A DNA stretch of 64,000 nt, from contig CAIVEW010000089.1 in assembly GCA_903905065.1 (NCBI GenBank), positions 1-64,000 of the forward strand. Direction: 5' to 3'. Shown here piece by piece: positions 1 to 64,000 of the stretch. The notes beneath the pieces were generated by a model, which was given only the letters and a program-made list of their open reading frames with translations, was not told where the DNA came from and did not search any database. Position 1 is the first letter of the stretch, and each line of letters begins with the position of its first letter. The position numbers were made by a program, and so were the translations under genes. The stretch comes from an uncultured Bacteroidota bacterium (lineage in GTDB: Bacteria > Bacteroidota > Bacteroidia > Chitinophagales > Chitinophagaceae).

Positions 1-3000
1 CGTGATATTGGCTGCACCAGGAGCCACCGCTGTAAGCAATCCGCCATCAACTGTAACGACGCTCGTATTGCTGCTGCTCCATATTCCGCTGGTGATATCT
101 TCATCAAGGCTAACAACAGTACCTGCCGCCATTGTGATCGTACCGCCAACCGTTGTGCCATGTGCCGGAGGCGCTGGAGTGTGAACGGTGATTGGCTTGG
201 TAGCGAACGCAGTGCATCCCGCGCCATATGGTACGGTATAAGTAATGGTTACCGTGCCGGAAGTACCCACACCGGTTACATCACCAGATGCATCAACACT
301 GCCAAGCAGCGGATTGTTGCTGGTCCATGTACCACCTGTTGTTGCATCAGACAATGTGATCGTCAGGCCATGGCCTACACTGCTGGAACCTGATATAGTA
401 GGTACAGTAACCGCTGCGATCACCGTAACAACCGTTGTTGTGTAACAAGTGTTGGTACCGGTATAAGTAACCGTAGCCGTACCCACAGACACGCCATACA
501 CTCGGCCGCTTGCAGTGATAGTAGCAGTGCCTACCGGGGTAACAGCCCATGTGCCGCCGGATGTAGGATCAGACAGGAAGGTAACGCCTGTGACACCGCA
601 TACCGTAGTAGTACCCAATATCGACGATGGCAAAGCCTTTACAGTTACCGGCCACGTCCGCGCACAGCCTGTGGCAAGAGCGTAAGTAACTGTGCTGGTG
701 CCCAAAGCTGCTCCTGTAACTCCCGTTACCGTTGCGCTGGAACCTGGCGTTAAGGTTACACCAGCGTCGCTTGTCCATGTGCCGCCTGTCGTAAAGTCGC
801 TCAGCGTTATTAATGCTCCGTAACATACCGAAGACGAACCACCTATGCCCGAAGGATTAGGGTTAACGGTTACCACAACTGTTGTCGGAATACCGCCTAC
901 CGTATAAGATATAGTCGCAGTTGCAGACACTGTGCCTGTTGCTGCTGCCGTCACAATACCCGATGTACCGACAGTCGCAACCAATGTGTTGCTGCTGTGC
1001 CATGTTCCACCCGGAGTTGCATCTGTTAACGCCGTAGTTGTACCCTGGCAAAGACTCAGTGTGCCCGTGATAGCAGCAATACCTGAACCAGTAACGGTAA
1101 CGTTATAAGTCGCAGAAATCGAACCGCAGCTGTTGGTTATTGTGTAGCTGATCACGTCTGTGCCGGCAGTAACACCAGTTACATAGCCTGTAGCAGAAAC
1201 AGTTGCGTTTGAATTGCTTGCTGACCAAACACCGCCTGCGACACCATCAGAGAATGGAACAACAAGACCAACGGTGATGGACGCGGAACCTGAGATAGTA
1301 CCCGCGGAGAACGCATTAACGGTAACTACCGTAGTCGCCCTTGCTGTACCACATCCGTTTGTTACTGCATAAGTAATCGTGGATGCACCACCTGCCAGGC
1401 CGGTAACATTACCCGAACCATCTACTGAAGCATTAGTGTTTGAAGCGCTCCATACACCACCAACTGTTGCGTCGGTAAGTGGTAATACAGAACCTGCACA
1501 TACAGAACCAGTGTTGCCGGTGATCGTACCTGCAACCGGTAACGGGTTAACTGTGAGTATTGCGGTAGCAGCAACGGAACCGCAGGCGTTGGTCACAGTA
1601 TATGACACCATGGTAGTACCCGCGCTCAGCGGATTCACCGCACCGTATGTATTAATTGTGCCGACAGCGAGATTCGTTGAGCTCCACACACCGCCTGGAG
1701 TTGCATCACTGAAAGTAGTTGATGTACCTGCACATACAGTGGTCGAACCGGACAACGTACCCGCGTTCGGAGCAGCATTTACAGTTACAACAGCGGTAAC
1801 AGAACAACCTGCACCCGGCAGTGCGTAAGTAATGCTGGTCGTGCCGTTAGCAACACCTGCTACCGTACCCGTAGTTAAGCCCACCGTAGCGATAGAAGTA
1901 TTAGCGCTTATCCATGTACCAGAACCTGTAGCATCACTCAGTGTCACAGAGCCTGTCGGACAAACCGGCATATTGCCAGTGATTGGAGAAGTTGCACTGA
2001 TCACAGTAAGCGTAGTCGTAGAGGTACAAGTGTTAGTCGCAGTGAATGTGATAATTACACTACCAGTGCTGACACCTACTGCTGCACCCGATGCATTAAT
2101 CGTAGCAGTTGAGGTATTGCTGCTGGTCCATGACACAGTAGGGGTAGTAGCATCCGTCAGGAATGTTGTACTTCCCTGGCACACTGTAGTATTACCCATG
2201 ATTGGAGCCGGAGCAGAATTTACCGTGATATTATATGTTCTCGAACAACCAGTAGGCGCAGTATAAGTAACTGTAGCCAGACCTGCAGGAGTACCACCGG
2301 TAACATTGCCTGAACCGTCAACCGAAATATTTGTGCTTGTTGTGCTCCATGTACCGCCAGATGTAGCATCAGTTAAGGCTACTGTAGCACCAGTACATAC
2401 AGATGCTGCGCCTGTAACTACAGCTGGGAGCGGAGTAACAGTAAGAATACCGCCAACCGCACAACCGGAAACCGAATAAGAGATCGTTGTGGTTCCTGCC
2501 ATTACACCGGAAACAATACCAGAGGTATTACCTACCGTTGCGACGCCAGTATTACCGGTTACCCATGTACCGCCGCTGATGTCATCGCTCAGTATAGCAG
2601 TACCACCGATACAAACTGCAAGCGTACCATTGATTGCCGGAGGAGCTGCGTAAACATTTACAACAACTGTAGTAGCGCAGCCTGACCCAACCGAATAGGT
2701 TATGGTAGCATTACCTGCACTTATTCCGCCAACAACACCTGAAGTAGAACCTACGCTGGCAGCAGCATCAGTTGTGCTCCATGTTCCGCCGACAGGTATA
2801 TCGCTAAGAGTTGTTGTCCCTCCGATACAAACAGAGGTGCTACCCATAATAGCTGATGGCAGAGAAACCACGTTCACCAGTGCATTCGAATAACAACCAT
2901 CAGAAAGCGTGTAGCTGATTGTAACGGTTCCGGATGCGCCTGCTGTAGCAGAAACATTGCCAGATCCATCTACCGACGCATTGCCGTTCGATGAACTCCA

Positions 3001-6000
3001 AACACCACCTGATATATCATCGCTTAACGAAATTGTAGAACCTGCACACGCAATCGTGCTGCCTGAAATGGCATCAGGTGATTGATTGATCGTCACCAAA
3101 ACAGTTGCAGCACAGCCACCGCCAGTAGTGTAGCTGATGGTAACTGTACCAGCCGACGAGCCAGCAGTAACGACACCCGTAGAACCTACAGTTGCACCTG
3201 GAGTACTTGTCCACGCACCGCCGCTCACTGCGTCGGTTAAAGAAGTCGTCATACCTGCGCAAACTGTAGCTAGCCCTGTGATCGCCGTAGGTACAGCGTT
3301 CACAGTAACTACTGCTATGGCAGGGCAACCTGATGACAGGCTGTAAGTAACCGTAGCCGTACCAACAGCAGCACCTGTAACATCTCCCGAACCGTCAACT
3401 GTAACGTTTGAGCTGGATGTCCATGAACCACCGGTAACGGCGTCACTTAATGTTATTGAACCACCGAGGCATATTGGCATTACACCCGAGATCGCGGCCG
3501 GAGCGGCATTAACAGTTATTGTTGCCATAGCCGTGCAGCCTAAACCTGTAGTATAAGTAATTGTAGCTGTACCGATATTTGTTCCCGTTACAACACCTGT
3601 TGAACCAACAACAGTTGCATTACTGCTTGTTGTGCTCCAGGTACCACCTGAAGTAGCATCATGTAAAGTAATAGTAGCGAACTGACATACTCCGGTTGCT
3701 CCGGTGACAGCCGCTGCAGGATTAACTGTTACCGTAGAGGCAACTGTACAGCCTGCGCCATAAACTGAGTACCTGATCGAAGCTGTACCGCCGGTAATAC
3801 CGGTCACCACACCGCTAACGGCATCTACAGAGGCAACTGTCGGAGAGACACTGCTCCAGGTACCGCCACCTGTGGCATCAGATAAACCAATGGTTGAGCC
3901 AGGGCAAACGGTCGTGCCGCCTGTGATACCCGATGGAAGCGCGTTGATAGATACAACCGTAGTGGTTGTACATCCGTTAGTGCTGACATAGGTTATCGTA
4001 GTCGTACCAGGAGTAACAGGAGTAACAGCGCCGGAAGCGTTAATAGTAGCTATTCCGGTACTGCTGCTTGTCCAGGATACCGTAGGAGTAGTAGCGTCCG
4101 ACAGGAAGGTATTTGTACCGAGACATGCAGTTGTTATTCCCATAATCGCTGAAGGAAGTGCTTTCACGGTAACGTTATAAGTACTATAGCATCCGGTAGG
4201 TAACATATAGGTAACTGCAGAAGTGCCTACTGTGTTACCGGTAATAGTAGCAATCGTTCCGCCGTCTGCAACAGTGACACCACTTGTCGCCGTCCATGAG
4301 CCACCTGCTACAAAATCAGATAATGAAATTGAAGAGCTCTGGCATACAGACGATGCACCGCCAATTCCAGATGGGCCGGGGTTCACCGTAAATGTAGCTG
4401 TCGCGATACAACCAGGGCCTGCGACATAAGTAATGGTGGCAACACCGCTGGCAACCCCTGTCACTGTACCGGATGTGGTAACAGTGGCAACGAGTCCATT
4501 GCTGCTAGTCCAGGTGCCGCTACCATCATCACTTAAAGTAGTTGCAACACCTATGCATGCAGACAACGTACCTGCGATCGCAGATGGTGCTGGATTTACA
4601 TTAATGGTAACTACTCTTGCGCAACCTGAAGGAACGGTATAAGTAATATTTCCTGTGCCGAGCGACACGCCGGTAACCACACCGGATGTGCCAATCACAG
4701 AAAGAGTAGCGTCACCGGTACTCCAAGTACCACCACCACTGCCATCAGCCAGGGTGGTTGATCCGCCAACGCACACGTTCAAGTTACCGGTTATCGCCAG
4801 TATCGGGCTTACGGTTGCGACAGCGGTAGCAAAACAGCTTCCGCCCGCATCAGCATAAGTGATTCTGGCTGTACCGCCTGCAACGCCTGTCAGCACACCA
4901 CTTGTAGCGTCTATTGTGGCAACCGCTGTGTTCGCGCTGGTCCAGGTACCGCCTGATGGCATATCGCTGAGTGTAACAGATGATCCTGCGCATACAGTAA
5001 CACCGGCAAAGGAAGATGGTGTTGCTACAACAGTGACAACTTTGCTTACACCACAACCTGATGCAAGTGTATACGAAATAGTAGTTGTGCCCGCGCCTAC
5101 CGACGTAACCGTAGTAGAAGAACCGGTAGAACCAACAGTAGCAACCGATGGTGTGCTGCTGCTCCATGAACCGCCGGCTGTACCATCGTTCAGTGAAGTA
5201 GTTGAACCGAGGCATATATTGGCAGTACCATTGATAATGCCAGGCAATGCATTCGTTGTTACGTTAGCGGTTGCTTTACAGCCTGTAGGCAACAAGTAAG
5301 TAATAATGGCATATCCAGAAGTGGCGCCAGCTGTTACAGTACCATCTGTACCAACAGTAGCATGACTGCTGCTGCTGCTCCACGATCCACCTGGAGTAGC
5401 ATCAGTCAATGAAATAGACACACCGGAACAGATAGCTACGTTGCCGCCGGTAACCGGCAGTATTGGATTTACCGTAACTATTACGCCAGCTGCGCAGCCT
5501 GCAAGTGTATAGGAAATTGTAGTTGTTCCACCTGCTACCCCGGTAATGATACCAGTAGTGCTTGTTCCAGCGGTAGCAACAGAAGGTGTCGAGCTAACCC
5601 ATGCTCCGCCAGTTGGCGCACCAGTAAGCGTAACCGAAGCGTTTGCGCAAAGCGACAGCGTACCTGAAATAGTAGGCGTCGTATTAACGGTCACTACTGC
5701 GGTTGATTTACAACCTGTAGCCAGCAAGTAAGTGATAGTAGCTGTACCGGCAGTAGCACCGGTGATCGTACCATCAGTACCCGCAGTTGCATGAGCATTG
5801 CTGCTGCTCCACACACCGCCGCTGATCGCGTCAGTCAGCAGTATGGAAGAACCAGAACATATAGCGGCGGCGCCGAAGATAGGAGCGACAGGATTAACTG
5901 TCTCCACCCTGCCTGCAGCACAACCTGTAGAAAGTGTATAAGAAATTGTCGTAGTACCCGCAGCTACACCGCCAACAACACCTGTAGAACTGATCGTTCC

Positions 6001-6985
6001 ATTTGCAGGCGTTGAGCTAACCCACGTGCCGCCTGTTGGCGCACCGGTGAGCGTTGTTGTGCTGTTGATACAAACAGAAGACGAACCGGAAATAGTAGGC
6101 GTAGCACTAACAGTCACGACGAGAGTTGACTTACAGCCTGAAGGCAACAGATAAGTCATAACCGCAGTGCCCGCAGCAACACCTGTAACAACACCTGTAG
6201 TAGGTACCACAGAGGCCGTACCAGCTGCACTGCTGCTCCAAGCACCACCGATAGTGGCATCGGTCAGCGTTATTGAAGCGCCTGCACATATCTTAGCGGT
6301 ACCGGATGTTACACCAGCCGAAGTTATCGGGTTCACAGTCATATCATACGTGCTCGAACAACCTGTTGCGAGACGATAGGTTATTGTTGTGTTGCCAGCT
6401 GTCAAACCTGTTACTACACGTGTTGTAGACCCGATGCTGGCAACTGTTGTATTGGAACTGCTCCATGTACCGCCTGTGGTTGCATCACTCAATGTAGTGG
6501 TCAAACCAACACACACACCAGAAGCACCGGTAATAATTGCAGGTATCGGATTAACAGTTACTATAACAGTTGATTTACATCCGCCGGCATAGGCATAACT
6601 GATGGTCGAAGTACCTGCGCTAACACCAGTTACGTTACCAGATGCATCTACCGAGCCATTTGTATTGCTGCTGCTCCATATGCCGCCTGTAGTAGCGTCA
6701 GTTAAGCTGGTCATAGCGCCAACACACACTATCCGGTTACCAAGTATTGCCGTTGGAATCGGGTTAACACTTACAATAATTGTAGATGCGCAGGATGTAC
6801 CCAATTTATAGGATATAACCGCTGTGCCCACAGAAACACCTGTTACAATACCAGTAGAAGCAACCACTGAGGCTGTACCAACCGCATTGCTGCTCCAGGT
6901 ACCACCTGCTGTAAGATCAGACAGAGAGATCGTAGATCCTACACATACACCAGTTGAACCAGAGATGGCAACCGGCTGCACGTTA
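1..6985 (-). repeat. Array of about 31 BIG2/Ig-like repeats (about 213-220 bp each)
   Basis: Each unit encodes about 71-73 residues with the pattern I-x-G-x-x-x-V-C-x-G, then L-x-D-A-x-x-G-G-x-W-x-S, then G-x-V-T-G-V-x-x-G-T-x-x-I-x-Y, then G-C and V-T-V-N-x-x-P. This is the bacterial Ig-like group 2 style common in Bacteroidota surface proteins. Most units carry one cysteine near the start and one near the end. The unit around 1140-1300 lacks the first cysteine, and the two nearest the left edge are also atypical. The DNA of neighbouring units is well diverged, so this is an old array. The count is by eye. Confidence 0.85.
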
Positions 6986-9900
6986 ACAGTTATCGTGGTT
7001 GTTGCGGTATTGCTGCAACCTGCAGTTGTACCGGTTACAGTATAACTATTTACACCAAGTGATGGCGTGAATGCAACACCGTCGGTAACACCGCCAGTCC
7101 AGCTATAAGATGCCGCACCTGTGCCGCTTAAAGTGGCCATACTGCCGTTGCATATTGCAACACCGCCACCAGTAGTACCTACTGTCGGAACCGCATTAAC
7201 GGTAAGCGTTGTTGTTGCCGTATTAGAGCAGCCGCTTGTTGTTCCTGTTACGGTATAGCTGTGAGCGCCAACTGCTGGCGTAAACGAAGATCCATTAACA
7301 ACACCGCCTGTCCAGCTGTATGAAGTAGCACCAGTACCACTCAAAGTAGCTGTGGTACCAGAACATATTGCAACACCACCACCTGTAGTACCTACGGTTG
7401 GGATGGCATTTACAGTAATTGAAGTTGTTGCTGTATTTGAGCAGCCTGAAGTAGTTCCCGTTACAGTGTAGCTATTTACGCCAATTGATGGTGTAAAGGC
7501 AACACCGTCGCTGATACCACCGGTCCAGCTATATGATGCTGCGCCAGTACCACTTAAGGTCGCCATAGTACCATTACATATTGCAAGACCACCACCAGTG
7601 ATACCCACCGTTGGGATTGCATTTACCGTTATTGTTGTTGTAGCTGTATTAGAGCAGCCGCTTGTAGTGCCTGTTACAGTATAGCTGTTAACACCAACTG
7701 ATGGAGTGAATGCAACACCATCGGTAACACCGCCTGTCCAGCTATATGATGCTGCGCCGGTACCACTCAATGTAGCCATAGTGCCGTTGCATATCGCAAC
7801 ACCACCACCGCTGGTTCCTACAGTTGGGATCGCATTTACAGTAATTGTTGCTGTTGCTGTGTTAGAACAGCCAGCTGTCGTACCAGTCACTGTATAGCTA
7901 TTTACGCCGAGCGATGGTGTGAAAGCAACACCGTCTGTAATTCCGCCAGTCCAGCTATATGAACTTGCTCCGGTGCCACTCAAAGTAGCCGTAGAACCAT
8001 CACATATTGCACCGCCGCCGGTAGAACCCACGGTTGGGATAGCGTTGACGGTAATTGTTGTTGTGGCTGTATTAGAACAACCGCTTGTAGTTCCTGTTAC
8101 CGTATAACTGTTAATACCAACTGATGGAGTAAACGGAGAACCGTCTGTAACCCCGCCAGTCCAGCTATAAGATGCCGCACCAGTGCCACTTAACGTAGCC
8201 ATAGTGCCGTCGCATATTGCGATATTACCACCAGTAATGCCTACCGTAACGGTTGCATTTACTGTAATTGTTGTTACGGCAGTATTAGAACAGCCTGCGG
8301 TAGTGCCCGTCACAGTATAGCTATTTACACCAAGTGATGGTGTAAATGCAATACCATCGGTAACACCGCCGGTCCAGCTATATGATGCTGCGCCAGTGCC
8401 GCTTAATGTAGCCATTGCACCATTACATATTGCAACACCACCGCCGGTAGTACCGACGGTCGGGATTGCATTTACGGTAAGGGCTGTCGTCGCTGTATTC
8501 ATACAGCCATGTGCGTCCGTACCAGTAACGGTATAGTTGTCAACACCGAGTGCCGGAGTAAACGCAACCGCATTGGTTACGCCTCCTGTCCAGCTATAAG
8601 AAGTTGCACCGGTACCGCTGAGGGTAGCCATAGTACCATTACATATTGCAACACCGCCGCCAGTAGTACCTACAGTTGGAAGTGCGTTAACAGTCACAGT
8701 AACTGTAGCGCTGCTGGTACAGCCCGCGTTTGTAGAAGTGATCGTATAAGTTGTGTTACCAGAAGGCAATGCATTAACAGTGCTGGTAGCAGAACCTGTA
8801 TAAGGCGAACCTGTACCTGGTGTAGTGTACAAGCCAGATGCCGGAGCCCATGTAATAGAACCAGAACCAGGCACGCTGTAAGTAATTACCAGAGACCAGT
8901 TGTTGATCCTTGAGCTGCCCGAGGAACCTGTAAAATAACCTAATAGATTCCACACGCCGTTCGGATTTCCCGCAGGGAATAAAGCAGGGAAACCTGTGGT
9001 AACCGTAGCTGAATAGCTAGGGAATCCAATTAAAGTACCCTGATCAGGTTTGAACGAACCTGTATACGGCGGTGTGCCAGTACTGATAGCTGTTGAAGAA
9101 CCAGAATTGATATTCGTGTTCACATAACCAAGTGTGCTAGCTACCACCGAAGTCTTGTTTACGAGGTTCATGATCGAATTGTTCGGGCCTTGCAGGTTGA
9201 CATCATTAGTATTATCACTCCCCGAGCCAATTTCACTTATGTTAAAGATAGCACCAACGCTCAAAATAGTAGCGCCCGCCGGGATACCTGTGACGTTTAC
9301 AGAAGACACTCCCTGTGCCGTTGGCGTAAAGCCGTATGGGTTATTGTTAGAGAAAACAACAGTAACAGGGACATCGCCGCCGGTTGCGGTAAGCAATGCA
9401 TCAGGACCGCTGGCGCAAACTGCCGCAGGGGTCACATTAATAGTAGTTGGGGTGTTGTTCACCAGTGCGTTCACAGTAGCTGAATTGCTGCAGGTACCAT
9501 TGCTATAAGTATAGCGGATCACAGATGACCCGCTAACCAGGCCGGTTAGATTAGCCGTAGCGCCCGTACCTGTAGAGCCTACCGTAGCTACAAAAGCATT
9601 AACACTACTCCAGGTACCACCTGCAGTTGCATCACTTAATGTAGAAGTAGACGATGAGCTTAAACAAAGGTTTGTATTACCGGCAATTGGCGACACAGAT
9701 GGTATTGCATTTACAGTAACCACCGTAGTGCTCATTCCAGAACAAACGCCACTGATCAATGTATAAGTGATTGTAGCTGTTCCGCCGGCTGCGGCCACTC
9801 CCGTAACAACACCGGTAGCAGAGCCTACACTTGCAATGGTAGGATCACTGCTGGTCCATGCACCACCACCAGTTGCATCACTGAGCGTAGTAGTAGCTCC

Positions 9901-12900
9901 GTTACCGCATATAGGTGTAGTGCCACCGCTGATCGGGCTAACTGCCAGTACCGAGCTTACATTCACTGTCACAGTGTTGGAACTTGTACAAGCACCGTTG
10001 GTTGCTGTTGCCGTGTACGTTGTAGTAGAGGTAGGTAAAGCATAAACAGTACCTGTTATTGAACCAGTGTAAGGATCCGAACTTAGATCTGAATACAACG
10101 GAGCTCCTGTTGGCGCCCATGTGATGTTTGCCGGTGCAGAATACGTGATGTTTATCGTATAGGAACTAAGGTTACCAACACTTGTAAATGTGGTAGGATT
10201 CTCCGCTATCAGCGTCCATGTGCCCGTGCCGGAAACTCCGGTAAACAGGTCGCTCCAATTTGAAGTAGTCGAGACAATAGAAGTACCCGACACAGATCCT
10301 ACGCCCGCAGGAACAAATGCATCAGCAGCGTAAGTGCCTGTAGTCGTCGTACTGTTCATTGTTGCTGATCCTGTAGAGCTTACAACCAGGTTGGTAAATG
10401 CGCCTATCGTGGCCGGACCTTCCTGGTTAACCAGGTTGATGATCTGCCCATTAGGCGATTTCAGGTTAAAGATGAAATCGGACTGGAATATAGAATTGAA
10501 ATTCAAGCTAACAGATGCACCAAGCACTGTTGCCCCAGCAGGAACAGTTATGGTTAGTGGTGTATTAACCGCAACACGGCTTGAATTAACAGGAACGCTT
10601 ATAGTACCGGTAGTATTGGTTGCTACAATCGGATAAATAGCCGATGCCGACAACATATCAGGAACCGTCGCGCTTGGGCAAAGGCTGGCTGATACGGGAG
10701 ACATAGTCACCGCCTGCGTCTGGGTAGCTACGTTTACCGTAGTTGTAGTCGAATTGCTACACGTACCGTTATTGTATGTATAAGAGATCAAGGCAGTTCC
10801 CGCGGTTAAACCAGTCACCACACCACTTGAAGAACCGACCGTTGCGATCGTAGTGTTTGCGCTGGTCCATTTACCCGGAGTTGTCGCATCACTAAGCGTT
10901 GTAGTCGGTGAAGTAAGACAAATGCTGGTGTTACCGGTGATGCCAGATACAACGGGCAAAGAATTCACAGTAACAACTGTAGACGTTGTACCTGAACAAC
11001 CACCAGCGTCTGAATATGCATACGTGATGTTAACAGTACCGACACCTGTAGCGTTCAGTATTCCGCTGGTTGAGCCTATTGTAGCAACAGTGCCATCAGA
11101 GCTGCTCCAGGTACCACCGGTAGTAGGATCAGTTAAGGTAGTAGTAGCGCCAAGGCAGGTATTTGTATTTCCTGCGATAGCTGGTAATGTCAGCACAGAG
11201 TTCAGATTAACTGTGGCTACCGAGCTTGTCGCGCACGACCCGTTAGTAGCCGTTGCAGCAAATGTATATGTACCATTAACCGTTGGCTGGGCATATACGT
11301 TATAAGTTGCTGCACCTGCATAAGATGCACCACCTGTGCCCGCTGATGTAGTATAAAGATTAGTAACAGGCGACCAAGTAACACTATTTGTGCTTGTGTA
11401 GGTTATGGCTATTGACCATGATTTGATCACGGCCGTGTTAGCTACTCCACCTGAGGAGAAATTAGTGCGCCCGATAAGCGTCCAGTTTCCATTTGGATTA
11501 GCAGCTTTAAGCGGAGCCCATGAGGTCGTCGTAACTGTATAAGTAGCAAGGTTAGAAGCAAGAGTGCTGCCAACAGCAGCCGCATTCGCTGCCCATACTC
11601 CAGGCCAGCCTGGGAAACCATTCGCATTTGGGATAGGGGTAGTGGCAGACGACGAGATAACAGTATTGTTAAAGTCAACTGTCCTGTTACTGGAACCTGA
11701 ACTATACAGGTTGATCACGTCTGATCCATTATCTTTTAAGTTAAAATCCATATCTCCGTCAAAAGGCTCACTCACATTTAATGTTACGGATATATCGGAA
11801 ATAACTGCGCCCGCAGGAATACCGCTGATATTAACTGTTGAAGTATAACCTGCGGTCACTGTATTAATAGTAATCCCCACCAGACCTGAACTTGCAATGT
11901 ACGTAGCTGATACGGTAGGCACTGATGCCGATAACAGGGCAGCAGGGCTTGACGGACAAAGGCTGGCAGTAGATGGAGACAAAGTTATTGCTGATGGCGA
12001 AGTGGACACATTCACGGTAGTTGTAACAGCGTTGGTGCACGTACCATTATTGTATGTATATGTAATAGCGGAACGCCCTTCATTCACTCCCGTTACTGTA
12101 CCAGAAACCGGGTCAATAGTTGCAGAAAGAGGATTGCCGCTGCTCCACACATAAGTCCCGCCTGTAGTAGGATCACTCAATACAGAGGTAGGACTGCCGC
12201 CTAAGCAAAGACTTGTAGTACCCGTGATTGGTGACACAACAGGAAGGGCGTTAACGGTAACAGTTGCGGTAACCGAACCAGTACAAGCACCGCTGATACG
12301 TGAATAAGTTATCAGCGCAGTGCCCGCAGTAACGCCGGTAACTACTCCTGTAGAACCAACCACCGTAGCATTTGATGAACTGGTTGTCCATGTCCCGCCG
12401 GTAACACCGTCAGCCAATCCGAGAGTAGACGCGTTAACGCACTCAGCAAACGATGAAGCCGAAATAGCAGGAACGTAAAGAGAAGGAGCGGTATTTACTG
12501 TAGAAACTACAGTGGTAGTGCTTGTACAGCCGCCAACGTTTGCTGTTACAGTATAAGTACCAGAAGTAGTTGGTTGGGCATATACTGTGCTTAAGTTAGT
12601 ACCGGTATAAGATGTAGTGGCACCTGAATTGGTATACAGACCCGTAGCAGGAGCCCAGGTAACTGCCGGAGGATAAGCGTACGTTATAGTCATGCTCCAA
12701 CTGTTAATACCACCTTCCGTTGCCGAAAAAGTATTGTCAGCGATCAGCGTCCAAGCACCATATGCACTTGATCCTGCTGCTCCGCTGCCAAGTAAGCCTA
12801 CCAGGGTCGTCTGGTTGGATTTGTCGGTAGTAGGCGTTATCGCGCTTGGCTGACCAGATGCAAATGCCCAGATGTAGTTGTTACCCGGAGTCATATAAGT

Positions 12901-15900
12901 ACCCGTCGGCTCAGCAACAGTGCCATTTGAGCTCATTACAATATTATTGAACGACACTCCAGCGGATGAACTACCAGCTCCGTTATCTATGTTGACAACG
13001 TTGTTTGAAGGCGCCTTAAGATTAAAAGAAAAGTCGCTTTGCTGACCAGAAGGTGTTACTGACGCATTAACCGTAACTGTAACCCCAACTATTGTGGCTG
13101 TTGCGGGTATTGCTCCGACAGGAATATTTATCACCTGCTCAAATGCCGTGTTTTTGGCGTTGATCGTTAGCGGACTGCCCGTGTAAGAAGCTGTGTAAGT
13201 AGCAATGGTAGAATCACCCGATGCAGAAACTGCAATAGCAGCAGGACTACCCGATGAACAAATACTGATTATAGAAGGAGAAACAACAGGTGCTGCAGGT
13301 GTTGGGCTAACCGTGACAGTAGCTGTTGTAGTAGATGTGTTGCATATATTCGTGAGTGTGTAGGTAATTAATGAAGTACCATACGAAACACCGGTAACCA
13401 CGCCGGTAGCAGCATTGATTGTGGCTACCGCTGGAGTGCCGCTCTGCCAGGTACCGCCTGGATTAGTGCTGGAAAGTGTAGCTGTGCCAGTGGCGCTGCA
13501 TATCAGTGCGTTGCTTACTGTACCCGCCGTAATAGGCAATACATTTATGGTAACACTGCCGGTTGCCGTATTCGTACAACCCGAGGAAGCAGATATTGTT
13601 GCAGTATAAACGGTTGCTATTGTAGGACTAACTGTAGTGCTGCCGTTGCCGCTGATATCCAATGAGATTGTTGCACCGCCTGGGATAAGTGTCAAAGTAG
13701 CAAACGGTGAATCGCCGCTGGTAGCAGAAATGGTAGCGCTTGCACCAGAGCATATGCTGGTAGAGCCGGAAATAGTTGCCGTTGGCAATGCCAAAGGAGT
13801 ATTTGCGACAGCCGTACCATTCATATTTGTGCTGCAGCCGGTAGCTGTATAAGTACCAACAGCTGAGTAAGTACCAGTTGTCTGTGGGCCAAAAGATATT
13901 GCAGAACCTGTGCCTGCAACCGGGCTGCCTACTGGTGTAGCGCCAAGATATAACTGGTAGGTTGCGCCTGTCTGTGAACCAGATAAGCCAACGGCAACAC
14001 CTGATGTACCAGTGCAGTAATCACCACCGCCGGTCATTGTCTTGGCAAGTGGCGTTGGGTTAACAGTTACGGTAGTGCTGCCGGTTACACTAACCGATGA
14101 ACAACCTACTGTATTGATACTTATAAGGTTAACAGTAGTAGGAGCAGTAACAGAGCCAATGCTTACTGTCTGGCTACCTGTAGCATCCAGAACTGCAGTC
14201 ATTGTAGAACCACCGCCAATATTGTAAGATACAGTACCGGTAGGGTTACCTGTGAATACCACAGCACCGTTGCTGCCATTACATACACCCGCAGTAAGCG
14301 GAGCCACGCTTGCATAGCAAGACGGAGCAAACATTAAGCCCCTGAATGGAGTAGAAGTAGTTGTAGTAGCTACAGTAGTCACGGTAGTCACCGTAGTGCC
14401 GGCATCCTGGAAGCCTATTATGTTCGTAGCGCTGCTAGTAGTAGCATATATCTTAGGGCTGGTTGGTGTAGAGAAGTCAACAGCAATACCGCTAACAGGT
14501 ATAGAGTTAACAACACCTGATGTAGTATAACCTGAAGCCAGGCTGAAAGCACCCGTCGTTCCGGCCCTTGTGAATTTCAAAGTACCTGATGTACCTGAGG
14601 CAACATACATTGTATGTCCGTCAGGGCTTACAGCAAATGCTTCCGGTCCGTTGGCAGAAGCATCTGCCGCCAGAAGTGTAAATGACTGACTGGTAACTGT
14701 CGATGTACCAACGCTACCCATCTGGCTAACACCCTGATAAGGAGATGAACCTGAGGACACATAAGTATTACCGTTGAATATTTCCATGAAACGGTTGTTC
14801 ACACTTGAACTTTCAAGCGTAGTACTGTTGTTCATATATACAACACCAACTGTTTTAGCAGTACCGAAATAGTTAGTTCCAGAAGCAGTACCGCCACGCA
14901 TGTTATTTGTGCCAAATACGGTAGTCTCGTATGGGAACAATATATTACCTAAGGCGTCAACAGTAGCAATATTCCTCGGATTGGAAGTAGCTGCAACGCC
15001 AGCCGTCGTGGCGGCAACATCGTAACCTGCCAAAACGAGGCGATCTCTTTCTGCAGACAATGACATAAAGCCTTCAGCCGTAGCCGTGCCGCTTACGGTC
15101 AACTGAGAACCGGTTACCGTAGATGGTATCGATAAAGTAGAAACTATAGAAGCAGAAGCAACAGGAGCATATTCAATCAGTGCTACAGGAGTGGCAGCAC
15201 TGCTGTTTCCCTGTGGCTGCTCTACTACAAGGTTACCTGGCGTAAAGAACGTTGCTTTCACAGTAACATTATAAGTCACTGTTGCACTACCGCAATTTAC
15301 AACTGTATAAGAAATGGTGGTTGTACCAGCAGCAACGCCAGTTACAACACCCGTAGAACCAATAACTGTAGCAGCAGAAGTATTGGAGCTCGTCCAGTTA
15401 CCACCTGTTACTGCATCACTTAATGTTATGCTTTCTGTGCGAACTACCTGCGTTGGGCCGGTGATCGTACCTGCGTTAGCTGTTGGACTAACTGTTACCA
15501 CCGTAGTAACCGATGTTTGGCAACCTAGTCCGTTAGTTACTGTGTAAGATATAGTCGCTGTTGTACCTGCATTCACACCCGTTACATTACCCGATCCGTC
15601 AACCGACGCATTTGATGAAGTGGTGCTCCACGCGCCGCTTCCGGTCGCGTCAGTAAGGAGTAAAGAAGCCGTAGCGCATATAGCACCCGTGCCTGAAATA
15701 GGAGAAACGGCAGGGCCTGCATTTACTGTTTCAACCGCAGTTGTAATACAACCGGCGGCAGAAGTAAAGGTGATATTCGCTGTACCAGCAGATACGCCGG
15801 TTACAACACCAGTTCCTGAAGCAACAGTAGCAAAAGAAATATCAGTTGTGCTCCATGTACCGGAGAAATCATCGGTAACAGTAGCGGTTCCGCCTGCACA

Positions 15901-18900
15901 TACAGTTAAGCTACCGGAGATCGCATCTGGTATCGGATTAACCGTTACCGCAAAACTGCCGCTAACCGTAGTTGGTGAGCCGGCGCCCAAAGGCTGTGCA
16001 CTGGTTAATGTATATGTAGTAACGCCAATTGGTAATGTAGGTGTGAGTGTAGCCGTTCCAATACCACCAGAACCGCTCACGGTAACTGTATAAGTAGAAG
16101 TACCGTCTCCGTAAACAACAGATCCACCGCCATTAGATTGGATAACGATTGAAGAAGGAAGACCATTACAAGAATTCTCGCCAGTGCCAACGAAATTAGC
16201 AAATGGCACATCTGTCACCGTTAATACGGAAGTGATACTGCCGGTAGGCGATGAGTTGGTACAGCTAAATGCTGAAGTTGCGCTCGTTACCTGGTATGTA
16301 TAGCTGCCTGCGCTTGGTGGAAGAGCACTAACTGTAGCAGTACCGCCAGCGCCTATTGTTATAGTGGTGCTTGTTGGAGCGCCGCCGCTTGACCACTGAT
16401 AAGTAATTACATCGCCTGAATTGCCGGTAAACGTCAATACCTGGGCGCTTCCTGTACCTAAGGCAGCAGTTGCCGGAGATACCGTTGGAGCTGGAATTGG
16501 ATTAACAGACACAATGGCACTACCGGAGAGTGGTGCCGAAGAACAAGCAGTAGTTGATATACTGAGCAGGTTAACTGTTGTTGTTATTGTAATCCCTGTA
16601 AGCGTAACTGTATTGCTGCCTGTTGCATCAAGCGTAATGGTTTGCGTAGATCCACCGTTCACATTATAAGAAACAACACCGGTTGGGTTACCTGTGATAA
16701 CAACCGAGCTGTTACCGCTGCCGCACAAAGAAGCGGTAGTAGCGGTAGCACTTGCAAAGCAAGAAGGAGCAAACATCAAACCCCTGAATGGTGTGGAAGT
16801 AGTTGTAGTTGCTACGGTAGTAACGGTAGTTACTGTAGTACCGGCATCCTGGAAGCCTATAATATTAGTAGCACTTGTAGTAGTGGCATATATCTTGGGG
16901 CTGCTTGGTGTCGAGAAGTCAACCGCGATACCGCTAACAGGTATAGAGTTAACAACACCTGATGTAGTATAACCCGAAGCCAGGCTGAAAGCACCTGTTG
17001 TTCCAGCCCTTGTGAATTTTAAAGTACCTGATGTACCTGAGGCAACATACATTGTATGTCCGTCAGGGCTGACAGCAAATGCTTCCGGTCCGTTGGCAGA
17101 AGCATCTGCCGCCAGAAGTGTAAATGACTGACCGGTAACTGTGGATGTACCAACGCTACCCATCTGGTTAACACCCTGATAAGGAGATGAACCTGAGGAG
17201 ACATAAGTATTACCGTTGAATATTTCCATGAAACGGTTGTTTACACTTGAACTTTCAAGCGTAGTACTATTGTTCATATATACAACACCAACTGTTTTAC
17301 CAGTACCGAAATAGTTAGTTCCTGATGCCGTACCGCCACGCATGTTGTTTGCGCCAAACACCGTAGTCTCGTATGGGAACAGGATGTTACCATAGCCGTC
17401 TACAGTTGCAATGTTCCTTGGATTGCTGGTACCGGCAACCGACAGTGTACCACCGCTAACATCGTAACCCGCTAAAACAAGACGGTCCCTTTCAGCAGAA
17501 AGAGACATAAAGCCTTCGGCAGTAGCCGTTCCGCTCACGGTCAACTGAGCACCGGTAACCGTAGAAGGTATAGACAATGTAGAAACAATAGAAGCCGACG
17601 CAACAGGAGCGTATTCAATGAGCAATACAGGGGCAGCAGCGCTGCTGTTTCCCTGTGGCTGCTCTACTACCAGGTTACCTGGTGTAAAATAAGTGGCTTT
17701 CACTGTCACATTATAAGTAGCCGTTGCAGTACCACAAACCGAAATCGTATAGGAAATTGTCGTGGTGCCGGGAGCCACCGCGGTAACAACACCTGTAGCG
17801 CCTGCAACGGTAGCAGCAGAGGTGTTGGAGCTGGTCCAGTTACCGCCTGCTATTGCATCACTTAACGTTATACTTGATGTGCCTGCAACTACTGTCGGCC
17901 CGGTGATTGTACCGGCACTGGCTGCTGGATTAACGGTCACGCTTTGTGTTGCCGCACTCTTACAACCATTGACATCAGTAACAGTATAAGATATAATAGT
18001 TGTTCCTGCGGTTGCACCGGTCACATTACCAGAACCATCCACAGAAGCGTTGCCGGAAACAGTGCTGCTCCATGTGCCGCTTCCCGTGGCATCTGATAAT
18101 GAAATTGTACTGCCTAAGCAAACACTTGACGCGCCGGAAATACTACCTGCGGAAGGCAAAGCATTTACAGTTTCAACGGCGGTAATGATACAGCCTGCTG
18201 CAGATGTAAACGTGATATTGGCAGTACCAACGGACGCGCCCGTTACGGAACCGCTACCCGAGCCAATAGTAACAGTGCCGCTTCCTGCAGAAGAACTCCA
18301 CGTACCAGCAAAACCATCAGTAAGCGTAGTGGAGCTGCCAAGGCATACAGCCAATGTACCGTTTATTGAACTAGGTGTAGGATTAACTGTTACTGCATAG
18401 CTGCCGCTGACCGTAGTAGGCGAGCCGGCACCCAAAGGAGTAACACTGGTTAATGTATAAGTAGTAACGCCGGCAACTGATGTTGACGGAGTAATTGTTT
18501 GGGTACCTGTGCCGCCCGATCCGGAAAGTGTTACCGTATAACTGGAAACTCCATCTCCGTAAACCACAGTGCCACCACCGTTACCTTGAATAACAACAGG
18601 AGCCGGAGTGGCACCCTGGCAAACAGCTTGACTTGCGCCCACAAAATTGGCAAAAGGAACATCGGTCACAGTTAATATTGATTTGATACTACCGGCAGGA
18701 GGTGAATAAGTACACGATAAAGATGAAGTATTCATGGTTACCATGTAGGTATAGCTCCCGGCGCTGGTTGGAGTAACGCTAACAACAGAAGTGCCCCCAG
18801 CACCAATTGTTGTTGTAGCAGGCCCTCCGCCCGTCCACGTATAAGTAATCTGATCACCCGGATTGCCACCAAAAGTTAATGCTTGGGTGGCGAACGTATT

Positions 18901-20274
18901 AACAGCAGCCGTTGGAGGACTTAACGTCGGTGTTGCAGGTGCGGGATTGATGGTAACAGTTGCCGACTGATTAACTACGTGAGAAATACTGTTATCCCCG
19001 GTTACCGTTCCAATTGTGAAAGTAACACTTGAACTTGTAGCACCTGCATCATATGAATACGAACCGGTAGTAAAAGTGTAAGGTGAAGTACTGGCGGCTG
19101 TTCCATTAACACTAAATGTCATTGTCGCCCCGGGGCTGCCCTGAAAATTTGCAACAGCATGTCCACCAGAACAAACCGGAGGAGCTGAGGTAATCGAAGC
19201 AGTAAATGGTGCAAATGATACTCCGCGGAATACTTCATTTGTACCAGCAGTCGCAACAGTTGTAATCGTATAAGTCCCAGAACCACCGTCCACTATCTTC
19301 TTTAGAAAATTTGAGCTAGCTTCTGTTGTCGTTGCGTAAATTACGGGGTACGTTCCCGAAAAATCAACCGCTAATCCTTGGCAGCCTTGTGTAGTTCCGT
19401 CAGGCTGAATAAGATAAGCAAGTGACCAGCTACCCGAATAAGTCCATTTTTGAATTCCACCAGTACCAGTTATACTCGCATCAGCCACGTAGCATATGGT
19501 GCCCCCGGCATTGAACCAGAAATTATAAGAAGATGCGGAACCTCCTGCATTAACGAAACTTGTAGATGTAGTTGAAGAAACTGTAGGCAACCCCGATCCA
19601 ACTTTGTAAACACCACGGGTAGTCCCTGAACCAGTACCAAAATAAAGCTGTCCGTTGAAAACACCCGTCGTCCTAGTATTGGTTACAGTAGTTGACACAA
19701 CCGTAGAAGTAGTTACAGCCGAAGCAGAAGTATTACCGGCATGCGGTATAAATATTATTCCAGTAACGGCACCGGCCATCCAATAACGGCTACCATCATC
19801 GGAAGCAATACCTCTAAAGTTATTTCCCAAAAAGCCTGCGGCTGGGGTAAATACTGTACTCGACATATTCTGAAGCCCGTCGGTCCTCGTAATTACCCTG
19901 TCAATTGCCGCGCTGGCGACACTCGCAGTCCCCGGATTAGCATCATAGCCTGGCAAGACAAGATAACGCCCGTTTGCGGAACGTGTCATGTTCCCGTCCG
20001 AACCCGCGGTACCACTTTCTACAGCTCTGTTTACGGTTCCGGTAACCGTGGGTACCATAACACTGACACCTGCAGTTCCCGATGTAGTATATTCATCTAG
20101 AAATATAGGTGCACCGTTACCACTTAAAGCGGCAGATCCATCACCAACTCTTTCAACAACAATTCTTCCGACTGTAAACTGTGCAGTTGCCGTCTCGGCA
20201 ATCAGGAACAATGACGCGAAAATACTGGCGCAGGCAAGTGATTTCGCAAATTTGGTGTGTAGTGCTCGTAACAT
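1..20274 (-). CDS. Giant secreted repeat adhesin, 3' end beyond the left edge (at least 6,758 codons)
   Basis: The minus strand stays open in one frame from an ATG at 20274 to the window edge, so the C-terminus and any sorting domain are missing. Residues 1-32 form a signal peptide ending near TATAQ. Domains in order: a propeller-like module (about 33-355); Ig/BIG2 repeats; two further propeller-like modules (about 860-1165 and 1674-1979) that begin GNLVVEQPQGNSSAA; four P-domain (proprotein convertase type) units with BIG2 repeats (about 2330-3850); eight near-identical PKD/Ig-like repeats (about 3860-4430); then about 31 BIG2-like repeats to the edge. The likely role is a cell-surface or released adhesin, by analogy with T9SS-exported Bacteroidota proteins. 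The start is supported by the signal peptide and a promoter-like element about 25 bases upstream. The frame was checked at many points and no frameshift was found. The exact ligand is unknown. Confidence 0.88.
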   Translation of the reverse strand, partial: MLRALHTKFAKSLACASIFASLFLIAETATAQFTVGRIVVERVGDGSAALSGNGAPIFLDEYTTSGTAGVSVMVPTVTGTVNRAVESGTAGSDGNMTRSANGRYLVLPGYDANPGTASVASAAIDRVITRTDGLQNMSSTVFTPAAGFLGNNFRGIASDDGSRYWMAGAVTGIIFIPHAGNTSASAVTTSTVVSTTVTNTRTTGVFNGQLYFGTGSGTTRGVYKVGSGLPTVSSTTSTSFVNAGGSASSYNFWFNAGGTICYVADASITGTGGIQKWTYSGSWSLAYLIQPDGTTQGCQGLAVDFSGTYPVIYATTTEASSNFLKKIVDGGSGTYTITTVATAGTNEVFRGVSFAPFTASITSAPPVCSGGHAVANFQGSPGATMTFSVNGTAASTSPYTFTTGSYSYDAGATSSSVTFTIGTVTGDNSISHVVNQSATVTINPAPATPTLSPPTAAVNTFATQALTFGGNPGDQITYTWTGGGPATTTIGAGGTSVVSVTPTSAGSYTYMVTMNTSSLSCTYSPPAGSIKSILTVTDVPFANFVGASQAVCQGATPAPVVIQGNGGGTVVYGDGVSSYTVTLSGSGGTGTQTITPSTSVAGVTTYTLTSVTPLGAGSPTTVSGSYAVTVNPTPSSINGTLAVCLGSSTTLTDGFAGTWSSSAGSGTVTIGSGSGSVTGASVGTANITFTSAAGCIITAVETVNALPSAGSISGASSVCLGSTISLSDATGSGTWSSTVSGNASVDGSGNVTGATAGTTIISYTVTDVNGCKSAATQSVTVNPAASAGTITGPTVVAGTSSITLSDAIAGGNWTSSNTSAATVAGATGVVTAVAPGTTTISYTISVCGTATATYNVTVKATYFTPGNLVVEQPQGNSSAAAPVLLIEYAPVASASIVSTLSIPSTVTGAQLTVSGTATAEGFMSLSAERDRLVLAGYDVSGGTLSVAGTSNPRNIATVDGYGNILFPYETTVFGANNMRGGTASGTNYFGTGKTVGVVYMNNSTTLESSSVNNRFMEIFNGNTYVSSGSSPYQGVNQMGSVGTSTVTGQSFTLLAADASANGPEAFAVSPDGHTMYVASGTSGTLKFTRAGTTGAFSLASGYTTSGVVNSIPVSGIAVDFSTPSSPKIYATTTSATNIIGFQDAGTTVTTVTTVATTTTSTPFRGLMFAPSCFASATATTASLCGSGNSSVVITGNPTGVVSYNVNGGSTQTITLDATGSNTVTLTGITITTTVNLLSISTTACSSAPLSGSAIVSVNPIPAPTVSPATAALGTGSAQVLTFTGNSGDVITYQWSSGGAPTSTTITIGAGGTATVSALPPSAGSYTYQVTSATSAFSCTNSSPTGSITSVLTVTDVPFANFVGTGENSCNGLPSSIVIQSNGGGSVVYGDGTSTYTVTVSGSGGIGTATLTPTLPIGVTTYTLTSAQPLGAGSPTTVSGSFAVTVNPIPDAISGSLTVCAGGTATVTDDFSGTWSTTDISFATVASGTGVVTGVSAGTANITFTSAAGCITTAVETVNAGPAVSPISGTGAICATASLLLTDATGSGAWSTTSSNASVDGSGNVTGVNAGTTATISYTVTNGLGCQTSVTTVVTVSPTANAGTITGPTQVVRTESITLSDAVTGGNWTSSNTSAATVIGSTGVVTGVAAGTTTISYTVVNCGSATVTYNVTVKATFFTPGNLVVEQPQGNSSAATPVALIEYAPVASASIVSTLSIPSTVTGSQLTVSGTATAEGFMSLSAERDRLVLAGYDVAATTAGVAATSNPRNIATVDALGNILFPYETTVFGTNNMRGGTASGTNYFGTAKTVGVVYMNNSTTLESSSVNNRFMEIFNGNTYVSSGSSPYQGVSQMGSVGTSTVTSQSFTLLAADASANGPEAFAVSPDGHTMYVASGTSGTLKFTRAGTTGAFSLASGYTTSGVVNSIPVSGIAVDFSTPTSPKIYATTSSATNIIGFQDAGTTVTTVTTVATTTTSTPFRGLMFAPSCYASVAPLTAGVCNGSNGAVVFTGNPTGTVSYNIGGGSTMTAVLDATGSQTVSIGSVTAPTTVNLISINTVGCSSVSVTGSTTVTVNPTPLAKTMTGGGDYCTGTSGVAVGLSGSQTGATYQLYLGATPVGSPVAGTGSAISFGPQTTGTYSAVGTYTATGCSTNMNGTAVANTPLALPTATISGSTSICSGASATISATSGDSPFATLTLIPGGATISLDISGNGSTTVSPTIATVYTATISASSGCTNTATGSVTINVLPITAGTVSNALICSATGTATLSSTNPGGTWQSGTPAVATINAATGVVTGVSYGTSLITYTLTNICNTSTTTATVTVSPTPAAPVVSPSIISICSSGSPAAIAVSASGDSTIATYTASYTGSPLTINAKNTAFEQVINIPVGAIPATATIVGVTVTVNASVTPSGQQSDFSFNLKAPSNNVVNIDNGAGSSSAGVSFNNIVMSSNGTVAEPTGTYMTPGNNYIWAFASGQPSAITPTTDKSNQTTLVGLLGSGAAGSSAYGAWTLIADNTFSATEGGINSWSMTITYAYPPAVTWAPATGLYTNSGATTSYTGTNLSTVYAQPTTSGTYTVTANVGGCTSTTTVVSTVNTAPSLYVPAISASSFAECVNASTLGLADGVTGGTWTTSSSNATVVGSTGVVTGVTAGTALITYSRISGACTGSVTATVTVNALPVVSPITGTTSLCLGGSPTSVLSDPTTGGTYVWSSGNPLSATIDPVSGTVTGVNEGRSAITYTYNNGTCTNAVTTTVNVSTSPSAITLSPSTASLCPSSPAALLSASVPTVSATYIASSGLVGITINTVTAGYTSTVNISGIPAGAVISDISVTLNVSEPFDGDMDFNLKDNGSDVINLYSSGSSNRTVDFNNTVISSSATTPIPNANGFPGWPGVWAANAAAVGSTLASNLATYTVTTTSWAPLKAANPNGNWTLIGRTNFSSGGVANTAVIKSWSIAITYTSTNSVTWSPVTNLYTTSAGTGGASYAGAATYNVYAQPTVNGTYTFAATATNGSCATSSVATVNLNSVLTLPAIAGNTNTCLGATTTLTDPTTGGTWSSSDGTVATIGSTSGILNATGVGTVNITYAYSDAGGCSGTTSTVVTVNSLPVVSGITGNTSICLTSPTTTLSDATTPGKWTSANTTIATVGSSSGVVTGLTAGTALISYTYNNGTCSNSTTTTVNVATQTQAVTMSPVSASLCPSATVPDMLSASAIYPIVATNTTGTISVPVNSSRVAVNTPLTITVPAGATVLGASVSLNFNSIFQSDFIFNLKSPNGQIINLVNQEGPATIGAFTNLVVSSTGSATMNSTTTTGTYAADAFVPAGVGSVSGTSIVSTTSNWSDLFTGVSGTGTWTLIAENPTTFTSVGNLSSYTINITYSAPANITWAPTGAPLYSDLSSDPYTGSITGTVYALPTSTTTYTATATNGACTSSNTVTVNVSSVLAVSPISGGTTPICGNGATTTLSDATGGGAWTSSDPTIASVGSATGVVTGVAAAGGTATITYTLISGVCSGMSTTVVTVNAIPSVSPIAGNTNLCLSSSSTSTLSDATAGGTWSSVNAFVATVGSTGTGATANLTGLVSGSSVIRYTYSNGTCSNSATVNALVNNTPTTINVTPAAVCASGPDALLTATGGDVPVTVVFSNNNPYGFTPTAQGVSSVNVTGIPAGATILSVGAIFNISEIGSGSDNTNDVNLQGPNNSIMNLVNKTSVVASTLGYVNTNINSGSSTAISTGTPPYTGSFKPDQGTLIGFPSYSATVTTGFPALFPAGNPNGVWNLLGYFTGSSGSSRINNWSLVITYSVPGSGSITWAPASGLYTTPGTGSPYTGSATSTVNALPSGNTTYTITSTNAGCTSSATVTVTVNALPTVGTTGGGVAICNGTMATLSGTGATSYSWTGGVTNAVAFTPALGVDNYTVTGTDAHGCMNTATTALTVNAIPTVGTTGGGVAICNGAMATLSGTGAASYSWTGGVTDGIAFTPSLGVNSYTVTGTTAGCSNTAVTTITVNATVTVGITGGNIAICDGTMATLSGTGAASYSWTGGVTDGSPFTPSVGINSYTVTGTTSGCSNTATTTITVNAIPTVGSTGGGAICDGSTATLSGTGASSYSWTGGITDGVAFTPSLGVNSYTVTGTTAGCSNTATATITVNAIPTVGTSGGGVAICNGTMATLSGTGAASYSWTGGVTDGVAFTPSVGVNSYTVTGTTSGCSNTATTTITVNAIPTVGITGGGLAICNGTMATLSGTGAASYSWTGGISDGVAFTPSIGVNSYTVTGTTSGCSNTATTSITVNAIPTVGTTGGGVAICSGTTATLSGTGATSYSWTGGVVNGSSFTPAVGAHSYTVTGTTSGCSNTATTTLTVNAVPTVGTTGGGVAICNGSMATLSGTGAASYSWTGGVTDGVAFTPSLGVNSYTVTGTTAGCSNTATTTITVNVQPVAISGSTGVCVGSTISLSDLTAGGTWSSNAVGTASVVASTGIVTGVSVGTAVISYKLGTSCASTIIVSVNPIPTAILGNRIVCVGAMTSLTDATTGGIWSSSNTNGSVDASGNVTGVSAGTSTISYAYAGGCKSTVIVTVNPIPAIITGASGVCVGLTTTLSDATTGGTWSSSNTTVASIGSTTRVVTGLTAGNTTITYRLATGCSSTYDMTVNPITSAGVTSGTAKICAGASITLTDATIGGAWSSSAAGTASVVPTTGVVTGVAAGTAVMTYLLPSGCKSTLVVTVSATPTISGSSSVCINSTTTLTGAPTGGTWVSSTPANGTISSTGVVGGVAAGTTTISYTLSTGCAAGRVETVNPVAPIFGAAAICSGSSILLTDAISGGVWSSSNAHATAGTDGTITGATAGTATITYLLATGCKSTAVVTVNTTPTISGTLSLCANASVTLTGAPTGGAWVSSTPSVATAGTSTTGIITGVAGGTTTISYTLAGCAAGVIVTVNPILPVTGGNVAICSGVSISLTDATPGGSWSSSSSHATVGTDGTVTAGATSGYAIITYLLPTGCKATANVTTNALPGIINGTANICLGSTTSLNDGTAGGSWSSSTPSVATVGSTGSSTTVTSVGAGTTTISYTLASGCGVSKVVTVVATPSSFAGVTVCAGSSVTLSDMPSGGTWTSANTAVATIDATSGVLTGVAGGTARITYADAGGSCFATAVATVSPILAITGNLNVCVGGSTTLADGSGGGTWSTGDATLSVIGTSGVVTGVSLGTGNITYTVPSGCARVVTINVNPAPSAIAGTLSACIGVATTLSDDGSGTWTSSNGLVATVTTSGTVTGVASGVATITYVAGPGCIATATFTVNPGPSGIGGASSVCQSSSISLSDFVAGGSWTATSGVTVADGGTIATITGNTVGTSAVTYMLPTGCYSTYNVTVKALPSAIMGITTACLGTNTFLSDATTPTVSWTSSSTGIATINASGAVTPVTPGTTTITYVSTNGCTTTTVVSINALPSGITGGTTVCPGSTIGLSDATGGGTWSSVSPTVASVDAVSGVVTGITGGTASIRYSVYGAGCTVASTVTVNPAAAVTGATGVCQFATITLHDATSGGTWSTTSSNATVVGSTGVVTGTNIGTATITYTTGLGCTAMATITVNAAPAAISGVMPICLGGSITLSDAVTGGSWTSSSNVTVDGSGDVTGAAVGTATVTYSLSSGCPAIAVVTVNAVPTAITGLATVCAGMTTSLTDAVSGGAWTSTPGATVGSTGVVTAGSSAGTVTISYTTGGGCAATVLVTINQSPDAISGSTIACAGSTISLSDDISGGVWSSSNGNASVDGSGNVSATAGASGTVTISYTLSDGCYSNALVNVVSLPSAIMGSTSVCIGGTTTLSDIPVGGTWSTTDAAASVGSTSGVVGGISAGNATITYSVGSGCATTVVVNVYAAPPAINGTLAVCIGGTAILSDDISGGTWVTGNTGVATVGNTSGIVSGVMAGTTTISYSVSGCAVGGILTVTPLPAVVTGAASVCTGATVALTDATSGGTWSTTSTNISVDGSGNVTGGTPAGLATVTYTAPTGCSRTYNITVNSAPAPIMGNTTVCQGSTTFLTDATTPTVSWTSSNTSTATINASGAAVGVSTGSVIITFTATNTCTSTTTLTVISATSPITGNMPVCPTGSVTLSDATGSGTWISANTSIATVGLTTGTVAGVANGTTSITYALPGAGCSVTAVVTVNAAPNAGTLSGSTTVCAGTSTTFSDATPGGVWSSTNLAVGTINTYGAVNPLSAGTTMVSYTVTNACGSVAATAILTVNPLPVAGTITGNTGSVCAGSVLPLTDATVGGVWSASNTNASVDGSGNVTGLAGGASTITYAVTNGCGTARATTVVTVNAFSAGTISGSASITVGLVVPFSDGVAGGVWSASNSNATVSATGYVTGVTAGTDVISYTITNSCGSISATYNVTVTGSGIAAITGTLSLCQGTTTALTDATPGGTWHSSNTLVATVGTSGIVTAAATGTVSATATISYTVGGIPTTVVVTVNPNPSGIGGSSSVCYGALITLSDFTTGGTWTSDAGVTLTPGSSATVTGVTGAALGTSTVTYALATGCARTWPVTVKALPSSILGTTTVCGVTGVTFLSDPTSGGTWAVTPVGTATITASGRVYGVSVGTATVTYTGTNTCYTTTVVTVIAAVTVPTISGSSSVGHGLTITLSDATTGGTWTSNNPLLGSVDASGDVTGVGTSGTVTITYTVPYGAGCTAFATKPITVHTPAPPAHGTTVGGTITMAAGTVVSLDEDITSGIWSSSNTSVVTVDGGLLTAVAPGAANIT
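6985..8690 (-). repeat. Eight tandem 213-bp repeats encoding PKD/Ig-like units
   Basis: Eight head-to-tail copies with a 213-bp (71-codon) period. Each has a core reading C-N-G-x-M-A-T-L-S-G-T-G, S-Y-S-W-T-G-G and S-Y-T-V-T-G-T, followed by G-C-S-N-T-A. The copies are much more alike at DNA level than the BIG2 units on their left, which suggests recent expansion or gene conversion. They sit inside the leftmost giant gene and keep its frame, so copy number can change without breaking the protein. Confidence 0.85.
8690..13310 (-). repeat. Four-unit P-domain cassette in the leftmost giant gene
   Basis: Four units of about 1.27 kb start near 13260, 11985, 10690 and 9430, reading right to left. 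Each opens with S-P-x-x-x-S-x-C-x, continues with a proprotein-convertase-type P-domain (N-L-K-x-P-N-G; a WTL motif near the end), then W-x-P-x-x-G-L-Y-T, a short Cys-containing strand, and usually two BIG2 repeats. In the last unit the BIG2 pair is replaced by the 213-bp repeats. P-domains are known as C-terminal domains of secreted proteases and as stand-alone modules in Bacteroidota surface proteins. No protease domain is present here. Confidence 0.75.
14327..15265 (-). repeat. Propeller-like module, tandem copy 1 (partner at 16769-17713)
   Basis: This stretch is nearly identical in DNA to 16769-17713, with an offset of 2442 bp that rises to 2448 bp at the far end. It encodes about 310 residues from GNLVVEQPQGNSSAA to FRGLMFAPSCFAS, with strand-turn motifs such as FMSLSAERDRLVLAGYD and AFAVSPDGHTMYVAS that suggest a beta-propeller. 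Flanking Ig-like segments are also homologous between the copies but more diverged. Confidence 0.85.
16769..17713 (-). repeat. Propeller-like module, tandem copy 2 (partner at 14327-15265)
   Basis: This is the second copy of the module described at 14327-15265. The two match over about 0.94 kb with only scattered substitutions. A third, far more diverged relative forms the mature N-terminus of the same protein (about 19210-20178) and begins FTVGRIVVERVGDGSAAL. Confidence 0.85.
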
Positions 20275-20298
20275 AAATCGGGGGATTTTTTTAGACCG

Positions 20299-20329
20299 CA
20301 AATATGCCCACGAAATGTTACCAAACCAA
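20299..20329 (-). promoter_or_regulatory. Candidate promoter for the leftmost giant gene
   Basis: On the minus strand a TTG (20327-20329) lies 20 bases before CATATTTG (20299-20306). This fits the Bacteroidota pattern TTG-N17-23-TAnnTTTG except for the first base. It ends about 25 bases before the ATG at 20274, the same spacing seen for the better promoter at 58042-58069. Confidence 0.45.
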
Positions 20330-20692
20330 GGCTCCTATGTTATGCAACTATGAACAAATCGTTACGAAAAAATGCACAAGTCGCTTGTTGTTAATGCGTT
20401 GCAAATGAGCCATGGGCAATGTTATCAAAACATTAAGCTATCGAAACCTTATTGTTATTTGTGAAGAAAAATTTGGTTTGTATTCGTAAAGTTATCCGGC
20501 ATTTACATAAAATGCTTGCCGATAATGGGATGGTAAAAATTCTAAAGCTTAAAAAAAATTGACAGCAAAGGCTACAAAATTTAAGTGCTATGTCTATAAA
20601 ATTGGCCGCCGATCTTCGTGGAATTTCGTGTTGTTTTCAGGGGTAAAAAAACGTAACTGATCGTTTTTGAAACTATCAAAATGCCGCAAATC

Positions 20693-20730
20693 AAAAAGGA
20701 GCAGGCCACATAAATAGCCCACTCCTTTTT
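20693..20730 (-). terminator. Terminator of the 3,704-aa giant gene
   Basis: An inverted repeat runs AAAAAGGAG ... CTCCTTTTT, with an inner GGCC/GGGC pairing around an ATAAATA loop. It lies 19 bases past the stop codon at 20750. The A-rich and T-rich outer arms give a run of T on either strand, so it could work in both directions. Confidence 0.75.
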
Positions 20731-20749
20731 AAAAATTTATTCAACAAAA

Positions 20750-23700
20750 TTATCGCCCGATAACAAAATGAAGAACGATATTTTCATTCGCGGAACGGAT
20801 GTTCACCAGGTACGTGCCATTAGCAAGATCGCCATTGAGTGATACCGGCACATCAATATTCCCACTGAACGCCTTTATTATATTTGAGTACACCACCTGC
20901 CCAAGCATATCCGTAATTTCCACTGATACATCTTCATCACTTTTTGCAGCCAGGGTCCCCTTGATCGTGAACAATCCTTTGTTCGGATTGGGCATCAGCC
21001 TCACATTACTGCTGCCAAGAGCCACTTGCTGCAGACCCTCATACAGAACAGTGATCTTCACAGAGTTGAAAGATGCATATCCGCAAGGCCTTGCACTTAC
21101 TACCACGCAGGTAACAGAATCGTTATTCGAAAAATCTGAAGCGACAAAAATTTCATTCGTAGCGCCGGACATGAGCGTGGTATTTACAAACCACTGGTAG
21201 CTGATCACTGGCCCGCCATTACTTACCACCGCTCTGAAGGTATCCGCCTGCAGTGGCCCCACCGCATTGCCCGGTGTAGCCAGTATCTCCACGATCGGCA
21301 CATAGGAGGTGTCCACACGCATTACAATGTGATTGCTTGCAACGGTGTCAGTCGCCACACACTGTTGGTTGCTCACCAGTTGGCAATACACATTGTCATT
21401 GAGGCTGGGGATGTAACCATAGGTCGCTCCCGTACCCACCTGTGTTCCATTTACAGACCACAGATATACAGGAGCAGTACCTCCATTCTCAACCGCTGCG
21501 GCAAATAATGCAAACGAACCCTGGCATACTGTATCTCCGGGTGCCACTGAAATATGTACAGAGCTTGTATCCGTTGTAATCACTGTCATGGTCACTGCGT
21601 CTGCCGCCGTCGCAGGTACGGCGCAAATAGCATTGCTGGTAATGATGGCGCTGATCACATCTCCATTTCCGGGAGCGTAGCTATATGTGCTGTTTGTCGC
21701 ACCCGTGATCGCAGCACTATTCAATGACCACTGATAAGCCGGAGTCGCACCGCCGTTGGTCGGCGCTGCGGTAAAGAGGACCGATGTGCCCGAGCATACT
21801 GTATCACCAGGCGCCGCCGATATGCTCACCGATGGCACAACCACAGCATTCACGGTTACAACCGTAGTCACTACGCAACCGGTCGACAACATATATGTTA
21901 TTGTTGCGGTTCCGGCGGTAACGCCACCTACCATTCCGGATATGCTGCCGATCGTTGCATTACTATTGCTGCTGCTCCATGTACCCTCGCCCGCATCGCT
22001 GAGGCTTGTAGTAACTCCGGCGCAAACATTCGCAGTTCCTGAAATTGGGTTCGGTAACGGATTAACAACTACCGCATCTGTCTGGTAGCAGCCACCGGCC
22101 GTATAGGTAATTGTAGTTTCGCCCATGGCGATACCTGCCACAACACCCGATGTACCCACGGTACCATCGGCGGTGGTACTGCTGCTCCATGTTCCACCTG
22201 GTGTCAGATCGCTCAGAGTGGTGGTCGATCCAACACACACTTGCGCAACTCCTGTTATAGATAATGGCAGTGGGTTAACCGTAACATTAGCCGTAACATA
22301 ACATCCGGTAGTAAACAATGTATAGGTAACCTTTGCTGTTCCAACATTTACCCCTGTAACGACTCCGGTTGTTCCGCTCACACTTACATTCTCAGTGCTG
22401 CTCCAGTTGCCGCCGGTCACATCATCGCTAAGCGTTATGGTTGCATCCTGGCATACTACGGTTGGCCCGGTGATCACATCCGGCAACCCGTTAACGGTTA
22501 CCGTAGCGAAAACGCTGCCGCCCGCATCAAAAGTAAATGTAATAAGTGCGGTGCCTGCAGAGAGGCCGCTAACGACGCCGGTCGACAAACCAACAGAAAC
22601 ATTAGAACTGCCGCTGGCCCAGGTACCGGCACCCGCATCACTCAGTGTAGTTGATGAGGATACACATACATTCATCACACCGGTAATTGCCGGAGGAGTT
22701 GCATTAACGGTAATTATAATCGTTGTAGCGCACCCTGTAGGCAAACTGTATGTAACAAGTCCGGTGCCGGTGGCAAGGCCTGTAACAAGGCCCGTGGAGC
22801 CGACCGAAACATCGCCGCTCGCACTCCAGGTGCCGCCGCCGGCATCGCTCAACGATGTGGTGTAACCCACCGACACTGTGGCAGTGCCGAGAATAGATGA
22901 TGGTAATGCATTAACTGTTACCGCCTGCACGGTATAACATCCCGTAACTGGCAATGTGTAGGTAATAATTGTGGTGCCTGGTACCAACCCTGCTACCAGC
23001 CCGGAAATCAGGTCAACCGTCGCGTTGGTCGGGTTGCTGCTGGTCCAGGCTCCTTCGCCCGCATCACTCAAGCTGGTTGTTGCGTTGACACACACATTGT
23101 CTGTACCTAGTATCGCAGTCGGAGTCGGGTTAACGAAAATTGACTTGGTTGCATAACAACCGGTACCCAGTGTATAAGTTACCGTAGCGCTACCGCTACC
23201 CACTCCGGTCACATTACCTGAGCCATCTATAGATACATTTGAAAAACCACTGCTCCATGCACCGGAGCCAGCATCGCTGAGGGTGATGATCGCACCCAGG
23301 CAAACCGTGCCGCTGCCTGATATAGCCGATGGTAATGGATTAACGGTAACTGTTGCTTTCGTAATACATCCGGTTGGCAACGTATAGGTAATCGCTGCGG
23401 TAGTTCCGCCGTTAACCCCGCTGACAACACCCGACCCGTCTACGGTTGCATTCGGACTGGCACCATTCCACCATGTACCACCGCCTGCATCTGTAAGCTG
23501 AGTTGTTAGACCCTGGCATACGGTAAGCGTACCGGTAATGTTACCGGGCAACGGGTTGACCGTAACCACCGCTGTTGTTTTACAGCTATTTAGATCCGTA
23601 AATGTGATAGTTGTTGTTGTATTGCCCACAAGGCCGTTTACCAACCCTGAACCCGAAACAGAGCCATTGCCCGGATTGCTGCTGGTCCATGTGCCGCCAA

Positions 23701-26700
23701 CCGCATCTGTAAGTTGGGTAACCAATCCCTGGCACACCGTAAGCATACCGGAGATAGCAGCCGGACTCGCATTAACTGTTACAATAGCTGTTGTTGAGCA
23801 GCCCGCCAGCGATGTGTACGTGACCGTAGCCGTTGTACCGCCGGTCACACCGTTTACTAAACCGGTACCCGAAACTGTAGCGTTACCAACGTTGCCACTT
23901 AACCAGGTTCCACCGCCCGCATCGGTCAATTGTGTTGCTGCCCCCTGGCAAACAGTTAGTGTGCCGGTGATCGCCCCTGGCAGCGCATTAACAGTTACCA
24001 CAGCTGAAGTGGAACAACCGGTAGAAAGTGTATAGGTGATACTGGAAGTGGTCCCGCCAACCAGGCCATTAACCAAACCAGATCCGGATATGGTGGCATT
24101 ACTAATACTACCGCTTACCCACGACCCGCCACCGGCATCCGAGAGCTGGGTTGTTTGGCCCTGGCATACAGAAAGGGTACCATTTATACTTCCGGGATTG
24201 GGATTAACTGTTACGATCGCGATGGCGGAGCAGCCACCCGGAGTTGTATAGGTTACCGCTCCGGTGCCAGAGGTCACACCGGCTGTTACATTTCCTGAGC
24301 CGTCTGTGGTTATAGCTCCGCTACTTGCCCAGGTGCCACCTCCTATATTACTGCTCAGCGCCGTGGTCAGATTTACACATACACTCAGATTGCCCAATAT
24401 AGCAGGCAGTGGATTTACGGTAACTGTAGCAGTATTATTACTTGCGCAGAAGCCGTTAGTCGCAGAAGCGGTATAGGTGACTACCCCCGCAGCAGGCAAC
24501 GCATAAACAGTATCCGTTTGTGTACCCGCAGTGTAAGCGGTACCTGCACCAGAATTAGTATAAAGGCCGGATACAGACGCCCATGTTGCAGCAACAGGAG
24601 TAGTATAGTCCACTCTTATGGTGTAGCCCAGCAGCGTTGCATTATTAGTAGTGAATGTAGTCGTGTTATAGGCAATAAGTGTCCACGTTCCGCTAGGCAC
24701 GGTAAACAATGTATCCCAGATATCTGTGTTTGCCGTAAAGCCAGAGACAGGGATAGCCCCACTCGTGGTATCCGCTTCAAAAGAGTTGGTGAACGGCGCT
24801 GAAGACGCGGAAAGCGTTAAAGTGCCAACCGAGCTTACAGTGGTATTGGTGAAATAGCTGAAAACGTTGGAAGGGCCTTTTTTGTTGATCAGATTAATTA
24901 TTTTACCATTAGGCGCCTGAAGGTTAAACTGATAATCAGATAAAAATAAAGAGCTGAAGTTAAGTGTCACGGCCACATCGGTGATGATAGCATTAGGCGG
25001 TAAGGAGACAGTAAGCGAGGTGTCTTCCACATCGTGGCTTGCATTTACTGTTTTAGACATCGTCCCGGTTGTCGCAATAAAAGTACCTGGCTGGGTGCCG
25101 GACGCAACAAGCATATCGGTTGGCCCGCTGGCACACAAAGAAGACGAAGAAGGAGACACAGAGATAGCAGATGGAGCATACAATACATTTAAAGTTGTAG
25201 TGACATTGTTAGTACAACCGCCCGTATACGTATAAGTTATCACTGCGCTTCCCGGCAACACAGCCGTAACATTGCCGGACGTGCCAATCGTGGCCACCGT
25301 GGTATTTCCGCTGCTCCAGGTACCGCCGGTCGTAACGTCGCTGAGCGATGAAACTGTAGAAAAACCGCTTAAACATATATTGGTGTTACCCCCTATTGCG
25401 CCAACTGTTGGCAGCGCATTTACGGAAACCGTTTTCGTGGTTGTACCCTGGCAAAGGCCGCTGGTATAAGTATATGTAACAACAGCAGTTGTTGCACCAG
25501 TAACGCCGGTAACTGTTCCGGTTGATGCGCCAACGATAACATTACTGCTCGTGCTGCTCCAGACGCCGCCGCTTACAGAATCGGTGAGTGTTATCACCGA
25601 ACCAACGCAGACGTTGGACAAACCAGAGATCAACGGAACATAAAGCGACGTATTGACGGAAGCAGTAAAATGCGATGAGTTTGAACAAGTACCCAAAGTG
25701 GAGGTCACAGTGTATACTGTTGTGGCACCCGGTTCGGCATACAAGCTACCGGCAGAAGTGCCGGTATAGGCAGTACCTGCACCAGCATCAGTATACAAGC
25801 CGGAAGTTGGCGCCCAGGTAACAGCAGTAGGCGGCACATAATAATATATACTGAGCGACCAGCCTTTGAGTGTATCCAGGCCGGTAGCCGAGCTGAAAGT
25901 TGCGGCTCCGATTAATGTCCAGGTGCCATTAGGTGCGCTATATAAACTTGACCACGAAGTAACGTTTGACCGATAGCCTGCTGTGATGCTGGCAGGAATG
26001 CCATTACCGAGGTTGGCTATGTAATCGAGGCCTGTAGTAAACAGACCACCTGGCGCTGCGCCGGAGGGTATTGTGGTGGAACCGTCAGAACCAAATGTAA
26101 TGTAACGGAAGTCGCTGATGCTGGAACTGCCTTGCGAGTTGGTCAATGAAATAGTGTTGCCATTGGGTGCCATCAGATTGAAGGCATAATTAAACTCTTT
26201 TGAGTTGCCCGCACCTGTGCCATGCCCGTTGATAGTAGCTCTGACAGCAGTAATGACCGCGCCAGCCGGTATGCCGCTAACGGAAATATTACTTGTAGTT
26301 GGTGTTACCGTAAACAACGGCATCGCAATCGGTCCGGTTGAATCTATAACAGGTCCTGTCACAGAGTCGCCGTAAGCCGCTACCAATTGCGCAGGACCTG
26401 TTGGGCAAACACTGACAAAAGAAGGTGAGAAAAATGGCGCAGGAGGTATAGGATTAACAGTCAGGATTTTGACGGCATTGCAACCTGACGGCATTATGTA
26501 CGAAATTGCACTTGTGCCGGCAGTTGACCCGATCGTAATAATGCCCGTTGAGCCTACGGCAGCTACAGCTGCATTGCTATTGCTCCAGGTGCCCCCGCTT
26601 GTTACGTCACTCAGTGAAAAAGATGACCCGCCAATGCACACCAAAGAAGACCCGAGTACCGGCGTTATCGGATTCACGGTTATCGTGGTATTTACCTCGC

Positions 26701-29700
26701 AGCTTCCGGAGAATGAATAACTGATTGTCGAAGTACCTGCGGACGCTCCGGTAACTGTACCATCTGTCCCCACGCCGGCTACAATTGGATTACTGCTGGT
26801 CCAGGTACCACCCGTAGTCGGGTCACTCAAAACAACACTTGATCCCTGGCAAACTGTGCCGGGCCCTGATATGGGAGATGGCGCTGCATTAATTGACACC
26901 GTCAGATTTGTGCTGCTGGCGCAGGTGCCATTTGTAGCCGAAATGGTATAAACAGTTGTAGCCGGCGGAGAGGTGTATATGGTGTTGGTAGAGGCACCTG
27001 AATAGGCCGTGCCGGATGTATTGGTGTATAAACCTGTTAATGGCGCCCATGTTATCGGCGACTGGTAAACGTAAGATACCGTAACGGACCATGAGGTTAT
27101 CGTAAAGGTTGAGTCCTTATAATTATCCATACCTGCTAACGTCCATGTGCCATTAGGGTTTGACGCTTCCAGCGGCGCCCACGATGTCGTTGTAACGGAA
27201 TAAGCAGAAGCAGTGAAATTTGCAACAACGCTTCCGTTTGAGGCAGCATACGTGCCCGTCCATGGAGCACCGGCCCCCGAATTTGGAATTGGTGCACTGC
27301 CTGCAGAACTTATCGTAGTATTCACAAAGTTCACTCCGCTATTTCCGCTGGTAGCAGAGAATAGGTTGATCACACTTCCGTTAGGGGCTTTGAGGTTTAA
27401 CTGTGCATCTCCGTCATAACTGCAGCTGGCGTTGAAGGTGGCTGCAATTCCCGTAACTGTCGCCCCGGCAGGAACACCGCTCACAGTAAGAGAAGTTGTG
27501 CCGGGTGTGACTGTAAAGCACGCTACGGACACCGGTCCGGATGATACCGTCGTACTACCAGGAATATTACCTCCCGATGCGGTGAGCAATTGCGGCGTAG
27601 TGCCAGCGCAAAATGACAACGATGGTGGGGAAGCCGTAACAGCAGTAGGAATGCTGTAAACGTTTACGGTTGTGTTTACATTTGTCGTACAGAAACCGTT
27701 ATTATAAGAATAAGTGATCACTGAGCTGCCTGGCAATATTCCGGTAACCGTGCCGAGAGAGCCATCAACAGTTGCCACTGCGGTATTACCGCTGCTCCAT
27801 AGACCGCCAGAGGTCGCGTCGCTTAGCGAGCTTACTACAGGCGAGCCGGAATAACAAATGTTGGGGTTACCCGCTATGGCCGAAACAACAGGAGTAGCGT
27901 TTACCGTAATGGTTTTGAAAACCGGGTTGCCCGTGCATCCGCCACTGGAATACTGGTAGGTGATAACAGCAGTACCCGGAGAGACGCCAATAGCGATTCC
28001 CGAAGCCGAGCCAATAGTGGCTGTCGCGTTTGCGCAGCTCCATGTCCCGCCCGATACTGAGTCGGTCATAGTAATACCAGAGCCAACGCATACAGCAGAT
28101 GCTCCCGAGATAACAGGGATATAAAGAGGAGTGCTTATTACAGCAACTACAGGTGAAAAACTGCTGCATGAGCCAATGGCGGCAGTAACATTGTAGGTCG
28201 TTGTTACTGTTGGCTTCATGTATACGCTGCCGGTACTGGTTCCAGCGGTATAATTTGCTGTAGCCAGCGAGTTTGTATACAAGCCTGTAGTACCGCCGAT
28301 CGTATTTGACCAGGTGACACTTGGGGGGATGATATAAGAAATGTTTATAGTCCATGCCTGGAGAATACCCTCCCCAGTGGCATAGTCGTTATCGGCAATA
28401 AATACCCAATTTCCATCAGGCACAGAATACAAGCCAGACCAGCTTGATGTACCTGCTGCAATCCCGGATATTAAAGATGAAGTTGACTCATTTGCCATAT
28501 AAAGATTACCTGACACCAGTGGTGCTGTCTGGGGCACTACACCTGCGGAGCCTACAGAAATATTCCTGAAATATTGCGTTGTAGATGAACCACCGGTTCC
28601 ATTAATGAGGTTTATTACCTGGCCGTTGGGCGCTTCAAGGTCATAGATCCAGTCACGATATTCAGAACCTGAAGAATTGGAATCCGCAAATGTTACCGAG
28701 ACATTAGTTATAACTGCACCGGGTGGTATCGAACTTATGTTTATGGTGTCCGTCGTAGCCGTGTTTGCAAGTATAGGTTTGTTTAAAGGCCCCGAATGTG
28801 AAATGGACACAGAACCCGTAAGTGTATCATGCGACGCAGATACAAGTTGTGCGAGGGTAGCTGTAGGACAAAGACTAACCAGCAGCGGCGAAGCGACGGG
28901 TACAGTTGGCGTTGGGTTTACAGAGACTGTAGCCACAGTATAACATCCGGTGGCAGGTATGGTATAAGTGATCGTCGTAGTTCCGAATGCGATACCACTG
29001 TATACTCCGGATGCAGAGCCGATGGTCGCAATACCTGTGTTGCTGCTGCTCCAGCGACCGACACCTGATGCATCACTCATGGTTGTGTTCTGCCCAATGC
29101 AGCCGATTGTTGCACCGGATATGCCTGCAGGCAATGGATTAACTGTCACAATACCGCCAGCTGAATTTACCGGAGAACCGATAGGAATACACCCTACTGT
29201 ACTTCTGTAATAAGTTGTTGTTGCTATTACTGAAGTAGTATAGGTTGCGTTAGTGGCGCCAGTAATAGGCGTCCATGACGAACCATCAGGCGATGACTGC
29301 CATTGATAGGTATTGCCCGTATTTGACGTAGCGCCAGTAAGGCTGACCGTAGCCGTGCCCGGGCCACAAAGCGCAGCAGGTGAAGCGGAGGCCGTCCCCG
29401 GGGTAGCCGAGCAATCCGGAGCGCCGGCTACGTAATCGCCTGAAAAAGATGTTGGATTCACACTGGTAGCGATTGACGCAAGGGGAAGTAATGGGGCCGT
29501 AGCTGTTGTAGTATTGACCGTTGGCAATACAGTTGACCAGCCGCCTCCCATGTACTCGCGGATGATGTAACCGGAATTGCTACCTAGACCACTCGTTATG
29601 TCACCATCGTTGTAGCTCAGGGACACATTTACAGAAGTTGGCGCGGGGGACACAGCCGAATTAGTTACCGTCCAGTAGCGGTCCACAAAGTTGGCGGTAT

Positions 29701-31864
29701 TTACGTAAGACGTCGCCATTGCCGGATGGGTACCAGCCGTTGATTTTACATTGATGCTGCCACTGTTCACACTGCCGCCATTGAAGGTTAGCATTACCGG
29801 TGAATAAGAGTTGTCGCCGACTTCGTAAAACATACTGGACACGCCAGCCGCAGGCATTGTTTTTGACAAATTACCGCTTACGTAGGACGCTGCATTTGCG
29901 CCCGTTACCGAGCCAGAAGCGCCTATGTTCAGGCTATAGGTACCGGTAGACACTACACCGTTCGTTAATGTAGTTATTCCTGTAACGTTCAAAGGAGCAT
30001 TTAGTGTAAGCCCGGCACCCGTATTGTTCATGGTCATGTTAGCCAGTATGTTGCCGCCGGTAACACTGGAAGTATACGTTTGTACGCCGGCGCCATTAAA
30101 CACCAGGGTACCATTCCCCATAACAAATAGGCCATTGTTCGTACTGTTATAAATAAAATTACCGCCAACGGAAACATTATTATTCTGGAAATTAAACGGG
30201 GAGGCCGCAGCAGCCGCTACAATCAGATTGCCTTTCACAGCAAACGTGACACCGCCCGTAGACGGGTCCACTTTTATCTGGTTGGTATTATTTATTATCA
30301 GGTTGTTTACAGACGCAACACAAGGACTTGAACTTGAACCACCGCCCCTGATATTACACGAACCACTGCAACATGTGTTAAGGCTTACAGTGCCCGTAAA
30401 ATTATAAGCCGAGGCTGCGCCGCCGCAGTCGAAGTTATTATAAACAGTTATCGTATCCCCGCCATCAGAAAACAAAGGAGTAGAGCCAGAAAGCGACATG
30501 ATAACACTATTCATGGCCACGATATTTGTATTTGACGCAAGGGAAAGCCCCCCCCCTGTTTTAGCAAATGAACTCCCCACATCCATGTTCCATATCGTAA
30601 GTGTCTTGCCATTGCCATTTATTACCTGCGGGTTATTGCCATAAGACACCAGGCTATAGCCAAGAGACGCATTAGCCCCGTTAAATGTAGCTGTACCTAA
30701 CAAACTAAAGTTGCCTGCGAATGTCAATTTTTCGATAGCACCTGGTAAGGCTACTGTACCATTGCTGAATGCTATGTTGCCGTATGCAGGAGTGACAATC
30801 GGGACATTTACATTTACCAGATTGGAAAATACCACTGTGCTCAAAGGGTCCAAATTACCGAGTGTAGGAAGTGTGTTATTCTGAAGCGTTAATGTTCTGC
30901 CAGCATTGACATCAATGGTTGCCGTTACACGGTTTGTTGATATCTTGAAATCCGTCCCGTCAACGATTATTTTTGACCCGGCCCCGGACACCGCCCATAT
31001 TGCGCCCAAAAGGCCAGGGTTGCCATTGGATATGTGGAATACCTGGCCATCAGAGACGAAATCAGGAGGATTGGACCCTGTGCCATTCGTATTTGTACCC
31101 CAGGTAGCGATATTATCCAAGTTGCCTGCTGAGAGCGAATAATAATCGGTTGTTGTGCTCGCCTGCGCTGTGATATTTGAAATTGAGAACCCTGGATGAA
31201 CGATGCCGCTCCCGGAAACATTTCTCGGTATCCACCGAAGCTCAACGATAGCTTTATTGGTACAAGCTGCAGGCAAAGTAACATACACAGTTGCAGGATT
31301 GTATTCGGTCGTAACTGCGGTATTGGTGTTTGTGAGTGCGTTGTTGCTATAGGTAGCCCCGGGAACGGTAGTAAAAGTACCGGTTGTGCCTATGCGGTAT
31401 TGCAGGTCCAGCTCGTCAATGTAGCCGCCGAGTGTCTGACCCTGCGTGGCTGCGGTATATATGAGTTGCACATTGCCCGATGTAACAGAGGTGGTATTGA
31501 GCGCAAGGCATAATGCATTAACCGTGGAAGAACTGGACAATATGCCAATTTTTTGTGCCAGATCTCCTACAAACGGAGAAACCGATGCGTTGGTTTGACC
31601 AGCCGTGCATGCAACACTGGATGAAAAAGCTGCGGTTAACACAGTTGTCGTCATCGGGCCCGGAACTGTGCCACCGAGTAGACCCGCCGGATAAGTAGTC
31701 GACCCGCCCAGCAGTGTTGAAAAACTCGAGGTTGAAGAATAAGGCAACCCCTGAGGTGCCGGATCCGTTTGCGCTGAAACATTAACAGCAATAAACTGTA
31801 ACGCACAAAGAATGGTAATCAGCGCAAAAGATTTCACCCGCGCACCCGGAAAGTATCGCAACAT
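20750..31864 (-). CDS. Giant T9SS-exported P-domain/BIG2 repeat protein (3,704 aa)
   Basis: The signal peptide covers residues 1-31 (cleavage after NVSAQ). Residues about 240-800 are strand-rich, Asn/Thr-rich and beta-helix-like, with a Cys cluster (NTCCSGSCNIRGGG). An Ig-like domain with YQWQSSPDG follows at about 820-900, then BIG2 repeats and four P-domain units (P-domains near 1040-1175, 1455-1595, 1845-2008 and 2281-2421), twelve tandem BIG2 repeats (about 2475-3335), three Ig-like domains containing YQW or YLW (about 3340-3610) and a C-terminal T9SS type A sorting domain from 3620 (LMPNPNKGLFTIKG to the end). It is expected to be exported through the T9SS and attached to or released from the surface. 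Its cassette order matches the leftmost giant gene. The promoter is unclear: only CACATTTG at 31887-31894 resembles a -7 box. The ligand is unknown. Confidence 0.93.
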   Translation of the reverse strand: MLRYFPGARVKSFALITILCALQFIAVNVSAQTDPAPQGLPYSSTSSFSTLLGGSTTYPAGLLGGTVPGPMTTTVLTAAFSSSVACTAGQTNASVSPFVGDLAQKIGILSSSSTVNALCLALNTTSVTSGNVQLIYTAATQGQTLGGYIDELDLQYRIGTTGTFTTVPGATYSNNALTNTNTAVTTEYNPATVYVTLPAACTNKAIVELRWIPRNVSGSGIVHPGFSISNITAQASTTTDYYSLSAGNLDNIATWGTNTNGTGSNPPDFVSDGQVFHISNGNPGLLGAIWAVSGAGSKIIVDGTDFKISTNRVTATIDVNAGRTLTLQNNTLPTLGNLDPLSTVVFSNLVNVNVPIVTPAYGNIAFSNGTVALPGAIEKLTFAGNFSLLGTATFNGANASLGYSLVSYGNNPQVINGNGKTLTIWNMDVGSSFAKTGGGLSLASNTNIVAMNSVIMSLSGSTPLFSDGGDTITVYNNFDCGGAASAYNFTGTVSLNTCCSGSCNIRGGGSSSSPCVASVNNLIINNTNQIKVDPSTGGVTFAVKGNLIVAAAAASPFNFQNNNVSVGGNFIYNSTNNGLFVMGNGTLVFNGAGVQTYTSSVTGGNILANMTMNNTGAGLTLNAPLNVTGITTLTNGVVSTGTYSLNIGASGSVTGANAASYVSGNLSKTMPAAGVSSMFYEVGDNSYSPVMLTFNGGSVNSGSINVKSTAGTHPAMATSYVNTANFVDRYWTVTNSAVSPAPTSVNVSLSYNDGDITSGLGSNSGYIIREYMGGGWSTVLPTVNTTTATAPLLPLASIATSVNPTSFSGDYVAGAPDCSATPGTASASPAALCGPGTATVSLTGATSNTGNTYQWQSSPDGSSWTPITGATNATYTTSVIATTTYYRSTVGCIPIGSPVNSAGGIVTVNPLPAGISGATIGCIGQNTTMSDASGVGRWSSSNTGIATIGSASGVYSGIAFGTTTITYTIPATGCYTVATVSVNPTPTVPVASPLLVSLCPTATLAQLVSASHDTLTGSVSISHSGPLNKPILANTATTDTINISSIPPGAVITNVSVTFADSNSSGSEYRDWIYDLEAPNGQVINLINGTGGSSTTQYFRNISVGSAGVVPQTAPLVSGNLYMANESTSSLISGIAAGTSSWSGLYSVPDGNWVFIADNDYATGEGILQAWTINISYIIPPSVTWSNTIGGTTGLYTNSLATANYTAGTSTGSVYMKPTVTTTYNVTAAIGSCSSFSPVVAVISTPLYIPVISGASAVCVGSGITMTDSVSGGTWSCANATATIGSASGIAIGVSPGTAVITYQYSSGGCTGNPVFKTITVNATPVVSAIAGNPNICYSGSPVVSSLSDATSGGLWSSGNTAVATVDGSLGTVTGILPGSSVITYSYNNGFCTTNVNTTVNVYSIPTAVTASPPSLSFCAGTTPQLLTASGGNIPGSTTVSSGPVSVACFTVTPGTTSLTVSGVPAGATVTGIAATFNASCSYDGDAQLNLKAPNGSVINLFSATSGNSGVNFVNTTISSAGSAPIPNSGAGAPWTGTYAASNGSVVANFTASAYSVTTTSWAPLEASNPNGTWTLAGMDNYKDSTFTITSWSVTVSYVYQSPITWAPLTGLYTNTSGTAYSGASTNTIYTSPPATTVYTISATNGTCASSTNLTVSINAAPSPISGPGTVCQGSSVVLSDPTTGGTWTSSNPIVAGVGTDGTVTGASAGTSTISYSFSGSCEVNTTITVNPITPVLGSSLVCIGGSSFSLSDVTSGGTWSNSNAAVAAVGSTGIITIGSTAGTSAISYIMPSGCNAVKILTVNPIPPAPFFSPSFVSVCPTGPAQLVAAYGDSVTGPVIDSTGPIAMPLFTVTPTTSNISVSGIPAGAVITAVRATINGHGTGAGNSKEFNYAFNLMAPNGNTISLTNSQGSSSISDFRYITFGSDGSTTIPSGAAPGGLFTTGLDYIANLGNGIPASITAGYRSNVTSWSSLYSAPNGTWTLIGAATFSSATGLDTLKGWSLSIYYYVPPTAVTWAPTSGLYTDAGAGTAYTGTSAGSLYAEPGATTVYTVTSTLGTCSNSSHFTASVNTSLYVPLISGLSNVCVGSVITLTDSVSGGVWSSTSSNVIVGASTGTVTGVTGATTAVVTYTYTSGLCQGTTTKTVSVNALPTVGAIGGNTNICLSGFSTVSSLSDVTTGGTWSSGNTTVATIGTSGNVTAVLPGSAVITYTYTGGCTNNVTTTLNVLYAPSAISVSPSSSSLCASGPTDMLVASGTQPGTFIATTGTMSKTVNASHDVEDTSLTVSLPPNAIITDVAVTLNFSSLFLSDYQFNLQAPNGKIINLINKKGPSNVFSYFTNTTVSSVGTLTLSASSAPFTNSFEADTTSGAIPVSGFTANTDIWDTLFTVPSGTWTLIAYNTTTFTTNNATLLGYTIRVDYTTPVAATWASVSGLYTNSGAGTAYTAGTQTDTVYALPAAGVVTYTASATNGFCASNNTATVTVNPLPAILGNLSVCVNLTTALSSNIGGGTWASSGAITTDGSGNVTAGVTSGTGAVTYTTPGGCSAIAIVTVNPNPGSINGTLSVCQGQTTQLSDAGGGSWVSGSISNATISGSGLVNGLVGGTTSSITYTLSTGCSTSAVVTVNALPGAITGTLTVCQGAATQLTDAGGGTWLSGNVGNATVSGTGLVNGVTGGTTATVTYTSLAGCSTTAIVTVNASPAAISGMLTVCQGLVTQLTDAVGGTWTSSNPGNGSVSGSGLVNGLVGNTTTTITFTDLNSCKTTAVVTVNPLPGNITGTLTVCQGLTTQLTDAGGGTWWNGASPNATVDGSGVVSGVNGGTTAAITYTLPTGCITKATVTVNPLPSAISGSGTVCLGAIITLSDAGSGAWSSGFSNVSIDGSGNVTGVGSGSATVTYTLGTGCYATKSIFVNPTPTAILGTDNVCVNATTSLSDAGEGAWTSSNPTNATVDLISGLVAGLVPGTTIITYTLPVTGCYTVQAVTVNALPSSILGTATVSVGYTTSLSDAGGGTWSASGDVSVGSTGLVTGLATGTGLVTYSLPTGCATTIIITVNATPPAITGVMNVCVSSSTTLSDAGAGTWASGSSNVSVGLSTGVVSGLSAGTALITFTFDAGGSVFATVTVNGLPDVITGPTVVCQDATITLSDDVTGGNWSSTENVSVSGTTGVVTGVNVGTAKVTYTLFTTGCYVTANVTVNPLPLSITGVAQVCVGSTTTLSDLTPGGTWSSSTTADGTVGTSGVVAGIAMGETTITYTAGGCYQTDAVVVNPLPNPISGTANVCAGVTTSLSDAGEGTWSSSNSNATIGSISGMVGGVTAGTATITYMLSTGCVVTTVVTVNAVVVPSVSISAAPGDTVCSGTSVLFTAAPTNGGATPAYQWSLNSAAITGATNSTYSYAPGNGDVISAIITSNAICAVPATAADAVTMTVITTDTSSVHISVAPGDTVCQGSFALFAAAVENGGTAPVYLWSVNGTQVGTGATYGYIPSLNDNVYCQLVSNQQCVATDTVASNHIVMRVDTSYVPIVEILATPGNAVGPLQADTFRAVVSNGGPVISYQWFVNTTLMSGATNEIFVASDFSNNDSVTCVVVSARPCGYASFNSVKITVLYEGLQQVALGSSNVRLMPNPNKGLFTIKGTLAAKSDEDVSVEITDMLGQVVYSNIIKAFSGNIDVPVSLNGDLANGTYLVNIRSANENIVLHFVIGR
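21850..24440 (-). repeat. Twelve tandem BIG2 repeats
   Basis: Twelve units of about 213 bp follow the fourth P-domain unit. They share the pattern I-x-G-x-x-x-V-C-x-G, L-x-D-A-G-G-G-x-W and V-T-V-N-x-L-P. One unit (near 22860-22920) has serine in place of the first cysteine. Five consecutive units near 23500-24200 (TLTVCQG type) are the most alike. Confidence 0.8.
24440..28900 (-). repeat. Four-unit P-domain cassette in the 3,704-aa protein
   Basis: Units start near 28890, 27620, 26420 and 25140, spaced 1.2-1.28 kb. Each has the leader S-P-x-x-x-S-x-C, a P-domain (N-L-x-A-P-N-G and G-T-W-T-L motifs), W-x-x-x-x-G-L-Y-T, and two BIG2 repeats except after the last. The layout mirrors 8690-13310 in the leftmost giant gene. 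Confidence 0.78.
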
Positions 31865-32040
31865 AATAAGCTGGTTTTATTAGTTGCAAATGTGAAACTC
31901 CAATGTTAACATAATACTATTTTTATGTTACTTTTACGATAACTCATGGCGGATATATAAAAATTGATTATTGGCACAGCTAAAATATTGGTCCCGAAAA
32001 GTGTAATACCGTCGCTCCGCGAAAGAATTTTATCGTTTAT

Positions 32041-33270
32041 TTGCGCAAATGCCCGTATTTGCCACAACCCGATAGTCAATATCAGCAATTGTTTGAAGCA
32101 CATAATGCCTGCGTTATAGTGCCCACATATAATAATGCGGGAACATTACCTAAGGTACTGGGCGATGTGCTGTATTATACAGACCGGGTGATCGTAGTAA
32201 ACGATGGTTCATCCGATGATACGGACCAGGTACTTGAGCAATTCCCCACTATCTCTATTGTGACCTTTCCAAAAAACGAGGGCAAGGGCATGGCACTCCG
32301 TGCCGGTTTTGAGCTGGCGATAAAGAAAGGTTACACCTATGCCATCAGCATCGACAGTGACGACCAGCATTTTGCATCAGACCTTCCGCTTTTTCTTGAA
32401 AAACTGGAAACCGAGAAATCATCGATCATCATTGGCGCCCGCAACCTGCACCAGGAAAACATGCCGGGCAAAAACACATTCGCTAACAAATTTTCCAACT
32501 TCTGGTTTTTCGTAGATACTGGCATCCACGCGCCCGATACACAGAGCGGTTATCGTCTGTACCCACTGCACCTGATGAAGGACATGCGTTTTTATGGCCG
32601 CAAGTATGAGTTTGAAGTGGAAGTGCTGGTGCGATGCGCATGGAGGGGCATTGGGATAAAATGGATACCTATTAATATATACTACCCCCCGGCTGGGCAG
32701 AGAGTATCCCACTTTCGGCCCGGGCCGGACTTTTCACGTATCAGTGTACTGAATACGATATTGTTTTTGATAGCGGTATTGTACATAAAGCCGAGAGATT
32801 TTTTCATCCATATTTCTCAGTTTAAGAACGTAAAGGAGCTGCTGCGCCGACACCTGTATAATAAGGAGGAGTCGAACATGAAGAAAGCGGTGTCCATTGG
32901 TTTTGGGGTGTTCATGGGCATTGTGCCGCTTTGGGGTGTACAGATGGCTGTGGCTCTGGCACTGGCGGCGCTGTTCCGACTCAATAAGGCATTGACACTA
33001 ATTGCATCCAACATCAGTATCCCCCCTATGATTCCGCTCATCGTGTTCTTAAGTTTTTTACTCGGCCGGTTTTGGATGGGGAGCAATGCGGTGTATATGA
33101 TATTCACCAGGCATATTACCGTCGATGCGATGTGGCTTAACATAAAGCAATACATTTTTGGTAGTATTACCCTGGCGGTGATAGCAGGGCTCGCAGCCTG
33201 GCTCATCACTTACCTGATGCTGGAATCTGTCGGGCATGTGAAAAGGAAAATGGGGGAAACGGGTAAATAA
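32041..33270 (+). CDS. GT2 glycosyltransferase with C-terminal DUF2062 domain
   Basis: 409 aa. The N-terminal half is a family 2 (DPM1-like) glycosyltransferase with VIVPTYN at 25-31, VVNDGSSDDT with Asp55, and the metal/nucleotide motif D105-S-D107. It ends in a membrane-proximal region (SVLNTILFLIAVLYIKPRDF). Residues about 285-395 form a DUF2062 membrane domain (GFGVFMGIVPLWGVQMAVAL and SNISIPPMIPLIVF). Such fusions occur in aryl-polyene/flexirubin gene sets, where the enzyme may glycosylate a lipid-linked pigment or its anchor. The donor and acceptor are unknown. The start is a TTG, the first possible initiator after an in-frame stop; no ATG precedes the conserved core. The gene diverges from the giant gene on its left and lies 30 bases before the next gene, consistent with one operon. 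Confidence 0.88.
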   Translation: MRKCPYLPQPDSQYQQLFEAHNACVIVPTYNNAGTLPKVLGDVLYYTDRVIVVNDGSSDDTDQVLEQFPTISIVTFPKNEGKGMALRAGFELAIKKGYTYAISIDSDDQHFASDLPLFLEKLETEKSSIIIGARNLHQENMPGKNTFANKFSNFWFFVDTGIHAPDTQSGYRLYPLHLMKDMRFYGRKYEFEVEVLVRCAWRGIGIKWIPINIYYPPAGQRVSHFRPGPDFSRISVLNTILFLIAVLYIKPRDFFIHISQFKNVKELLRRHLYNKEESNMKKAVSIGFGVFMGIVPLWGVQMAVALALAALFRLNKALTLIASNISIPPMIPLIVFLSFLLGRFWMGSNAVYMIFTRHITVDAMWLNIKQYIFGSITLAVIAGLAAWLITYLMLESVGHVKRKMGETGK

Positions 33271-33300
33271 TATTATATTGGTTCTGGTGATAAATAACTG

Positions 33301-36300
33301 ATGGAGCGTTTTTTTATATCTATATACAATTACTTTGAGCGGCATAAAGGCGTGATGTGGACAGCGGCTGTATGCTCTTTCCTTTTCTTTGGCTTCTTCA
33401 CATGGCGGATAAAGTATGAAGAGGATATTACCCGCATTCTACCTCACGAAAAAAAACTGGATAAACAGCAACAGGTTTTCGATGATTCGCGGTTTTCTGA
33501 AAAACTGACCATTTGTATATCTCAGAAAGACACAACTGCGGCCGCAACGCCTGACGAACTTACGGCCTTTGCGGACGTCTTTATTGAAAAGGCAAGCGTG
33601 GACCTGAAAGGATACCTGAAAGGCATTGATGGCCGGCCCGGCGATAGCTCCATGATGAACATGATGGGCGCTATCCAGGGCGACCTGCCCGTTTATCTTT
33701 CTGCCAGGGACTACACAAGCATTGATTCCCTATTCACTCCGGAGAAAGTAAAACAGCAGCTAAACTGGGATTACAATAAACTGGTTTCTCCTGAAGGCAT
33801 GGCGCTCAAAGGAGTGATCCAGAATGACCCTGCCGGTATATCGTGGCTGGGTATAAAGAAACTACAACGCCTGCAGGTAGACGACCGGTTCGAGCTATAC
33901 GATGGCTATGTAATGACCCGCGATCATAAACACATGATGCTGTTCCTGGTGCCGGCCAGCCCACCAAATGCAACGGGCAAAAATGTGCCGTTTCTAAAAG
34001 CGCTGGATCTGCTACTGGACAGCCTGCAAAAAAAATCGCCGTCTATTGACGCATTCTATTTTGGCGCTACCGCAACCTACACCGGGAATGCCGTACAAGT
34101 GAAGGCTGACACCATACTAACACTCAGCATTACCATCGTGGCGCTTGTTTTATTTATCGGGTTCTACTTCCGTAAAAAGCGCGCACCCATAGTGATCATG
34201 GTGCCGGTTTTATTTGGTGGCCTGTTCTCACTGACAGTGATCTATTTCATCAAGGGACATATATCCCTTGTAGCCTTGGGAGCAGCTTCTATAGTGCTGG
34301 GTATTGCTGTCAATTATTCTATGCACGTCTTCAATCACTACCGACACCTGCCTGACATGCGTGCTGTAATAAAGGATGTGGCATCCCCCATGACCATCGG
34401 TAGCTTTACCACAATCGGTGGTTTCCTTTGCCTCATGCTTGTGCCGTCGCCACTGCTGAATGATATGGGGCTGTTTGCTGCATTCAGCCTTGTGGGCGCA
34501 ACTTTGTGCTCGCTGATATTTCTACCACACTGGATAGAAGGCAATGCAAAGGCGGTGTACAAACATGAGCATGAGCAAGTGGCCCTGAGCTGGATCGATA
34601 AGATCGCAGAATACAAACCGGAACGAAACAAATACCTCGTTGGCGGGGTATTTGCGCTCACCATCATCTTTCTGTTTACCGCGAAAAATGTTTCTTTTGA
34701 AACAGACATGATGCGCATGAATTTTATGACCCCGAAACTAAAGGAGTCCGAGAAAAAATTTAACGCCATAAACTCTTTCATCTCCCGCTCTGTATACCTC
34801 GTGGCGGAGGGCAGCACGCTTGAAGAATCGCTTGAAAATAATGAGCGCATTCAACCCAGGCTACAGCAGCTGCAACAAAACGGAAGCATCAAAAAAATAT
34901 CCGGGGTTGGCGACCTGCTACTTTCTGCTAAAGAACAACAGGCGCGGATAGATAAATGGAACGCTTACTGGACACCGGACAAAAAACAACGATTGTTATC
35001 GTCCATGCAGGCAGAAGGTAAGAGCTACCATTTTAAAGAAACTGCGTTTGACGGGCTAAAAGCGCTGCTCGACAAAAAATATACGGTGACCCCTCCGCAA
35101 GAATTGGATGTGATGCATTCTGGCGCATTGAACAACTATATTATTGAGAAGCATGGAACCGTGTCTGTAGTCACATTGCTGAGTGTGGACCTCGCTCAAA
35201 AAGACCTTGTTTACAAAACACTGGACGGACAGCCCGGCATCACTGTGCTGGATAAACAATACGCGACAAACAGCCTGGTAAATGAAATAAACAATGAGTT
35301 CAATAACATTGCGTGGATGACGTCTATACTGGTTTTTGTTGCCTTGCTATTGTCCTATGGCCGCATAGAGTTGACCCTCATCACTTTCATCCCAATGCTC
35401 ATCAGCTGGATATGGATACTGGGATTGATGGGCATTTTCGGACTGAAGTTCAATATCGTCAACATCATTCTTTCCACCTTCATCTTCGGCCTTGGTGACG
35501 ATTATAGCATCTTTATCATGGATGGACTGTTGCAACAATACAAGACGGGGAAAAAACATTTGTCCTCTTTCAAGTCCTCCATTTTCCTCTCGGCCATCAC
35601 TACCATCCTTGGCCTGGGGATACTGGTATTTGCGAAGCACCCTTCTTTGCAATCTATCGCGTTCATTTCCATCCTGGGTATTTTTTGTGTAGTAGTTACA
35701 TCGCAGGTAATGATACCTTTTCTGTTCAACTGGCTGATCACTAACCGCGTAAAAAAGGGTCGTCCACCATGGACATTGACGAGCTGGGCTAAATCGGTTT
35801 TTTCGCTTACCTACTTCGCCGTTGGCAGCTATATCATGACGGGCATTGGCATTATACTGATAAGGCTGAACCCATTCAACAAAGTAAAGGGCAAATACCT
35901 TTACCATGTCATTTTATCGAAGTTCACCTGGTCTGTGCTGCATATAATGACCAATGTAACCAAGCGTTACATTAACCCCCTTAAGGAAGATTTTAGCGAT
36001 CCGACGGTTATTATCAGCAACCATCAATCCTTCCTGGATATTCTGGTTTCAACGTCCATGAACCCCAAAGTAATACTGCTCACTAACCAGTGGGTTTGGC
36101 GCTCGCCTGTCTTTGGCGGCGTAGTGCGCCTGGCAGACTATTACCCAGTGGCTGATGGCGTAGAAGGAAGCGTAGATAAACTAAGGGAAAAGGTACAGCA
36201 GGGGTACTCTATCGTAGTTTACCCCGAAGGCACTCGCACACCGGATGCTCAAATAAAGCGTTTTCACAAAGGTGCATTCTACCTCGCTGAGCAGCTTGGG

Positions 36301-37179
36301 CTCGATGTGCTGCCAGTCGTCATTCATGGCACCGGCTATACGATGACCAAGGGCGATTTTCTCTTAAAGGATGGCCTGATCACGGTGAAATATCTGCCAC
36401 GCATAAGAGTGGAAGACAGCACATGGGGTGATGGCTATACTGAACGCACAAAGAACATAAGCCGCTACTTTAAAAAGGAGTATGAGAAGTTGTGCCGGGA
36501 CAGTGAAACACCTTCTTATTTCCGCGAGCAGCTTTACTACAATTATCTGTATAAAGGCCCTGTTCTGGAATGGTACCAACGGATCAAGATAAGGCTGGAG
36601 AAAAACTACGAGCAGTTTCATGCATTGTTGCCTAGGCAAGGCCGCATACTGGATATCGGATGCGGATATGGCTTCATGGCGTATATGCTCCATTTCCTTG
36701 CAAAAGACCGGCAAATAACCGGTATAGACCATGATGAAGAGAAGATAGCGACAGCTAATCACGCCTATCTTAAGACCGACTCACTGAATTTCATCTGTGC
36801 TGATATCGTCAATCATCCGTTCGATAAGTATGGCGCGTTTATTATCAGCGATGTGCTGCATTATCTGCAACCGGATGAGCAGGAAACACTGATCAAAAAA
36901 TGTATCAGTAACCTGGCGGATAACGGTGTGCTTATAGTGCGCGACGGAGATGCTGATTTGAAAGACCGCCAGAAAGGCACGGCACTTACAGAATTTTTCT
37001 CTACTAAATTTATCGGTTTCAATAAGACCTCTGACAAACCCTTATCCTTTTTATCTTCCTCGCACCTACGGGCAATAGTGGCCGCCAATGGTGCATCTAT
37101 CGAGCAGATAGACAATACGAAATACACGTCGAATATCATCTTTGTAATTAAAAAATCACCTTCACCCGCTTATGCATGA
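33301..37179 (+). CDS. Trifunctional MMPL exporter / PlsC acyltransferase / SAM methyltransferase
   Basis: 1,292 aa. Residues 1-815 are an RND-type MMPL exporter: an N-terminal helix, a periplasmic loop, a multi-helix block at about 266-420, a second loop and a second helix block at about 667-813 (with GLGDDYSIFIMDG). Residues about 880-1020 are a PlsC-like lysophospholipid acyltransferase with catalytic NHQSFLD near 906 and PEGTR near 975. Residues about 1090-1290 are a class I methyltransferase with the SAM-binding DIGCGYG from 1118. In aryl-polyene/flexirubin clusters these activities export the lipid-linked product, acylate it and O-methylate the polyene, so this protein probably works at the inner membrane on a flexirubin-like lipid. 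The three-part fusion is a known Bacteroidota arrangement. Its end overlaps the next gene by 8 bases, which suggests translational coupling. Confidence 0.93.
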   Translation: MERFFISIYNYFERHKGVMWTAAVCSFLFFGFFTWRIKYEEDITRILPHEKKLDKQQQVFDDSRFSEKLTICISQKDTTAAATPDELTAFADVFIEKASVDLKGYLKGIDGRPGDSSMMNMMGAIQGDLPVYLSARDYTSIDSLFTPEKVKQQLNWDYNKLVSPEGMALKGVIQNDPAGISWLGIKKLQRLQVDDRFELYDGYVMTRDHKHMMLFLVPASPPNATGKNVPFLKALDLLLDSLQKKSPSIDAFYFGATATYTGNAVQVKADTILTLSITIVALVLFIGFYFRKKRAPIVIMVPVLFGGLFSLTVIYFIKGHISLVALGAASIVLGIAVNYSMHVFNHYRHLPDMRAVIKDVASPMTIGSFTTIGGFLCLMLVPSPLLNDMGLFAAFSLVGATLCSLIFLPHWIEGNAKAVYKHEHEQVALSWIDKIAEYKPERNKYLVGGVFALTIIFLFTAKNVSFETDMMRMNFMTPKLKESEKKFNAINSFISRSVYLVAEGSTLEESLENNERIQPRLQQLQQNGSIKKISGVGDLLLSAKEQQARIDKWNAYWTPDKKQRLLSSMQAEGKSYHFKETAFDGLKALLDKKYTVTPPQELDVMHSGALNNYIIEKHGTVSVVTLLSVDLAQKDLVYKTLDGQPGITVLDKQYATNSLVNEINNEFNNIAWMTSILVFVALLLSYGRIELTLITFIPMLISWIWILGLMGIFGLKFNIVNIILSTFIFGLGDDYSIFIMDGLLQQYKTGKKHLSSFKSSIFLSAITTILGLGILVFAKHPSLQSIAFISILGIFCVVVTSQVMIPFLFNWLITNRVKKGRPPWTLTSWAKSVFSLTYFAVGSYIMTGIGIILIRLNPFNKVKGKYLYHVILSKFTWSVLHIMTNVTKRYINPLKEDFSDPTVIISNHQSFLDILVSTSMNPKVILLTNQWVWRSPVFGGVVRLADYYPVADGVEGSVDKLREKVQQGYSIVVYPEGTRTPDAQIKRFHKGAFYLAEQLGLDVLPVVIHGTGYTMTKGDFLLKDGLITVKYLPRIRVEDSTWGDGYTERTKNISRYFKKEYEKLCRDSETPSYFREQLYYNYLYKGPVLEWYQRIKIRLEKNYEQFHALLPRQGRILDIGCGYGFMAYMLHFLAKDRQITGIDHDEEKIATANHAYLKTDSLNFICADIVNHPFDKYGAFIISDVLHYLQPDEQETLIKKCISNLADNGVLIVRDGDADLKDRQKGTALTEFFSTKFIGFNKTSDKPLSFLSSSHLRAIVAANGASIEQIDNTKYTSNIIFVIKKSPSPAYA

Positions 37180-38686
37180 CTATGATGTTGCGATCATCGG
37201 CAGTGGATTAGGGGGACTGGTATGCGGTGCAGTGCTGGGCATGCATGGTTATAAAGTGGGCATTTTTGAAAAGAACAGACAGATAGGCGGCTGCCTGCAA
37301 ACATACGCCCGAGAAAAAACGATCATCGATACAGGAGTACATTATATTGGTGGCCTGGGGCCTGGCCAGAATCTCAATGTCGTATTCAGGTACCTGGGCA
37401 TTTTAGACAAGCTGAACTTGAAGCGGATGGACGTGGATGGTTTCGACGTCATAGGTTTCGGTGATGATAAGAAAACGTACAAACTGGCGCAGGGTTATGA
37501 TAATTTCATCAGGCAGTTGCTGGTTGATTTCCCGGAAGAAGAGAAAGCCCTAAATACGTATTGTTCAAAAGTAAAAGAGGTCTGCTCCAAATTTCCATTA
37601 TACAATCTACGCACCGGCGACTATACCGAGAAGGAAGATGTACTGCATATTGATACGTCAACTTTCTTAAGCTCGATCACCACGAACAAGAAACTCCAAC
37701 AGGTGCTGGCAGGAAACAATCTGCTCTATGCCGGGGTTGCAGATAAGACGCCTTTCTATATTCACGCGCTTATCACCAACAGCTTTATCGAGAGCGCATG
37801 GAAGTGCGTTGATGGTGGCTCCCAGATAGCAAAGCTACTGGGCAAGAAAATACATGCACTGGAAGGCGAGATACACCGCAATACTAAGGTTACGCAATTG
37901 GCAGGCCGCAATAAAATAGAATATGCGCTGCTCGAAAATGGGAAGAAAATAACAGCAAAGCATTTCATCTCCAACCTGCACCCAACCCAGACAATGGAAA
38001 TGGCCGAAAGCGACCTGCTGCGTAATGCCTATCGTACACGCCTGCAAAACCTGGAAAATACTATAGGCACTTTCCTGCTGAACATTGTTTTGAAAAAAGA
38101 TACTTTCCCATATCTCAACTACAACTATTATCACCACGAAACAGACAATGCCTGGGATGGCGTTAATTATACTTCTGAAAACTGGCCGCTTACTTACGCG
38201 CTCTTTGCAAATGCCATTTCGAAAAACGAGGAATATACCGACAGCCTTACGGTAATGACCTATATGCGATATGAAGACGTAAGCAGGTGGAAAGACACAT
38301 TCAATAGGGACTCCCAACCGGGTGAACGTGGCGAAGATTATGAAGCCTTCAAAAAAGAAAAAGCGGAGCGCCTCCTGGATGTTGTTGAGAAAAAATTCCC
38401 GAATATCCGCTCGTGCATCCAATCATACTACGTGGCCACTCCCCTCTCCTATCGCGACTACCAGGGAACAGCCGACGGCAGCATGTACGGTATTCTTAAG
38501 GATCACAATAACTCATTCAACACTTTCATTGCTCCGCGCACACGCGTGCCCAATCTATTTCTCACAGGCCAAAACCTGAATTTGCATGGCATATTAGGCG
38601 TTACCATCAGCGCACTCATTACCTGCGGGGAGCTTATTGACATCAAAGCGTTAATGACCGGGGTGAATGCCCTGAAACCTGATTAA
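37172..38686 (+). CDS. CrtI/CrtISO-like NAD(P)/FAD-dependent oxidoreductase
   Basis: 504 aa. The N-terminus has the dinucleotide-binding fold VAIIGSGLGGLVCGAVLG followed by FEKNRQIGGCLQTY, and the C-terminus has the FAD-contact segment NLFLTGQNLNLHGILG, as in phytoene desaturase and carotenoid isomerase relatives. In flexirubin/aryl-polyene gene sets this class is found beside the MMPL exporter and may oxidise or isomerise the polyene or its aromatic head. The substrate here is not known. The start ATG lies inside the last codons of the preceding gene (8-base overlap), so the two are almost certainly co-translated. The length is normal for the family. Confidence 0.88.
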   Translation: MHDYDVAIIGSGLGGLVCGAVLGMHGYKVGIFEKNRQIGGCLQTYAREKTIIDTGVHYIGGLGPGQNLNVVFRYLGILDKLNLKRMDVDGFDVIGFGDDKKTYKLAQGYDNFIRQLLVDFPEEEKALNTYCSKVKEVCSKFPLYNLRTGDYTEKEDVLHIDTSTFLSSITTNKKLQQVLAGNNLLYAGVADKTPFYIHALITNSFIESAWKCVDGGSQIAKLLGKKIHALEGEIHRNTKVTQLAGRNKIEYALLENGKKITAKHFISNLHPTQTMEMAESDLLRNAYRTRLQNLENTIGTFLLNIVLKKDTFPYLNYNYYHHETDNAWDGVNYTSENWPLTYALFANAISKNEEYTDSLTVMTYMRYEDVSRWKDTFNRDSQPGERGEDYEAFKKEKAERLLDVVEKKFPNIRSCIQSYYVATPLSYRDYQGTADGSMYGILKDHNNSFNTFIAPRTRVPNLFLTGQNLNLHGILGVTISALITCGELIDIKALMTGVNALKPD

Positions 38687-38719
38687 CAGGACTAACAATA
38701 AGCAATGCCGCTCATTCCG

Positions 38720-38727
38720 TACCTTTG
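38720..38727 (+). promoter_or_regulatory. Possible -7 promoter box before the C45 hydrolase gene
   Basis: TACCTTTG matches the Bacteroidota TAnnTTTG box and lies 24 bases before the TTG start at 38752. No TTG is found at the right distance upstream, so this may be weak or chance. The gene may also be read from the operon promoter. Confidence 0.35.
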
Positions 38728-38751
38728 CGTCCTAATATCGTGATCTGAATT

Positions 38752-40428
38752 TTGGAACAAAAAAGAAGTGCGTGGCGCAGACTGGGTCGTGTATTGCGAA
38801 ATTTTTTGCTGGTAGTCCTATTACTCTTGGCTGTGCTGTCGGGCTATATGGTACATGTTTCCCATATCGACCCGCCAAAGATCGCTGATACAAATGCACT
38901 GAACCTGCAGCGCACCCAACTGGATACGAACTGTTATGTGATAGGCAATAACTGGTTTCGTAAGAGCAAGTCGGGCCTGTATGAGCTGTATGTAGAAGGC
39001 ACGCCTTTTGAGCGGGGTGTGATCTATGGTAAACTTACCACCGAGCTGGTAAAAAGGCAGGAGGATAATTTTACTGACCAGATAAAAAGGCTCGTGCCGT
39101 CCAATATCTACCGGAACTTCTTGAGGTATTTCATTGGTTTTTTTAATCGCAATCTTGCACAAAATATCCCCGAAGAGTTTAAGGATGAGATCTACGGTAT
39201 TTCCTTCTCCGCATCTGATGACTACGGATATATAGGCAGTAAGTATGAGCGCCTGCTGAATTACCATGCCGCACACGATATAGGCCATGCGCTGCAAAGC
39301 ATAGCGCTGGTGGGCTGCACGTCGTTCGCTACCTGGAACGACCGGTCGGCGGACCACACAATGATAGTAGGCCGCAACTTCGATTTTTATGTGGGAGATA
39401 AATTTGCCGAAGACAAAATCGTGGCTTTCTACCATCCTTCTGCCGGCTACCGGTTTATGATGGTGACCTGGGCTGGCTTTACTGGCGTAGTATCCGGAAT
39501 GAATGAGAACGGGCTGACAGTTACCATTAATGCAGATAAGACGACATGGCCATCCGGCGCGAATGCTACGCCGGTATCGCTGGTGGCAAGGGAAATATTG
39601 CAATATGCCAAAAACATAGACGAGGCATGGGCTATAGCAAAGAAAAGGAAGATGTTCGTATCTGAATCTTTCCTCATCGGGTCAGCGATGGACAACCGCG
39701 CGGTAGTGATAGAGAAGACCCCGGACAGCATGGATATGTACGCCCCCAAAGATGATTTCATCACGTGTACGAATCATTTCCAGGGCAAGGAACTAAGCCA
39801 ACTGCCATCAAACAAGAAGTGGGTGGATGAGAGTGCATCAGCCTACCGATATGAGCGTCTGAATGAATTATTACAGCAAAAAGGCCCCAATACCGTGCAG
39901 AAGACCGTGGACATACTCCGCGATCGTGGAGGCCTGCACGGGCAGGATATAGGAATGGGCAATGAAAAAGCCGTAAACCAGCTCATAGCGCACCATTCTA
40001 TCGTTTTTGAACCTCAGAAACGGCTGGTTTGGGTCTCCACATCCCCTTGGCAGCTTGGCCAGTATGTGGCTTATGATCTGAACAAGATATTTGCTATGAA
40101 AGGGCTGCAGCATAATACCGAGGTTTGCGACAGTGTGCTGAACATTGCTCCTGATGAGTTTTTGAAAACAAAGGAGTACAATCAGTTCGTTCTTTTCCGG
40201 CAACTGAAGCAGGACATAGCAGATAAGAAAGCAATAGACGTGAAACAACTCATAGCATCGAATCCTGAGTTTTATCTTGCTTACCAACTGGCTGGCAATT
40301 ATGAATTTAAGCATGGCGATAAAGCACAAGCCAAACAGTATTATGAAACCGCGCTAACAAAGGTTATTCCTACTAAAGGAGAAGCGGATCAGATCAGGAA
40401 GCAGATAGGGAAGTGTGAGGGTAAGTGA
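38752..40428 (+). CDS. C45-family autoproteolytic acyltransferase/hydrolase (Ntn type)
   Basis: 558 aa. One N-terminal membrane anchor (about 17-35) is followed by a phospholipase-B/C45-like Ntn-hydrolase domain. The likely nucleophile is Cys189 in LVGCTSFATW, exposed by self-cleavage after Gly188. Supporting motifs are GRNFDFYVG and the MNENGLTVTINADKT stretch. A C-terminal tail (about 500-550) resembles a tetratricopeptide hairpin. Related enzymes transfer or hydrolyse acyl groups such as amides. In flexirubin-type gene sets a C45 protein is a frequent member, so it may act on the lipid ester or an acyl intermediate on the periplasmic side. This is inferred from context. The start is a TTG 65 bases after the oxidoreductase; no earlier ATG fits. 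Confidence 0.86.
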   Translation: MEQKRSAWRRLGRVLRNFLLVVLLLLAVLSGYMVHVSHIDPPKIADTNALNLQRTQLDTNCYVIGNNWFRKSKSGLYELYVEGTPFERGVIYGKLTTELVKRQEDNFTDQIKRLVPSNIYRNFLRYFIGFFNRNLAQNIPEEFKDEIYGISFSASDDYGYIGSKYERLLNYHAAHDIGHALQSIALVGCTSFATWNDRSADHTMIVGRNFDFYVGDKFAEDKIVAFYHPSAGYRFMMVTWAGFTGVVSGMNENGLTVTINADKTTWPSGANATPVSLVAREILQYAKNIDEAWAIAKKRKMFVSESFLIGSAMDNRAVVIEKTPDSMDMYAPKDDFITCTNHFQGKELSQLPSNKKWVDESASAYRYERLNELLQQKGPNTVQKTVDILRDRGGLHGQDIGMGNEKAVNQLIAHHSIVFEPQKRLVWVSTSPWQLGQYVAYDLNKIFAMKGLQHNTEVCDSVLNIAPDEFLKTKEYNQFVLFRQLKQDIADKKAIDVKQLIASNPEFYLAYQLAGNYEFKHGDKAQAKQYYETALTKVIPTKGEADQIRKQIGKCEGK

Positions 40429-40498
40429 TAAGTTGATACGTGACAAGTCTAAGCGACTTCCGATCTCGCATAGACCGTTAATGCTCTTATAAAACACC

Positions 40499-40837
40499 CT
40501 AAGCTATCCGATGCCTAACGATTTTGGATGCAATAACGGATAGTAGTCCAGAGACGAGCCCGAAAATAACTACTATAATAAACCAGTAGGGATTGGGGTC
40601 ATAAGGCCTGGATAATATCAAATGCACTAATGTCATCCATCCACAGCCAACAACGCATACCAAAAAACCATGCAGGAAGTATTCCCGATGTGCTTTCTTC
40701 GCAATTGTATAGGCGGATAAAAGAGTTATAGCTAAAAAAGAAATCAGGGTAGCATCTGATGATATATGACCGGTAACAAATGCAAAGGGAAGGCCGAATA
40801 AATACAGGCTAAAATGAGACCCCATTTCATAACACAT
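40499..40837 (-). CDS. Small membrane protein of unknown function
   Basis: 112 aa with three to four predicted membrane helices (about 10-25, 30-46, 54-73 and 84-105) and a basic C-terminus. No family was recognised. A second ATG four codons in (40825) is an equally good start. It converges on the C45 gene, whose stop is 70 bases away, and is separated from the giant gene on the right by a strong palindromic terminator, so it is probably transcribed alone. Confidence 0.6.
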   Translation of the reverse strand: MCYEMGSHFSLYLFGLPFAFVTGHISSDATLISFLAITLLSAYTIAKKAHREYFLHGFLVCVVGCGWMTLVHLILSRPYDPNPYWFIIVVIFGLVSGLLSVIASKIVRHRIA

Positions 40838-40974
40838 ATTTTTATCTATTAAAAATATTTAATTTCTGATAATTTGATCAAAGAAATTTTACTGGGATAC
40901 CACAACGCTACCAATTTCACGTTTAAATCTTTTGCCATAGTACGCGGTCGAAAATGCCACAATAGACGCGCAGC

Positions 40975-41018
40975 CAAACGAAGAAGCCCAAAGCAATTGC
41001 TTTGGGCTTCTTCGTTTG
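40975..41018 (-). terminator. Perfect 44-bp palindrome downstream of the third giant gene
   Basis: The whole 44-bp element is self-complementary: 22-base arms running CAAACGAAGAAGCCCAAAGC with no spacer. It lies 15 bases past the stop codon at 41034. The GAAGAAGCCC/GGGCTTCTTC stem is of the rho-independent type used in Bacteroidota and should end transcription from either side. Confidence 0.8.
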
Positions 41019-41033
41019 AAACTATTTTACCGC

Positions 41034-44000
41034 CTATTGTTCTGACTTCACAAATTTAGAAGTACGGATCAGTGCATCATTTTCATCGTAGATCATGATG
41101 AGGTACATACCGTTTGGAAGCGGGCTGATGTCTATTGTGGTTGCATCCTTCTGAGCGATAAGCGTTTTGCCATCTACACTCAGGAGGGAAACATTCACCT
41201 TCATCGGTGCATCGATATTGAGCGTCGAAGTAGCCGGGTTAGGGAATATCCGGATCTTGCCACCGTTAGCTACTGTACCAACGCCGGTACCGCCGCCGCC
41301 ACCACCGAGGATGTAAGCAGACGAAGTATCGGTGCAGCCATTGATATCGGTAACGACAACAGTGTAGTCGCCCGGAGTCGTTTCGTAGTAAGTGCTGCTG
41401 TTGGCGCCGGAGATCGCGATGCCATTCTTAAACCACTGATAAGCAAAGAACGAACCAGTATACAATACATTCGGAGCATTGAAGCCAATGATCGCATTCG
41501 GCTGGGCGGACACTACAGTACCACTGATGGTCATGCTGCAAGTACCGCTATTCACTTCGAGTGAGTAGGTGCCGGCCGTATCTGCGATGTAACCTGAGTT
41601 GGTAGCACCTGGTATGATGTTACCATTGAGTAACCACTGGTAGGTCATACCTGGTATGATCGCAGTAACGTGCATGTTCACAGCATTGCCATGACAAAGC
41701 GTCGCGGTAGCCGGAACCACGGCTACACCAGATGTAGCGGTAGATACTGTGAGGTTGTACGAAGCCGAAGCCGAACAGCCACCGCTGGTAACTGTATAGT
41801 AGATAGTAACTGTACCGCTCATGAGGCCTGTTACGACACCAGAAGCATCTATGGTCGCAACTGTATCATCGCTGCTGCTCCATACACCACCGCTGGTAGC
41901 ATCTGTGAGTGTAATTGTAGTACCGATACATACCGAAGTGAAAGAAGCAAATATGGGGCCCACAACCGGGGAAGCATTAATGGTCACTGTTGCAGAATCA
42001 ATAACGGAACCACATGCATTGCTCACTGTATAGAAGATAAAGTCTGAACCGGCGCCAACACCAGTTACGATGCCCGTGACAGGGTCAACGGTAGCCAGTG
42101 TAACATCATTGCTACTCCATACACCGCCGCTTGTCACGTTAGTTAATGCTGTTGTAGCACCTACACATACACTCATTGTTCCCGTTATAGGAGTTGTAAC
42201 CGGCATGGTAGTAACTGTGTCAGAGACAATCGCCGAAACCGAACAGCCAACACCATCCGTTACTGTATAGCTTACCAAAGTAGTACCAACCGCTAAACCG
42301 GATACTTTACCGAAGGCATCAACTGTTGCAATAGTGATATCACCCGTGCTCCATACGCCGCCGCCAGTGCCATCGGCAAGTATTGTTGAAGAACCTACAC
42401 ATTCAACCGGTGTACCTGTTATTGCAGCAACAACAGGAGGCGTATCAACAGTGTATGCTACCGAAACTGAGGAAGAACAACCTGCAGCGCTTGTGATCGT
42501 ATAGATAACATTTGCGGTACCGGATGTTACACCAGTAATAACTCCCGTTACCGGATCTATCGTAAGTATTGTTGTATCGCTGCTGCTCCATACACCACCC
42601 GCAGTTGCATCTGATACAGTTGTCGTGCCTGTGAGGCAGACATTGCCTGACCCGGAAATCGGAGAGATCGCAGGTAATGGATTCACAGTAACCGAAAGCG
42701 TTGCAGAAGCTGTGTTGCACAGGCCAGTAACTGTGTAGCTGATGGTCGCAACACCAGCACCGGCGCCGGTAACATTTCCTGAAGCGTCAACTGAAGCTAT
42801 AGTTGCATCGCTGCTGCTCCATACACCGCCTGCTGTAGTATCAGCAAGTACCGAGAGACCACCAAAGCAAAGAGACGCACTGCCTGTAATTGGTGCAACC
42901 GTAACCGGTGTGCTCACTGTATCTGGTGATACGGCAGAGCCTGGGCAACCGAATGAATTGGTCACCGTATAACTTATGTTTGCAATGCCTGCACCTGTTC
43001 CTGTAACGATGCCCGTAGTCAGGTTCACAGTAGCGATGGTTGCATCGCTGCTTGTCCATATACCACCGGAAAGTCCGTCACCAAGCGTAATGTTTGTACC
43101 CACACACTGTGAAGTTGGGCCGGTAATGGCTGGTACCACAGGGCTTGGATTGATAGTAATAATCTTACGTGCCTCGTTTGTTCCGCACATATTGGTCACG
43201 ACATAGAATATAGAGTCGATGCCCGGAGTAACACCGGAAACAATGCCCGGGCCCAACAGGATAGCGTTGTCATTGCTGGTAGCCCAGATACCACCGGCAA
43301 CAGTATCCGTAAGAGTAATAGCCGAACCAACGCAAACCGCGTTGATACCAACTATGATACCAGGATCGCCACCCGGAGACATTACGTTAACTATCTTCAC
43401 AGCCGAACCCGAACCGCAAGAAGTAGAAACTGTATAAGAGATCGGCACGGTACCATTAGCAACACCGGTTACCACACCACCAAGTACGGTGGCGTTACCG
43501 TTACCGGCAGTCCATACCCCACCCGGAGTAAAGTCAAGTAAAGTGATCGTTGTTCCAACACATAAACTGTCCGGGCCAAGGATAATGCCTGCATCACCCA
43601 CTGAATTAACCGTTATTATTTTTTCTGCGCTGATCGCACCGCAAGCTGCAGTGATGGTGTACAATATTGTATCCATACCCGCAGTAACACCGGTAACATG
43701 GCCAATGGCACTTATTGTAGCATTGCCATTTGTTGCACTCCATATGCCACCGGATGTAAGGTCTGTGAGTGCTATTGTAGCACCGACACAAACGCTGCTT
43801 GCGCCGGTAATGGTGCCCGCCCCAGGTGAAGGCATTACGGTGATCACCTTTGTTGTTGAGCCAAGTCCGCAACCGTTGATCACTGTATACTTGATAGTAT
43901 CCAGGCCAGCCGACACACCGGTAACGTCGCCAATGCCCGGTGTAACGGTAGCGTGTGCATTGCTGCTGCTCCAGGCTCCGCCGAGGTCAGCATCTGTAAG

Positions 44001-47000
44001 TAAAATGATATTGCCTACACAAACGGTAGACGGCCCACCAATAGGAGAAGGTGTTGCCGAAGCGTCGACATTCATTGTTGATGTGGCTGTATAAGTACCA
44101 CATGCCGTGGTGAGCACATACATCACTGTATCTAAACCAGGTGATACCGTGTTTACAACACCGGTAGAACCGTTGATAGTAGCATGGCCGTTTGTCATTG
44201 TCCAAACGCCACCGGGAGCAGAAGGATCAGATAATGTAACACTGGAACCCATACAAATACTTGTAGGGCCCAGGATAGTACCTGCGCCTAAAGTGGCAGG
44301 CACAATAGTAACATCCAGGGTAGTAGAAGAGCACGCACCGGGAACAGTATAAACGATTGTTTCAGGGCCTGCAGTGATGGCAGTAACCACACCTACTGGT
44401 GATATTACCGCATTGCCATTAGTCAGGCTCCAGGTACCACCGGTAGTGAAATCAAGATAAATGTCGAATGAACCGACGCATATGGTCAGAGGGCCGAGGA
44501 TGCTGCCGGAACCTGCTGTAGCGGATACCGTAACAGTAAGCAAAGCAGACACTGTGCCGCAACCGGTGGTAACCGAATAAGAAACCACGTCCGTACCAAG
44601 TGTAACACCGGTAACCAAGCCTGTACCTGAAACAGTCGCGTTAGCATTGCTAACACTCCAAACACCACCAGCGATTGAATCGGTCATCTGTATTGACGCA
44701 CCGGGACATATCTGGGTAGCTGCTGAAACTATAGATCCTGCATTAGGCGCAGGGAACACGGTAACCGTAGCGGTAGCGATACAGGTACCGATCGCATAAG
44801 TGATAGTGGAAGTACCTGCAGTAACACCGGTGATAACACCCGCGATCGCAGTAGCATTACCATTGCTGCTGCTCCATCCGCCGCCAGCGACTGCATCAGA
44901 CATTGTTATTGTAGCACCTGCACAGACAGTAGCCGAAGCCGGAGAAATAGCAGATGGGCTCGTAGCTACGTTGGCAACGATCGTTGCAGAGCAGCTGCCT
45001 AAAGTATAAGATATCGTAGAAGTACCGGAAGCAATTGCAGTAACCAGGCCGCCGCCTGAAACAGTAACATTACCATTGCTGCTGCTCCATGCACCACCTG
45101 CAACCGCATCACTTACAGTTGCCGTATTGCCGATACAAAGATTTATTGAAGCGGGAGAGATCGCTGCAACGCCTGTATTAACAGTTACTACTGTAGTCAC
45201 GACACAGGTACCGATAGCGTAAGAGATTGTTGTAGTACCAACGGCAACACCAGTAACAATACCGGTACCGCCAACATTGGCATTTCCATTACTTGCACTC
45301 CAAATGCCACCCGAAGTAGCATCTGTCAGATTAACTGTCGCGCCGGTACATACCGAAGCGCCAGCAGGAGTAATTGCTGAAGGTGCATTGTTTACCGTAA
45401 CGATGTTAGTAACACTACATCCCGAAAGTGTGTAAGAAATTGTAGCCACACCTACACCAACACCGGTAACTGTTCCGCCGCCAGTGATCGTAGCTACGCC
45501 AGTTGAACCAGAAGTCCATGCGCCGCCCGCAGTTCCATCAGTGAGATTAGCCGAACCACCTAAACATATGGTTGTAACGGCCGGATTGATCGGGCCAGGT
45601 GTCTGATTAATGGTCACAATTGCTGTCGAAGAGCACGTGCCGATAACATAAGAGATGACTGCCGTGCCAGCCGCAACACCGGTAACCACACCGGTACCGC
45701 TGACAGTGGCATTACCATTGCTGCTGCTCCATACTCCGCCGGTTGTCGCATCGGTAAGGTTTACCGTGCTGCCGGTACAAACGGAAGTGCTTGCCGGAAC
45801 AATAGCAACGGGAGCTGAATTTACCGTAACAACATCAGTTGCGGAACAAGTACCGATGGTATAAGAAATAGTCGCAGTACCTACACCGCTGCCGGTCACA
45901 ACGCCTGTTCCGGAAACAGTGGCAACACCTGTGTTGCTGCTGCTCCATGTGCCACCGCCGCTAACATCAGTCAGATTAGCTGTTCCGCCGAGGCAGATGG
46001 TAACTACCGCTGGTGTGATCGCTGCAGCGCCTGCATTCACAGTTACTGTGGCTGTTGAAAAACAAGCACCGATAATATAAGAAATGGTAACTGTACCTGC
46101 ATTAACACCGGTCACTACACCTGAACCGCTAACTGTAGCGTTACCATTGGTAGCGCTCCAGGTACCACCAGTAGTAGCATCCGTAAGATTTACCGTAGCA
46201 CCGGTACATACCGTTGCGGTAGCAGGAGTAATTGGCGAAGCCGCTGTATTAACAGTAGCTATCGTAGTTACAAAACATCCTGCTGTAATATAAGAAATGA
46301 CGGTGGTTCCTGTAGCGATACCGCTTACCAGGCCCGTACCTGAAATAGTTGCTACAGCGGTATTACTGCTGCTCCATGTGCCGCCCGTGGTCACATCCGA
46401 AAGCTGCAGCGTACCGCCAATACAAAGTGTCACAGGAGACGGTGTGATAGCTGCAACCGCAGGATCAACGGTTACCGCTACACTCACAGAGCAACCGCCT
46501 GCCGTATAAGAAATCTGATCGACGCCCGATGCCACGCCCGTGACAAGCCCACCGACCACTGCCGCATCTCCATTGCTGGCACTCCATGTGCCTCCTGTCG
46601 TTACGTCCGAAAGACTAAGCGTGTTACCAATACATACAACGCCCCCCGCCGGCGTTATTGCCGCCGGCGCAGTATTTACAGTGGCAATCGCCAATGCAGA
46701 ACATCCGCCTATAGTATAAGATACGGTGACCGTACCCGCTGCGAAACCGATAACAAATCCAGTTCCCGGTCCAACTCCTCCCACTTGAGCTATCGTACCG
46801 TCACTGCCACTCCAGGCACCGCCGGCAGTCGCATCAGAGACGTAGATCGTATCGCCCACACATACGGTGAGCGAAGCTGGTACAATGGCTGCAATTGCAG
46901 AAGTAACCGTAACTACCTGGGTAACATTACAAGAACCCACCGCATAGGTAATAACTGCCGTGCCAACAGAAAGACCAGTAACCACACCTGAGCCCGAACC

Positions 47001-48377
47001 AACAGTGGCTACGCCGGTATTACTGCTGCTCCAATCACCGCCGGTGGTGGCGTCCGTTAAATTCGTCGTGCCACCTTCGCAGACTGTAGGCGTACCGGTT
47101 ATTACCCCAAGTGAGTTTATTGTAACATTGAAACCATAGGTTGACTGGGTATTTATCGGGCAGCTATTATCAGTATATATCAAATAGAACGTGTAAGTCC
47201 CGGGCGCAATACCTGTAGAAGTCCAATGGAACGTAGCCTGTGGAGTGGGTGTTCCGTTATTAACGTAGGTCATCGTTGCACCGGGAGGAAGGCCAGTGGA
47301 AGTTACCGTAATATTAGCGGTACCTCCGGATTCAACAGGATCCATCTGCAGGGTGAACGCGCCGGTATTCGCGCAAATGTGGTAGTTCAGGCTGTCCACG
47401 ATAAGGCCGCTGCCCGTAGAAGATACGATGCCTCCCCAAGGCGGCGTCTGCGTACACGTCTGCACCAGGAAGGTCATTTCGCGCATCATGGTACCCGCAA
47501 ATGTGTCATTGCGGTATTGCTGAATGTTATAAACGACAAGTGATCGCTGCACCGCATTCGGAGTGAAGTTAAGCTGTCCGGTTAGAGAATTGAATGTCTG
47601 AGAACCAGCAACAACTGATATTGGAGTCGTGGCGCTATAACCAGCCAGGTACGTTACACTTGGCGTCGTAGAACTACATGCAGCTCCTCCGGAACCGTTT
47701 AGCCCCGCCGTTAGTAAGAAGTTCAAACTATCCGTCGAATACGGGCTGGCACCCGGGTTATAAGCATCGGCATTATTGAGGCAGTAATAAGGGGTAGGCT
47801 CCACTGCTAAAGTTGGAGAAGTAGAATTGAAATAAGTATTGTCAAGCGTATCTACCATTGTGGTAAACGTAGTGCCCGGATTGTTGATGTTGGTGATAGA
47901 CGCGGCACGTCCTGCAGCGGTAGAGCCACCGCCGCCCATGTAGCCTGCAAAAATAAACCGCCATGCGTGCGAAGCGCCGCTTAGCGTCACCGTGGCATGA
48001 TAGGTGAATTTCTTGATACCGGTTATTGTGTACGAGGTATCCGTGCAGGTTGTGAGCCCGGTATCGGCAGCACATACCTGTGCCGACAAAATATTTGAGT
48101 TTGCCGCATCTACCGAGCAGGAGAGCGTTGCAAATAATGTTGTCCCGTTATACACGCAGACCTGGGGATGCGCAGTTGCCAACGTCTGGAATGCCGCGTA
48201 TGAAGCCGCGCCACAGTTACCATACGCCACAACAGTCACCTGGTATTGGTTGCCGCTTATCCATTGGTAGCTTAGGTCCATACCAACAAGGTGGCTAGCA
48301 AACGCGCCAACACTGGTCAATAAAAAAAGCCCTGATAACAGCAGGGAGCGCAGATAAAGGGGTAAGTTTTTTTTCAT
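41034..48377 (-). CDS. Giant T9SS-exported BIG2 repeat protein (2,447 aa)
   Basis: The signal peptide covers residues 1-27 (ending GAFA). The mature head starts SHLVGMDLSYQWISGNQYQV and runs to about 310; this head type is widespread in Bacteroidota surface and gliding-associated proteins. A linker with Ig-like character follows, then 24 tandem BIG2 repeats (about 425-2195), two Ig-like domains with YQWLLNG and YQWFKNG (about 2200-2350), a poly-Gly spacer (GGGGGG) and a T9SS type A sorting domain from about 2371 (IRIFPNPATSTLNIDA to FVKSEQ). It is expected on the cell surface or released. There are no P-domains or propellers, unlike the other two giants. Most repeats contain paired cysteines. 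The upstream 428 bp is shared with the divergent sod gene. The ligand is unknown. Confidence 0.93.
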   Translation of the reverse strand: MKKNLPLYLRSLLLSGLFLLTSVGAFASHLVGMDLSYQWISGNQYQVTVVAYGNCGAASYAAFQTLATAHPQVCVYNGTTLFATLSCSVDAANSNILSAQVCAADTGLTTCTDTSYTITGIKKFTYHATVTLSGASHAWRFIFAGYMGGGGSTAAGRAASITNINNPGTTFTTMVDTLDNTYFNSTSPTLAVEPTPYYCLNNADAYNPGASPYSTDSLNFLLTAGLNGSGGAACSSTTPSVTYLAGYSATTPISVVAGSQTFNSLTGQLNFTPNAVQRSLVVYNIQQYRNDTFAGTMMREMTFLVQTCTQTPPWGGIVSSTGSGLIVDSLNYHICANTGAFTLQMDPVESGGTANITVTSTGLPPGATMTYVNNGTPTPQATFHWTSTGIAPGTYTFYLIYTDNSCPINTQSTYGFNVTINSLGVITGTPTVCEGGTTNLTDATTGGDWSSSNTGVATVGSGSGVVTGLSVGTAVITYAVGSCNVTQVVTVTSAIAAIVPASLTVCVGDTIYVSDATAGGAWSGSDGTIAQVGGVGPGTGFVIGFAAGTVTVSYTIGGCSALAIATVNTAPAAITPAGGVVCIGNTLSLSDVTTGGTWSASNGDAAVVGGLVTGVASGVDQISYTAGGCSVSVAVTVDPAVAAITPSPVTLCIGGTLQLSDVTTGGTWSSSNTAVATISGTGLVSGIATGTTVISYITAGCFVTTIATVNTAASPITPATATVCTGATVNLTDATTGGTWSATNGNATVSGSGVVTGVNAGTVTISYIIGACFSTATVTVNAGAAAITPAVVTICLGGTANLTDVSGGGTWSSSNTGVATVSGTGVVTGSGVGTATISYTIGTCSATDVVTVNSAPVAIVPASTSVCTGSTVNLTDATTGGVWSSSNGNATVSGTGVVTGVAAGTAVISYVIGTCSSTAIVTINQTPGPINPAVTTICLGGSANLTDGTAGGAWTSGSTGVATITGGGTVTGVGVGVATISYTLSGCSVTNIVTVNNAPSAITPAGASVCTGATVNLTDATSGGIWSASNGNANVGGTGIVTGVAVGTTTISYAIGTCVVTTVVTVNTGVAAISPASINLCIGNTATVSDAVAGGAWSSSNGNVTVSGGGLVTAIASGTSTISYTLGSCSATIVANVATSPSAISPASATVCAGATITMSDAVAGGGWSSSNGNATAIAGVITGVTAGTSTITYAIGTCIATATVTVFPAPNAGSIVSAATQICPGASIQMTDSIAGGVWSVSNANATVSGTGLVTGVTLGTDVVSYSVTTGCGTVSALLTVTVSATAGSGSILGPLTICVGSFDIYLDFTTGGTWSLTNGNAVISPVGVVTAITAGPETIVYTVPGACSSTTLDVTIVPATLGAGTILGPTSICMGSSVTLSDPSAPGGVWTMTNGHATINGSTGVVNTVSPGLDTVMYVLTTACGTYTATSTMNVDASATPSPIGGPSTVCVGNIILLTDADLGGAWSSSNAHATVTPGIGDVTGVSAGLDTIKYTVINGCGLGSTTKVITVMPSPGAGTITGASSVCVGATIALTDLTSGGIWSATNGNATISAIGHVTGVTAGMDTILYTITAACGAISAEKIITVNSVGDAGIILGPDSLCVGTTITLLDFTPGGVWTAGNGNATVLGGVVTGVANGTVPISYTVSTSCGSGSAVKIVNVMSPGGDPGIIVGINAVCVGSAITLTDTVAGGIWATSNDNAILLGPGIVSGVTPGIDSIFYVVTNMCGTNEARKIITINPSPVVPAITGPTSQCVGTNITLGDGLSGGIWTSSDATIATVNLTTGIVTGTGAGIANISYTVTNSFGCPGSAVSPDTVSTPVTVAPITGSASLCFGGLSVLADTTAGGVWSSSDATIASVDASGNVTGAGAGVATISYTVTGLCNTASATLSVTVNPLPAISPISGSGNVCLTGTTTVSDATAGGVWSSSDTTILTIDPVTGVITGVTSGTANVIYTITSAAGCSSSVSVAYTVDTPPVVAAITGTPVECVGSSTILADGTGGGVWSTGDITIATVDAFGKVSGLAVGTTLVSYTVTDGVGCSVSAIVSDTVTTMPVTTPITGTMSVCVGATTALTNVTSGGVWSSNDVTLATVDPVTGIVTGVGAGSDFIFYTVSNACGSVIDSATVTINASPVVGPIFASFTSVCIGTTITLTDATSGGVWSSSDDTVATIDASGVVTGLMSGTVTIYYTVTSGGCSASASYNLTVSTATSGVAVVPATATLCHGNAVNMHVTAIIPGMTYQWLLNGNIIPGATNSGYIADTAGTYSLEVNSGTCSMTISGTVVSAQPNAIIGFNAPNVLYTGSFFAYQWFKNGIAISGANSSTYYETTPGDYTVVVTDINGCTDTSSAYILGGGGGGTGVGTVANGGKIRIFPNPATSTLNIDAPMKVNVSLLSVDGKTLIAQKDATTIDISPLPNGMYLIMIYDENDALIRTSKFVKSEQ
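41780..47110 (-). repeat. Array of 24 BIG2 repeats in the 2,447-aa protein
   Basis: Units of about 213-225 bp share the pattern I-x-P-A-x-x-x-V-C-x-G, L-x-D-A-T-x-G-G-x-W-S-S-S-N, G-x-V-T-G-V and I-S-Y-x-x-G-x-C. The N-terminal half (about 47000-44750) has compact units with a short I-G-x-C ending. The C-terminal half has a longer ending such as TVSNACGS. The array therefore seems to consist of two subfamilies expanded separately. Confidence 0.83.
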
Positions 48378-48805
48378 AAAACGGTTTTTGCTATGGTTTT
48401 TTTACTCGGATAAAGCTGTATTTGGTCACAATAAAAACAAGTAAAAATTGCTCTGCTTGCCGCGAAAGCGAAAGCATAGAATTTCAACACGGGGATAAAG
48501 ATAATTTGTTTTCGCTCATAACAAAACATCCGGTGCACAAAATTCGCCCCATTTGTCACAAAAATAATTTTACAGATATAATTTGAGTGCATAAAATATT
48601 ATCATTAACTAATCGTTTGCATTTTTTGTACTTTTTGGTTAATTAACCCGTTTCTGGTCGATCAAAGTGTGTGATTCAAACCCCGGCACGGTATTATAGC
48701 AATAGCCTGTCTATGCGCCTATCTTTATTTCTTATCTATTTTGGCTCATTTTTGATTTTCGATTGAATTATCTTTGATTTCTCACAAACACTAAAACAAA
48801 TAATC
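48378..48805. other. 428-bp divergent promoter region
   Basis: AT-rich spacer between the third giant gene (minus) and sod (plus). No credible reading frame or RNA gene was seen. It contains the sod -7 box at 48769-48776. A minus-strand TATTTTTG at 48559-48566 could serve the giant gene but has no partner TTG. Confidence 0.6.
48769..48776 (+). promoter_or_regulatory. -7 promoter box for sod
   Basis: TATCTTTG matches TAnnTTTG exactly and lies 29 bases before the ATG at 48806. TTG triplets upstream are spaced 14 and 25 bases, neither ideal. Confidence 0.45.
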
Positions 48806-49408
48806 ATGGCATTCTCACTCCCCGCATTACCATATGCATTTGATGCACTGGAACCGCACATTGATGCACAAACAATGCAGATACACCACGACAAACATCA
48901 CCAGGCTTACGTGGACAACCTGAATAAGGCGCTCGCAGGCAGCGACGGTGAAAACAAAACACTGGAAGAGTTGATGGCGAACATGTCGGCATACCCGGCA
49001 GCTGTGCGCAATAATGGTGGCGGCCATTTCAACCATACACTGTTCTGGGACATACTGGGCACCGCCGCGCCGCAGCCAACCGGCGACCTGGCAACGGCCA
49101 TTAACGAAACCTTCGGTTCGGTAGATGCACTAAAGGAAAAAATGAGCACTGCAGGGGCAACCCGTTTTGGCAGCGGCTGGGCATGGTTGCTTGTGAATGA
49201 TGGCAAACTGATCGTTAGCTCTACACCGAACCAGGACAACCCGCTGATGGATATCGCTGAAGTAAAGGGCACACCCATCCTTGGAATTGATGTATGGGAA
49301 CATGCTTACTACCTCAAGTATCAGAACAGGCGGCCCGATTACCTGAAAGAAATATGGAACGTTATCAATTGGGAGGCCGTTTCTGCTCGTTATAAAGCTG
49401 CACGCTAA
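48806..49408 (+). CDS. sodA: Superoxide dismutase, Mn-type
   Basis: 200 aa, full length for the Fe/Mn superoxide dismutase family, which converts superoxide to hydrogen peroxide and oxygen. Metal ligands are visible as His27 (QIHHDKHH), His77 (FNHTLFW), Asp162 and His166 (DVWEHAYY). Gly73 (GGGHFNH) together with Gln143 (TPNQDNPL) is the arrangement typical of Mn or cambialistic enzymes rather than Fe-specific ones. There is no signal peptide, so it acts in the cytoplasm. It stands alone, with its own promoter box and a strong terminator 23 bases after the stop. Confidence 0.95.
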
Positions 49409-49430
49409 CTAATTTCAATAAATGAGAGGT

Positions 49431-49462
49431 GAACCGCATCCCACAGGTGCGGTTCCTTTTTT
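49431..49462 (+). terminator. Rho-independent terminator of sod
   Basis: Stem GAACCGCA/TGCGGTTC with a TCCCACAGG loop, then C and six T. It is a classic hairpin plus T-run. Confidence 0.9.
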
Positions 49463-49561
49463 GAGCTCAGCGAACATTGGCATTACGCCGAGGTTTAATC
49501 GAAGAATACGCACTATCGTTCAGAGAAGGTGTTGGAACGTCTTTGCTGTGCTGGCCAAACA

Positions 49562-50434
49562 CTATTTATTGCTGATGACACGTATTTCAACCCGCCTGTT
49601 CCTTTCTTCGTCCTCAGGCGAGTTTTCTACAGGCACAACAGGTCTGCTCCTGCCGAATCCGGCATAGACCAGCCTTTGTGGATCAATACCCCTGTTCACC
49701 AGGTAATTGTATATCTCCCTGGCTCTGTTCACTGACAAATGTATTTCCCCGGTCTCTATATCCACGGCATCCGGCGCTTGAGGGTCGATACAACATACAT
49801 GGCCTTCGATGCTGATCTTAAGCTTCGGATTTGCCTCGAGTACATCGTACAGGCGCTCTAATGTGGCGTCAGATTCGGGCTTTATCGTATGTCTGCCAGT
49901 AGGAAAATAAACATTGCGCAACAAGAAAACAGCACCTTCCCCCAGTTTGTTTATTTCCGAAACACTGGTAACTGCCGACTTCTTTTTGGCGGTATCTTTC
50001 TTAGGCCAGCCAGGCTTATCGGGAACCGGCTTCCTGACCCGATTATTTACAACAATGTCTACGCGCCTATCTGTGGGGAAACCACCTTTGTCTTTTTCAC
50101 TGCGGTCTATCTCCCCTTTGCCTTCGCACAGCGTGACATCGCTGGCGTTAACACCATTCTGAACAAGATAACTTTTCACGCTTTCCGCACGCCGTATAGA
50201 CAGATCCTTATTGTGGCCCTCTGAGCCGAGGAAATCCGCATAACCGATGATCATCACCTTACTGCCGCTTATGATCTTGTCATTGTATACAAGCAGGTCT
50301 ATTTTTTTTTCCATCTGATCATTCAACACAGAAACATTAAGATCAAAATATAGTTTGAAAGTATCAATGCCTTTTTGCGCGAAAGCAGGCATTAATACCA
50401 CCGAAAACAATATTGTTAATAACGCTTTATACAT
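49562..50434 (-). CDS. Secreted protein with two OmpA-like domains
   Basis: 290 aa. The signal peptide covers residues 1-19 (MPAFAQ). The first OmpA-like domain (about 25-135) has IIGYADFLGSEGHNKDLS and RRAESVKSYL, and is somewhat degenerate. A basic linker (KKDTAKKKSA) joins it to a second, canonical OmpA domain (about 165-287) with NVYFPTGRHTIKPES, ISIEGHVCC and NRAREIYNYL ... GFGRSRPVV ... NRRVEIRV. OmpA domains bind peptidoglycan from the periplasm; two in tandem without a beta-barrel suggest a wall-anchoring or spacing protein. No lipobox was seen. It may be co-transcribed with the small membrane gene upstream (107-base gap). Confidence 0.88.
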   Translation of the reverse strand: MYKALLTILFSVVLMPAFAQKGIDTFKLYFDLNVSVLNDQMEKKIDLLVYNDKIISGSKVMIIGYADFLGSEGHNKDLSIRRAESVKSYLVQNGVNASDVTLCEGKGEIDRSEKDKGGFPTDRRVDIVVNNRVRKPVPDKPGWPKKDTAKKKSAVTSVSEINKLGEGAVFLLRNVYFPTGRHTIKPESDATLERLYDVLEANPKLKISIEGHVCCIDPQAPDAVDIETGEIHLSVNRAREIYNYLVNRGIDPQRLVYAGFGRSRPVVPVENSPEDEERNRRVEIRVISNK

Positions 50435-50541
50435 AAAAATCCCTATACGCCCGTGATCCCAGGCGCATTACTGCTGTAAGTTATGAATTATTCAGAATAA
50501 GTAAAAGGTAAAACCCAGTTATATCCTATAAGCACGGTATC

Positions 50542-50958
50542 TCAGGCAGAAGGCGTTTTTCTCACAGTGACATAACCGACAATAGCGAAAGGAAGATAAA
50601 CAAGGAGGTTGGATACTGAAAACCAAACAGGCTGCTTCGGAAAGGTAAGGACATTGAACAAGCCTCCCAGTGTCATTATTACGCCGACGATCACTGCCGG
50701 CCGCATCATGGTTCTGCCAGCCACCAGCGTCGCGGCAAGACCTGCGACAAAGGAGGAAATGGCATAGTTGAGCAGTAAAAGCTCGAATGCGGCTTTGGGC
50801 ATGGCGGCAACGGCTTTTGCCAGCGCTTCTACGTTGTTCTGGTCTATTCCCGCCGGCAGCGGATATAGCTTCCCGACCAGATTCTCACCCAGTTTTATTA
50901 ATAACATGCCAGCTATAACGCCTACTACCACCGGCAATACATACTTAGTCGCTTTCAT
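50542..50958 (-). CDS. Four-helix membrane protein of unknown function
   Basis: 138 aa with predicted helices at about 6-24, 57-80, 84-104 and 111-130 and a small extracytoplasmic loop after helix 1. The sequence is rich in Val, Ala and Leu. No family was recognised. It lies between the response regulator (63-base gap) and the double-OmpA gene on the same strand, so all may be one long transcript starting at the histidine kinase. Confidence 0.7.
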   Translation of the reverse strand: MKATKYVLPVVVGVIAGMLLIKLGENLVGKLYPLPAGIDQNNVEALAKAVAAMPKAAFELLLLNYAISSFVAGLAATLVAGRTMMRPAVIVGVIMTLGGLFNVLTFPKQPVWFSVSNLLVYLPFAIVGYVTVRKTPSA

Positions 50959-51021
50959 TCCGGTTTTTTAGTCAACTTACATAACGAGAAAGATCACAAA
51001 ACACTTTCGCTGGTCTTGCAG

Positions 51022-51516
51022 CTATTTCAATGTGACAAAATAATCTTCTTTCGCGGGTCGGCAAATGAGGTCGTCAAAATTAATTGAAAATATCTTTTTT
51101 ACGATCTGCCTGATTTCGTTGTAGTCATCGGGTTTTTGAATATAAAGGTTGGCACCCAACTTGTAAGTATTGTCGATCTGGTCCGGGAATGCTGATGTGG
51201 AATAGATGATCACCGGAATATTGATCCACTTTTCATTTTTTCTGATCACTGCCAGGCTTTCAAAACCATTTCTGCAGGGCATATTCAGATCAAGGAAGAT
51301 CAGATCGGGCAGGCTACCGGGTGCAGATTCCAAAATGCGTATCAAATCTGCTCCATCATAGGCCCGGGAAATATCCAGGCCAGGTACGATGGACTGCATG
51401 GCTTCTTTGAAGAAATCAAAGTCATCGGCATCATCATCTGCCAAAATGATATGAAACGGCCTGCTCTCCGCTATCTGGCCCAATAAATATCTGCTGTCTT
51501 CGCTCATTATTTCCAT
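51022..51516 (-). CDS. Single-domain response regulator (CheY/Rcp1-like)
   Basis: 164 aa. One receiver domain spans about 20-145. The acidic pocket is D27-D28-D29, the phosphorylation site is Asp76 in LIFLDLNMP, the switch residue is Ser106 and the conserved lysine is Lys128 (YIQKP). There is no output domain; a short tail (about 146-164) follows. It is the likely partner of the histidine kinase 69 bases upstream on the same strand. It resembles Rcp1-type regulators paired with phytochrome-like kinases. As it lacks DNA-binding ability, it probably acts by protein contact or passes phosphate onward. Confidence 0.93.
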   Translation of the reverse strand: MEIMSEDSRYLLGQIAESRPFHIILADDDADDFDFFKEAMQSIVPGLDISRAYDGADLIRILESAPGSLPDLIFLDLNMPCRNGFESLAVIRKNEKWINIPVIIYSTSAFPDQIDNTYKLGANLYIQKPDDYNEIRQIVKKIFSINFDDLICRPAKEDYFVTLK

Positions 51517-51585
51517 TTGTCTTTTCTCATTCGCTATCGTAACTGTGTTTTATTTTCAGAAGGCCAAAGTACCCAGGCCGGAAGG

Positions 51586-53223
51586 TCAGATCGCTATACC
51601 ATTTATCTTCTGGTCAAAATTTCCCTGTGATACCGGAAGCGTAATAATAAAAGACGCCCCCTCACCCGGTGAGCTTTCCACGCTGATCAAACCATTGTGG
51701 TTTTCGACGATCTTCTTGCAAATAGCGAGTCCTATGCCGGTGCCTTCATACATGCCGCTCAGGCGCTGAAAGGCTTCAAAAATACGATCTGCGAACTTCG
51801 GGTCGAACCCAATACCGTTGTCAGTGATGCGGATACGCACAAATTTTTCGCGATCCCAGAACTTATTTTCTTTCCAGCCAGTGAACTTATAATGCGCTTT
51901 TATATGGCCGGGAGCCGATATCTCGAAACCATTTATTATATGCGAGGATATCGTGATCTCCGGAACTACGCCATCTTTTTTAAACTTGATGGAATTGGCA
52001 ATAATATTCTGAAACAATTGCCCGATCTGCGTGTCATTGGCCTCTATAACCGGCAATGTAGAAACATGGACAACGGCCTTGTTGTTCTCTATCAGCACCT
52101 CCATGTCGGTGAGTACGGAAGCCACAACAACGTTCAGGTCGGTTCGGGTGAAAAGAAAAAGTGAATCCGCTGAAGAAATACGCGAAAAGCTTAGCACATC
52201 CTGGATGAGTTTTTGCATGCGCGCTGATGCATTTACGATTTTATCCATGTACTCACGCGCCTTTTCGGAAGTAAGGTCCTGACCGGGATCCTGCAACCGG
52301 GATACGAATGTTCTGATCTTTCTCAGCGGCTCCTGCAGATCGTGGGACGCGACATAGGCGAATTTTTCAAGTTCATCGTTCTTCGACTCAAGCGCCGCGG
52401 ATTTTATCAGCAACTCCTGCTCTATTTGTTTCTGCGCTGTTACATCCTGCCCGGTACCAATAATTTTCAGCACATTGCCATCTTCGCTCGTCACCACCTC
52501 CCCTCTTGTATGCATGGTCTTCACCAGTTCCTGCGGTGTGGTGATACGATGATAGAAGTCAATAAATTTCTTATCTGCAACCGACTGCGTTAACATCGCA
52601 TCGGCGTTGATGCGATCCTGAGCATACATGCAACCGAGAAACTGCTCATAGGATATGCGAGACTCCTGCAACCCGTATATACGCACCAGGTTATCGGAAA
52701 AAACAAAGTCATTGCTGCGAAGCTCCCACTCCCAGTGTCCCATTTTAGCGATTTCCTGGGCTTCGTTCAGTAAACGGATCTTAACCTTCAATTCCTCTTC
52801 CGCCTTTTTTCGCTGCTCCACTTCGGCCTCCAGCTCTTCGGCAGTTTTTAAAGAAAATGCCACCGGAAGGAGCCTGATGAGGTAATAAACAGTTGCCCAG
52901 CTAATGACCCCTGTGATAAAACGCACCAGCGCATTGAAACGGTAGATGGGGTACCAAAATGTTATTGCATCGAGCAAATGCGTAAAACCGCAGGCAAAAA
53001 TAAACGCGGCAAACAAAAAATAGACCTTATGAAACCGGGCATTTGCACGAGACGCAATGTACCTCACTATGATCACAGGCATAGCGAAATAGGCAGAAAA
53101 AATGAGCAAGTCGCTGATTATATAAAGCCAGCCATGAAACTCAGTCCACTTCCCGCAATGCCACCTTGGAGGCCACAAAGACGTATCAAATAATCCTCCG
53201 AAAAAGTCGGTAAGTTGGTGCAT
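51586..53223 (-). CDS. Histidine kinase with ethylene-receptor-like membrane sensor, PAS, HisKA and HATPase domains
   Basis: 545 aa. Residues about 32-120 form three membrane helices like the ethylene-binding domain of plant ETR1 and cyanobacterial Etr1: SD at 37-38 (Asp38), AYFAMP at 44-49 (Tyr45, Pro49), and the copper-ligand pair Cys78/His82 in ACGFTHL. The third helix ends RLLP before a coiled coil (about 125-150). A PAS domain covers about 150-265 (MGHWEWEL to GTGQDVTAQK). HisKA has the phospho-acceptor His293 in FAYVASHDLQEPLRK, and a HATPase domain with NSIKFK, ITDNGIGFDP and GTGIGLAICKKI follows (about 390-535). It probably senses a small hydrophobic ligand, possibly ethylene, through Cu(I), and signals to the receiver protein encoded next. 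Ligand identity is inferred only. Confidence 0.92.
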   Translation of the reverse strand: MHQLTDFFGGLFDTSLWPPRWHCGKWTEFHGWLYIISDLLIFSAYFAMPVIIVRYIASRANARFHKVYFLFAAFIFACGFTHLLDAITFWYPIYRFNALVRFITGVISWATVYYLIRLLPVAFSLKTAEELEAEVEQRKKAEEELKVKIRLLNEAQEIAKMGHWEWELRSNDFVFSDNLVRIYGLQESRISYEQFLGCMYAQDRINADAMLTQSVADKKFIDFYHRITTPQELVKTMHTRGEVVTSEDGNVLKIIGTGQDVTAQKQIEQELLIKSAALESKNDELEKFAYVASHDLQEPLRKIRTFVSRLQDPGQDLTSEKAREYMDKIVNASARMQKLIQDVLSFSRISSADSLFLFTRTDLNVVVASVLTDMEVLIENNKAVVHVSTLPVIEANDTQIGQLFQNIIANSIKFKKDGVVPEITISSHIINGFEISAPGHIKAHYKFTGWKENKFWDREKFVRIRITDNGIGFDPKFADRIFEAFQRLSGMYEGTGIGLAICKKIVENHNGLISVESSPGEGASFIITLPVSQGNFDQKINGIAI

Positions 53224-53313
53224 GCGCTAAGTGGAAAGTATTAGTGAAATTACCTAAATAAATCTATCGTTGTATGCGTTTTTTTGCATGATTATGCGAG
53301 ATTTATACAACTT

Positions 53314-53347
53314 TTGTGCCACCTGTTTCGGGTTATCCGTAGCTTTG
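53314..53347 (+). promoter_or_regulatory. Promoter for the YhhQ-type transporter
   Basis: TTG (53314-53316), 23 bases, then TAGCTTTG (53340-53347) fit the Bacteroidota promoter pattern. It implies a transcript start near 53354 and so favours the GTG start at 53392 over the ATG at 53284. Confidence 0.5.
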
Positions 53348-53391
53348 GAAAACAGTTTTTTATTTTTCTTCACTTCACATTCATATTCAAC

Positions 53392-54177
53392 GTGGTACAT
53401 AAAATACTAAATGACAAACCAACGAAATTATTTATCGTACTCACCTCATTCTTCGTTGCCAACGCGCTGATCGCCGAATGCATAGGTGGTAAACTATTTT
53501 CGTTGGAACGGGTATTTGGCATCACCCCTCATCCTTTTTCCCTGCTCGGCGAGAAGGGACTCACTTTCACACTCACATGTGGCGTATTGCTCTGGCCGCT
53601 GGAGTTTATAATGACCGACATAGTGAACGAGTATTTCGGGCCAAGGGCAATAAAAAGGATCTCCTATATCGCTATAGCTATGATCAGCTATGCATTCCTG
53701 ATGTTTTACTTTGCAATACAGGTACCCGCAGATACTAATTTCTGGATTGGCAGCCAGAAAGATAGCGGTGTGCCCGATATGCAGGCTGCCTTTTACAACA
53801 TTTTCGGGCAAGGAATGTGGATCATTGTGGGCAGCCTTATCGCCTTCCTGGTAAGCCAGCTTGTGGATGTATGGATATTTCACCGGATCAAGAGAGTGAC
53901 CGGGGAGAAGCATGTATGGCTCAGAGCTACGGGTTCTACGATCGTTTCGCAATTAGTAGATAGTTTCATTGTTTTGTTTATTGCGTTCAAAATAGGCAAA
54001 GGATGGTCTTACCAACGTGTCATTGCGATCGGGCTTGTGAACTATGCTTATAAATTTACAATGGCTATTGTACTGACTCCGCTGATCTACCTGATAGAAA
54101 AAGGCATTGAGCGCTACCTGGGGCATACTGTAACCACCCAGATGAAGAATGCAGCAATGGGGAAAGTAAATGAGTGA
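53392..54177 (+). CDS. yhhQ: Queuosine precursor transporter (YhhQ/DUF165 family)
   Basis: 261 aa from a GTG start. About six membrane helices, with family motifs FVANALIAECIGGK near the N-terminus, LEFIMTDIVNEYFG (the conserved T-D-x-x-x-E-x-F/Y-G) and SQLVDVWIFHRIK. YhhQ-type proteins import 7-cyano-7-deazaguanine or related precursors for tRNA queuosine. The frame is open back to an ATG at 53284, but that would add a 36-residue hydrophobic extension not usual for the family and would start upstream of the predicted transcript start. It is a single gene with its own terminator, divergent from the kinase. Confidence 0.88.
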   Translation: MVHKILNDKPTKLFIVLTSFFVANALIAECIGGKLFSLERVFGITPHPFSLLGEKGLTFTLTCGVLLWPLEFIMTDIVNEYFGPRAIKRISYIAIAMISYAFLMFYFAIQVPADTNFWIGSQKDSGVPDMQAAFYNIFGQGMWIIVGSLIAFLVSQLVDVWIFHRIKRVTGEKHVWLRATGSTIVSQLVDSFIVLFIAFKIGKGWSYQRVIAIGLVNYAYKFTMAIVLTPLIYLIEKGIERYLGHTVTTQMKNAAMGKVNE

Positions 54178-54298
54178 TCCCTGGTTGTAGGTCGGGTAAG
54201 TGTTAGCTTATCTTATGCGAAGCAAACACACCACCGGAATACACTGCTTAGCTATTTTCCTGGCGTCCCTTACTAACACGCAGTAGGTTAGGCGTTCC

Positions 54299-54327
54299 GC
54301 AGTCGCCTTGCGTCGGCGTGCTTTTTT
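54299..54327 (+). terminator. Terminator downstream of yhhQ
   Basis: Stem GCA-gt-CGCC / GGCG-TGC with a TTGCGTC loop, followed by six T. It lies about 120 bases after the stop. Confidence 0.6.
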
Positions 54328-54392
54328 ACTCAACAACTGAATGAGTTCGTAAAAAGAAAAACCCGAGCGCGCACACGATCAGGTTCTTGATA

Positions 54393-54418
54393 ACCGCATC
54401 TGTTTTCACAGATGCGGT
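54393..54418. terminator. Hairpin downstream of the barrel/anti-sigma gene
   Basis: Perfect 10-bp arms ACCGCATCTG / CAGATGCGGT around a 6-base loop, 15 bases past the stop codon at 54433. It probably ends the minus-strand sigma/anti-sigma transcript, though the T-run is clearer on the plus strand (GTCTTTTA). The arms resemble those of the sod terminator (ACCGCATC). Confidence 0.55.
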
Positions 54419-54432
54419 ATGTCTTTTATACT

Positions 54433-56703
54433 CTAGTCTTTCTTCTTATTATTTCCTAAGCGGTACCCAATGGATACCTGGAATGACGGGCTCTTGTATA
54501 ACTGGCTGGATATATACTTTCCTCCCTGCGATGATGCATTGTCCCATACACTCTGCACATTGCGAAAATCCAGGGTCACATTCGGATAAACCTCGTAAGA
54601 CAGGCCTGCTATGTATCCGAGCCCGAACCTTGAATTAAAGTCGCTCTGCTGCACTTTTGGCGTATTATCATTACCCATCGCATTTACCAGGATCGGCGAC
54701 AATGTACTTGGCTGCTCAGATTTACCGGTATTTATGGAGAAACTGTACACCAGGTTAGCACCCGCATAGAAACTAAAATGACTCTTCATATACCTGATGG
54801 TAATGGGCATTTCCACACTGTGCAATGTGGAGAAGCTGTATGAGCTGGACAACTGCTGCTTGCTCCACTGACCTGGGCCTACCTGTGTGTAGGAGTAATA
54901 GTTATCGTTGAGCGAATAGTCATTATTTATGCGGTGAAAATATTTAACCTCGGCCATTGCGCTCACATTGTCGCCAAAAATGAAGTTACCCGTTACGCCA
55001 AACTGGAAACCTTTAAAGCTGTTCGGCCCAAAGAAAGTAGCATTGATACCACCGGTAAGACCTGCGGCAAACTGCATCCCACTCACGTGGTACTTCACGT
55101 CGTTAAAGGTCGCATTCAATTTGTCCAATGTTGATTCACCACTACCGCCCTTACCCGCCTGGCTTTGTTTTGTACCTAAGCCATTTTTGCCAGTGGCAGA
55201 AGCAGACGATTCAGGGAGAATAGGTGTATTGCCAGATGCGAGTGAATTGTTGCTATTTGTTCCACTCGTATTTTCCTCTTTCCTTGTTTCCTCGGTATGA
55301 CTAGGGTCATTACTATTATTAATACCAAGTTCACGGGCAAGTTGCTCAATAGAAATAGTATCGTATTTATAATATCCGACTTTTCTATTGGTGCTCACGT
55401 AGTGTTCCGTAATGGTAACACGGTCAAACGGCACCTGCTCTCTTTTAGCGGCAACCTCTTCGGAAGGAGTTGCTGTGCCGGGTCCCGTTGCTGTGCTGCT
55501 GTGTGAAGCTCCGGTCGTTTTGTTTTTACCGGGGCCGTTTCCTGGTTCATTGCCTGATACCGGTCTTGGCGCAACGGTTTTAGAATTACCAGGCTTGCTG
55601 TTTTCGGCAAGGGGCTTATCATGTGTATCAGCCGGCTTTGCCGAACCATTGGGAATGTTCTTTGTCCCGGTTACATTGCTGCCCAAAGCAAGTTTACTGG
55701 TATTTACCGTTTGTTCCTTCTTCGAAACAGCGCCACCGCCTTGGTTTACCGGTGCAGTTTTGGCATCAACCGACGCTACCTCGCTTGTTTTTGTCGCCCC
55801 CGATTTGTGACCGGAATGATGGGCTGTTGCGCTGTTGGTTCCGTCAGCAAGCGGCGGGTGGCTCTTTGCAGCAGCTTTTGTATTGGAAGCCATAAATTTC
55901 TTGCCAATTTCCTTTTTGTTAATTTCAGCTACAGCTTTTTTATGACGGTTATTTGAGGCAACCACACCAGCCAGGAATTTTTTCCTTCTGTCCGCGTCCG
56001 TTTTACTGCTGCTTTTATGATCGCTGGTTGCTTTATGACCCGAAGCGAGGGCTTGTTTGCCAATATGCGCTATCGGTGTAGAGACTGCAATATTTTCGGT
56101 TGAAGGCTGATCAGCTTGTTTGTCTGCCTGTCCTTCAGCGGCTTTCTTACTATCAGCATCAGGTCCTGCAGATAATTGCTTAGTATCGTTTACATCAATA
56201 TTCCTGGTTGTTTTTGAGGCAGTTCCAATTGTTGTGTTATTTGCAATGGGGTGGTTAGTTTCTGAGCTGTTTGCTTCAGTGCTGTGGCTTTTTACGTTAG
56301 CGGCATCCGTATGAGCAACCCGGTGCTTAGCCGTAGCATTATCAGTGGTTATGTTGTTTGCGGAAGTATTATCGGCAGTTATTGCCGCTTTGCTATCGGT
56401 GGTTGTATTGTTTACAGATACGTTGTTATTTGCGGGGTAATTGGTTGCGACCGAGCTGTTATTCGTTGCGTTGAGCGACCTGGTAGCATACAGATACCCG
56501 CCCACACTTGCGGAAGTGGCCAGTAAAATAAGGGCTACAGCGCCAAACGTGCGGCGCCAGTATAAGAACCCACCACGGTCCTGGGGCATTTCCTTATCGA
56601 GCAGGTCACGCATCTGCAACCACGCCCCCGAACGCTCTTTTTCCTCTTCTCCTCCTAATCGCTGCCTTACCAGGTCATCGATGCTAATGAAATTTTTATC
56701 CAT
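54433..56703 (-). CDS. Probable dual-membrane-spanning anti-sigma factor with C-terminal outer-membrane barrel
   Basis: 756 aa. Residues 1-49 are a charged cytoplasmic head (MDKNFISIDDLVRQRL). A single membrane helix lies at about 50-72, then some 470 residues of low-complexity sequence rich in Asn, Thr, Ser, Ala and Lys. Residues about 545-756 form a PF13568-like outer-membrane beta-barrel (strands such as MQFAAGLTGGINATFFG, FQFGVTGNFIFG, HFSFYAGANLVYSF, FQVSIGYRLGNNKKKD). It follows an ECF sigma gene by 86 bases on the same strand. The layout of head, inner-membrane helix, long periplasmic linker and outer-membrane barrel matches the Dma-type anti-sigma factors described in Bacteroides thetaiotaomicron. 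It would sense outer-membrane state and release the sigma factor. The head has no recognised zinc-finger motif. Confidence 0.8.
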   Translation of the reverse strand: MDKNFISIDDLVRQRLGGEEEKERSGAWLQMRDLLDKEMPQDRGGFLYWRRTFGAVALILLATSASVGGYLYATRSLNATNNSSVATNYPANNNVSVNNTTTDSKAAITADNTSANNITTDNATAKHRVAHTDAANVKSHSTEANSSETNHPIANNTTIGTASKTTRNIDVNDTKQLSAGPDADSKKAAEGQADKQADQPSTENIAVSTPIAHIGKQALASGHKATSDHKSSSKTDADRRKKFLAGVVASNNRHKKAVAEINKKEIGKKFMASNTKAAAKSHPPLADGTNSATAHHSGHKSGATKTSEVASVDAKTAPVNQGGGAVSKKEQTVNTSKLALGSNVTGTKNIPNGSAKPADTHDKPLAENSKPGNSKTVAPRPVSGNEPGNGPGKNKTTGASHSSTATGPGTATPSEEVAAKREQVPFDRVTITEHYVSTNRKVGYYKYDTISIEQLARELGINNSNDPSHTEETRKEENTSGTNSNNSLASGNTPILPESSASATGKNGLGTKQSQAGKGGSGESTLDKLNATFNDVKYHVSGMQFAAGLTGGINATFFGPNSFKGFQFGVTGNFIFGDNVSAMAEVKYFHRINNDYSLNDNYYSYTQVGPGQWSKQQLSSSYSFSTLHSVEMPITIRYMKSHFSFYAGANLVYSFSINTGKSEQPSTLSPILVNAMGNDNTPKVQQSDFNSRFGLGYIAGLSYEVYPNVTLDFRNVQSVWDNASSQGGKYISSQLYKSPSFQVSIGYRLGNNKKKD

Positions 56704-56789
56704 GTGGATAAATTTTTTGTTTTAAAAATGACTTTTTTCACACTCACTATTCCAGGTTGAAACTGTTTCAACCTTACGTTCATTATATA

Positions 56790-57365
56790 TTATACTTTCA
56801 AATGCAATTCCATTTTTTCGATCCGTTCCTTCAGCACCCGTCGTCCTTCGGATAAGTGCCATTTTGATGTTCCTTCACTGATTCCCAGCATTGTACCGAT
56901 TTCCTTGTGTGTGAATCCATCCATCACATACATATTAAAAACCGTTCTTGTTGCTCCGGGTAACGCTTGCACAAGTTGTAGCAACTGATCGTAGTACAAC
57001 TTGTCTGCATGATCCTTATGCACTAACTCATCTTTCTCTACCAATAGTACTTTATCCGAATATCTTGTGTTTTGTTTCACATAATCGGCGACCGCATGAA
57101 ACACTATTTTTCTTAGCCACCCTTCAAAAGAACCCTGGAAATTGTACTGCTTAATCTTCTGGAAAGCACGTAAATAACCATTGTTCATAATTTCTTCCGC
57201 CTGCATCTCATCGTCAATGTAGCGCTTAACAAGCGCCATCATCTTTGGGTAAAATAAACGATATAACTTCTCCTGCGCGCTTCTTTCGTTGCGAATACAA
57301 CCCTGAATGAGCTGTTCTAACTCACTTGCATGGCCAGTTAAAGTATATGCCAAAGCGATGGACAA
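56790..57365 (-). CDS. ECF-type RNA polymerase sigma factor
   Basis: 191 aa. Region 2 (about 25-95) has LYRLFYPKMMALVKRYIDD, AEEIMNNGYLRAFQKI and FEGWLRKIVFHAVADYVK. Region 4 (about 125-180) has LPGATRTVFNMYVMDGFTH, then KEIGTMLGISEGTSKWHL, the helix-turn-helix that reads the -35 site. The start is TTG; an in-frame stop lies four codons upstream and no ATG comes before region 2. It precedes the barrel protein with an 86-base gap, so they form a sigma/anti-sigma pair. Target genes cannot be told from this window. Confidence 0.93.
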   Translation of the reverse strand: MSIALAYTLTGHASELEQLIQGCIRNERSAQEKLYRLFYPKMMALVKRYIDDEMQAEEIMNNGYLRAFQKIKQYNFQGSFEGWLRKIVFHAVADYVKQNTRYSDKVLLVEKDELVHKDHADKLYYDQLLQLVQALPGATRTVFNMYVMDGFTHKEIGTMLGISEGTSKWHLSEGRRVLKERIEKMELHLKV

Positions 57366-57590
57366 GTATGTTTGTTATTAATGCTTAACAACTATATAGA
57401 CCGAACTAGCCGGGAAATGGTTGGGTGACCGGCCTAATTCACATTAAATTTACTGTATTTATAGCAAATGTTGGGGTGAAACCGAGATAAATAGCACTAA
57501 AAAATTATATATTGAATGCCGAAAAGGAGAAACTAAAGCTCTTATCACTGGCCAGGCTATGATAGAAGCTCGTCGATCACCCATAGGAAA

Positions 57591-58016
57591 CTATTGAAAA
57601 GAAGTATAGAGATAAACCCGGGGAATTCCGCTTATATCAGTGCCTATCTTTAGGGTATCATCGTTATTAACCAGAATGGTGTATACAAGGTTGGAGTCTT
57701 TCTTTCCACCTACATTATAATAATACAGATATACCCATTGGCCGGGTATGGTCCATTTGAAACTGAGATCACGCGGGCCATTTGGATCGCATAAGATATT
57801 GTAATGATGATCACCCATGCTATCTTTCTTAAAAGTAAGCACTTCTGAAAGAACACATGAATCGTCGATGGGATAATAATTAACCCACTGACCTTTCAAA
57901 TACCAGGTGTGATTGACGAGTATGTCCGTGCGTTTTTCGCGCTGTATGTCTTTATAACAGCTTTCCGCACACAACACACCTATTAAAATAATAAGAATTA
58001 GAAAAAGCCTTTTCAT
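57591..58016 (-). CDS. Small lipoprotein, lipocalin-like size, unknown function
   Basis: 141 aa from the ATG at 58016. A basic N-terminus and hydrophobic stretch (about 4-16) lead to a lipobox-like AESC with Cys20 as the likely lipid attachment site, so it should be a membrane lipoprotein. The rest is strand-rich (HTWYLKGQWVNYYPIDDSC, WVYLYYYNV, YTILVNNDDTLKIG) and similar in size to lipocalin-like lipoproteins of Bacteroidota. A GTG six codons upstream is possible, but the promoter at 58042-58069 predicts a transcript starting near it, which favours the ATG. Confidence 0.72.
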   Translation of the reverse strand: MKRLFLILIILIGVLCAESCYKDIQREKRTDILVNHTWYLKGQWVNYYPIDDSCVLSEVLTFKKDSMGDHHYNILCDPNGPRDLSFKWTIPGQWVYLYYYNVGGKKDSNLVYTILVNNDDTLKIGTDISGIPRVYLYTSFQ

Positions 58017-58041
58017 TCCCGTTCTTTGACTCACGCTGGTT

Positions 58042-58069
58042 CAAATGTAAGATAATAAAAACCAGGCAA
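58042..58069 (-). promoter_or_regulatory. Promoter for the small lipoprotein
   Basis: On the minus strand TTG (58067-58069), 17 bases, then TACATTTG (58042-58049): an exact match to TTG-N17-TAnnTTTG. It ends about 26 bases before the ATG at 58016. Confidence 0.65.
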
Positions 58070-58192
58070 TTTATATGCAAAGAAACTGAAAGTTTCTAAC
58101 TCCGTGATTAATTTTTAGCGAGGAGACCCGCAAGCCGCCGGTTCACAACTTTGAATTAATTGGGGGGGCGGAAGATGTAACACGCATAACAT

Positions 58193-59536
58193 CTATTTCT
58201 TCCGGGAATCCGCATTAATATCCAGTCTCCGCAGCATGGGAGCGGTGATCCAGGTAAATCCAACAACCACCAGCGTAAGGCATCCGCCCACCACAACCGC
58301 AGGAACGGTGCCCATCCAGCGGGCAGTGATACCACTCTCCATAGCTCCCAGTTCATTAGACGAACTGATAAACATAGTATTGACAGCTGCTACCCTCCCG
58401 CGCATCGCGTCGGGCGTATATAGCTGTAGTATGGTACCGCGTATCACCACACTCACTGCATCGAACATACCGCCGGCAAGCAACATGGTAAACGCGATAA
58501 TGAAACCCCATGATATGCCAAAACCCGCAATGGAGAACAAAGGAGTGCTGCCACCAATAGCACCGCAGTAGCCAAATATGATAGTGGTAACCCCGAAGCC
58601 CGCTATGCACAGCAGCAGCTTGATCCCGGGCTTTTTGCCCAAGGGCATAAACGACAGCATAAATAAGGTGATAACCGATCCAATGCCCGGAGCAGCACGC
58701 ATCCAGCCATAGCCTACTTCGCCCACCTTTAATATATCATCGGCATATACGGGCAGCAGGGCCACGGCACCACCAAACAATACCGCGAACATATCGAGGG
58801 AAAGCGCAGCCAGTATGATCTGCGTATTAAAGACAAATTTGATGCCCTCTCCCAGGCTCTTCATTATGGGCTCTTTATCCTTCTTGAGTATTTGCTGCTT
58901 AGGGATACGCAGCAAGGCAACAAGCGATATCGCCTCGATGACCGCAACACTTACCAGGCTTACCTGGAAACCACTCAGTGCGATCATAAAACCCCCGAGC
59001 AATGGCCCGATGACCGCTCCTATCTGCCAGGATGTACTGCTCCAGGTGGTGGCGTTGGGATAAAGCTCACGTGGTACAAGCATACCCATGAGTGCAAAAG
59101 AGGCCGGACTCAGAAATGCCCTTAAGGCGCCGCCAATAAAAATGCCGCCGTATATCAACCAAAGGATGCCCTGTGTAGACATCCCGACCTGCAATCTCGG
59201 CCACACAAGCAGAACAAAAAAGACAGACAGCAAGAGGTATCCGGCGGTGCATTGCAACAATAGAGTTCTCTTCTCGCGAAGATCAACGAAGTGGCCGGAA
59301 AACAAAGAAAAGCCAATGGCCGGTATTACCTCCCAAAGACCCAGCATGCCGAGTGCGAGCTTATCGTGGGTCAGTTTGTAAACATAGTAACTCACGATGG
59401 TAGCCTGCATATTGAGCGCCATTATAATGGCGAAACGAAGCAAAAGATAATTCCGGAACTGCGGGTAATGCAGCGCTTTGTTCTTTACGAGAAACGAAGT
59501 GGCGACACGCAACGGCGCGAGGTTTGGTTGCCGCAA
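58193..59536 (-). CDS. MFS transporter, EntS-like exporter group
   Basis: 447 aa with about twelve membrane helices. Helix 1 starts near LLLRFAIIMALNMQATIVSYYVY; the loop 2-3 motif FSGHFVDLREKRTLLL matches the MFS G-x-x-x-D-R-x-x-R-R signature loosely. The long central loop (KQQILKKDKEPIMKSLGEG) and the pattern LYTPDAMRGRVAAVNTMFISSSNELG place it in the MFS_3 group related to the enterobactin exporter EntS. The substrate is unknown. The start is a TTG; a second TTG eight codons in is possible and no ATG precedes helix 1. It diverges from the MacB-type permease with a 45-base gap. Confidence 0.88.
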   Translation of the reverse strand: MRQPNLAPLRVATSFLVKNKALHYPQFRNYLLLRFAIIMALNMQATIVSYYVYKLTHDKLALGMLGLWEVIPAIGFSLFSGHFVDLREKRTLLLQCTAGYLLLSVFFVLLVWPRLQVGMSTQGILWLIYGGIFIGGALRAFLSPASFALMGMLVPRELYPNATTWSSTSWQIGAVIGPLLGGFMIALSGFQVSLVSVAVIEAISLVALLRIPKQQILKKDKEPIMKSLGEGIKFVFNTQIILAALSLDMFAVLFGGAVALLPVYADDILKVGEVGYGWMRAAPGIGSVITLFMLSFMPLGKKPGIKLLLCIAGFGVTTIIFGYCGAIGGSTPLFSIAGFGISWGFIIAFTMLLAGGMFDAVSVVIRGTILQLYTPDAMRGRVAAVNTMFISSSNELGAMESGITARWMGTVPAVVVGGCLTLVVVGFTWITAPMLRRLDINADSRKK

Positions 59537-59541
59537 AAATA

Positions 59542-59573
59542 TTGCATAATGGAGATAATAACCGTTAATTTTG
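59542..59573 (+). promoter_or_regulatory. Possible promoter for the MacB-type permease, giving a very short leader
   Basis: TTG (59542-59544), 21 bases, then TAATTTTG (59566-59573) fit the Bacteroidota pattern. The ATG at 59582 lies only 8 bases past the box, so the mRNA would be almost leaderless. It could be chance. Confidence 0.35.
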
Positions 59574-59581
59574 GTCAGTCA

Positions 59582-60838
59582 ATGAATAATATTTCGCAGA
59601 TACTTAGCACGAGCATTATACAAGCTTTCCAGGAGCTTCGTGCCAACAAACTGCGCACTTTTCTTTCCCTGCTGGGGATCACCATAGGTATATTCTGCAT
59701 TATAGCGGTGCTCACTGTTTTAGATAGCATGAAAAATAATATCCAGCAAAGAATGGCTTCGCTGGGTGGCGATGTACTGTACGTAGATAAGATGCCCTGG
59801 ATGGATGATGGCGGGGAATATAAATGGTGGGAATACGAGCGCCGTGCCAGCCTGACACCAACAGAGGTAAAAGCAATACAGTCGCAGGTGCCGGATGCGG
59901 CAACAGTTACCTTATGCATGGGCACACATCGGATAACGCTGAAGCGCGCCGACATGGAGGTTAGCGGCGTGGCAGGATATGCGGTACTGGATGGGTTTGA
60001 TAAGATACAGAACATAGAAATAGGAAATGGGCGTTATCTCAGCGCTTCCGAGATCGACGGCGGCGCTAATTCAGTCGTGATTGGCGATGAAGTTTGTAAT
60101 GGCCTCTTCACCAGCGGCATAAGCCCTCTTGGCAAAAGTATCAGCTTCCTCGGGCGAAAGTTCATTGTGGTTGGGGTGATGAAAAAAGTCGGCAGCAATA
60201 TGGCCGGTTTTGACTTTGACAATGCAGTGATATTTCCCTACTACATGGCGTCATCTTTGCTAGATGTGCGCTCCCGTGATTATGACCCGCTGCTTGCCAT
60301 AAAGGCCGGAGCTGGAAAAAACCTGGACGAAGTAAAATATGAAGTGGAAGGTGTGCTCCGCCGCGTGCGCAAGGTAAGGCCCGGGCAGGGCGATGACTTT
60401 GCGATAAACCAACTCAGCCAGATCTCAGAGAAAATTGAAAGCATCTTCGGTGTTATAGATGTAATAGCCTGGGTGATCGGTGGATTCTCCCTGTTGGTAG
60501 GGGCATTCGGTATTGCCAATATTATGTTTGTGACGGTAAAGGAGCGCACCAGGATCATAGGTCTGAAAAAAGCGATTGGCGCACGAAGGTCGTCGATCAT
60601 GTGGGAGTTTTTATTGGAAGCTATCGTACTGTGCCTGATAGGCGGTGCGGTAGGTATCATAATTGTGGTGCTGGTGAGTTTCCTGCTTACCTATGCCTTC
60701 GAATTCTCGATAGTGCTTTCTTTAACCAACTTCTTTATTGGCATTTTTGTTTCTATATTAGTGGGTGTTTTGTCGGGCGTGATACCGGCAAGGTCGGCAT
60801 CACGGCTCGACCCGGTAGTGGCCATACGATCTAATTAA
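59582..60838 (+). CDS. MacB/FtsX-type ABC transporter permease
   Basis: 418 aa. Helix 1 (about 25-48, LRTFLSLLGITIGIFCIIAV) is followed by a periplasmic MacB-like core (about 50-285) and three C-terminal helices of the FtsX domain (about 290-410) with GAFGIANIMFVTVKERTRIIGLKKAIGA and the ending PARSASRLDPVVAIR. MacB-type transporters use the energy of a separate ATPase for export or envelope mechanics. No ATPase gene lies beside it, so it must pair with one elsewhere. Longer in-frame starts upstream (to 59291) overlap the divergent MFS gene and lack support; an ATG at 59549 is a fair alternative. Confidence 0.88.
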   Translation: MNNISQILSTSIIQAFQELRANKLRTFLSLLGITIGIFCIIAVLTVLDSMKNNIQQRMASLGGDVLYVDKMPWMDDGGEYKWWEYERRASLTPTEVKAIQSQVPDAATVTLCMGTHRITLKRADMEVSGVAGYAVLDGFDKIQNIEIGNGRYLSASEIDGGANSVVIGDEVCNGLFTSGISPLGKSISFLGRKFIVVGVMKKVGSNMAGFDFDNAVIFPYYMASSLLDVRSRDYDPLLAIKAGAGKNLDEVKYEVEGVLRRVRKVRPGQGDDFAINQLSQISEKIESIFGVIDVIAWVIGGFSLLVGAFGIANIMFVTVKERTRIIGLKKAIGARRSSIMWEFLLEAIVLCLIGGAVGIIIVVLVSFLLTYAFEFSIVLSLTNFFIGIFVSILVGVLSGVIPARSASRLDPVVAIRSN

Positions 60839-60916
60839 TTCGTTATGAAACGACCTAGCGGGGTTGAAGATTTGCATTTTGAAGAAACTGAACCCTAAAC
60901 CTGAATATGATAGGAA

Positions 60917-60937
60917 CCAGATGGAAGTTCCATCTGG
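60917..60937 (+). promoter_or_regulatory. Hairpin before the phosphoribosyltransferase gene
   Basis: Perfect arms CCAGATGGA / TCCATCTGG with a 3-base loop. The right arm's CATCTGG could instead pair with CCAGATG at 60961-60967, which contains the start codon of the next gene. No T-run follows, so it is not a typical terminator. Confidence 0.4.
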
Positions 60938-60964
60938 CAAATAAAAAGACAAATATTTTTCCAG

Positions 60965-61465
60965 ATGAAAAAAAAACAGGTACTTATACTGGACCAGGAG
61001 CGTATCTCGTACAAGCTGCGCCGCATGGCCTATGAGATATGGGAGCGGAACAGTGACGAAAAAGGGATCATACTGTTGGGAATAGAAAAAGGCGGCAGGA
61101 TACTTGCTGATAATCTGTCAGAGATCCTGAAAGAAATAAGCCCACTGAAAGTAAAAACCGTATCCATAAATATTAATAAGAAAAACCCACTCAACCATGC
61201 CCTCGAATCGGAACTGAACCTCGATGGCAAAACAGTGGTGCTCTGCGATGATGTCGTGAATTCAGGGAAAACCATCATCTATTCGCTGCACGCGATTCTT
61301 TCCTACGACCTTAAGAAAATAATGGTGGCTGTACTCGTGGACCGCAAGCACAAATCATTCCCGATAGCTTCTGACATTGTTGGGCATACCGTGGCCACCA
61401 CTATTCAGGATCATATCGAGGTAGAAACAAAGGGGAAGAAGATAACGGCGGTTTATTTGGAGTGA
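60965..61465 (+). CDS. PyrR-like phosphoribosyltransferase
   Basis: 166 aa. Type I phosphoribosyltransferase fold with the PRPP-binding loop VVLCDDVVNSGKT (acidic pair Asp95/Asp96) and an N-terminal segment ILLGIEKGGRILADNL typical of PyrR-like proteins. PyrR binds UMP or UTP and RNA, or acts as uracil phosphoribosyltransferase; in Bacteroidota the role of this group is not settled. The C-terminus (VGHTVATTIQDHIEVET) matches the family. A hairpin and an overlapping start codon repeat lie just upstream. The next gene starts 58 bases after its stop. Confidence 0.85.
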   Translation: MKKKQVLILDQERISYKLRRMAYEIWERNSDEKGIILLGIEKGGRILADNLSEILKEISPLKVKTVSININKKNPLNHALESELNLDGKTVVLCDDVVNSGKTIIYSLHAILSYDLKKIMVAVLVDRKHKSFPIASDIVGHTVATTIQDHIEVETKGKKITAVYLE

Positions 61466-61523
61466 TTGGTCAAGCCTTCGGTCCCGAAAATTTCGATTCT
61501 TAAATTTTTCAAAATTGAGCTCA

Positions 61524-61721
61524 ATGGAAAATGATATTAAAGAACTGCTGCTGAAAATACTTGCCAACCAGGCCGCACTTTATCAGAAAATATCTATCAT
61601 TGAAAACAGAAGTGTAACGATTTTCCATCCTGGCCGAGGCATCGACTACTTTGCGAATGAACTGGAAAAGGATGCACAGGAAGTGATGGAACAAATAAAA
61701 CAGATCAACGGTGTATCGTAA
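61524..61721 (+). CDS. Small unknown protein, probably coiled coil
   Basis: 65 aa from the ATG at 61524. It is rich in Glu, Lys, Ile and Gln, with heptad-like hydrophobic spacing in the first half (IKELLLKILANQAALYQKI) and again near the end. There is no signal or membrane segment and no family was recognised. It lies 58 bases after the phosphoribosyltransferase gene on the same strand, so co-transcription is likely. Confidence 0.6.
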   Translation: MENDIKELLLKILANQAALYQKISIIENRSVTIFHPGRGIDYFANELEKDAQEVMEQIKQINGVS

Positions 61722-61794
61722 TAAACACACAAAACGTGACGGCGCAAAATCTTGCACCACTACGATACAAATAAAAAATACTACTCGCTGACTT

Positions 61795-62769
61795 ATGACT
61801 AACGACTCACGACTTACGACTTTACTGATACACGGCGGAGCAGGAAATATTACCCCCGCTATAATGAACAAGGAACAGGAAGCCGACTACAGTGCCGCGC
61901 TGAAAGAATCTTTGGATGCAGGTTATGCCATTCTGCACAAGGGAGGCAGCGCACTTGATGCAGTGGTGATGGCCATCAGCGTGATGGAGGACAACCCGTT
62001 GTTCAACGCAGGGCGGGGCTCTGTATTTACCAAGAAAGGGCTGAACGAAATGGATGCTGCACTTATGGACGGCAGCAACCTTGCTGCCGGTGCTGTGGCA
62101 GGTGTGCGCAACATAAAGAATCCTATAGTGCTTGCAAAAGAAGTGATGCTGCACTCTGGGCATGTGTTTCTCAGTGGCAGCGGGGCCGGCGAATTTGCAC
62201 TCAGCCAGGGAATAGAAATGGCGCCGGATGAATATTTCTTCAACGAATCCCGCTACGATCAGTGGCTGGAGATACGCCATACCAACTACACGCAACTGGA
62301 TCATAAAGCCGACAATCTGAAAGGGCATAGCATACCAAATGCCGGTGAGAAATTCGGCACAGTGGGTGCGGTAGCCTGCGATCAACATGGCAATATAGCA
62401 GCGGGCACATCTACCGGGGGGATGACCAACAAACGATTTGGCCGCATAGGTGATAGCCCGGTGATAGGCGCCGGCACTTATGCCAACAACGCGACCTGCG
62501 CTATCTCCTGCACAGGACATGGAGAGCCGTTTCTACGGGCTGTAGTCGCACATGATATTTCGTGCCTTATGGAATACAAAGGGCTCTCCTTACAAGATGC
62601 CTGCAACACGGTGATAAAAGACAAGCTCGTGAAGATAGGCGGCGAGGGCGGCCTGATTGCCGTAGACGCAAAGGGGAATTATACTTTCTGTATTAACTCT
62701 GCGGGGATGTACAGGGGAATGAGGAATAGTGAGGGTAAGGAGTTGGTGGCGTTTTATGGTCATTACTAA
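61795..62769 (+). CDS. iaaA: Isoaspartyl peptidase / L-asparaginase (Ntn hydrolase)
   Basis: 324 aa. Plant-type asparaginase family: LLIHGGAGNI at 10-19, GRGSVFT at 73-79 and EMDAALMDG at 85-93. The likely nucleophile is Thr189 in KFGTVGAVACD, which becomes N-terminal after self-cleavage between Gly188 and Thr189. GGMTNKRFGRIGDSPVIGAG supplies substrate-binding Arg and Asp, and TGHGE (near 240) the downstream glycine loop. It cleaves isoaspartyl dipeptides and asparagine. There is no signal peptide, so it is cytoplasmic or secreted by an unseen route. The start ATG fits the family N-terminus. Confidence 0.93.
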   Translation: MTNDSRLTTLLIHGGAGNITPAIMNKEQEADYSAALKESLDAGYAILHKGGSALDAVVMAISVMEDNPLFNAGRGSVFTKKGLNEMDAALMDGSNLAAGAVAGVRNIKNPIVLAKEVMLHSGHVFLSGSGAGEFALSQGIEMAPDEYFFNESRYDQWLEIRHTNYTQLDHKADNLKGHSIPNAGEKFGTVGAVACDQHGNIAAGTSTGGMTNKRFGRIGDSPVIGAGTYANNATCAISCTGHGEPFLRAVVAHDISCLMEYKGLSLQDACNTVIKDKLVKIGGEGGLIAVDAKGNYTFCINSAGMYRGMRNSEGKELVAFYGHY

Positions 62770-62908
62770 GATTTTTAGGATGGGAAGATTTTAGGTTGCA
62801 TGAGTATGTGTTAATAAACATCTGCTAATAAGAAAAAATAATTTTAAGCGCCCTACCAATAATACCAAGAGAAAATTTCTTGCGCTTAAACTTGCAGCAG
62901 AGTCAAAA

Positions 62909-63046
62909 TTGGTAACGAAGGAATCAATGAAAGTATTGAAGGAATTTGAGGATATTGATCTTGATGAAAAGAAGGTGTCTTTTTCTGCGCTTTCTATTGA
63001 TACCAAACGGTTTAAATTTAACCGGGATGAAGCAAATGAAAGGTAA
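62909..63046 (+). CDS. Small possible gene or gene remnant, start uncertain
   Basis: The frame is open from 62804 to the stop at 63046 and its translation looks coding: basic at first (RPTNNTKRKFLALKLAAES), acidic later (VLKEFEDIDLDEKKVSF). It has no ATG near its beginning: a TTG at 62909 or an ATG at 62927 would give 45 or 39 residues. It may be a small gene with an unusual start or the 3' remnant of a lost gene. No family was recognised. Confidence 0.3.
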   Translation: MVTKESMKVLKEFEDIDLDEKKVSFSALSIDTKRFKFNRDEANER

Positions 63047-63060
63047 GTTTTTACCCGAAA

Positions 63061-63567
63061 TTATTTCAATACAAGATAAAGAAAATAGGACAACGAATAC
63101 GCAACGAAATTTGCGGTGATACTGTATTTTAACGCGAGTTTATAGTTTCTTTCTCCCTTAGTCATCAACAAATAGAATAACGGAAATTCAATTACCAATG
63201 AAGTTATGAAAATAACTGAGAAATAGGCTAACAGGTAAAGGTTGAAGTCATCTGCAAAGAAAAGACGCTCACCGTACATATTGATATCCAATTTTAAAGC
63301 AATAAAAGTAGCTACGATGTACGAAACGGTAAAAGACAGATAATTGCAAGGAATAACAGCGACAAGGCTTAACGGTTTTTTGAATAATTTTTTGATCGTT
63401 AACCATTTTACCAAACCGAAAATTAGGCTTCCAATTGTCAAGTGCACATATAAAAAAACAGGCAAACCAGACATGTAGTGACCTTCAAAATAACCTTTCA
63501 TGTATGGGGCTGCATCAACTGAATAACAGCACAACACCGAAGCCATTGCAAGAAATACTTTTCTCAT
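63061..63567 (-). CDS. Membrane protein of unknown function
   Basis: 168 aa. A possible signal peptide (about 1-19, ending VDAA) is followed by four membrane helices (about 35-55, 66-92, 108-132 and 142-166) with a charged loop KWLTIKKLFKKPL. No family was recognised. It lies 27 bases after the DUF4249 gene on the same strand, which suggests co-transcription. Confidence 0.7.
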   Translation of the reverse strand: MRKVFLAMASVLCCYSVDAAPYMKGYFEGHYMSGLPVFLYVHLTIGSLIFGLVKWLTIKKLFKKPLSLVAVIPCNYLSFTVSYIVATFIALKLDINMYGERLFFADDFNLYLLAYFSVIFITSLVIEFPLFYLLMTKGERNYKLALKYSITANFVAYSLSYFLYLVLK

Positions 63568-63594
63568 TAAACGTTGTTCAAATTTTCTAAAACA

Positions 63595-64000
63595 CTATGG
63601 CCGCACAATCAAACTCTTTACACTCGAAGTATGTGCACTAAAATAGCCTAGCGCACCGCCGGTGAGATTGGTGAGGGGGTTTGCTGGTGTGGCCGAGTTT
63701 TGGTTATTGGTTTGCTGCAGTGTTGAGTAATATTGATATACGCTGGAGTCGATACATTCCAGATATACGGCTACGCTGTCCCCAGGACTTAACTGGTCGC
63801 CACCAATTGGCTGATTTACAACCCGTCCGTTAATAAGTGCATCATTGCGCACAATCACATTGTCCGATGCCGTATCGTTCTTATACTCCATGAAATGATA
63901 ATAGTGGTAGTGAACTCCTACCAGCGCCGGATCTGTATACACCGGCACCAGTTGTGGATGCGAGCCGCCAAACGGAGATGGTTTTGTATACAGACTATCC
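63595..64000 (-). CDS. DUF4249-family lipoprotein, 5' part beyond the right edge
   Basis: The last 134 codons are in the window and the frame is open at the edge. C-terminal features of DUF4249 proteins are visible: SPGDSVAVYLECID, then ALGYFSAHTSSVKSLIV near the end, preceded by NSATPANPLTNLTGG. DUF4249 proteins are surface or periplasmic lipoproteins usually encoded next to TonB-dependent receptors, so such a receptor gene is likely just right of the window. The role here is otherwise unknown. Confidence 0.8.
   Translation of the reverse strand, partial: DSLYTKPSPFGGSHPQLVPVYTDPALVGVHYHYYHFMEYKNDTASDNVIVRNDALINGRVVNQPIGGDQLSPGDSVAVYLECIDSSVYQYYSTLQQTNNQNSATPANPLTNLTGGALGYFSAHTSSVKSLIVRP

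Follow-up and report, generated by a model that had tools for sequence, protein, structure and literature searches.

Does a membrane-bound histidine kinase of a Bacteroidota bacterium sense ethylene through a copper site of the kind known from plants? This question is raised by two neighbouring genes in a 64,000-nucleotide stretch of DNA from an uncultured member of the Chitinophagaceae; this whole stretch is called the window in the following. One gene encodes a kinase with a three-helix N-terminus, the other a small response regulator. The original prediction had taken the pair for an ethylene or other small-molecule sensing pathway outside plants and cyanobacteria.

Gene pair and domain architecture

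The two genes were found on the minus strand where they had been predicted (Table 1), with the regulator 69 bp downstream of the kinase. Kinase residues 30-124 matched the Pfam ethylene-binding family ETR1_N (PF25487) over profile positions 2-96 of 97 with 102.1 bits (E 2e-29), the cut-off of the family being 27 bits. A profile search of the own genome returned the ETR1_N match with E 3.0e-30, while the same family search gave a match in none of 14 control genomes. The match of the kinase is far beyond chance, and the predicted homology to the ethylene-binding domain is borne out by this profile comparison. The remaining architecture was also recovered as foreseen: PAS, HisKA and HATPase domains follow in this order as PAS_3, HisKA and HATPase_c, and the CheY-like regulator has Response_reg (residues 23-139) as its sole Pfam match, with no output domain found by Pfam.

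Table 1. Positions of the kinase, the regulator and their features in the window
Feature	Position	Strand	Basis
Ethylene-receptor-type histidine kinase, 545 aa, ETR1_N - PAS_3 - HisKA - HATPase_c	51586..53223	-	
ETR1_N (ethylene-binding) domain, residues 30-124, three predicted transmembrane helices	52852..53136	-	Pfam PF25487 profile
C78-G-F-T-H82, matching Cys65 and His69, the copper ligands of ETR1	52978..52992	-	alignment
W21-H22-C23-G24, directly ahead of the first transmembrane helix	53152..53163	-	alignment
PAS_3 domain, residues 175-257	52453..52701	-	Pfam, E 9e-7
HisKA domain, residues 285-351, phospho-acceptor His294	52171..52371	-	Pfam and motif
HATPase_c domain, residues 397-532	51628..52035	-	Pfam, E 1.6e-22
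Stand-alone CheY-like receiver regulator, 164 aa, phospho-acceptor Asp76	51022..51516	-	Pfam and motif

Catalytic motifs are intact in both proteins. The kinase carries H294 in SHDLQEPL, NIIANSIKF at 406, DNGIGFD at 468 and GTGIGLA at 494; the receiver carries the acidic stretch ADDDADD from residue 26, D76 in LDLNMP and K128 in IQKP. Besides H294, these kinase motifs represent the N-, G1- and G2-boxes. Pfam found no photoreceptor domain in the kinase, and a DUF2922 match of 16.9 bits stayed below the Pfam cut-off. In NCBIfam, the best 25 of 81 matches of the kinase and the best 25 of 69 matches of the regulator were all generic and below the cut-offs. A search of phage records gave no match.

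Elsewhere the minus strand of the window carries a giant reading frame at 1-20301, which runs off the window edge (at least 6767 aa), and a second one at 20750-31864 (3704 aa). A repetitive, secreted-looking protein of 2447 aa with many GGxWSSSN-like repeats is encoded at 41034-48377 on the same strand; its C-terminus presumably resembles a type IX secretion sorting domain.

Residues and predicted fold of the binding site

To compare the binding site, the kinase N-terminus was aligned with the N-terminus of AtETR1 and with bacterial relatives. The alignment comprises 48 distinct bacterial genes, the window gene included. We took D25, Y32, I35, P36, I62, C65 and H69 of AtETR1 to be the seven ethylene-binding residues. 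Six of them are identical in the window kinase (D25=D38, Y32=Y45, P36=P49, I62=I75, C65=C78, H69=H82), and the seventh, I35, corresponds to M48, an exchange that appears conservative. The original prediction had listed Asp, Tyr, Ile/Met-Pro and the Cys78/His82 pair, a wording that covers M48 and agrees with the alignment. According to PMC11819568 seven residues are required for ethylene binding in AtETR1; PMC6586836 names C65, H69, I35, P36 and I62, and PMC12643061 names Asp25, Cys65 and His69. AtETR1 K91, involved in receptor output according to PMC11819568, aligns to R101 of the window kinase. In this alignment, helices 2 and 3 of the window kinase are joined by a loop with three residues fewer than its AtETR1 counterpart.

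Across the 48 bacterial genes the counterparts of Y32, P36, I62, C65 and H69 are invariant. The D25 position is Asp in 44 genes, Asn in three and a gap in one (L018, an open piece with a late start). At the I35 position Ile is found in 40 genes, Met in five and Leu in three, the five genes with Met being the window gene and its four nearest relatives. The K91 position is occupied by Arg (24 genes), Lys (20) or another residue (4). These residue counts omit L033, which lies above the family cut-off with 51.5 bits but escaped the single-sequence search, as well as L011 and L012 (also the wider stretches L057 and L058), which apparently duplicate L034 and L035. Genome G496 and three below-cut-off matches from the class of genome G312 were left out of the alignment. 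As a separate observation, L065 and L077 hold a 1567-aa open frame that combines an ethylene-receptor-like domain with a kinase part; it has Asn at the D25 position and a receiver-only gene after it.

An AlphaFold2 model of the N-terminus, calculated from 14 aligned N-termini, was weak (mean pLDDT 68.1, pTM 0.51). It predicts long helices at residues 29-57, 64-90 and 94-117 and a short N-terminal helix at 2-9; the hydropathy peaks of the N-terminus lie at 40-49, 71-82 and 107-116. In this low-confidence model C78 and H82 share one helix, the second long one, in line with the original prediction, and since they are four residues apart helix geometry would place them on the same face. D38, Y45, M48 and P49 are predicted to lie within the first long helix. 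A sequence search for a solved-structure template for residues 1-147 gave a cytochrome oxidase subunit as its only match, which at E 0.045 is at chance level and was rejected.

Relatives, receiver partner and phylogeny

The own genome contains one ETR1_N gene. The search among relatives covered 60 genomes, counting the own one, and found such a gene in 12 of them; in a draw from the phylum it was 21 of 395. Within the genus, where some genomes are incomplete, nine of 35 have one and 26 gave no match. A draw from a different Bacteroidota class, to which G312 belongs, gave matches in 15 of 195 genomes at E 0.001 and in 12 over the cut-off. Named loci with relatives include Paracnuella, Cnuella, Niastella, Paraflavitalea, Ferruginibacter, Puia and Flavisolibacter; two of 15 loci belong to Caloramator, with a match to the kinase part only. 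The closest named loci are L034 (81% identity) and L035 (74% identity), both from metagenome bins that we take to be lake-derived from their names. A plant source of ethylene is therefore not obvious.

The gene neighbourhood was compared for eight window genes, including the kinase-regulator pair, at ten loci. All eight genes are present in L034 and L035. L053, a stretch of 5.5 kb, has five of them and L056 has four; in L056 the window's next two genes downstream of the pair were not detected, though the stretch continues for 3 kb. Several of the same neighbours are retained around the pair in the four closest relatives. At L036, L037, L049, L050, L051 and L054 only the kinase, or the kinase with a regulator, is kept.

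A stand-alone receiver frame of less than 200 aa lies directly downstream on the same strand in 24 of the 47 ethylene-binding-domain genes with flanks; these counts omit L076, the wider stretch of L033. In three genes a receiver is part of the kinase itself; L081, one of the three, is also followed by a longer regulator. In the remaining 20 there is no receiver, the receiver lies only further off or upstream, or the gene is cut or split. L056 is among these 20, its kinase being split across two frames with the regulator after the second piece; counting it, kinase and downstream receiver occur together in all five members of the window's nearest clade. By sequence, the own genome has 46 regulator-like places, the regulator itself included. 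A receiver-only partner is therefore ordinary here and another partner is possible. From adjacency and intact motifs we infer that phosphate would be passed between kinase and regulator.

In the tree the window gene groups with support (100/98) in a set of 27 Bacteroidota rows that are mostly of Chitinophagaceae type. Another 13 Bacteroidota rows are nearer to the three Pseudomonadota rows, with 88/87 at the fork, and the last two, L017 and L019, form a long branch of their own. The plant sequence sits on a very long branch with unsure placement; the trees do not include L018. Separate arrivals of ETR1_N in Bacteroidota, which these three places might have indicated, were not upheld: when all 42 Bacteroidota rows were held together against five plasmid-borne rows of other phyla, a single clade was not rejected (p-AU 0.139). 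Genome G056 of the same order has two ethylene-binding-domain kinases, L055 and L059, one from each of the larger tree groups. Plasmid p2 of Novosphingobium sp. ES2-1, which was typed as conjugative, encodes an ethylene-binding-domain kinase and a regulator (L082) near a type II Cas9 gene.

Comparison with known receptors and candidate signals

The closest described counterpart is AzoEtr1 of Azospirillum brasilense. As given in its report (PLoS Genet 2025, PMC11819568), it consists of a three-helix ethylene-binding domain, PAS and histidine kinase with 525 aa in total (545 aa here), is followed just downstream by the receiver-only AzoRR-Etr1 of 135 aa (164 aa here), and binds ethylene with its first 130 residues when expressed in yeast. 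The same text has AzoEtr1 keeping all seven binding residues and Lys at K91, where the window kinase has Met (I35) and Arg (K91), and the Azospirillum pair overlapping slightly, whereas the window pair is 69 bp apart. Ethylene binding was measured for AzoEtr1, while the window protein, from a different phylum, was compared by sequence. The domain encoded on a plasmid of A. brasilense Sp7 is 35% identical to the window domain over 117 residues, and a receiver-only ORF comes after it; we take this plasmid gene, at which no feature is annotated, to be AzoEtr1.

SynEtr1 of Synechocystis is likewise a bacterial ethylene-binding histidine kinase, with a phosphorelay to the response regulator Slr1213. 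According to PMC11819568 it is bifunctional for ethylene and light and its regulator activates small-RNA transcription, in contrast to the window pair with neither a Pfam photoreceptor domain in the kinase nor a Pfam output domain in the regulator. Plant ETR1 shares the ETR1_N fold and the copper residues, with 29 of 95 aligned positions identical over window residues 30-124. Plant receptors have GAF where the window kinase has PAS, and some have a fused receiver (PMC6586836 and PMC5285503); they signal mainly via a ser/thr kinase instead of phosphorelay (PMC11819568). Homologues in early diverging fungi have also been published (PMC5285503). Receptors for ethylene are thus already documented beyond plants and cyanobacteria, AzoEtr1 being one example, and the Pfam family covers the domain. 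The novelty originally claimed for such a pathway was overstated, given that AzoEtr1 shares this layout and its binding of ethylene has been measured (PMC11819568). In the titles and abstract openings found in our literature search no Bacteroidota ethylene receptor was described; one may well be listed elsewhere.

Taken on homology, the window kinase is probably a Cu(I)-dependent ethylene-sensing membrane kinase of the bacterial ethylene-receptor kind that signals to the adjacent regulator. This reading is supported by the domains, by six identical binding residues and the invariance of Cys and His in all 48 genes, by the identity to the presumed AzoEtr1, by the gene pair with its partly kept neighbours and by C78 and H82 in one predicted helix. 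M48 in place of I35, R101 in place of K91, the weak structure model, the patchy occurrence in the genus, the lack of a stand-alone receiver downstream in about half of the genes and a plant source of ethylene that is not obvious count against it. From the relatives we infer the roles of copper and ethylene, the signal direction and the phosphotransfer. Within the three transmembrane helices C78 and H82 would provide a Cu(I) site, with D38 nearby, and ethylene or a similar small olefin would bind to the copper. Binding would alter, and probably lower, the activity of the cytoplasmic PAS-kinase part, in keeping with what has been argued for SynEtr1 and predicted for AzoEtr1. This would in turn affect how phosphate passes from H294 to the regulator's D76. 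Because no output domain was found, the regulator may act through protein contact, not DNA binding, or as a phosphate sink.

The stretch directly ahead of the first helix may bear on which ligand is sensed. The sequence WPPRWHCGKWTEFHGW (kinase residues 17-32, window 53128-53175, minus strand) is nearly invariant across 14 close relatives, a conservation that is biased, since one search peptide that fetched relatives lies in it. Its His-Cys pair is invariant in all 14, of which 13 were fetched with six search peptides, one containing the motif; L006 and L016, which came from the Pfam search instead, carry it as well. Among the 48 bacterial genes Cys occupies the column of C23 in 45 and His that of H22 in 26.

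The main rival to ethylene sensing is another ligand at the same site: with unchanged fold and copper site the signal could be copper, another small alkene or a gas, with PAS as a second input. We consider this rather unlikely. The invariant His-Cys pair would fit it, as would Met at the near-pocket I35 position in the five genes of the nearest clade, Leu in three others, and an own genome in which ACC deaminase was not seen (best match 20 bits versus a cut-off of 392). However, Cys and His of the copper pair are invariant as in proven ethylene binders, and the presumed AzoEtr1 also has the pre-helix Cys, though preceded by Val instead of His. With still lower probability, a Chitinophagaceae-centred branch would have an extra metal or redox site made of His and Cys and would respond to a signal that adds to ethylene or replaces it; its proposed marks are W-P-P-R-W-H-C-G ahead of the helix, mostly Arg at K91, and Met, Leu or Ile at I35. 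It is highly improbable that the domain is a relic or repurposed, with the transmembrane part as mere membrane anchor and a kinase responding via PAS: patchiness in the genus (9/35 genomes), Asn for Asp25 in 3/48 relatives and split or short relatives (L056 spread over two frames, L018 interrupted by an in-frame TGA, L060 of 199 aa) would agree with it, but in L036-L040 and L046 the N-terminus is 66-70% identical over 147 residues versus 41-52% for the best segment, in these loci almost the full protein length, while an unused anchor would drift.

If the favoured ethylene-sensing kinase does bind ethylene, Bacteroidota would join Pseudomonadota, cyanobacteria and plants as organisms to which this gas is a signal, possibly in free-living and not only in root-associated bacteria. 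The small gene pair, with its partly common synteny in the nearest relatives, makes a tractable test case.
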